31,948 nucleotides of DNA from a virus, in IMG/VR virus record IMGVR_UViG_3300020578_000281, positions 1 through 31,948 of that record; one strand, written 5' to 3'. The position numbers and the translations under genes are program-made. A model generated the notes under the pieces. It did no database searches, was not told the origin of the DNA, and was given only the letters and a program-made list of their open reading frames with translations. How positions within the stretch are numbered: position 1 is the stretch's first letter; every line of letters starts with the position of its first letter. Below, one piece after another: positions 1-31,948 of the stretch.

Positions 1-1230
1 GTGTGCTAAAGCCGATGTATCCGTCATGCAATGGATTTCCGTCGGTCGTAAAACGAATGTATTTATCAATTGGTGCGTTTAACCAGGTTTCACCATCATT
101 CTTTTGAACTATAGCGTATTTGCCCAGAGAATGATTAAGGTCTTTGTGACCGAACATCGCATAAGTCCCAGCAAATCCAGGCAATGAACCTATCTCTGCG
201 TCTCCGATAAATGCGTCGGCGGAAGTTGAAGAAGATCCAGTTATCTGCGTAAAGGTGCTGCCTGAAATAACAGTTCCTAAAAGACCGTGATTGATTCTTA
301 CCATCCCAAGACTTTTGGTATTTCCGATCGTAATAAGTTGAGGCTGTGTCGCTGCTGTACCAATATTAATGGTACGTGTTGAATCACTCGTACCGATATC
401 GATGTTTCCTTCTCCAGCATCAAGCTTCAGGAAGCTATCACTCACAGTGCTTCCCAGCGTAAAAGATCCTCGGCTTCCAGCTCTTCCTGCAAAATTAAAA
501 ACTGTGCCAAACAGTGTGCTAAAGCCGATGTATCCGTCATACGACACGTTGCCATCAGTCGTAAAGCGAATGTATTTGTCGATCGGAGAATTTAACCAGG
601 TTTCACCATCATTCTTTTGAACTATAGCATATTTGCCCAGAGAATGATTAAGGTCTTTATGACCGAACATCGCATAAGACCCAGCAAATCCAGGCAATGA
701 ACCTATCTCTGCGTCTCCGATAAGTGCGTCGGCGGAAGTTGAAGAAGATCCAGTTATCTGCGTAAAGGTGCTGCCTGAAATAACAGTTCCTAAAAGACCG
801 TGATTGATTCTTACATACCCAAGACTTTTGGTATTTCCGATCGTAATAATTTGAGGCTGCGTCGCTGCTGTACCAACATTAATGGCACGTGTTGAATCGC
901 TCGTACCGATATCGATGTTTCCTGTTCCAGCATCTATCGTTGTAGAAGAATTACCGTATGTACTACCTATGTTTACACCAGCTCTGTCTCCTGATCTTCC
1001 TGAAAGGTTGATCAATGTTCCAGCACCAGCACCAGCATATCCAATGTAACCATTGTAAGATGGATTTCCTGCTGACGTGAAATACACATATTTAGCTTCT
1101 GGCGCATTTAAATAAGTGTCTCCGTCATTCTTTTGAACTATAGCATATTGACCTAAACTTGTTTGATTTTTATGACCAAACATAGCGTAGGTGCCTGCGA
1201 ATCCAGACAAAGAGCCAACCTCGGCGTCAT
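1..1230 (-). repeat. 513-bp tandem repeats inside the tail-fibre gene
   Basis: Positions 1-421 and 514-934 are nearly identical at a constant offset of 513 bp (171 codons, in frame). A third, diverged copy is aligned at the same offset and recognisable over about 1027-1230; for example the GACCGAACAT at 661 corresponds to GACCAAACAT at 1174. The segment between the conserved blocks (about 422-513) is variable. Near-identity of two copies at DNA level points to a recent duplication or ongoing recombination. Confidence 0.9.
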
Positions 1231-1681
1231 AAGTCGTAATATTGCCTGTCGTGTCTGCGACAGTTGCGACAGAATTTTGCAATAATTTTCCCGTAGTCCC
1301 ATTAAATCTTGCTATTGCATTAGCAGTTGCGCTGGCAGGTCCTACGACGTCTCCTGTGCCAGCTCCACCAGCAGTGGAAGAAATTGTAATTTGACCATTC
1401 GATGCTGATGTTATTGTTATATTATTTCCTGCGACAAGATAAGAAATTCCACTATGAAGCCTAGTCAAGGATCCACTTAACCCTTGTCTAAAAAATGAAG
1501 CACCATTTGAAGTTAGGCCTCGAGAAAAAGTTGATTGACCGGTAACTTTTAAGTTAGAAGCAGAATCCGTTAATCCTATTTGAAAGTTATTAGGACTTAA
1601 TATAAGTTTAGTCGTTTTATTATTGGTATCTTTGACAACTAAAAATATAGATTTATCTACTTCATTTTTTGTTATTGTCAT
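1..1681 (-). CDS. Tail fibre / receptor-binding protein with tandem repeats, 3' end cut off by window edge
   Basis: The minus strand is open for 560 codons from an ATG at 1681 to the left edge, so the C-terminus lies outside the window. The first 110 residues are an N-terminal region with small beta-rich segments. At about 110-137 comes the run GDVVGPASATANAIARF followed by NGTTGKLLQNS, a pattern seen in many phage tail fibres. After it come repeats of 171 residues carrying YAMFGHK, KYAIVQKNDGETWLN, DGYIGFS and GTAATQPQxITIGNTKSLG. It probably forms a trimeric fibre that contacts the host surface. No chaperone or peptidase end domain can be seen because the end is missing. The gene is the last in the baseplate/tail block, 12 bases after the 470-aa gene, and has no Shine-Dalgarno-like sequence. 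It is clearly richer in G+C than its neighbours (31 of 60 bases in 661-720), hinting at exchange. Gene class is confident; the receptor is unknown. Confidence 0.85.
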   Translation of the reverse strand, partial: MTITKNEVDKSIFLVVKDTNNKTTKLILSPNNFQIGLTDSASNLKVTGQSTFSRGLTSNGASFFRQGLSGSLTRLHSGISYLVAGNNITITSASNGQITISSTAGGAGTGDVVGPASATANAIARFNGTTGKLLQNSVATVADTTGNITTYDAEVGSLSGFAGTYAMFGHKNQTSLGQYAIVQKNDGDTYLNAPEAKYVYFTSAGNPSYNGYIGYAGAGAGTLINLSGRSGDRAGVNIGSTYGNSSTTIDAGTGNIDIGTSDSTRAINVGTAATQPQIITIGNTKSLGYVRINHGLLGTVISGSTFTQITGSSSTSADALIGDAEIGSLPGFAGSYAMFGHKDLNHSLGKYAIVQKNDGETWLNSPIDKYIRFTTDGNVSYDGYIGFSTLFGTVFNFAGRAGSRGSFTLGSTVSDSFLKLDAGEGNIDIGTSDSTRTINIGTAATQPQLITIGNTKSLGMVRINHGLLGTVISGSTFTQITGSSSTSADAFIGDAEIGSLPGFAGTYAMFGHKDLNHSLGKYAIVQKNDGETWLNAPIDKYIRFTTDGNPLHDGYIGFST

Positions 1682-1691
1682 AATATTATGA
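1678..1691. promoter_or_regulatory. 14-nt perfect palindrome over the tail-fibre start codon
   Basis: TCATAATATTATGA is self-complementary over 14 bases and contains the tail-fibre ATG. It could be a protein-binding site or a small mRNA structure, but palindromes this short and AT-rich are expected a few times by chance in this window, so a function is not established. Confidence 0.25.
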
Positions 1692-1693
1692 AA

Positions 1694-3106
1694 TTATGCT
1701 GTTAAGTTACCAGAATCATCTAAGCTTAACGTAATTAATGATAAATTAGTTACAAAACTTGATTGTCTGTTTCTAGTCTGCATATCAAAATAAGGTAAAG
1801 AAGACGTCGCATATTGACTTAAGTTTTGAGATTGAGTATTCTCTGGTTTAGTTATATTTCCTTCTGAATCAACAAAAGTTACAACAACAGGATTGTTTAG
1901 AATTGTATATGAAGATTTTTTTTCATTTATAACATTGACAAAAATTCTTTGTTCTAACATATCTCTAAATTGTCCAAATCTTCCTTGTCTAAAATAAGCA
2001 GAAGTGTATTGAGGTAACCCGCTATATAATCCGTATCTCCACCCTCTAATAATAGGCCCTATATTCCAGTAACTTGTTCTTACTGACTCATAATTCCCTG
2101 CGGGAGCTCCTCTTGGGCTTAATGACGTGGTTTTTCTATCTCTAAAATCAGGCCAGTTTGTTGTTCCGCGACGAGCAAAGCTCGTTCTTTCAAAAGAATC
2201 AACTATATTAGAATCAAAAAATACAGTACTAACATCCCCATAACCGAATATTGTTTTTATTAAATCGTTTTTATTCGTTGAACCGGTTATTGCAGTAGGC
2301 GATGACAAGTTAACGTCAATTGACCAATGGTGATACCAATTTCCTGTTGACGGCGAAGAATAGTCTAAGTCTTTAGCTTCTTTTACTGGACGATAAACCT
2401 TTTGTCGGCCGACTGTTCCAACTATTAACCCATTAACTTGTTTATTAGTTGATAGCTGCGTAAATGTTTGAGAATAAAATTCTGCTACATGAGAAGCTTC
2501 TATGTTATTAAATAGCAATTCTTTTTTTCTTTGCACATTAGAATATTTCGGTTCAAATGGATACGATTTAGTCCAATGCTTGTCAACACCTGGGTTTAAG
2601 TTTACTGGTCTATTTATCCCCGGGGTGTTGGCTGAGGGGATATAGTTATCAAAAATAATAAACCCTACATCTCTATTTTGAATACCAAATGCTGGCCCGC
2701 CGCCGGCGGCTTCATCATCCGACGGATACATATAAAAAATATTACCGCCATTTATTTTGAAGCACGCAATAGGATCAGGCGGCAATGTGTCGTATATTCT
2801 TTCTTCTGCACAATCATGTTTTGAAGCCTTTAAATTTCCTGCCTTTTCGCTGTACGGTTGCATTCTATAAGAAACAGAGTTTGAAAAATCGAAAATAGAA
2901 GTCCCAGGGGTCGTCGTGTTTTCGTAATTCAATATCTTTCCAAATATCACGCCTCTATCAAAAGAAATTCCATTGGTAGGTACTAGTTTTTTTATTCCAC
3001 GTTCCTGTCTAATTTCAACTAAACGACCCGCAACAACTCTATCATAAGTTCCAGAAATATAAGATTCTTTACTCTCTATTTCATGTTGATCAAGAACTCT
3101 TACCAT
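1694..3106 (-). CDS. Probable tail/baseplate structural protein, family not recognised (470 aa)
   Basis: I do not recognise this protein. It has no signal peptide and no membrane segment. It is rich in aromatic, Ser, Thr and Asn residues with many short beta-type stretches, like its structural neighbours. A Gly-rich loop (DEAAGGGPAFG, about residues 130-140) is encoded by an unusually GC-rich patch. The chosen ATG at 3106 is preceded by a strong GGAGGA Shine-Dalgarno sequence nine bases away and overlaps the end of the 970-aa gene by seven bases, so the two are probably translationally coupled. Its place between a large beta-sandwich protein and the tail fibre suggests a fibre-attachment or baseplate-periphery protein. 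That is inference from position only. Confidence 0.6.
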   Translation of the reverse strand: MVRVLDQHEIESKESYISGTYDRVVAGRLVEIRQERGIKKLVPTNGISFDRGVIFGKILNYENTTTPGTSIFDFSNSVSYRMQPYSEKAGNLKASKHDCAEERIYDTLPPDPIACFKINGGNIFYMYPSDDEAAGGGPAFGIQNRDVGFIIFDNYIPSANTPGINRPVNLNPGVDKHWTKSYPFEPKYSNVQRKKELLFNNIEASHVAEFYSQTFTQLSTNKQVNGLIVGTVGRQKVYRPVKEAKDLDYSSPSTGNWYHHWSIDVNLSSPTAITGSTNKNDLIKTIFGYGDVSTVFFDSNIVDSFERTSFARRGTTNWPDFRDRKTTSLSPRGAPAGNYESVRTSYWNIGPIIRGWRYGLYSGLPQYTSAYFRQGRFGQFRDMLEQRIFVNVINEKKSSYTILNNPVVVTFVDSEGNITKPENTQSQNLSQYATSSLPYFDMQTRNRQSSFVTNLSLITLSLDDSGNLTA

Positions 3107-6012
3107 GTCTTTGTTCCTCCAGCAACTACATCGTGAATTGCAACAGATGCTAATGGTTGATTTAACGTGTCATGAAATTCTTTTCCTTCGGAGATTAAAC
3201 TTCCATAAAGAGTAATATGAATGCTTCCTGTGGTTAATTTGATATCATGTTCTATGGACCCAGAAGTATAAGGAGGAGATGCTGGTATGGCTGGTCCTCC
3301 GGTCGGAGGAATTGTTTCTACTCCTGAAAAAAATACCGGTCTTGATTTCGAGACAGAAAGTATCAACTTGTCTCCAGGAAATAAAAGATATGGTGATGCT
3401 ACTGTCTTTTGTTTTTGAGCAATTGAAGTTGCATATAAAACTTTATCTAATCCGCCAGCAAAAGAAATTATATTTTTTAAATTTTGAAGAGTTGAACTTT
3501 TTTTATACAAATAGAATGGATTGTCATAACTTTTTTCTGTAAAAGTCTTAAATTCTTTTCCGAATATCGAACGATTTGATGAGTCAAATCCTTGTGAATT
3601 TCTTCCAAAGTTATTTATCGAAAGAATTGCGCGTTCTCTAGTACCAGTACTTCCTCCAAAGCTAAAAACAGTTGTTTCTTCGCTTCCGAATGTCCACTTT
3701 TCAGTATTAAGAAGTTGTGTTAACGCTGAATGAGCAGCGCTTACAGACATTCCTCCGTGGGGCCCTGTATATGCTTGCGTTATATAAAAAATATCTTTTG
3801 CTAAAAATCCATTTGATATAGAAGATTGGCAATTAACCACGACGCTTCCAGTATATTGACCCACGGTTCCACTGCGAATAACCGCAGTAGGCCAAGAATA
3901 AGCCTTAAATCCTATCGGACTAAGCTGCCATATATTCCCTGATTGAGAAGTCGGACCAGCAGAAATATCTGGCGTGTTAGAATAAGTTAATTCTGATATA
4001 TCATCAAGTTCATGGGTAAAAGTTCCTGATAAAATCAAATCTCTAACACTGGTCCTTCTACCTGAAAAAACTTGATTAAACAATGAGATTGTTATGCCAG
4101 GTCCTCCAACATCAAACGTTGTTGCTACGGATCCTGGTACTTGTGGAGAATTTGAAGTTAATGGAATAAAACATCTAGTTTTATCATTAAACCATCCAGG
4201 TCCAGCTTCAATTGGTATTTCAATTACTGCTTTTTCTAGTAAGAACGGTTGTTGAATCGGTATTGTGAATGTTTCGTCATCTATTGCTGAATATCTGTTA
4301 TCTGCTTGGACGCTTTTGTCATACTTTTTTGTAAGAGCGTTTATTTCATTTTCACGAGTTAGAGAACTATTTATTAATCCGTCAGTTGCTCTAGTTCCTA
4401 TTGATCTATTTGCAGAGCCTGAAATTAAATTAAAACCAAAAGCATTAAAGCATCTATCGACTTCGATTATTCTATCAGCAGATGCATCTCCATATGGATT
4501 TGCTATGTCAAATTGCCCATTTAAAAATGATGAAGTTGGATATTGCCATCTATTTGTTTTTGAATTAAAGTAATAAATGCTTGATGAAGCTCCGAATAAT
4601 TTTGTTTTATGATCAACTCTAAAAGATAGTCTAATTTGCGTCTTTGATTTTAATGATTGATTGAATCCTTCCCCTACGTCTTCAATTTTACTACCTGTTA
4701 AGAAAAAAGAGTCAGATAATGCGTTTGGATCATTTTCAAAAATTTTATTTTCATTAAATGGGCGTATGTAATCTTTTTTTGTATCTTCTAAATAAGAATC
4801 TACGAGAGATTTGACAATACTCGAAGTTATAATAAAATTGTTAGAAAATAAGTTTTGGTTTTCTGATACGCTCAAAAGATTTGACCCATAAAACCTCGGC
4901 AATGAAGTTGGAAAACTGACTACGCCGTTTGTGTAAGCTATCGATTTTCTATCATCAAATGATATTTTGTGATTTCCTGTTCTTGAATCACCGGTTTTAG
5001 CTATCGTTGGTAGATTTATTTTTGAATCTTTTTCTTTTAGTAAAGATCTGGGTAATATCCTTCTTAAATTTAATGGTGGGTGAAAGGTAAAAACTGCTCC
5101 AATTTCTCCGATGGCTGGCCAATGTTGATCAATTTTTAAGTTACACGCATATTTCGCCGTATTTCCATCTGCTAAGTCAGAATATGATGGATTATACGTG
5201 GCACCACCAAATTCATATTTTGTTCTTGCATAAGTTTCATAATTTAATTCATAAGAAAAATCTCTAAAAGAATTACCCGTCATAAAGACGCCGACTGTCG
5301 CATCTTCTTCTGTTGAAGAAACAAATTGCAATTTTGATAATGGAAGATAACGATATTCTATTTTCCCATTTTCGTATAAAACAAATTCAAATTTTATTAC
5401 ATTTCCTCGTACTGTCGTTGAAGACCATCTAATGATTAATCTTCTACCTTCAGGATTTTGATTATCGTTGTAATATCTGACACCATAATCTATCGGGCTT
5501 AACTTAGCATCTGGTTGTGATAATCCTTTTTCGTATAAATCAATTTGATTTATTGATAATCCTGCTGATGACGGGTCTTCATATCGATTTTGCAAATCAT
5601 CAAACCAAACTGCAAACAGAACGTGTTTTATATTACCAGCAAAATTTGCTTTGATTGCTGCATTAGCATATGATACAGGTGAAAGCAATCTAGGAGGAGG
5701 AGGGAATGGTGGAATTACAAATATGTCAGATAAATTAAATGTCCCATATCTAGGATCAATTAAGCATACCCATCCATCAGGGGAAACAACAAATGACTTA
5801 TATGCTAGCCCATTAAATAAAAATGGAAACCCTATATCAATAGGGGAACTTACACCGTCGTCAACTCCTTCTTGTGATATTGGATCAGGTATACAAGAAA
5901 ATTTTTGTTGTGGTACGCTAACGAACCCAATGTTATATTCTTTGCTTAACGTAAGAATATATTTTGAGATGTCTCTATTAGGTGCTGCTCGTAAAGATTT
6001 TGGAGTAGGCAT
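3100..6012 (-). CDS. Large virion protein with an N-terminal NIDO-like beta-sandwich (970 aa)
   Basis: The start chosen is ATG 6012, one base after the stop of the 301-aa gene; an upstream in-frame TTG at 6033 would overlap that gene and is less likely. Residues about 45-260 carry the pattern IDIGFPFLFNGLAYKSFVVS followed by DGWVCL, then IIRWSS and later FVLYENGKIEYRY and ATVGVFM. This strand pattern is typical of nidogen-like and related extracellular adhesive sandwich domains in bacterial surface proteins. The remaining roughly 700 residues are Ser/Thr/Asn-rich with no motif I recognise. No signal peptide is present, as expected for an intracellularly assembled virion part. Position in the tail block suggests a baseplate-periphery or adhesin role. 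Domain similarity is from pattern recognition only. Confidence 0.6.
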   Translation of the reverse strand: MPTPKSLRAAPNRDISKYILTLSKEYNIGFVSVPQQKFSCIPDPISQEGVDDGVSSPIDIGFPFLFNGLAYKSFVVSPDGWVCLIDPRYGTFNLSDIFVIPPFPPPPRLLSPVSYANAAIKANFAGNIKHVLFAVWFDDLQNRYEDPSSAGLSINQIDLYEKGLSQPDAKLSPIDYGVRYYNDNQNPEGRRLIIRWSSTTVRGNVIKFEFVLYENGKIEYRYLPLSKLQFVSSTEEDATVGVFMTGNSFRDFSYELNYETYARTKYEFGGATYNPSYSDLADGNTAKYACNLKIDQHWPAIGEIGAVFTFHPPLNLRRILPRSLLKEKDSKINLPTIAKTGDSRTGNHKISFDDRKSIAYTNGVVSFPTSLPRFYGSNLLSVSENQNLFSNNFIITSSIVKSLVDSYLEDTKKDYIRPFNENKIFENDPNALSDSFFLTGSKIEDVGEGFNQSLKSKTQIRLSFRVDHKTKLFGASSSIYYFNSKTNRWQYPTSSFLNGQFDIANPYGDASADRIIEVDRCFNAFGFNLISGSANRSIGTRATDGLINSSLTRENEINALTKKYDKSVQADNRYSAIDDETFTIPIQQPFLLEKAVIEIPIEAGPGWFNDKTRCFIPLTSNSPQVPGSVATTFDVGGPGITISLFNQVFSGRRTSVRDLILSGTFTHELDDISELTYSNTPDISAGPTSQSGNIWQLSPIGFKAYSWPTAVIRSGTVGQYTGSVVVNCQSSISNGFLAKDIFYITQAYTGPHGGMSVSAAHSALTQLLNTEKWTFGSEETTVFSFGGSTGTRERAILSINNFGRNSQGFDSSNRSIFGKEFKTFTEKSYDNPFYLYKKSSTLQNLKNIISFAGGLDKVLYATSIAQKQKTVASPYLLFPGDKLILSVSKSRPVFFSGVETIPPTGGPAIPASPPYTSGSIEHDIKLTTGSIHITLYGSLISEGKEFHDTLNQPLASVAIHDVVAGGTKTW

Positions 6013-6013
6013 G

Positions 6014-6919
6014 TTAGTATGTAAAACCCCCAAATGCTATAGAGTCCGTTCCTTTTGACCAAACATCATCGTACGTCCAACCTGCCGACGCTGAAATATC
6101 TCCATCTTTAACGTAATTGTCAGTAGAACTATTCATTTTTTTTACGACTTCAATCATGTCTTCAGACAAATTTGTTGATAATTGTACCTTATTTGACAAA
6201 TCGTTAAAAGGATCCAAATATACTTTATCATTAGTATTGAAGAAACCCATTGTAGGAATTTTTTTTACATTTCCAATGATATCAACCATATCCAACCAAG
6301 GTTGGATTTTATGTTTTGTATACTTCTTATCAACAGTTAATTTTCTATCGCTAGCCAATACAATATCTAGATTTCCATCAGATAAATGACCTTTTACTGA
6401 TCTTGCTTCAAACGGAATATCAATGCTAAAAAATGAAGCAACGGATCTTATAGGCATTGGCTCTATAATTCCGTTAAAATTATAATTTTCTAGTTCATTA
6501 AAATCGCTTGTTATTATAGGATATGTTAATTGGTTCGTTTGAAGAAACTTTATAGGATTATAAAATTCTAAATCTTGATAATAATTTTCTGGAAAAATAT
6601 TACCCTTTTCTGATCCAAATGAATTCTTTTTTATAACATTCCCAGGTTCACCAGAATGAATTTTTGGAATTGATCTTGCAAAGAAATGTTTTGATCTGGT
6701 TATTTCTACACCTTGTCGATAAGCATCAATCGCTGAAGTATCTATTGAACCTGTATTAACGTAAGAAGACGAATTGCTGGCCTTGAGTCTTTCATCTTTG
6801 TTGACACCAGGGGTATCATCAAAATATTCTTTATTATTTGAAGGTAAGAATTGGTAAAAGAATACTTTATTTTTTTTAGGTGTCAATAATTGTGAAGCTC
6901 TATTAAAGATGGTGTTCAT
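6014..6919 (-). CDS. Probable baseplate/tail protein, not recognised (301 aa)
   Basis: A 301-residue soluble protein without membrane segments or a signal peptide. It is rich in Asn, Lys, Ser and aromatic residues and has no catalytic motif I can identify. It lies nine bases after the gp7-like gene and one base before the 970-aa gene, so it belongs to the same structural operon. The start ATG at 6919 has only a weak ribosome-binding sequence, and translation may depend on coupling to the preceding gene. A role in the wedge or in linking fibres to the baseplate would fit the position, but nothing in the protein itself proves it. Confidence 0.55.
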   Translation of the reverse strand: MNTIFNRASQLLTPKKNKVFFYQFLPSNNKEYFDDTPGVNKDERLKASNSSSYVNTGSIDTSAIDAYRQGVEITRSKHFFARSIPKIHSGEPGNVIKKNSFGSEKGNIFPENYYQDLEFYNPIKFLQTNQLTYPIITSDFNELENYNFNGIIEPMPIRSVASFFSIDIPFEARSVKGHLSDGNLDIVLASDRKLTVDKKYTKHKIQPWLDMVDIIGNVKKIPTMGFFNTNDKVYLDPFNDLSNKVQLSTNLSEDMIEVVKKMNSSTDNYVKDGDISASAGWTYDDVWSKGTDSIAFGGFTY

Positions 6920-6928
6920 TTGAATAAC

Positions 6929-9900
6929 TTATAAATTTCCTTCATGTATGATTCTTCTTTTGTTTTGTTTTACGTAGTTTTCTGAAAAGAAATACTCTAT
7001 TTTATGTCTTTCTAGCATGTGAGATTCAATAACGAAGTTAGTTCCTTTATACATTGTTTTCTTTGGCATCAATTGTTCAATAAATGTGCTGATTGAATTA
7101 TCAAACCAGCTGTAGAATTCCATAAAAGCTTTAAAATTTAATTTATCTTTTAAACGATTGAAATAAATGCTTCGCAATTTTTCTAAATCTGGATAATCAG
7201 AAGAAAATACTAATTCTGGATTTCCTAAATAATTTTCCATAGATTCAAATGTCGAAAACATATTAATAATATCTTTGTTTAAAGAATCAACTAACGAAAA
7301 ATCTATTGAAAATCTGGCATCATCTTGTGGCGTCTCTGATCTTGTTATTTCGTAAACAGGAGACGGTCTTGCCCATTCATTTCTTGATATCAAATATTCA
7401 TCATTATATCCTCTTACTCTTACTTTTTCGTTAGTAACAGCTTCATCAAAGTATGCAGATAAATGAGAATATCGAATGATTTCAGGCAACATGCAATTTT
7501 TATTAGCTGGAAATCCCGTCCCATTTAAGTTTATTCCGTTTTCACTAAAATCCAAAAATGTAATGTTACCGTTATTGTCAGCTGACTTTATTTCTTGCTT
7601 TACTAAAGATTCTAATCTTAATCTTTCGTAAGAACCTGATTCTGAAATCGAATAGTTGTAATTTACCAGCGGGTTGTCGACGCCTAATGATTGATAGTTT
7701 GTTAAATGAGATAACCATTCATTTTCACTTAACGCTTTTGACCAAAATTTTAGTCTTAAAGCGCGACCATCAAATGCAGTTTTTCTTGAAACAGATTCTG
7801 CAACTGAAAGATTGTTATTTAAAAAACGATAAGTTGAAGTAGAACCTTCAGGAATTGTTTGATTAGATCCTAGTGTAATAAACGCTCCAGAAACGTTGGT
7901 TTGATAAACTAAATCTAATTTCCTGAATACGTTACTATCTAATGGCGAACCAGATCCTGTTAATTCATAAAAATAAGATGAAGTTGTAGATGAATACAAA
8001 ACCTCTCCTTCATTTTGAGTACCTACTCTTATAAAATAAGACGATGATGCTATAGAATCAATTGAGTCATTTCTCTCGCAACCGAAAGAAACGTTCCAAA
8101 TATCACCATTAAACAAGCTGCCCGTTGGCAAATTTAAAGTCATGTCTAATAAAGGAGCATTATCATCATTTCCAGGGCGCAAAAACAGTCTAACCTTTGG
8201 ATCATTTTCATCATAATATCCAATGAGATTTGCAACTAATCCTGGATTTTGTATTCCTGATCCCGTTACGCATAACCTTGCTAGGCTTTGAGTAAAAGAT
8301 GATAATGAGATAGGTAGTTCATATTTGTAATTGCATTCGAAAGTCCATGAACCTGATGTTAGCAATCCGTCGTTGATAGAGTTTGATATTCCATGAGGAT
8401 TATAAATGTGCTTTTGTACGAATGTTCCTTCTGGCTTGGGATATCCAGGTTGTAATCTAGATGATGACAAGAATTGAGACGTGACTAAAGAAGATGATGA
8501 AAAATTAATGATGGTCGTTAAATCAGATTTACTTTCTTTCGCATGAAGCAATTTTCTATATGTAGGTCCACCATATTCTCTAAATCTTACGCTAGAATCA
8601 GGTTCTATTCCGATTGATCTTAGAAATGCTTTTATACTTTGTTGCGTACCTTTAGAACGAATTATTGAAGGTAAATTTATTAATATTCTTCTTAAAATTT
8701 CATGTTGAACTGACCTTAATGATAAGCTTTCATTTCCTTTAATTAAAGGATCAATATTTTCTGCAAGAACATATTGATCAATTGTCGCCGATGTGAAAAG
8801 CGGAGGTAAAAAGAAGCCATAATGTTTTGCAATATCAAATAACATGTTATTTGGAATGCTCTTATTTAATTCATAATCTACTGTCTTTAAAGAGCTAAAT
8901 GCATCTAAAAACAATTTAATTTCATCAAAAAACTTTGCCCATATGTAGAGCAAAGATAACATAATTTGAACGTTGTTTAATTTACCTTGCCCTGGTATTC
9001 CAGAGCCTCCGTATTGAGATCCATTATTGGCTTCAGCTGATGTCAATCCTTCAGCAGCGGCGCCTTCGACAAGGTAGTGTCGAGGAATTAACTTGGTTAT
9101 GATATTAGGATTTTCTAAATCGTATGCAGATGCGCTTGTTAACAATTCAACGTTTAGATTAATTACATCTTGATATGCGGGGAATAAAACAGGTGATAAA
9201 TCATTTCTTTCATAAATTAAATTGCTTAATGGATCATTTTTTGCATTTTCTCTCAAAAAACCAGAAAAATTGCTAATGAAAGAATGTAATGAATTTCCTG
9301 AACTATCTAAAACTATAGAGTTTGTGATATCATCAGTTATTGGTGATAGAGGTGGTGCGGGTTCGTTAAATTTATAATATAGTTTTAAATCTGGCGCGCT
9401 ATGTATGGATTTTTTTGCGTAAGATTTTTGTTGAGAAGTTGTTCTGAATGAGTGAAATATTCTTAATTCGTCGATAGTTCCTGACAACGTCTGTCGAGGC
9501 GTTACTAAATTTCCTTCTACATAATAGGAAGTTCCGCTTCCTATCAATAAATCGTTATAGTCTATGCTAAGATTACCTATGGTAGTTGAACCTGTTGTGG
9601 TAGAAATAATAGATTCGTTATTAAAAATTTTTAAATTTTGTAATTTTGAATCTCTATCTAAAACGAAGCATAAATGATTAAAAATTCCTTTTTCAATCGT
9701 TGCAGATGTTGACATAGCCAATGAACCAGAAAAAACGTCGAACTGTGCTATGGAATAATTCGTAGAAGCTATAGGGTTTAAACGTATAGAAAACCCATGA
9801 TTTTTATCATGATTAATCTTTTGTAATAATATTTGTGTTCCATTAGTTTGAATTTTAGGAATTTTTAATTGTAGCTCTATGCTTAACGAATTATTGTTTT

Positions 9901-10402
9901 TAGGGTTTAATGTAGAAACTTGTGCGTCGGCATTTGGACTTAATGACGGAAATATTACCCCTTGAATATCTTTTACTTGTATATACGTTCCTAATGTTGG
10001 TAAAGTTTCAGTTGTTTGAGTTCCTGAAAAATGAAGTTGTCCTTGATACTTTGGAAATCTATCAAAAACCCACTTGTCAAATCCAGATAAATCAGTAAAG
10101 AAATTTTCGACTTCTTCTCTAGTTCCGTCAAACGGGAATCCATTTATGATTTGCTCAAAGGTTAAATTTACTTTAGCTTCTGCTGACATGAAGAAGGTAT
10201 GATTTTCAAATTTTGACCAGTCAACGTTTAACTGCTGAGATGATTTTAGCCCAGTTCCGTTTACGTCATATCCAAAAGAATCTGGATTTTGTATGTTTGA
10301 TCCGGAAAAATTAGAATAAGATAGTGAGAACGATCTCGCACTATTTAAGGATTGTTCTCTTAAAAACGATGGAACGTATTGCGAATATCGATAATTTGAC
10401 AT
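6929..10402 (-). CDS. gp7/gpI-like baseplate wedge protein with two LamG-like domains (1157 aa)
   Basis: The middle of this protein (about residues 480-615) looks like P2 gpI/T4 gp7-type tail proteins: a helical stretch, then RRILINLPSIIRSKGTQQSI and KAFLRSIGIEPD, the typical arginine plus KGT and AxxxxLRSxG pattern. Residues about 170-335 form a concanavalin/LamG-like sandwich ending in SGTIDELRIFHSFRT. A second one at about 680-905 ends in GRALRLKFWSKALSENEW. In T4, gp7 joins two gp6 subunits in the inner wedge; here the two lectin-like sandwiches would project from that core. Length is similar to T4 gp7 (about 1030 aa). Immediate neighbours gp6 and gp25 support a wedge role. It starts two bases after the preceding stop. 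LamG domains may bind host glycans or be purely structural. Confidence 0.7.
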   Translation of the reverse strand: MSNYRYSQYVPSFLREQSLNSARSFSLSYSNFSGSNIQNPDSFGYDVNGTGLKSSQQLNVDWSKFENHTFFMSAEAKVNLTFEQIINGFPFDGTREEVENFFTDLSGFDKWVFDRFPKYQGQLHFSGTQTTETLPTLGTYIQVKDIQGVIFPSLSPNADAQVSTLNPKNNNSLSIELQLKIPKIQTNGTQILLQKINHDKNHGFSIRLNPIASTNYSIAQFDVFSGSLAMSTSATIEKGIFNHLCFVLDRDSKLQNLKIFNNESIISTTTGSTTIGNLSIDYNDLLIGSGTSYYVEGNLVTPRQTLSGTIDELRIFHSFRTTSQQKSYAKKSIHSAPDLKLYYKFNEPAPPLSPITDDITNSIVLDSSGNSLHSFISNFSGFLRENAKNDPLSNLIYERNDLSPVLFPAYQDVINLNVELLTSASAYDLENPNIITKLIPRHYLVEGAAAEGLTSAEANNGSQYGGSGIPGQGKLNNVQIMLSLLYIWAKFFDEIKLFLDAFSSLKTVDYELNKSIPNNMLFDIAKHYGFFLPPLFTSATIDQYVLAENIDPLIKGNESLSLRSVQHEILRRILINLPSIIRSKGTQQSIKAFLRSIGIEPDSSVRFREYGGPTYRKLLHAKESKSDLTTIINFSSSSLVTSQFLSSSRLQPGYPKPEGTFVQKHIYNPHGISNSINDGLLTSGSWTFECNYKYELPISLSSFTQSLARLCVTGSGIQNPGLVANLIGYYDENDPKVRLFLRPGNDDNAPLLDMTLNLPTGSLFNGDIWNVSFGCERNDSIDSIASSSYFIRVGTQNEGEVLYSSTTSSYFYELTGSGSPLDSNVFRKLDLVYQTNVSGAFITLGSNQTIPEGSTSTYRFLNNNLSVAESVSRKTAFDGRALRLKFWSKALSENEWLSHLTNYQSLGVDNPLVNYNYSISESGSYERLRLESLVKQEIKSADNNGNITFLDFSENGINLNGTGFPANKNCMLPEIIRYSHLSAYFDEAVTNEKVRVRGYNDEYLISRNEWARPSPVYEITRSETPQDDARFSIDFSLVDSLNKDIINMFSTFESMENYLGNPELVFSSDYPDLEKLRSIYFNRLKDKLNFKAFMEFYSWFDNSISTFIEQLMPKKTMYKGTNFVIESHMLERHKIEYFFSENYVKQNKRRIIHEGNL

Positions 10403-10404
10403 CG

Positions 10405-11937
10405 TTAATTGACCTGTGTATCGCTAATTTTAAAAACGTTTGATACTGAATGATAGATCTTATTTACTCCACCCATTACTATCATAATGTCTATTACATA
10501 ACTTCTCTCTTTAGTGAGGTTTGATGTATCAAGTGTAAAATACATACCGGTGCCATCGCTACTTACTCTTGTAGAACTATATTTTTCATCAAATGCTATA
10601 GCAACTTCATTTGTCGTAATATCTCTAACTTGATAATAAGTTTTTCTAATAACAGAACTTGGTAACTCTACAGGTCGTTTTACTAATTTAATTGCAGGAC
10701 TTATGTAATCGAATATGTTTAAACGAATCTGTACTTTTTCATTTGAACGATGAAGAGAATTTATACCATTTGTCGATAAAACATAATTTTTAAAATCAGT
10801 TGCACTTGAAGTTCTTAGGGGTGGGAATACTTCTAACTTGCTTCCTGTAAAGTATCCTATCGAATTATCCAATGAAGACCAAACGGGAGTGAAGGTTATT
10901 GAACCTGACTTTTGCAATTCAACATATAGCGTGTTATTTGAAGTTGGAATTGTAAAAGAAGAAGAGTATATGCCGACGTAATAATTTAGTCCATCAAAAT
11001 GTTGAGAACCGCTAAACGTTAAAGTGTAAGAAGAATTACCAGATACGGCTGTTGTTAATTTAAGCAATATGCTGTTTGTACCGGTTATTTCAGTAAGAGT
11101 TGATCCACTTAGTATGTTTGATAATTCACCTTTAGAAAAATTTCTTAAAAATATTGTAGAAGGTTCATCAAATCTTAAATTTAAAGAGTCATCTATCAAT
11201 GAATCATCATATTTCATAATGATTCTTGGATGTTTAAACTCATCATATGCAGTCCTACTTGCGAAACGTTTTACGAAATATGAGTATGAATCATTTTCTT
11301 GAGAAGAATCTAAAGAAATTCTAAATCCGCTATCTGGTATTTCATTTGCTAATGTTGCAGAAATGATCTTAGTTACATTGATTTCTAGATTTTCTTCTCC
11401 TGTTATAAAGTGTTGAGTAGCTTTAAAGTCGTTAATTAAAGACGACGCAGTTATATAATCGCAAATTTCCGTCGCGCCGCCGGCGGAGGAGGCGCCTAAA
11501 GAAACCCAAGGTGCATTAAACGAAGCTGAAACATAATTGCAAGAATCAAAATCCGAATAGTACACGACGTCACGGCCTAATCCTTCGTTAAATGATTTAG
11601 AAAGAGGGTAAACAGATACATCAAAATTAGAAGGAGTCGTTTGCCCGCCATACACATCAAATAATTTTAGTGTGCAATTAAAGCTGCTGTTGTTGACATT
11701 GATAGAATTTGAATAAATTAAGTCTTTAATTGGTTGTAAATCAAAATGAACTAATAATCTGCTAAGTTCTAAATTTTTGACTCCATTGTTATCGAACGTA
11801 ACTCCATAAAGTTTAAATAAATCTAATGAGCCTGCAGAACCTACGTTCGAACCAGTTCGAAATGATCCAGAACTAGCTATTTTTATAAACCTATTTGTTA
11901 GGTAAGCATCTTTGTCTGCTTTTAGAATTTTGTACAT
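10405..11937 (-). CDS. DNRLRE/CBM-like beta-sandwich baseplate protein (510 aa)
   Basis: The N-terminal 245 residues follow the DNRLRE (disaggregatase-related, carbohydrate-binding-module-like) plan: ADKDAYLTNRFI, a Gly-rich strand pair with LDLFKLYG, SRLLVHFDL, a strand with NCTLKLFDVYGG, the VYPLSKSFNEGLGRDV stretch and a closing FKHPRIIMKYDD. The second half has repeated beta segments such as YTLTFSGSQHFDGLNYYVGI and resembles further sandwich domains. No catalytic residues are evident. It lies between gp6 and the gp7-like gene with gaps of one and two bases, in the heart of the wedge operon. A structural or glycan-binding baseplate component is likely. The family assignment is from pattern memory and is moderately certain. 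Confidence 0.55.
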   Translation of the reverse strand: MYKILKADKDAYLTNRFIKIASSGSFRTGSNVGSAGSLDLFKLYGVTFDNNGVKNLELSRLLVHFDLQPIKDLIYSNSINVNNSSFNCTLKLFDVYGGQTTPSNFDVSVYPLSKSFNEGLGRDVVYYSDFDSCNYVSASFNAPWVSLGASSAGGATEICDYITASSLINDFKATQHFITGEENLEINVTKIISATLANEIPDSGFRISLDSSQENDSYSYFVKRFASRTAYDEFKHPRIIMKYDDSLIDDSLNLRFDEPSTIFLRNFSKGELSNILSGSTLTEITGTNSILLKLTTAVSGNSSYTLTFSGSQHFDGLNYYVGIYSSSFTIPTSNNTLYVELQKSGSITFTPVWSSLDNSIGYFTGSKLEVFPPLRTSSATDFKNYVLSTNGINSLHRSNEKVQIRLNIFDYISPAIKLVKRPVELPSSVIRKTYYQVRDITTNEVAIAFDEKYSSTRVSSDGTGMYFTLDTSNLTKERSYVIDIMIVMGGVNKIYHSVSNVFKISDTQVN

Positions 11938-11938
11938 A

Positions 11939-13774
11939 TTACAAAGATGTCCTTCCTATTATGTTTATCTCTGGATATTTGAATTCAAACATGCCACCAA
12001 TGGGTGGATACAAAATTCCTTTTCTAGTATTGCTTTTAATATCATGAAAATAATTGCTATATTCAAGACTATTAATATTTCCAGACAAATTCTTGAATTG
12101 CAAATTATTAACAGATATAACACCTTGCGTTCTAAAAATTAAATTTTGTATATCTGATATTACGATGGGTTGATCAATAGAAAAATTCTTTGTTTCAAAT
12201 TGAAATATAAGATTTCTCAAAATGTTTTGAATGATTATTTGAGAGTTTAAAGAAGGATCAGAGACTACATCAAAGTTAAATTCTAGATTTACAATTGGAA
12301 CGTCAAGAATTTCTATCGCATCCGTTATCATTCTATACGGAGTTAGATACTTTCTAAGATTTTCTTTTAACGTATCTGAAGCATGAACTAATTTAGAATC
12401 TTGATCTCTACAAATAACGTGTAATTGAGTTACAATCGGATTGTTTGGATTTGAACGAGCAGCTGCTCTAAATACCCTTCCAAAATTAGAAGGTAGTGAA
12501 TATACTCTTGCCAACAAGTCTTCTCTTGTTACAATTCTTTCTTGAGAATTTCTTGCGCTTGGTATTAGCGATTTTAGCTCATTAATTGTAGGCGAATCTT
12601 CGCCACCGACAGCTTGTTCTCTATTCGATACCCCTATGCTACTTCTAACAGATGATATTACGTCTATAGAAGGGTTATTAGGAAAAGTTATAACTAAAGT
12701 TTGAATCGCGTTGATTGTATCTGGTGGCGCGTTGTGAGACAATCCACCTCCATAACGATACGTTACTGATAACGTAGAATTTGCAGAATATATTCCTAAC
12801 GTTCTTGTTTTTAGTAATTGAAGGGGATTAATAGATGTTCTAGAAAATGTCTTTGAATATGGAAAAGATATTGCAAAGTCAGAAGGATCAGGAACTATGT
12901 CATCTTCTATGCTAGTGTCATCTCCTCCTCCTAAAATTAATGTTACTGTTCTAGTAGATAAATCAGTCGAAGTTACAAATCTATAAGGAGCAGGAATAAC
13001 TTTTAATGCTTCTGATATTTCTTGAGAATCTTTTGCTAAATTTAAGACATTTTTGTAAACGACATCATCAGTCAACGAGTTAACTTCGTAATAAACATTA
13101 CCTAAACTATCATAAACGTTTATTATATCGGTTACGTTTGATTCAGATAATCTTACTGATCTAAATGGGATAAAAGAGCCTAGTCCAAACGTTTCGGTCG
13201 TCTCAGTTCCAGAAATGCATGGTCCGCTTGCTGCTAATAGAAAGCTTAATGGGACTCCACTTTCTGTTCTTCTTCCAACTTTTACTTCAGCGGCGTAATT
13301 TCCATCAGCCCTCTTTTTAGAAAAATCTATATCTGATAAAAGGTTAAATGCAATATTATTTATAGAAACAAATATAGTGCCTGCTTTAATTACAGGTAAA
13401 GAAGATGAAGAAACAGCTACTTTTGAATTGTTAAACGCCGCCGGAACTTCGATAAAAACAGTCACATCAACTACGGCAGGAGAAGCTCCAACTATTTTTG
13501 TTCCGGATGTTCTAATTAGTCTTTCTATATTTTTTGTTTCAATCGCAGTTTCTGGATCTAACTCATTATATTGATGATCCAAATAAAACGACATGGTATC
13601 GCCTGCATAAGCAGCTAAATCTAAAAACATTCCTCCCAAAGAAGTTTCTGAAAAGTCTTGTATTTTATCCGGATAATATAACCTAGCATAATTCAACAAT
13701 TGTGTTCTAAAAGAATCGAAATCTTTTGCAAGATAATTTCGAGTTCTAAATTGTGTTAAGTTACTTTTTGCCAT
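11939..13774 (-). CDS. gp6: Baseplate wedge protein, gp6 / gpJ-like (611 aa)
   Basis: The N-terminus carries the hallmark of T4-like gp6 proteins: RNYLAKDFDSFRTQLLNYA, YYPDKIQDFSETSLGGMF, LDLAAYAGDTMSFYLDHQYN (residues about 12-70), followed by a long beta-rich middle and a C-terminal region with an NSQERIVTREDLLARVYSLP segment and an FGRVFRAAARS strand, as in the gpJ core. T4 gp6 is 660 residues, so this copy is near full length. gp6 forms the inner iris ring of the baseplate together with gp7 and gp53 and drives its conformational change. It follows gp25 by 25 bases. No gp53 equivalent was recognised nearby. Confidence 0.9.
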   Translation of the reverse strand: MAKSNLTQFRTRNYLAKDFDSFRTQLLNYARLYYPDKIQDFSETSLGGMFLDLAAYAGDTMSFYLDHQYNELDPETAIETKNIERLIRTSGTKIVGASPAVVDVTVFIEVPAAFNNSKVAVSSSSLPVIKAGTIFVSINNIAFNLLSDIDFSKKRADGNYAAEVKVGRRTESGVPLSFLLAASGPCISGTETTETFGLGSFIPFRSVRLSESNVTDIINVYDSLGNVYYEVNSLTDDVVYKNVLNLAKDSQEISEALKVIPAPYRFVTSTDLSTRTVTLILGGGDDTSIEDDIVPDPSDFAISFPYSKTFSRTSINPLQLLKTRTLGIYSANSTLSVTYRYGGGLSHNAPPDTINAIQTLVITFPNNPSIDVISSVRSSIGVSNREQAVGGEDSPTINELKSLIPSARNSQERIVTREDLLARVYSLPSNFGRVFRAAARSNPNNPIVTQLHVICRDQDSKLVHASDTLKENLRKYLTPYRMITDAIEILDVPIVNLEFNFDVVSDPSLNSQIIIQNILRNLIFQFETKNFSIDQPIVISDIQNLIFRTQGVISVNNLQFKNLSGNINSLEYSNYFHDIKSNTRKGILYPPIGGMFEFKYPEINIIGRTSL

Positions 13775-13799
13775 TTTATACTCACTTTTATTATCAAAA

Positions 13800-14261
13800 T
13801 TATATTACATATAATGATATCTGAAGAGCTTTATTTTCTATATTCAACTGTGGGACGCTATAAGTTATTGTTATTCTTACAAGTCCTAAATTTCTATTAT
13901 TTTCATCGATATCTGAAATAAAGTCATTTAGTACTATAAAAGGCATCCACGTACTTACTGCATCTCTTATTCTAGTTATTGCTTGTTCGTCAAATTCTTC
14001 GGTCGTCGAAATTTCTGAAGTTAATTCTTGCAAGTTTGCGCCAAAATAGTAAAATCCGACTCTTTCGCCCCAATTTGTTAAAAGTAGATTTTTTACATTG
14101 TCTTGAATTTGTTCTTCTGCGGTATAATTCATCGCTAGAAGATTTTCTGCGTCAAGCCTTAATGGAGTTTTTATCCCTATAGGTAAAGGTGTAGCTTTCA
14201 CTATTTCTTTAGAAATTTGTGTGTTAGTTTTACCTGAACTTGTAAAGCTATATGTACCCAT
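13800..14261 (-). CDS. gp25: Baseplate wedge protein gp25 / GPW-family (153 aa)
   Basis: The 153-residue protein has the gp25/GPW pattern: an N-terminal strand, AEEQIQDNVKNLLLTNWGER, VGFYYFGANLQELTSE, AITRIRDAVSTWMPF, and a C-terminal VRITITYSVPQLNIENKALQ strand region. T4 gp25 is 132 residues and nucleates sheath polymerisation at the inner baseplate. The usual GERxxxPxFG motif is GERVGFYYFG here. The gene lies directly ahead of gp6, the same order seen in many contractile injection systems. The start at 14261 has no strong Shine-Dalgarno sequence, and the 45-base gap before it contains a repeated CGTTAAAT but no clear promoter. Confidence 0.85.
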   Translation of the reverse strand: MGTYSFTSSGKTNTQISKEIVKATPLPIGIKTPLRLDAENLLAMNYTAEEQIQDNVKNLLLTNWGERVGFYYFGANLQELTSEISTTEEFDEQAITRIRDAVSTWMPFIVLNDFISDIDENNRNLGLVRITITYSVPQLNIENKALQISLYVI

Positions 14262-14306
14262 GGCTTACGACGTTAAATATTGATTTGTCGTTAAATCGTT
14301 GCCAAT

Positions 14307-16046
14307 TTAAATGAATACTTCTTCTAGTCCTTTTCCAAAATTTTTATTAACTTTTGTCCCTCTGTACTGTTTTTCTGAAGGAGCCGGATTTGCTCTATAA
14401 ATTAATTCTAATTTTTTGAATGAAAGATTTTCGTCTATTGTCGTTCTGCCGGCTTGGAAATGCATATGATCTTCATGTATCTTTGCTGGAGTAAATATAC
14501 CAGGGCCTGTAAACCACTTTAGCTTGCTATATTTGTCTATATGCCCAACATTCCATTGGTTTCCAAATTTTTCTATTGCCCATAACTCAAATTCTTTGTA
14601 TATTTTACTTCCAATTAAAATACTTCTATAAGGAATTAGTTTTTGTCCATCATCGGTCCAAGGAAGCAAGCGGCCTTTTTCAATCAGACTAATTTGCCAT
14701 TCATGAAACAACCATCTTCCTATTTCATACATCGCAGCAAAATCATGCGTAAGTTTACCTTCTATTCTATAAGGTTCGCCTGCCCCGCCTGCACATTTAA
14801 ATGGAGATAAATTCGAAAATTCTTTAATTTCAGTTGCGTTATTATTCTCGATTCCTGACATCCAATTTCCAGCTTTATCTCGCATAGGATATGCCATATC
14901 AAATGCAGTACCACCATGAGTTTCAGACCAGGGGTTGATTCTCCACCCTGACCCCTTAGGAATTGACTGTCCTTGTGGACCAACGAACGCATTACCTGTA
15001 ATGTTTCCAACTTCAAGAGTTACTGAATCTTCATTATTAGATTTTCTATAGCTTTTATCATTGTACATGTGTTCAGATAAAGCATAGATCGTCTCTAACG
15101 CGTAATTGTCTCCATAAGACATATTTCTGCTTGGGAATAAAATAACCATATTTTTTTCATTAGATTGAAGTTTATAAAGATTATTTTTTAAAGCTTCTCT
15201 ATCTAACTTTGTCTCAGATCCTGGAATGTCTGCTACGGTTACGTAACCTTTTATTGCTCCAAGCTCTTTTAATAATTTTGTTGCTCCAACAGTTGTAGCA
15301 GCCGTCCGCGCGGCCATGGCTTCGCTTGCTAATGTTAAAGCTACATTTAAATCTGCTATATACCCTATCGGATCAGAAGTTATTGGTTGGGTTAACGGTT
15401 TTACGACGGTTTCTAATATTTGCTTTGCAGTATCAAAAAGCTTATTTGGTGTAAAGCTTGCCCACCATGAAGGATCCTTGGTAACTATGTCTAATTGCGC
15501 TTGAGCTATTGGAAGCGCATTAATAAATGCTAAATTAAATCCTTCCTGACTAGGATAATTAGGTGTTCCACCTCCTCCCCAAGCTGATTTGCCCGTTGTT
15601 GATAAAATTTTTATCTCTGGATAAACGGGGGCTGGAGCTACAGGAGGCGGTTTTACTAAATTTGATAAGTTAGATAAAAAATCAGGGATATCATTTGGTT
15701 TTATATTTAGCAATGCGGGTATAGATGCTTGAGGAACAGCAAATGAAGCGATAATTGTCGCCAAATCTAAAGGAGGCTCTTTTATTTTTAAAGCAGCAGC
15801 TACCCCGCTAGGATCAAAAACTGGTATCGTTGATAACGGCGCGGAAACATCAAGGGTTTTCATCGAAAAACCTATAGTTCCATCAATTAATTGAGAATGC
15901 CAATCCCCATATCTTTTTAAATCATTTAAATCTATTTGCTTAGAATAAGGATCAAAATTTTTATAAATTTCTATTGCTCTTGTTCTAAAAGCATTAGAAA
16001 TTGTTCCATCTGGATTCAGCGCGCCGAATGAAGTTAGTATACTCAT
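14307..16046 (-). CDS. Baseplate protein with C-terminal LAS-type (M15/M74-like) peptidase domain (579 aa)
   Basis: The C-terminal half shows the metal-site pattern of LAS-superfamily peptidoglycan peptidases (M15 D-Ala-D-Ala peptidases, M74 MepA): THGGTAFDM with His377 and Asp383, and IHEDHMHFQAG with His527 and His529. The H-to-D spacing is one residue shorter than the usual HxxxxxxD, so the first ligands need checking. The N-terminal 300 residues contain Pro/Ala-rich and hydrophobic helical stretches without a recognised domain. It lies between the gp5-like spike gene and gp25, one base after the former's stop. It probably sits in the tail hub and cuts host peptidoglycan during DNA entry, a job done in T4 by the gp5 lysozyme domain, which the neighbouring spike protein appears to lack. 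Confidence 0.6.
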   Translation of the reverse strand: MSILTSFGALNPDGTISNAFRTRAIEIYKNFDPYSKQIDLNDLKRYGDWHSQLIDGTIGFSMKTLDVSAPLSTIPVFDPSGVAAALKIKEPPLDLATIIASFAVPQASIPALLNIKPNDIPDFLSNLSNLVKPPPVAPAPVYPEIKILSTTGKSAWGGGGTPNYPSQEGFNLAFINALPIAQAQLDIVTKDPSWWASFTPNKLFDTAKQILETVVKPLTQPITSDPIGYIADLNVALTLASEAMAARTAATTVGATKLLKELGAIKGYVTVADIPGSETKLDREALKNNLYKLQSNEKNMVILFPSRNMSYGDNYALETIYALSEHMYNDKSYRKSNNEDSVTLEVGNITGNAFVGPQGQSIPKGSGWRINPWSETHGGTAFDMAYPMRDKAGNWMSGIENNNATEIKEFSNLSPFKCAGGAGEPYRIEGKLTHDFAAMYEIGRWLFHEWQISLIEKGRLLPWTDDGQKLIPYRSILIGSKIYKEFELWAIEKFGNQWNVGHIDKYSKLKWFTGPGIFTPAKIHEDHMHFQAGRTTIDENLSFKKLELIYRANPAPSEKQYRGTKVNKNFGKGLEEVFI

Positions 16047-16047
16047 T

Positions 16048-17643
16048 TTATTTTATAAGAACTTTTCTAGAAAACGTACCTTGTCCAGCTTCTCCTGTTC
16101 CAATTTGTTTATTACCAGTTGTAAAAATTGGTACTGCTCCACCGGGATTTGTTTTTCCTCTTATCGGATCGTGAATTTTTATATCTCCTTGCATCGCAGC
16201 TGAATCAACAGGTACGTCGGTGCAAAGTATAGCTTTATCTGCGGTTTCATCTCCTAATTTGATGTAACCTGAATCAGAAGGCTTAAAAATAATATCACCA
16301 TTTGATTTAATTGTTATCGATGCCCAACTTTTACTATCATCTTTTTGATCTTTTATTATGTCTTTAGTTTTAGATAAGGCTTCATCTTTTAAATCTTGCC
16401 TGTTTGAGGCGTTTTCTGTAACATCAACTAACTTTTCAAAAGAATTAAATCCAGTGACCAGTATTTGAACGTCGGATCTAGCAAAAATTCTTATTTTATC
16501 AGTTTTTACTATTATGCTTGCATCACCAGTTTGTGTGTCTTTAACTCCAAGTTTTTCGTTATACCTTTGTAGTTCTAAAGATTTATCAATTTCAGCGTTT
16601 TGCGAAACATAAATTCTGCTTCTATCATTTTTAAAATCAGGATCTCCTTCATTAGGCATTAATGAGTTAATTGATTTGTCTAATTCTGGATTTAGCAATG
16701 TGTTGATTACAGTTTTTCCTGCTGTAGATTCTTTTTGTCCTCTACCAGCGACTATGTCGATTGAACCTGCATTTCTTTTTTTAAAGAATGCTTTTTTATC
16801 TTTACTTACACTTTTTGGTCCATCATTTGTTGGATTATTAGGATTTGATGTATCAACCGTAGTATATTCAACCGCTGAACCAGTTCTATCTCTTCCTAAT
16901 ACTATTAGCGTGTTGTTGCTACCTTCAAAGGCAATATCGCCTGGTCTCTTTTTAAAACGCGGAACAGACTCATAAACAGACGCATCAGAACCTTCTGATG
17001 TAGTTAAAATTCTTTCATAGATTTTTCTATCTTGTAGAAAAAGAGTTCCATCATCAAAATTATAAGATGGAACTTGATTGTTTCCTTGTTGGCTTGTTTT
17101 TTCCCATTTTTCGCTAGCATCACCTTCAACAAAAGAACTTTGATTAATTCTTGGATAATGAGAATGGTTAACATCATCAACGACGCCAGAACCAACGACA
17201 CCACAAACCCAATATCCTATTGGATCAATGCTTGTCAAATTTTCAAACATTACCCAAACATGTTCTCCCGGTTTACACGGCATCGATAATGCAGGAGGGA
17301 AAAACGGATAAAGAAACATTAGCTTATCGACTTCATATTTGACCCCTTGATCAAGCATGATGACTTTTGCAGCAATGATAGTGTTTCTTGGTAAAACTTT
17401 ATTTCTTACATATCTTTCAAGATTTGAAAATGTTTTACCATATTCTAGTCTATATTTTTCTTCTAATTGTTGTACTTTTTTTTCTGTAAGTACAATTGGA
17501 TCAAAAATTACGTCAACGACGACCCATTGCTGAAAGACTTGTCTAATCGAAATTGTTGAACTAGCATCGTAATTGTATTCTGCGTGTTCAGCACCAACTA
17601 AATTAAGTTTTCCGTTGATGATCAACGCATTTTTAGATGCCAT
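16048..17643 (-). CDS. gp5-like baseplate central spike protein with OB-fold (531 aa)
   Basis: Residues about 90-175 contain LMFLYPFFPPALSMPCKPGE, HVWVMFEN and GYWVCGVVGSG, the pattern of the N-terminal OB-fold of T4-like gp5 spike/hub proteins in marine phages. The middle is charged and repetitive-looking, and the C-terminus has regular strands (IIVKTDKIRIFARSDVQILV, SWASITIKSNGDIIFKPSDS, GYIKLGD) like the start of a beta-helix needle. T4 gp5 carries a lysozyme between these parts; I see no lysozyme motif here. A good AAGGA ribosome-binding sequence precedes the ATG at 17643, and the stop of the upstream gene is only one base away. It probably forms the membrane-piercing spike. Confidence 0.65.
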   Translation of the reverse strand: MASKNALIINGKLNLVGAEHAEYNYDASSTISIRQVFQQWVVVDVIFDPIVLTEKKVQQLEEKYRLEYGKTFSNLERYVRNKVLPRNTIIAAKVIMLDQGVKYEVDKLMFLYPFFPPALSMPCKPGEHVWVMFENLTSIDPIGYWVCGVVGSGVVDDVNHSHYPRINQSSFVEGDASEKWEKTSQQGNNQVPSYNFDDGTLFLQDRKIYERILTTSEGSDASVYESVPRFKKRPGDIAFEGSNNTLIVLGRDRTGSAVEYTTVDTSNPNNPTNDGPKSVSKDKKAFFKKRNAGSIDIVAGRGQKESTAGKTVINTLLNPELDKSINSLMPNEGDPDFKNDRSRIYVSQNAEIDKSLELQRYNEKLGVKDTQTGDASIIVKTDKIRIFARSDVQILVTGFNSFEKLVDVTENASNRQDLKDEALSKTKDIIKDQKDDSKSWASITIKSNGDIIFKPSDSGYIKLGDETADKAILCTDVPVDSAAMQGDIKIHDPIRGKTNPGGAVPIFTTGNKQIGTGEAGQGTFSRKVLIK

Positions 17644-17644
17644 T

Positions 17645-18061
17645 TTAATTGTTCCTTATTTTATCGAACATATCATTAGGATCAATCGATTCTGATGCAT
17701 ATTCTGCTTTAGAAATTAATTCTGCCAATTTAATCAATTGTTCATTTGCTTTACTCATTCTTTCGATATAAGAAGAAATAGTTCTTCCATGAACTGCATG
17801 CTCTGTGCTTTTATCTTGGACGATCATTACAAGCTTAGTAAACATTATATAAGCATTTTGTCTGTCGGTTATAGCATTTTCATAAATCTCTTTCCACAAT
17901 TGCTTTTTTTTATCATTAAGAGATTCAATTTGATTTAATAATCCGCTAAAATCTTTTATTCTTTCTTTGATACTTTTTTCAGAAGAATCAATTATTTTAA
18001 TATCTTCATCCATATCAAAATTTTTAGAATCACCGTCCATTGTAGACATATGTTCTAGCAT
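17645..18061 (-). CDS. Small helical phage protein; small terminase-like or transcription accessory candidate (138 aa)
   Basis: A highly charged, almost fully helical protein with a probable coiled coil (about residues 30-60, ERIKDFSGLLNQIESLNDKK) and an amphipathic helix with SSYIERMSKANEQLIKLAEL near 95-115. It ends in IDPNDMFDKIRNN. The central helices and acidic tail resemble T4-type small terminase (gp16) in general layout, but its position directly after the sigma gene would also fit a gp33-like transcription partner. I cannot decide between these. Two starts are possible: at 18061 the GGAG sequence touches the ATG, so the ATG at 18049 (MSTMDGDSK) with GGAG 12 bases upstream may be the real one. 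Stop and next start are one base apart. Confidence 0.5.
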   Translation of the reverse strand: MLEHMSTMDGDSKNFDMDEDIKIIDSSEKSIKERIKDFSGLLNQIESLNDKKKQLWKEIYENAITDRQNAYIMFTKLVMIVQDKSTEHAVHGRTISSYIERMSKANEQLIKLAELISKAEYASESIDPNDMFDKIRNN

Positions 18062-18073
18062 CTCCAGTTTTAT

Positions 18074-18838
18074 TTAAAATATATTAGAATAATTAGAAAT
18101 TTGTTCCACTTTTAATTTATTATAGTGTTTTTTAATTGCCTGCATTGATGTTGTTAGCTGTTTCGGGCTAAGACCTGATAACTCTCTTATGTAGAGAAGG
18201 ATGGCACTTTTATTTAAAATGTCAATATCATTGATATTTTCAAATATAGTTATTACTGAATTTATGCAAAGTAATTCGTTTTCAACCTTAACTTTTGAGC
18301 GTATCTCATACATCAGTTTTAAAATTCCTGATATATTTTCAGAATTTTCTAATACAGAATCTTGAGACGGGATAGAACCTCGTTCTTCTATAATTTGAAG
18401 TTCTGAAGCATTAAGGCTTTTTTGATCATCAATGCTAACATCTCTTTTTCCTCTTTGAACTTTTTGTTTGGTTTTTATTATCAACCAGTTTTTTGCAACA
18501 ACGTTAAAATAAGAAAACGCATTTGTTCCCATTGCGGGATTGAATTTATGAATTGTTTCAAACAAAAAATTTACACAATCGTTTTTTAAATCGTCGTATG
18601 TGTCATGTAACCCGCTAAACTTGTGAATATTGATTAGGTTTTCAACTAACTTTTCAAAAGCAGGGAGTATTTTTTCGACGTAAAATTTTTCTCTAACTTT
18701 TCTATCATCTGCTTTTTGAAATTCGCATATTGCTTTTTGTGTTTCTGCAGTAAAATAAAATTTAGAGTCTTGAGGTTCTTTTTCATCTGAACTCTTTTGT
18801 CTTCGTTTTCTTGTTTTTTTTATTTTTACTTTTTTCAC
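18074..18838 (-). CDS. gp55: Late-transcription sigma factor, gp55-like (254 aa)
   Basis: After a very basic N-terminal tail (KKVKIKKTRKRRQK) comes a sigma region-2-like block at about 55-125: FEKLVENLINIHKF, DLKNDCVNFLFETIHKFNP, then GTNAFSYFNVVAKNWLIIKT, the signature of T4 gp55 and its cyanophage relatives. There is no full region 4, as expected for this class. It would redirect host RNA polymerase to phage late promoters. The start is GTG at 18838, overlapping the TGA of the membrane-protein gene as GTGA, which suggests coupled and perhaps low-level translation. T4 gp55 is 185 residues, so this one is longer mainly at both ends. Confidence 0.8.
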   Translation of the reverse strand: MKKVKIKKTRKRRQKSSDEKEPQDSKFYFTAETQKAICEFQKADDRKVREKFYVEKILPAFEKLVENLINIHKFSGLHDTYDDLKNDCVNFLFETIHKFNPAMGTNAFSYFNVVAKNWLIIKTKQKVQRGKRDVSIDDQKSLNASELQIIEERGSIPSQDSVLENSENISGILKLMYEIRSKVKVENELLCINSVITIFENINDIDILNKSAILLYIRELSGLSPKQLTTSMQAIKKHYNKLKVEQISNYSNIF

Positions 18839-19143
18839 GTTAATTTATCCTCATCAGAATTTAAGTTTTCAAACGGGCTTGATATTTTATTTGCAATAAG
18901 CAATAATGACTGTCTAGTTTTTTTTACGTCATTAACCATTGAAACGATAACTGGGTCATCAAACATAATTGGAGACTTTAAATGTTTTGATATGTTAGAG
19001 TAAGACTCATCTATAATATCTAAAGATTCTTCGATTTGAATTGCTAAAGAATCTAAAGTTTCTGCTGATTTCAAAAAACGTTTAATAGTGAACAATAAAC
19101 CAATTGAAGTTAGCAAATTTGTTGTTATTAACAAGTAAATCAT
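18835..19143 (-). CDS. Small single-helix membrane protein (102 aa)
   Basis: Residues about 2-20 (IYLLITTNLLTSIGLLFTI) form a hydrophobic helix followed by KRF, giving a likely N-terminal membrane anchor. The remaining 80 residues are charged and helical with heptad-like spacing (IQIEESLDIIDESYSN), ending in an acidic tail. No known motif was seen. It starts in an ATGA overlap with the upstream glycosyltransferase and ends in a GTGA overlap with the sigma gene, so its production is tied to both. The layout would fit an inner-membrane spanin-like or superinfection-related protein, or an anchor for the glycosyltransferases. None of these can be shown from sequence. Confidence 0.55.
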   Translation of the reverse strand: MIYLLITTNLLTSIGLLFTIKRFLKSAETLDSLAIQIEESLDIIDESYSNISKHLKSPIMFDDPVIVSMVNDVKKTRQSLLLIANKISSPFENLNSDEDKLT

Positions 19144-20306
19144 ACACTAACCAAATACTTCGAAAGTTTTTCATCATAAATCTTAGAAACAGAATTATGA
19201 TTATAAAATTCTATAATTTTCTTTGACCCTTCAACGGCCCATTTTTTTGGTAAAGAAGATGAATTTTTAAACTTTATTATTTTCTTTTTAAAATCATCTT
19301 CCAACGGCTCTGCCCACTTTGAATCATTCATGAATATCTTATTATCAATTCTAGAAGCATGAACTTGAACTAAGTCGTAGTTAACACCAATAAATTTAGT
19401 GTGTTTCATAAAATCTAAATGACCAGACCAATTTGTAGCGATAACTGGCAATCCTGATGCTGCAGCTTCTAATATCGGAAGTCCGTATCCTTCTCCTCTT
19501 GTCAATGAAATTAGCGCTTTTACTTTAGGGTTTTTGTAAAGAGATGAAACATGCGCATCGCTCATTTCGCCATGCAGCAAATAAATTTTAGGATTGATTG
19601 ATTTACGAACTTCTCTTAAAAGAGCTTCAAGATTTTTTACCACAATATTACGATCAATTTTTGTATTTCTTCCAGCATTTGTTTTGATAATAATTCCAAC
19701 GTCATCATCCTTAGAAAATGTTTCGCATAACCATTTAATAGTAAATAATAAATTTTTTCTATCATTAAATGGATTATTTCCAGTCATTTGACCAAAAACC
19801 AAAAAGTTAAAAGAAGTTTTTATTTCAGAAAGATCGATTCCATCATTAACTTTTGTAATTTCTTCAGTAAAAGACTCAGGTATAATGTGAGACTCAACGT
19901 TTAATTGTCCTGAATTTTTCAAGCTTTTTAATGCGTGGGTTGAAGGCAAAATAATACATGACATTTTATTGCATGCATGAACCCATTCATGATTTGCTAA
20001 ATCTGTTTCTACTGAAGCTGTGATGCCGATATTCGTTTTTGCTAAATTGTTATCCCATTCATTAGGAAGTTGAAGTTGAATTGAAACATCATAGCCGCTA
20101 GCGTTACTTGCGGTTCTACACATGATTTGTTCGATTAGTCCATCACATTTAGTTTTATTTAAAATCCATGGAGTATCGCCCCACGGGGTTAATAAAAACT
20201 TGACATCAATATCTTTTCTTGACAATAACCATTTTGCAACTTGGCGGCTATGAACTCCATATCCGGATTGCGTGAGGGCAGGTCCTCTAAAAACAACTTT
20301 TTTCAT
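19140..20306 (-). CDS. GT4-like glycosyltransferase (GT-B fold, 388 aa)
   Basis: The N-terminus KKVVFRGPALTQSGYGVHSR is the nucleotide-sugar GT-B start with a GYG loop. The C-terminal donor-binding domain carries FLVFGQMTGNNPFNDRKN, LISLTRGEGYGLPILEAAAS and GLPVIATNWSGHLDFM, the EGYGLPILEA (E-x7-E) motif of GT4 retaining enzymes. Length is typical. It probably transfers a sugar to a glycan or virion protein on the cytoplasmic side. An AGAGGA ribosome-binding sequence precedes the ATG, and the gene follows the other GT4 gene by nine bases. Confidence 0.85.
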   Translation of the reverse strand: MKKVVFRGPALTQSGYGVHSRQVAKWLLSRKDIDVKFLLTPWGDTPWILNKTKCDGLIEQIMCRTASNASGYDVSIQLQLPNEWDNNLAKTNIGITASVETDLANHEWVHACNKMSCIILPSTHALKSLKNSGQLNVESHIIPESFTEEITKVNDGIDLSEIKTSFNFLVFGQMTGNNPFNDRKNLLFTIKWLCETFSKDDDVGIIIKTNAGRNTKIDRNIVVKNLEALLREVRKSINPKIYLLHGEMSDAHVSSLYKNPKVKALISLTRGEGYGLPILEAAASGLPVIATNWSGHLDFMKHTKFIGVNYDLVQVHASRIDNKIFMNDSKWAEPLEDDFKKKIIKFKNSSSLPKKWAVEGSKKIIEFYNHNSVSKIYDEKLSKYLVSV

Positions 20307-20315
20307 TTTTCCTCT

Positions 20316-21560
20316 TCAAATTTCTTTTATTTCCCAACTATGGTGATTATCTTTCCACTTTTCAAGTAGCGTAGTCAAAGTCTCATCCCAACGCTTTATT
20401 AAATTTTCTATATTATAATCTTTTGTTGCGTGTTCGAGCGCGCGGAGGCCAACTTGTTTTCTTTTTTCTGGACCCCACTCATACATTTCCATGAATGCAC
20501 TTGCGAGGTGTTCATGGGTTACGTAATCTTCATAGATGTAAGGGACCATTTGATTTCCTACTAAAGATTTTGCATCAGGTTCTAACGCAATCCCAAATTG
20601 CTCGCCAGTTTCTAAGTCTTCAACTTGTCGAGTTAATCCTCCAGTTTTAATTGCGATAATTGGTTTTCCGCACATCATCCCTTCTAACGTTGATAAACCA
20701 AATCCTTCATTACAACTTCGATTTACAACTGTATCAACGGCATTATAAAGTTTATTCATATCCTGAAACTCAATTCTGTTCTTAGAAAAGACTATTGAAT
20801 CTCTTATTCCTAACATATCGACAACATGATGCAAATTAGGACCTTCTGGATCTAAAGGCTCTGTATGCATAATGAGCGTCGCGTTTGAATGACCATGTCT
20901 AAGTTTCAACTCATCAATAAATTGCTTCCATGAAACTAAAATATCACTTGGCATTTTTCTTCTTGCATTTCTTGAAACGAATAATGCAGCAAAGTGATCT
21001 TTCTTATCTTTTCCTAATAAAGAAATTTTTACTTTTTGTTGTTCTTCTTCAGGTAAAGGATAATAGACCTCTTTAGGAATTGAGTGAGGAATGTAGTTTG
21101 TTTTCTCAGGAAATCGTTCTTTGATCATTTGATACGTTGGCCAGTTGATGCAGTTGATTAAATCTGTCGACTCATATAAAACTCTATTAAATTCTGGCCA
21201 TGGAAGATTGTCCCATAAGTGATTATATACTATAGGACATACTTGATGAATTTCGTCTTCCATTTCCCAAATCCAAATAAAAAATCTTGGATCTGTAAAA
21301 AGCAATATTGCATCAGGTTTTTCAGTAGCTAGAACTTGACGCAACATATTTCTATCTCCAAATCCGTCCGTAGGTTTGATAATAAAATCTTCATTTACTA
21401 CGACGGTTCTGTAATCTTCATGTTTCATCGCCCCGCCAAAACACTTAAATTTGTATTTTCCGGTTGTTAGCAATCCATGAATCAACCATCTAGCCTGCGT
21501 TCCAACGCCACTAGAACTTAAAGGATGGTCTGAAAGCATTAATATAGTTTTTTTCTGCAT
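20316..21560 (-). CDS. GT4-like glycosyltransferase (GT-B fold, 414 aa)
   Basis: The start KKTILMLSDHPLSSSGVGTQ fits the acceptor-side Rossmann domain of GT-B enzymes. The donor domain shows HFAALFVSRNARRKMPSDIL and NRSCNEGFGLSTLEGMMCGK followed by PIIAIKTGGL, the E-x7-E motif of family GT4. It is full length. Its G+C looks intermediate between the richer nuclease pair to its right and the other genes. It has no recognisable Shine-Dalgarno sequence; the 39-base gap before it is filled by a near-perfect palindrome, which may influence its expression. The paired GT4 genes here may act in sequence on one glycan. Confidence 0.85.
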   Translation of the reverse strand: MQKKTILMLSDHPLSSSGVGTQARWLIHGLLTTGKYKFKCFGGAMKHEDYRTVVVNEDFIIKPTDGFGDRNMLRQVLATEKPDAILLFTDPRFFIWIWEMEDEIHQVCPIVYNHLWDNLPWPEFNRVLYESTDLINCINWPTYQMIKERFPEKTNYIPHSIPKEVYYPLPEEEQQKVKISLLGKDKKDHFAALFVSRNARRKMPSDILVSWKQFIDELKLRHGHSNATLIMHTEPLDPEGPNLHHVVDMLGIRDSIVFSKNRIEFQDMNKLYNAVDTVVNRSCNEGFGLSTLEGMMCGKPIIAIKTGGLTRQVEDLETGEQFGIALEPDAKSLVGNQMVPYIYEDYVTHEHLASAFMEMYEWGPEKRKQVGLRALEHATKDYNIENLIKRWDETLTTLLEKWKDNHHSWEIKEI

Positions 21561-21566
21561 GTCGTT

Positions 21567-21597
21567 ATATTACTAACTTTTAAAAAGTTTGTAATAT
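21567..21597. promoter_or_regulatory. 31-nt near-perfect palindrome between nuclease stop and GT4 start
   Basis: Left arm 21567-21581 and right arm 21583-21597 pair at 14 of 15 positions around base 21582 (ATATTAC, one mismatch, AACTTTT, then the complements). In the minus-strand transcript it lies immediately after the nuclease TAA and seven bases before the next ATG. There is no U-run after it in that direction, so it is not a standard intrinsic terminator; an operator, an mRNA-stability element or a processing site are the options. Confidence 0.6.
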
Positions 21598-21599
21598 TT

Positions 21600-22418
21600 T
21601 TAAGTGCAGTGTTCGGTGTTTTTATATTCACACCAAGTACATGCATCTCGATTTTTCAAAGCGATACCTCTTTTTACAGAAGTTATCATATTGCTAACAA
21701 CTTTAAGGGACCTTTTGATAGGCACCTCACCAAGTGATACTGAGAATAATTCGCAATGTTCACCAGGCTTTGCTGACTTTTTCAGTAGAACAAAACCACA
21801 ACGTACGTCTTTCATTGGAACATCAGGATGTTTTTGACACCAATAGTTCTTATAAAGAGCCAATTGGGCTTTCACCATATCATCGCTACGCTTTTCTCTA
21901 AACCATCCGCGAGCCGTTGTCTTGTGGTCTAAAATCCAATACAAAGTTTCTCCTTTTTTTCCTTTGCATTTGATTATGCCGTCGATGAAACCTTTGAAAG
22001 CATGAGGATGATTTTCAACCGCTTCATAAAGTTGATGCTCTGCGTCAATAACTTCCCACCCAGGGAATGTTTCATCAAAAAACTTAGGAACTTCTGCAAG
22101 AATAGCCTCAGCTTCTGACTTAGCTTTTACAAGAGACGCTGGAGAAAAGTCTGGATTCCCTTCGTGCTGCGCCCAGGCTTTCTCCATATGCTCGAAAGCA
22201 ATTTCGGGTTTCATCTCGCGAGTCAGTAGGTAGTGCTCACATGAAGCATGAACAGCAGTACCAAAGTCTAATACAGGAGATGGTTTCGAAAGATCAACTT
22301 TTTTAATATGAACTAAATTGTGACGATACGAACACTCTTTCCATAGTTTAACTTCTGAAAATGAAACGTGTTGTTTTCCCGTCGGTAGTACCTCAAATGA
22401 GGGTGTTACTTCTTGCAT
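21600..22418 (-). CDS. Cas4/RecB-type PD-(D/E)XK nuclease with probable 4Fe-4S cluster (272 aa)
   Basis: All active-site elements of the RecB/Cas4 branch are visible: His57 in GTAVHAS, Glu127 in AEHQL, Asp146 in GFIDGI, Asp164-His165-Lys166 in WILDHKTT and Gln185 in VKAQLALYK. One cysteine near the N-terminus (Cys29 in WKECSYRHN) and three at the C-terminus (Cys260, Cys263, Cys271) match the four-cysteine iron-sulfur arrangement of Cas4/AddB-type nucleases. It probably degrades or trims DNA ends in phage recombination or host DNA breakdown. No Cas genes or CRISPR are present. Its start codon lies in the loop of a 12-bp inverted repeat. The gene is richer in G+C (28 of 60 bases in 22201-22260) than the sugar genes to its right, and a nuclease is out of place among them. 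Confidence 0.85.
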   Translation of the reverse strand: MQEVTPSFEVLPTGKQHVSFSEVKLWKECSYRHNLVHIKKVDLSKPSPVLDFGTAVHASCEHYLLTREMKPEIAFEHMEKAWAQHEGNPDFSPASLVKAKSEAEAILAEVPKFFDETFPGWEVIDAEHQLYEAVENHPHAFKGFIDGIIKCKGKKGETLYWILDHKTTARGWFREKRSDDMVKAQLALYKNYWCQKHPDVPMKDVRCGFVLLKKSAKPGEHCELFSVSLGEVPIKRSLKVVSNMITSVKRGIALKNRDACTWCEYKNTEHCT

Positions 22419-22438
22419 TATGTGATAGTAACACCCTC
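22399..22438 (-). promoter_or_regulatory. 12-bp perfect inverted repeat with the nuclease start codon in its loop
   Basis: Left arm 22399-22410 (GAGGGTGTTACT) and right arm 22427-22438 (AGTAACACCCTC) are perfect reverse complements around a 16-base loop (22411-22426). In the minus-strand mRNA, the 5' arm contains the only Shine-Dalgarno-like sequence (GAGGG) and the loop contains the nuclease AUG. Folding would hide the ribosome-binding site, so a translational operator is the simplest reading; a DNA operator for a dimeric repressor is the alternative. No U-run follows, so a terminator is unlikely. Confidence 0.65.
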
Positions 22439-22450
22439 TTAATTGTTAGT

Positions 22451-23416
22451 TCAATCTTTTGGTTTCTTTGAGATTGCTCGTCCAACTAACTTTTCCCAAT
22501 CTCGTTGCGGACGAACTTCAACATTTTTGTTCCATGCAGCACTCATAACTTTTGGATCTACTCCTAAGGTTTTAGCAATGCTAATCAATGCATTAATATC
22601 CTTACAAAAACAGCTTCCGCCGAAGCCAAAAGCCGGCTCTCCAGTGTCGTCTGCTGGCATTGGTCCAGGGACTTTCCAATGTGAGCTACCCAACCGCTTG
22701 TCGAGTGTGGCATATTCGATTACCTTATCATAGTCGATGTTTGCTCCTGAAGAGTCCAAAGCTTGACAAATTTGATAAAACTCGTTAGCAAGAGCGACCT
22801 TCACTGCTAGATGAATGTTCGTTACATACTTTACCATTTCAGCAGTGGTGCTTGATGTTTTAATGATTGGAACGTTTGGAAACGCTGCCTCAAAAACTTG
22901 TTTGACCTTATTGATCCATGGACGAGGACCGCCAAGGATGATTCTATTTTGGTTTCGCATGTCATCAACAGCATTTGCTTCTGTTAAGAACTCAGGATTA
23001 AAAATAACTTTCAATCCTGTTTCAGCGAACTTTTTATTCCACATCTCGACAGACCCTGGTGGGACCGTTGATTTAACTACGGCAATTCTTTCTCCAGAAA
23101 CTTCTGATAATTCTTTCAGAGTTCCTTCTACGATGCTGAGATCTGCAGATCCATCTTCAAACATAGGCGTAGGAAGGCATACAAAATAAATTTTAGAAAA
23201 ACCTGGTGTTCCACCTTCCTCATTATCGTGAATTAATTCTGCAATGGACCCAGGATAACCAGCAACGGAATCTCCATGACTTGGTAGCGATCCTCTTACA
23301 TACTTTCTTGCCTTATCATACGCGTATACATCAAAACCACGTTCTGAAAAAACTGTCGTTAATGACCCGCCAACGAATCCTTGACCAATTACAGCAATTG
23401 ACTTATTTTTTTTCAT
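22451..23416 (-). CDS. UDP-glucose/GDP-mannose dehydrogenase-like protein, lacking the third domain (321 aa)
   Basis: The Rossmann start SIAVIGQGFVGGSLT binds NAD. Further family motifs are VCLPTPMFEDGSAD, VKSTVPPGS, NPEFLTEANAVDDM, EMVKYVTNIHLAVKVALANE and GFGGSCFCKD with the catalytic cysteine at about residue 269. Normal family members (UGD, GMD, WecC) have 390-450 residues; this protein ends about 50 residues after the catalytic cysteine and so lacks the C-terminal UDP-binding domain. It may act on a different donor or need a partner. The normal GSCFPKD reads GSCFCKD here. The gene precedes the nuclease by 32 bases, and the pair looks G+C-rich compared with the sugar genes to the right. 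In the cassette it would supply an acidic sugar donor, if active. Confidence 0.8.
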   Translation of the reverse strand: MKKNKSIAVIGQGFVGGSLTTVFSERGFDVYAYDKARKYVRGSLPSHGDSVAGYPGSIAELIHDNEEGGTPGFSKIYFVCLPTPMFEDGSADLSIVEGTLKELSEVSGERIAVVKSTVPPGSVEMWNKKFAETGLKVIFNPEFLTEANAVDDMRNQNRIILGGPRPWINKVKQVFEAAFPNVPIIKTSSTTAEMVKYVTNIHLAVKVALANEFYQICQALDSSGANIDYDKVIEYATLDKRLGSSHWKVPGPMPADDTGEPAFGFGGSCFCKDINALISIAKTLGVDPKVMSAAWNKNVEVRPQRDWEKLVGRAISKKPKD

Positions 23417-23433
23417 AGATTTTATATAATCTA
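23416..23433. promoter_or_regulatory. 6-bp inverted repeat at the dehydrogenase start
   Basis: TAGATT (23416-23421) and AATCTA (23428-23433) pair across a six-base loop directly upstream of and touching the dehydrogenase ATG (23416-23414). On its own this is within chance expectation for AT-rich DNA; it is recorded because the two other gene boundaries of the dehydrogenase-nuclease segment also carry inverted repeats. Confidence 0.25.
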
Positions 23434-23447
23434 AAAAAAATTAAAGT

Positions 23448-24350
23448 TCATTTAATTGCATTAAGAACAGATTTCCACCCTTCATCATTTTTTATGAATT
23501 CTACTGAAGAATTAATTTTTGATTGAGTTTCTTCGACATCATTTAATGTTTTTTGAATTAGTTGAATTGATTCTTCAAAATTTTTATAAGTTAAAATTGA
23601 AGTAATGTTGTTAGCGTAATTTTCGTGTTCTTTTTCATAATCTCTAATGCTTATGCATCCTCTAGATGCAGCTTCAATATCTTTTACCCATAATGCATTT
23701 GCTTGAAGCTTTTTTGAATCTACTATCCATTCTACTTGTTCATTATGTATGAAAATTTTTATTTTAGACAAATTTTCTAAAAATCCTTCGTAAGAAGATT
23801 GTTTTAGAATTGTTACATTAATGTTTTTTGATTTTAAAAAATCAAAAAAATTTTTTCTATAAGGATGAATTTGACCACAAAATCCTATATCAATTTCTCT
23901 ATTTTTCCATAATGGAGTAAAAGAACAATATTCTGGTAACACCCACATTTTTACGAATGTAGACTTTATTCCTTTATCATTTATAAAGTCACTCCACCAT
24001 TTTGATGTATTTAAAAAAGATTTAACATTCAATTCATCATAAATTTTTTTATATGATCCTTTATATGGAGAATCATCTTTAAAAGATTCCCAAGGATCTT
24101 GTTCATATATGAATATTTCTTTATCATTGAGATACTTTTTTATTATATGAATATTTTTATCTAAAGTTCTTAATTTCAAGCAAGATAAAATTTTATCGCA
24201 TGAAGGAATTTTATTCCTTAAGTTAACGTCTGACATCGTACTAAATGTCATATTTGTTTCATTTTGTAAAGTCTTAAATAACTGATGTTGAAAACAATTG
24301 TTTTTTACGTATTGATAATCGTCAATAATGACGTGAAGATTTAATTTCAT
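23448..24350 (-). CDS. CgeB-like GT-B glycosyltransferase (300 aa)
   Basis: The fold order matches the CgeB/Glyco_trans_1_2 group: an N-terminal domain with IIKKYLNDKEIFIYEQDPWE, a hinge IDIGFCGQIHPYRKNFFDFL and a C-terminal donor part with ANALWVKDIEAASRGCISIR and ENYANNITSILTYKN, where AASRGC stands at the place of the sugar-nucleotide binding loop. Such enzymes occur in O-antigen and capsule loci. It overlaps the end of the GT-A gene to its right by 29 bases, so translation is likely coupled. It is very AT-rich (16 G+C in the 60 bases from 23881). The substrate is unknown. Confidence 0.65.
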   Translation of the reverse strand: MKLNLHVIIDDYQYVKNNCFQHQLFKTLQNETNMTFSTMSDVNLRNKIPSCDKILSCLKLRTLDKNIHIIKKYLNDKEIFIYEQDPWESFKDDSPYKGSYKKIYDELNVKSFLNTSKWWSDFINDKGIKSTFVKMWVLPEYCSFTPLWKNREIDIGFCGQIHPYRKNFFDFLKSKNINVTILKQSSYEGFLENLSKIKIFIHNEQVEWIVDSKKLQANALWVKDIEAASRGCISIRDYEKEHENYANNITSILTYKNFEESIQLIQKTLNDVEETQSKINSSVEFIKNDEGWKSVLNAIK

Positions 24351-25050
24351 TTAGTATAAATTCCTTTGAATAATTTTTTATACAAAAATTAAAAGCATTT
24401 TGAAAATCATCATCATAATAATCAACATCATTATATTTTGATGAAAGATTAAACCCTAATAAACACAACCCTCTTATTTTATCAAAATCATTTTTTTCCC
24501 AAGCTGAATATACATTATTAAAGATATCAGGTTGATTTTTTTTACCTCTGTGAAATCCATAATGAAATGATTGTTTTTCAGATGGAAACCAACAATGCTT
24601 TCCTGCAGGAATTAATTCTTTAGGAAGTTGGTCTCCTCGAATTACAACATTATGACCTGAGTCAACTCTATCAGGATACAATTTATTCACATTTGTAGCT
24701 ACTAAAACAGTGTTTTTTAAACATGTAAGACCGTATATCATGCTATCAGTCATGTAGTCATGAAGCCACGCTTGAACTCCTGTTAACTTATCATTGTTTT
24801 TAAAAAGTTCGACAAAAGTTTTTATAACTAAATTATGAGACAATACTGTGTCTGCGTCGACCTTTAAAAACAAATCATAGTCTTTTTTTACTCTGTTCCA
24901 TTCTAAAAAAAGTTTTTCATGTGCTTCTTTTTCTGGTAGGTTTGAAACAATGTAATGTGTTGTTTGAACATCTACTTGCGTTGAGATTGATTCTTTACAT
25001 TTCTCAAATTCATTTTCTCCACACTCCATTGTTCCTACAAAAACTTTCAT
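24322..25050 (-). CDS. GT-A type glycosyltransferase (242 aa)
   Basis: A GT-A nucleotide-sugar domain: KVFVGTMECGENEFEKCKES at the start, then YDLFLKVDADTVLSHN with the metal-binding DxD as Asp65-Ala-Asp67, and GVQAWLHDYM. The second half lacks a membrane segment, so the enzyme is probably soluble or peripherally membrane-bound. Length is short but typical of phage and O-antigen GT-A proteins. A GGAG ribosome-binding sequence precedes the ATG. It ends inside the start of the CgeB-like gene. Inverting GT2-like activity is probable; donor and acceptor cannot be told. Confidence 0.7.
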   Translation of the reverse strand: MKVFVGTMECGENEFEKCKESISTQVDVQTTHYIVSNLPEKEAHEKLFLEWNRVKKDYDLFLKVDADTVLSHNLVIKTFVELFKNNDKLTGVQAWLHDYMTDSMIYGLTCLKNTVLVATNVNKLYPDRVDSGHNVVIRGDQLPKELIPAGKHCWFPSEKQSFHYGFHRGKKNQPDIFNNVYSAWEKNDFDKIRGLCLLGFNLSSKYNDVDYYDDDFQNAFNFCIKNYSKEFILNEIKSSRHY

Positions 25051-25071
25051 TTATTTCTCCAAGCAAAATTT

Positions 25072-25569
25072 TTATAAAATTTTATACATACAAATTTGAT
25101 CAAAAAATTTTTCATCTCTATATAAAGAAGAAATTAACTTACCTTCTTCTATAAAACCAAGATTCTTATATACTTTTTGACCTATTAGGTTGTATTCTGC
25201 AGTTGTTAAACTTACTCTATGAAGTCCGATTTCTTTACAATGATCTAACATTAACGACCACATGAACTTTGCATATCCTTTACCTCTAAAATTCTTATGA
25301 ATATCTGCTCCTAATACACAATTTCTATTAGTAAGATCTATACTATAAAACTTAGTAAATCCTACTCTTTCAGAGTTTATTTCAAATATTTTTCTTTTTT
25401 GAGAATTATCTTTTGATATTTTTTCCCACCAAGATAAATGTTGATTTAAAGTTATAGGATTTGGATTAGTTAAATTTTTTAAAACTTCTGGATCATTATG
25501 CAGTTCAACTAACCATTCATGATCTTCATGAACAACTTCTCTTAATAGCATCTTTGAATTTTTTTTCAT
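25072..25569 (-). CDS. GNAT acetyltransferase, PseH/RimJ-like (165 aa)
   Basis: The protein has the GNAT order: LLREVVHEDHEWLVELHNDP at the N-terminus (as in PseH and RimJ/RimL proteins), a strand VGFTKFYSID, then the acetyl-CoA loop HKNFRGKGYAKFMW (RGKGYA at about residues 95-100), RVSLTTAEYNLIGQKVYKNL and GFIEEGK. In pseudaminic- and related nonulosonate pathways, the PseH enzyme acetylates the 4-amino group made by a PseC aminotransferase. Here the dehydratase and aminotransferase genes lie just to the right, so sugar N-acetylation is the best guess. It overlaps the preceding frame as ATGA. Confidence 0.75.
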   Translation of the reverse strand: MKKNSKMLLREVVHEDHEWLVELHNDPEVLKNLTNPNPITLNQHLSWWEKISKDNSQKRKIFEINSERVGFTKFYSIDLTNRNCVLGADIHKNFRGKGYAKFMWSLMLDHCKEIGLHRVSLTTAEYNLIGQKVYKNLGFIEEGKLISSLYRDEKFFDQICMYKIL

Positions 25570-25910
25570 TTTAAAATATCGTTTTGAAAATACTGATCAA
25601 GAACATCATAAAATGATTTTGATAACTCATGTTTTCTAAACTCTTTAGATAAAGACCCTCTTTGATGAGCTAAAAATGGAACTCCATCTAATTGATATTC
25701 TTCATGATAATTAAACCCTGTTTTTACAATTTTTGCATTATCAGTAGGTTTTTCTTGACTTAACCCTTTATAAGGAATATTATTAGATTTTAAATACTGA
25801 GGTATTTGCCATCCTGAATCTTTTAAAAGTTTATATCCAATAGGCAATTGGTATGTTTTAGAAAGTTCTTCATTTTCAATTAATAAATGATTACCTTTTT
25901 CAGGATTCAT
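25566..25910 (-). pseudogene. C-terminal half of a split GT-A glycosyltransferase (114 aa frame)
   Basis: This frame begins with an ATG three bases after the stop of the preceding 153-aa frame. Read upstream in its own frame it is open across the junction (FSKLKMNPEKGNHLL), joining smoothly to the preceding reading if one base was lost or gained in the run ACTTTTCAAAAC (about 25923-25934). It contains YQLPIGYKLLKDSGWQIP and FNYHEEYQLDGVPFLAHQRG, the sort of C-terminal acceptor region expected for the GT-A enzyme whose N-terminal half precedes it. It has no recognised catalytic site of its own and no Shine-Dalgarno sequence. It ends in an ATGA overlap with the GNAT gene. Either a sequencing error, a real broken gene, or a two-subunit/frameshifted product is possible. 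Confidence 0.6.
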
Positions 25911-25912
25911 TT

Positions 25913-26374
25913 TTAGTTTTGAAAAGTCATATTTTTAGATGTTGCAAACCACGTAGCGTTTGGAATATTTTTATAAGTTTGAACTTCTGAAAGGCCAGAA
26001 CTATATCCTCCTATTTTTTCATATGTAGTTCCAAAAACTCCAACATCTTTTAAAATATTTTCAGTTATGATGTCCCACCCATTCATTAACATAACGGTGT
26101 CTGAGTCAGCTATAATATCGATCGATTCAAGTTCTGTGTTTTTAAAGTTAGATAATGCAACCTTAATTCCATTGCAATGTCCTAACGTTCCACTTCCTGG
26201 TTCAACTTTAATAGCTGTTGAAAAATTTGAACTTTTTATATAACTTTCATTATCTAAACAATAACAATAAAAACCTAATTTATGTTTTGTAGAAGTTTTT
26301 AAGTAATTTTGTTTCATGTATTCAAAATATTGAAACGTAGAATTACTCAGCGTTACGTGTATGTTGATTGTCAT
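25913..26374 (-). pseudogene. N-terminal half of a split GT-A glycosyltransferase (153 aa frame)
   Basis: It starts like a GT-A enzyme (INIHVTLSNSTFQYFEYMKQ) and carries the metal site IDIIADSDTVMLMNGWDI (DSD) and the helix GHCNGIKVALSNF. It stops at TAA shortly after NATWFATSKNMTF, before the acceptor-binding region that such enzymes need. The missing part is encoded in the next frame. Together they give about 270 residues, a normal size for this class. The start overlaps the stop of the aminotransferase gene as ATGA. If the split is real, the enzyme is probably inactive unless the ribosome changes frame; the junction is not a standard slippery heptamer. Confidence 0.65.
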
Positions 26375-27516
26375 TTTTTATTTTCTAAAATTTTTAAAGT
26401 TAAATTTGCAATATGTTTTATATCGTCTTCATTCAACCACCATCCACAAGGCAAAGAAAATTGCATAGATGAAAATTCTCTGACTCCGGGTAAGTCAACT
26501 TTAAACTTTTTGAATGCTGTATAATTATCGTTTGGAACATGAACAACACCAGCATGAATTCCTTCTTTATTTAGTTTTTCTAAAAGTTCATCTCTAGAAT
26601 TTTTTTTACTTTTTAATTTTACTGTATACACCCACGAAGAAGATTCAGAATGTTTTGGCTTTTTTGCTGGAATTAACAATTTATTATTTTTAAACAGCCC
26701 ATCATATAAAGCGGCATTTTGTTTATGCTTGTTTATTATATTATTGATATAAGGAAATTGTGACAACCCTATTGCTGCAGTTAAATTATTCATATTGAAT
26801 TTATAACCAGCTTCTAAGATGTCAACATCCCATTGTTGACCTTTCCAATTTCCTTTAGAGTCTTTTGCTAAATCTCTATCTAAACCAAACCATTTTAGAG
26901 ATTTTGATTTTTTATAATCTTTTTCACTTGAGCATATCAAAGCTCCACCATCTCCAGTAGTAACATGTTTAATTGCTTGAAAACTATAGCAAGTGAAGTC
27001 TGCCCAAGAATGAATTTGCGAATTATTATATTTTGAACCAAACGCATGCGCGGCGTCTAAAATAAGCTTTACATTTTTTTCGCTACAAATTTTTTTTAAT
27101 TTTGAAAGCTCAGGAGGAGTTCCTGCCCATGCGACTGCCATTACTGCTTTTGTTTTTTCAGTGATATTTTTTTCTACGTCTTTTGCATCGATCATTCCAC
27201 TGTTTGGATCAACGTCAGCCCAAACAATATTTGCGCCCATTGTATAAATTGGAGTATTAGTTGCAACACATGTCATAGGAGTTGTAATGACATCATCCCC
27301 TGGTTCAATACCACATAGTTTTAGAGCTAACGTTAGAGCAGAAGTACAACTATTTAATAATATTAGTTTTTCTGTTTCAAAAAATTCTTGCATTTTTTGA
27401 GTTAGCTCAGTAACTTGAATTCCTTCGTTAATGAATCCTGATTCTAATACATCTTTAATTTTTTCTAAAGATTCTTTTACTGGTATATGAACTTTAAAAA
27501 GAGGATAACTTTTCAT
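26371..27516 (-). CDS. DegT/DnrJ/EryC1-family sugar aminotransferase, PseC-like (381 aa)
   Basis: A full-length PLP-dependent nucleotide-sugar aminotransferase: SGFINEGIQVTELTQKM, NSCTSALTLALKLCGIEPGD, DVITTPMTCVATN, LILDAAHAFGSKY (PLP-ring Asp154) and CYSFQAIKHVTTGDGGALI with the Schiff-base lysine at about residue 183. It would place an amino group on a 4-keto sugar made by the dehydratase encoded just upstream, with three bases between the genes. Similar enzymes are PseC, ArnB and perosamine synthetase; sequence alone does not tell which sugar. It is translationally coupled to the following split GT-A gene. Confidence 0.85.
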   Translation of the reverse strand: MKSYPLFKVHIPVKESLEKIKDVLESGFINEGIQVTELTQKMQEFFETEKLILLNSCTSALTLALKLCGIEPGDDVITTPMTCVATNTPIYTMGANIVWADVDPNSGMIDAKDVEKNITEKTKAVMAVAWAGTPPELSKLKKICSEKNVKLILDAAHAFGSKYNNSQIHSWADFTCYSFQAIKHVTTGDGGALICSSEKDYKKSKSLKWFGLDRDLAKDSKGNWKGQQWDVDILEAGYKFNMNNLTAAIGLSQFPYINNIINKHKQNAALYDGLFKNNKLLIPAKKPKHSESSSWVYTVKLKSKKNSRDELLEKLNKEGIHAGVVHVPNDNYTAFKKFKVDLPGVREFSSMQFSLPCGWWLNEDDIKHIANLTLKILENKK

Positions 27517-27519
27517 TTT

Positions 27520-28542
27520 TCACTTTCTATTTGTTGCAATTTCTTCTATCTTTAAACCCTGAAATTTTTCTAGTGGCATATCAATTATGCCAAGATCTTT
27601 TAGCTTTTCAAGCAACTGTTGCTTTGACATAACATCATCTGCGCTAGTATATGTAAAAGATTTTTCAGTTCCTACTTGATAAGCAGGTCCTATTACATAG
27701 TGGGTTTTAATGTCTTTTGTTCTTACGGATTCAGAATCATTGATTAAGTCTTCATGTTTTTTCTCACCAGGTCTAAGTCCGATTACCTTGATAGGCTTAT
27801 TATAAAGACTAGAGAATATTTCGGCAAGATCTCCTATCATCATTGATGGAATTTTTGGTATCCATGTCTCTCCACTTTTACCATTATTTAACGCTTTTAC
27901 AATTAAATCTACGCTGTCATCTAGCGTCATGACAAATCTAGTCATGTCTGGATCTGTTACTGTTAAACAGTCTGAATTTTCTGCTTGATATTTAAAAAGA
28001 GGTATGATGCTGCCTCTGGATTCTAGAACATTTCCATAACGAGTGCACAAAAATTTAACCCCTGTTGAATCATTTTTTGATTGACTAGTTACTAACCTTT
28101 CTGAAATTGCTTTGCACATTCCGTAAACGTTGACGGGAGAACATGCTTTATCCGTGCTAACAAATAAAACTTTTTCAAGTTTCCAATTATCATTAAAATT
28201 TTGCGAAAGCTCTTTTACGGATTTTATAACATTTTGAGTACCTAAAAGGTTTGTTTGAACACTTTCAAATGGGCTTAATTCGCAAGTATCGACTTGTTTA
28301 AGTGCAGCAGCAACAATTACAACTTGAGGTTTATAGTGGTAAATAACTTCTTTTACTCTATTATAATCTCTAATATCGCCTACAAAAAATTCAATATTTT
28401 CAAAATTACATAATTCATTTTTTATTGTCCAATGTTTTGCTTCATCTCTAGAATAAACTGCAATGTTATCACCATTAGACAAAAACCTAGAAATTAATTT
28501 CTTTCCTAATGACCCAGTTCCGCCAAATATCAAATACTTCAT
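27520..28542 (-). CDS. NAD-dependent nucleotide-sugar epimerase/dehydratase, PseB/CapD-class (340 aa)
   Basis: An extended SDR enzyme: KYLIFGGTGSLGKKLISRF for NAD binding, VVIVAAALKQVDTCELSPFE, then VLFVSTDKACSPVNVYGMCK with the active YxxxK as Tyr140 and Lys144. The C-terminal substrate part has DPDMTRFVMTLDDSVDLI and VIGLRPGEKKHEDLI, as in PseB, CapD/CapE and FnlA proteins that act on UDP-GlcNAc. The product would be the 4-keto-6-deoxy sugar used by the adjacent aminotransferase. It lies 31 bases after the ESD-type glycosyltransferase gene, with an AT-rich spacer and no clear promoter. Which epimerisation it performs is open. Confidence 0.85.
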   Translation of the reverse strand: MKYLIFGGTGSLGKKLISRFLSNGDNIAVYSRDEAKHWTIKNELCNFENIEFFVGDIRDYNRVKEVIYHYKPQVVIVAAALKQVDTCELSPFESVQTNLLGTQNVIKSVKELSQNFNDNWKLEKVLFVSTDKACSPVNVYGMCKAISERLVTSQSKNDSTGVKFLCTRYGNVLESRGSIIPLFKYQAENSDCLTVTDPDMTRFVMTLDDSVDLIVKALNNGKSGETWIPKIPSMMIGDLAEIFSSLYNKPIKVIGLRPGEKKHEDLINDSESVRTKDIKTHYVIGPAYQVGTEKSFTYTSADDVMSKQQLLEKLKDLGIIDMPLEKFQGLKIEEIATNRK

Positions 28543-28573
28543 TTTCTTATTTTATTTTTTTAAAAATGAATGT

Positions 28574-29398
28574 TTAAAGCTTAATGACATCTAAATCTTT
28601 TAATATTTTGTCATTTCTTGTTGGTCTATAATCAATAGACAAATTGTGGTTTCTGCTTCCATTTATGACAATATGAGAATTTTCATTTCCTAATTTTGAA
28701 TGCCAAATTCCTCGGTCAATAATTGCAGATTTTTTATATTTTTCGTAATAAAGTTTTTGATAGTCTAACTCTGAAAATTCTCTTAATTTAGAAAGTTCTA
28801 AAAATACTTCTTTTATTGTTTTCATTCTAGTTAATGAAGGAAGTTTAGACAAAAAATTACAAGAGTATATTTCGTTAATTTTATCAACTAATTCAAATTC
28901 TACATTTTTATTTTCTATAAAATTATGTTGTACAACACATGCGTACTTTTTTGAATTTTTTGTTTGTTTTCTTTTATCGTATAAGCTTCTTTCTGAAACT
29001 AAAAATTCCTCTGTTCTTATGGACCCGATGTCTTCATAATCATCTAAAAATTTTTCGCATAATCGAAGTTTTTCAAAAGCTTTATCAAAATGAATAATAT
29101 CTGATTCAATGATATAAAGATATTTGTAATCTTTATTCATCATTTTTTCATAGTTATTTATACACCAAAAAATTGCACTCCAATACCCTGCGTTAGTCTT
29201 ACTTTGAAATACGTTTTTAAAAGAAGACGTCAAAAGTTCTATGCTTCCTGGGTATGTTGATGCGTTATCAAAAACTAAAAAATTTTCTTGTGTGTCTGTA
29301 TCAACTAGTTTTATCAAATTATCTACAACTTGTTCTAAAACCTTGAATCTAGTAATTTCTTTTGTGCATGTCACTAAAAGTATTAATGTGTCTTTCAT
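28574..29398 (-). CDS. GT-A-like glycosyltransferase with ESD in place of DxD (274 aa)
   Basis: I chose the ATG at 29398, which overlaps the stop of the preceding gene as ATGA; an earlier ATG at 29434 would put 12 residues inside that gene. The N-terminal part follows the GT-A plan: KDTLILLVTCTKEITRF, ENFLVFDNASTYPGS, KTNAGYWSAIFWCINNY and YLYIIESDIIHFD, where ESD stands at the usual metal-binding DxD place. The C-terminal half is rich in Lys, Glu, Tyr and Asn with no known motif. It is probably a glycosyltransferase of the cassette; the altered motif could mean a changed metal site or a non-catalytic member. Confidence 0.6.
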   Translation of the reverse strand: MKDTLILLVTCTKEITRFKVLEQVVDNLIKLVDTDTQENFLVFDNASTYPGSIELLTSSFKNVFQSKTNAGYWSAIFWCINNYEKMMNKDYKYLYIIESDIIHFDKAFEKLRLCEKFLDDYEDIGSIRTEEFLVSERSLYDKRKQTKNSKKYACVVQHNFIENKNVEFELVDKINEIYSCNFLSKLPSLTRMKTIKEVFLELSKLREFSELDYQKLYYEKYKKSAIIDRGIWHSKLGNENSHIVINGSRNHNLSIDYRPTRNDKILKDLDVIKL

Positions 29399-30384
29399 GT
29401 TATTGTTCCAACAAACGTTTCCCAATTTTTCCAATATTCATCATTTAAAGATTCTTTTTGAAGATTTATCATCCCAATTTTAAGCTTATTGACATAATCT
29501 TCATCAAAAGATAATTTTTGTATTTCTTTTGCTGCTTCTTCTGGCGTTTCAACTATAATTGAGTTTATTTTGTCAATTAAATAATTCTTTGAGTTTGACA
29601 TGAAAACGTACTTTTTAGTTGTAATAATTGGAACTTCGCTATTGAAACAATAATAAAAAACTCCACCACCCCAGTCTGTTTGCTTAAAGTGTACAGCTGC
29701 TTTTAACTTTGAAGTTAGCTTATAAGATTGTCTGGGGTTTATTGTTTGAAAGTGACCTGTTACTCCGCTATTTCCAGAAAATCTAATATCAGCTCCTGCA
29801 GATCTAACATTACCTCCAAAATTTTTTATTTCTTGAATGTTTTTTTCTCTTAAATTCAAGTTCATTTTGACAAAAAATTTATAATCATCTGGTTGTCTTA
29901 CCTCAAAATTATGATTAAATGAAGCAAAATCTAAAGTTTCAATATCATTAGATTCATGATTAATGTCTAATAACTTTTTTTCAAAAGGCACACAAAATAC
30001 ATTAACGTTGTTGACATCAATATGTTTGTTTTCATAATTCGCAGGAATAAACTTTGCTACATTTTTTGGTCGATGACTTCCTGGATCTGAATTCCATGCA
30101 TTCATAGTTGATGAAACCCATTTTGCGTATGGAAAATATTCATTAGCTACTTTGAAGTAGTGTAATAAACTTTCTTCTCCTCCTCTTAAAGTATGAAAAA
30201 CATCGATTCCAGGATTTTTTTCATTTAAATCTATTATTTCGCAAGATATGTCTTCATCATATAAACAAGATGATTTAAAAGTTTTTAGAAAAAAGTCTTC
30301 TCCAAAAAACGCATTATTTTCTTGAAACGGATAAAGATCAAGATTTCTTTTGTTTTTATCAATTGAAGACTTGCATAATAACAT
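29395..30384 (-). CDS. GT-B-like glycosyltransferase (329 aa)
   Basis: The frame is open further upstream to a TTG at 30480, but that part lies inside the methyltransferase stub; the first ATG, at 30384, gives MLLCKSSIDKNKRNLDLYPF, a credible start strand. The rest has a GT-B-like layout: DVFHTLRGGEESLLHYF and YAKWVSSTMNAWNSDPGS in the first domain; KLKAAVHFKQTDWGGGVFYY then EVPIITTKKYVFM in the donor domain, and a C-terminal helix pair with ETPEEAAKEIQKLSFDEDYV. There is no clear E-x7-E, so it belongs to a divergent family. No good ribosome-binding sequence precedes 30384. It ends in ATGA with the next gene. Confidence 0.55.
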   Translation of the reverse strand: MLLCKSSIDKNKRNLDLYPFQENNAFFGEDFFLKTFKSSCLYDEDISCEIIDLNEKNPGIDVFHTLRGGEESLLHYFKVANEYFPYAKWVSSTMNAWNSDPGSHRPKNVAKFIPANYENKHIDVNNVNVFCVPFEKKLLDINHESNDIETLDFASFNHNFEVRQPDDYKFFVKMNLNLREKNIQEIKNFGGNVRSAGADIRFSGNSGVTGHFQTINPRQSYKLTSKLKAAVHFKQTDWGGGVFYYCFNSEVPIITTKKYVFMSNSKNYLIDKINSIIVETPEEAAKEIQKLSFDEDYVNKLKIGMINLQKESLNDEYWKNWETFVGTIT

Positions 30385-30409
30385 AGGCCATGTAGCTATT
30401 TTTTCCCAT

Positions 30410-30691
30410 TTAAGTCCTAACGTACCATGTTTCGGTACAAATACTTTGATTGCAAATTTTATCACAAATTTCTTTTGCAATTGATACCCTATTGGGATCT
30501 ATGCCTATGCCTACTAATTTAGTAAAATGTTCATTTAGGCTTATCATAGTTAAACCTTTGTCAAATCCTATTTCGAGATAAGACGCTTCTTTTAGATTAA
30601 GAAACCGTGATGCCGAAAGAGATATTTCTTCCCTAAGTTTGTTAGTGATTGTAGTTTTATACGCAAACTTATCAGGTATGTTAAGTTTCAT
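30410..30691 (-). pseudogene. Truncated class I methyltransferase stub (93 aa)
   Basis: A good GGAG ribosome-binding sequence and an ATG start a reading frame with the SAM-binding motif I: EASYLEIGFDKGLTMISLNE (E-x-G-x-x-x-G) followed by LVGIGIDPNRVSIAKEI with the ribose-binding acidic residue. It ends after ETWYVRT at about one third to one half of the normal length of a class I methyltransferase, with no catalytic half in any frame downstream, because the next gene (a GT-B-like protein) begins. It is probably the remnant of a gene that lost its 3' part by deletion, or an annotation-relevant leftover of cassette shuffling. A function as a small protein is unlikely but cannot be excluded. Confidence 0.6.
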
Positions 30692-30740
30692 TCAAATCTC
30701 CAGAAAACATTTAAATTTTAGCATACTTCATGTAATATGT

Positions 30741-31685
30741 TTATTGACCATTTTTATGATTTAATATCATAGAATTTATTTGTTCTACGTAAAAAAAGTA
30801 TGCATTATCCATGTGAAAATGGTCACCAATTTTTTCAAATAATTGTTTCTTAGTTTGATAAAAATCCTTATCAAGGATTAATTGTTTTATTAAACAGCAG
30901 GCCTCATCAAGATTGCTAACTATCATTTCTTTAAATTCAGGAAATTTTTCAATTATGTTATCATAAGAAGATTGGTAATAGCAAACTGCTGGAATTCCAA
31001 ATGATGCATAATTTAATAATTTTGTAGATGGTTTTATTTCTACTCTTAGATTATCTTTTTCAAATAAAACTACAGCAATGTCAATTTCATTAACAGCATC
31101 ATGAAAATTTTTAGACACCCCGCTGATCGGATCAAATCGAACATTCATTTGTGAAAAATCTTTAATGATAAAATTTGCAGAATTTTCTTCACAAACTTTT
31201 TTTATTTCGTTTTCATAATGTTTTGAGTAATGACGAGGTTCAACACACCCAACATTTAAAATGTTAATATTTTTTATATGTTTTTTTCTTATTATATTTG
31301 TGTGTAAATGATCAATTATAATAATTTTTTTTCTTTCTAGATTGTAGTTTTTACATAAAAAGTTTGCATGTGATTTAGATGAAGCAATTACAAGATCAAA
31401 TAAATTTTGATTTCCGCGGGGCGTAAAATCATCTACTGGGTCGTAAACAACAATACAATTTAAACTTTTCGCTTTTAACAAATCAGGATGATGCATATCC
31501 TTAAGAAAAATTACTATATCATTTTTTTGCACGTCGTCTGGTAACGATTTGCCAACATAAGACTTAATAAACTTTGAAAGACAAACTGTTGGTACATAAG
31601 CCCTCATTATAGACGATCCTCGTGATTGTGGATCTGGCCATCTAGGATTTATTATGAAATAAATTTTTTGTTGTGTTAGTTGCAT
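30741..31685 (-). CDS. GT-B-like glycosyltransferase (314 aa)
   Basis: The first domain starts KIYFIINPRWPDPQSRGSSI and has DIVIFLKDMHHPDLLKAK and IVVYDPVDDFTPRGNQNLFD. The second has INILNVGCVEPRHYSKHYEN and the donor-loop region VEIKPSTKLLNYASFGIPAV followed by CYYQSSYDNII, where KPSTKLLNYASFG resembles the conserved loop of GT-B enzymes. It is an AT-rich gene in the cassette, five bases to the left of the ATP-grasp stub. No Shine-Dalgarno sequence is evident before the ATG. The donor sugar is unknown. Confidence 0.65.
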   Translation of the reverse strand: MQLTQQKIYFIINPRWPDPQSRGSSIMRAYVPTVCLSKFIKSYVGKSLPDDVQKNDIVIFLKDMHHPDLLKAKSLNCIVVYDPVDDFTPRGNQNLFDLVIASSKSHANFLCKNYNLERKKIIIIDHLHTNIIRKKHIKNINILNVGCVEPRHYSKHYENEIKKVCEENSANFIIKDFSQMNVRFDPISGVSKNFHDAVNEIDIAVVLFEKDNLRVEIKPSTKLLNYASFGIPAVCYYQSSYDNIIEKFPEFKEMIVSNLDEACCLIKQLILDKDFYQTKKQLFEKIGDHFHMDNAYFFYVEQINSMILNHKNGQ

Positions 31686-31689
31686 TTAA

Positions 31690-31857
31690 TCAAATATACC
31701 AAACATCAACGAAATGTTTACCTAACGCGTTTTCGTCTGCATCAATCCCGATTACACATAAATCGATTTTGGATTCTTTTGACCACTCTTTTATTGAAGA
31801 AAAGATACAGTCGAACCTAGAGGCTCCAACAGTCGTAATTAAAATATTCTTTTTCAT
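31690..31857 (-). pseudogene. Truncated ATP-grasp-type stub (55 aa)
   Basis: The frame reads MKKNILITTVGASRFDCIFS, then IDLCVIGIDADENALGKHF and ends VDVWYI. This is the N-terminal pre-ATP-grasp (Rossmann-like) strand-helix-strand pattern of carbamoyl-phosphate-synthase-like ATP-grasp proteins that occur in O-antigen loci, where a GxDxD-type strand is followed by residues leading to the ADxxY region. The usual ATP-grasp domain (200-250 further residues) is absent: a TGA follows and then the glycosyltransferase start. It overlaps the oxidoreductase gene as ATGA, showing that its start is in a normal operon position. It is most likely a remnant of a longer gene. Confidence 0.5.
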
Positions 31858-31948
31858 ATTTTAATCGTTTTCTTTTGTCGTAGCGATTCTAACGAAGCTT
31901 CCAAAACTTTAGCCACGTTTAAAGCATCGCTTAACGTAGTTCCTTCGT
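31854..31948 (-). CDS. C-terminal end of a probable Gfo/Idh/MocA oxidoreductase, cut by window edge
   Basis: Only the last 30 codons are in the window. They read EGTTLSDALNVAKVLEASLE then SLRQKKTIKI and a TGA that overlaps the ATG of the ATP-grasp stub. A helix with this spacing followed by a basic KKTIKI tail is typical of the end of Gfo/Idh/MocA sugar oxidoreductases, which are common in such sugar loci. The short length makes the family assignment tentative; the rest lies to the right of this window. Confidence 0.4.
   Translation of the reverse strand, partial: EGTTLSDALNVAKVLEASLESLRQKKTIKI

Follow-up and report, generated by a model that had tools for sequence, protein, structure and literature searches.

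Tandem in-frame 513-bp units in a putative tail fibre gene of an uncultured phage suggest exchange of shaft cassettes and changing copy number

The window analysed here, a stretch of 31,948 bases that makes up the whole of a virus record, ends on its left side in a gene that is best read as coding for a long, probably trimeric tail fibre. Tandem 171-residue shaft units of this fibre would be exchanged as cassettes, with the copy number changing in the process (probability about 0.7). Comparison with related contigs supports the gain, loss and exchange of repeats among the relatives, and not inside the window's own lineage.

The fibre ORF lies at positions 2–1681 on the minus strand, starts with an ATG at 1681, encodes 560 amino acids and is open at the contig end. 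Since the window is the complete record, the assembly itself stops at this left edge. Bases 1–421 match bases 514–934, which lie 513 positions further on, in 391 of 421 positions (92.9%), including 298 of 312 in the subset 110–421. A chance repeat is ruled out, as every other offset from 100 to 2999, taken over the entire window, gives at most 176 of 421. Because 513 is 3 × 171, the repeat is in frame; the tandem copies are located inside one ORF with the reading frame open throughout, and the protein identity between copies is high. The first-pass annotation had described two almost identical stretches with a variable part between them. The match was borne out at the exact offset, "almost identical" being slightly generous, and the copies do diverge beyond it (60% in block 401–450 and 56% in block 451–500). 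A further, more diverged copy at 722–1234 had been omitted; a repeat search recovers it at 72% over 109 bases and 77% over 60 bases.

The array thus comprises three copies, all on the minus strand. Copy 1 (residues 150–320) occupies 722–1234, copy 2 (residues 321–491) occupies 209–721, and copy 3 (residues 492–560, positions 2–208) is cut by the contig end. Each unit consists of an all-beta domain of about 80 residues followed by a Gly/Ser/Thr-rich shaft part of about 90 residues (GNIDIG...INIG...ITIGN). The domain was named FGH after its motif YAMFGHKD. It is found at 1004–1231 in copy 1 and at 488–721 in copy 2, and the shaft parts are at 722–931 and 209–418, respectively. The array is preceded by an N-terminal part of about 103 residues (1373–1681, minus strand), presumed to attach the fibre to the virion; several relatives in the equivalent gene slot start similarly. 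The linker and the start of the first module (1100–1375, minus strand) follow. Elsewhere in the window, an AT-rich 19-bp tandem repeat of 2.8 copies is present at 24106–24158, in a stretch with a GC-content of 22%.

The suggestion that the array may continue to the left was followed in a second contig, IMGVR_UViG_3300021376_004539 (L002, 14,583 bp), which shows no differences from the window over the 5,000 bases before the fibre gene. Copy 3 is present in L002 for 506 of its 513 bases, at which point this contig ends too. At least three copies are therefore demonstrated. In L002, copy 2 is 77% identical to copy 1 and 93% identical to copy 3 (the missing end counted as gaps), the divergence of copy 1 being mainly in its first half. 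An exact scan of viral contigs with a 29-base pattern matched L002 only, with three copies at a spacing of 513, and two further module scans of viral contigs gave no contig beyond those already found.

The window and L002 differ at 10 of 1,680 fibre positions against 0 of 5,000 outside (Fisher p 1e-6), one of the ten being at the window edge. Eight of the ten fall within 96 bases, where copy 1 of L002 is equal to its own copy 3. This cluster fits exchange between copies and also fits short-read assembly of repeats, and was given no weight. No difference in copy number between the two contigs was seen as far as both can be read. The ten differences are of mixed types with no adenine-specific pattern, and the eight clustered ones match the paralogous copy; this is not the pattern expected of the target of a diversity-generating retroelement. 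No reverse transcriptase was found in the 20 of 27 window ORFs scanned in Pfam, the genome being incomplete. Pairs of inverted repeats of at least 20 bases, such as would flank an invertible (shufflon-like) fibre segment, are absent from positions 1–4000 of the window, the left side of the gene lying beyond the contig.

Copies 2 and 3 of L002 differ in a patchy manner. Sixteen of their 27 differences (over 504 positions) are in 60 bases, and 9 of 13 synonymous codon changes are within 20 codons; both permutation tests gave p 5e-5, which is the floor of the test, for intervals picked after the differences had been seen. This patch, which holds most of the copy 2/copy 3 differences, many of them synonymous, corresponds to residues 364–381 (539–592, minus strand) in copy 2 and to 26–79 (minus strand) in copy 3. 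Seventeen bases differ in the 40 codons around it. Copy 1 agrees with copy 3 at nine of these, with copy 2 at three and with neither at five, and the distant phage L003 agrees with copy 2 at 11, with copy 3 at four and with neither at two. As the patch is largely synonymous, recombination seems a better explanation for it than selection for variable amino acids. For copies 1 and 2, whose back halves were put through the same test, clustering was not significant (L002, p 0.09; window, p 0.92).

The relatives were collected by a scan with the fibre (9 loci) and a scan with a neighbouring 470-residue protein (80 of 127 confirmed loci kept). According to a profile HMM of the FGH domain, which covers about the first 80 residues of the repeat, the fibres of 12 distinct viruses carry one to six copies; the HMM was built from 19 modules of seven fibres, and the counts in those seven are not independent of it. 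Comparison of repeat numbers across close relatives, proposed earlier as a check, revealed two pairs that differ. Phages L020 and L021 are 99.1% identical over 16.8 kb, and their fibres, which sit further downstream than the gene slot of the window's fibre, have 898 and 662 amino acids with three and two FGH domains. The difference is an in-frame block of 236 residues containing one FGH domain, and the junction lies at a recurring IGN-type motif with seven shared bases. Past the junction, the two differ by 5.0% (51/1,020) against 1.7% before it (20/1,172), so that recombinational replacement may be as likely here as simple loss. Phages L014 and L015 are 97.4% identical over 11.9 kb upstream, and their fibres of 1,182 and 1,415 residues carry four and five FGH domains. 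L015 and L016 come under two metagenome numbers and show no difference over 21 kb; both have five copies, which counts against fast change. L038 and L039 are identical where both are present. The idea of repeat gain and loss is thus supported in the relatives, with no difference seen between the window and L002.

Some of these fibres contain other repeats. The complete fibre of L039 has several shaft repeats of about 111 residues at residues 635–1450 (locus 13296–15741), with DNA 87–95% identical, and an internal duplication of 1,461 bp at 90.6%. The L014 fibre features short collagen-like GPQGYQ repeats at residues 170–194, ahead of the FGH array.

Fibre DNA is also shared between distant phages. 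A tree of a neighbouring 977-residue protein divides ten phages into clade A (window, L012–L015, L020 and L021) and clade B (L003, L037 and L039) with 100/100 support. In the pairs of phages from different clades listed next, protein identity is 27–29% for the 470-residue neighbour, 29–31% for the 977-residue neighbour and 35–50% further upstream. The fibre genes nevertheless share tracts of DNA: 274 bp at 94.9% between the window and L003 (blastn; in the window, the linker and start of the first module at 1100–1375), 696 bp at 98.9% and 191 bp at 98.4% between L012 and L037, 1,265 bp at 98.4% and 287 bp at 88.5% between L015 and L037, and 731 bp at 93.8% and 240 bp at 93.3% between L013 and L037. 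In one comparison, the second L012/L037 tract was left out because of a wrong register (126/186 differences). Judged by the identity of the surrounding genes, these tracts appear too similar for vertical descent. The fibres of L003, L012, L013 and L037, which underlie the cross-clade tracts, run into contig ends. For L037 a chimeric join is possible, since its metagenome number is also that of the clade A phage L014. The window–L003 tract, being diverged, is the safest case.

A tree of 32 modules requires nine changes of clade against a mean of 8.6 for shuffled labels, and its strongly supported branches force five; the control tree has one change with 100/100 support. The module tree, which mixes the two clades, includes one of each duplicated record and leaves aside any match no longer than 50 residues (one of them in L012). 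Of its 27 inner branches, 11 are left open, and its long rows are uncertain.

The foreign-looking composition noted in the first-pass annotation stood in part. The quoted counts are correct, and the two 60-base stretches chosen are extremes (51.7% GC at 661–720 and 31.7% at 9661–9720), the fibre ORF as a whole having 41.3%. Its first 105 codons have a backbone-like 31.7% and the rest 43.5%, compared with 32.3% for the other 26 ORFs together. The change point was placed at fibre nucleotide 304 (support interval 112–322), near the start of the tract shared with L003. After residue 105, the codon usage of the neighbours predicts 38.8% GC, so amino-acid content accounts for slightly over half of the excess over the backbone. 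A GC excess of the shaft is therefore retained, and the case for a foreign gene on composition alone, or for the whole gene, is weakened. With N-terminal cuts set by eye (105, 207 and 172), GC at fourfold sites after the N-terminus is 0.24–0.36 in all ten phages, and in the upstream genes it is 0.18–0.22 in clade A and 0.30–0.40 in clade B. In L003 and L039, the fibre and upstream values are close (0.355 vs 0.364 and 0.267 vs 0.298), and this proximity of shaft GC to the backbone is a weak point of the preferred explanation.

The ORF is likely to encode a tail fibre, judging by its gene context and the C-termini of its relatives. It ends a same-strand run that includes genes for a baseplate wedge gp25-like protein (13800–14261, minus strand; Pfam GPW_gp25, 2.7e-07) and a baseplate wedge protein of the T4 gp6 type (11939–13774, minus strand; PHROG phrog_6, 2.7e-16, which we take to be the gp6 family). 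Five ORFs are positioned between the gp6-like gene and the fibre ORF, none with a tail family. Among five relatives whose C-termini were scanned, a C1q domain was found in L014, L015 and L010 (= L020) and an S74 chaperone in L101, and the scan of L039 gave no domain match. The earlier assignment as a tail fibre thus agrees with the baseplate genes and the C1q ends of three of the five relatives; no family match names the ORF itself as a tail fibre. Of the 80 neighbour-gene loci, many of which match the neighbour in part only, 75 have a same-strand downstream ORF of 152–2589 aa, with 35 of at least 1000 aa. The window fibre's own C-terminus lies beyond the contig end. Receptor binding is predicted in this missing C-terminal tip, the modules probably being mainly shaft.

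Several other genes of the window were annotated. The baseplate wedge protein (11939–13774) matched 6 of 50,697 phage records at 29–33% identity; these belong to an uncultured 484-kb phage, Flavobacterium phage immuto isolates and Microcystis phage Mel-JY01. A 1157-residue protein (6929–10402, minus strand) carries a concanavalin A-like (Laminin_G_3) domain at residues 161–322. A 254-residue protein (18074–18838, minus strand) gave no Pfam or NCBIfam match; by eye it presumably resembles a late sigma factor of the T4 gp55 type. Nucleotide-sugar and glycosyltransferase genes are found near the tail genes, at 19140–28542 on the minus strand. They include two group 1 glycosyltransferases, a nucleotide-sugar dehydrogenase and PseB-, PseC- and PseH-like enzymes, the last three named by best NCBIfam matches below the curated cut-offs.

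Database searches did not assign the FGH domain to a catalogued family. Searches of Pfam (E up to 0.1) and PHROGs (E up to 0.01) returned no family for any of 16 FGH modules, and neither these modules nor the fibre protein (P0001) matched the BACON domain in Pfam. A hit of the fibre to DUF4371 was dismissed (17.6 bits vs a cut-off of 32.1). With a first alignment, sequence search of solved structures (E up to 1) gave six matches, namely three WRAP-T chains (about 1e-4), one nine-bladed propeller and two GFP-based sensors; they were judged to be chance matches, and a deeper alignment gave none. The whole fibre had no match among solved structures by sequence. In tblastn at 1e-5, neither the fibre nor the 977-residue neighbour matched any of the 50,697 phage records, and none of 117 candidate stretches in bacterial genomes encodes a relative of the fibre. 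The L101 fibre matches seven phage records from residue 422 onward, mostly at the S74 end; the match to Cobetia phage Carin-5 reaches the last 40 residues of its FGH domain (26%). The L015 fibre matched one phage record over 50 linker residues: residues 214–263, with the linker motif GDVVGPASSTDNAI..., are 62% identical over 50 residues in Mycobacterium phage Boilgate.

Structure prediction suggests a compact fold. AlphaFold2 modelled FGH alone as compact and all-beta with a mean pLDDT of 87.3; within a monomer unit, block means of the domain are 87–95, the next 40 residues have a pLDDT of 70–85 and the remainder is below 66. A fold search of the PDB with both models gave nothing at E ≤ 0.001. 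In a second fold comparison, the maximum Z was 4.0 (2.3 Å over 45 residues), to the Mu tail fibre, followed by T4 gp34 chains at 3.4–3.8; these scores are tied with those of unrelated proteins, and no such fold is claimed. In BFVD, two rows at E 0.001 had fits of 8.8 and 12.2 Å, and closer Foldseek fits of 1.6–2.2 Å over 68–75 residues were obtained with viral proteins at E 0.0015 to 0.05. The top 13 rows carry no protein names. Literature searches with general terms and six BFVD accessions found nothing on these accessions and no publication on the domain.

The FGH unit may be an uncatalogued mobile shaft block belonging to a shared pool, that is, near-identical DNA which circulates between lineages whose adjacent tail-operon proteins retain about 27–31% identity, has a base composition of its own and is stacked, swapped and partly homogenised by recombination; this proposal is tentative and stands at somewhat less than even odds. 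On the preferred reading of the locus, the ORF is the N-terminal part of the fibre, with an attachment part of about 103 residues, a linker and then 171-residue shaft units. Recombination at recurring motifs would move cassettes from one co-infecting phage to another, unequal exchange would alter the length of the fibre, and exchange between copies would keep parts of them alike. The repeats would serve mainly as a spacer and exchangeable shaft, and the receptor would be bound by the distal tip lost at the contig end, where three complete relatives have C1q.

It is also conceivable, though unlikely, that the FGH domains bind receptors themselves, copy number directly altering avidity or host range, in line with the first-pass annotation. 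The domain has a compact, confidently predicted fold, which the later part of the unit lacks, and fibre duplications accompanied infectivity of resistant hosts in EfV12-phi1 (PMC6365445) and, as reported, host range in OP1 (PMC2248197). The position of the modules, shaft-like and ahead of C1q or S74 in the four relatives whose C-terminus was assigned a domain, speaks for a structural role instead, as does the missing Pfam or PHROG family for all 16 modules. Moreover, a contact surface would show an excess of amino-acid changes, whereas the front parts of copies 2 and 3 in L002 differ by 12 synonymous and seven amino-acid-changing codons. Assignment to another surface appendage (whisker, collar fibre or capsid decoration) instead of a host-range tail fibre is very unlikely. 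It would be compatible with the five intervening ORFs and with a tail location read from gene order and the relatives' type of C-terminus, no protein family match being available; the ORF nevertheless closes the run that holds the gp25- and gp6-like genes, and a same-strand ORF, often long, follows at most neighbour loci, partial as many of the neighbour matches are.

Assembly artefacts (repeat collapse or expansion, consensus flattening and chimeric joins) might account for parts of the repeat pattern, for the window/L002 differences or for the cross-clade tracts, and this is distinctly unlikely. Eight of the 15 module-bearing contigs do end inside the fibre gene (window, L002, L003, L012, L013, L037, L038 and L102), and the flattening of assembly bubbles would likewise put all ten window/L002 differences in the fibre and eight of them in 96 bp. 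The other seven contigs (L014, L015, L016, L020, L021, L039 and L101) do not end there, and complete arrays lie inside longer contigs (L014, L015/L016, L020, L021 and L039). At most sites, the differences among copy 1, copy 2 and what can be read of copy 3 fall at matching places in both contigs. The window/L003 tract is 5% diverged and hence no mis-join of identical DNA, and L012 and L037 share tracts despite different metagenome numbers. A plain, old tandem duplication whose copies purifying selection has kept similar, without exchange among them or among phages, would explain the high protein identity, the preserved frame and the lack of significant clustering between the back halves of copies 1 and 2. 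It is scarcely credible given the patchy synonymous differences between copies 2 and 3 and the cross-clade tracts, whose similarity exceeds that expected of vertical descent. Exchange of shaft cassettes with changing copy number is the preferred reading.

The gain and loss of fibre blocks is a known route of phage adaptation (T4, OP1 and EfV12-phi1), of which the array is a new example. In T4, duplication of a small tail-fibre domain reportedly widens host range, and the duplications are said to sit at the adhesin tip (Tetart et al. 1996). The T4 case is similar in that a small tail-fibre domain is duplicated; here, the repeats are probably in the shaft and not in the adhesin tip.

In EfV12-phi1, 1.8-kb in-frame tandem duplications in a putative tail fibre arose in all four coevolution replicates and were absent in controls (PMC6365445). 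As in the window, the duplication is in frame and tandem within a long fibre gene and the copy number varies; that the duplicated part is near and upstream of a predicted carbohydrate-binding domain is counted as a further likeness. Those duplications are laboratory-born, and the copies described here are natural, diverged and common to several phages. The fibres of Xanthomonas phages OP1, Xp10 and Xop411 differ in the number of small duplicated domains, and OP1 host-range mutants are reported to differ by such duplications (PMC2248197). That system, as described there, involves about 118 N-terminal residues and three short domains, compared with 171-residue units and an uncatalogued domain in the window. 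The tail-associated BACON arrays of crAss-like phages are described as grown by duplication and horizontal transfer between lineages (PMC6949934); BACON is a known Pfam domain, unlike FGH, which matches no Pfam or PHROG family. Alteromonas phages of distant families have in common a host recognition module of fibre and chaperone (PMC10579305), in contrast to the sub-gene shaft cassettes proposed here. In under-recruiting islands of marine phages, genes for tail fibres and C1q rank among the most frequent of those that can be identified (PMC3909814).

Variation of this kind was known from coevolution in the laboratory and from certain isolates, and it is suggested here for uncultured phages. 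The two pairs of close natural relatives with unequal repeat numbers support fibre variation outside the laboratory, and shaft tracts of 191–1265 bp are common to clades too diverged for sharing by descent. A shaft domain new to the searched copies of Pfam and PHROGs would aid the annotation of fibres in metagenomes. If the proposal of a shared pool is true, fibre length and shaft make-up would evolve as such a pool and not with the genome, and the BFVD fits of 1.6–2.2 Å leave room for an FGH pool that extends past these phages.
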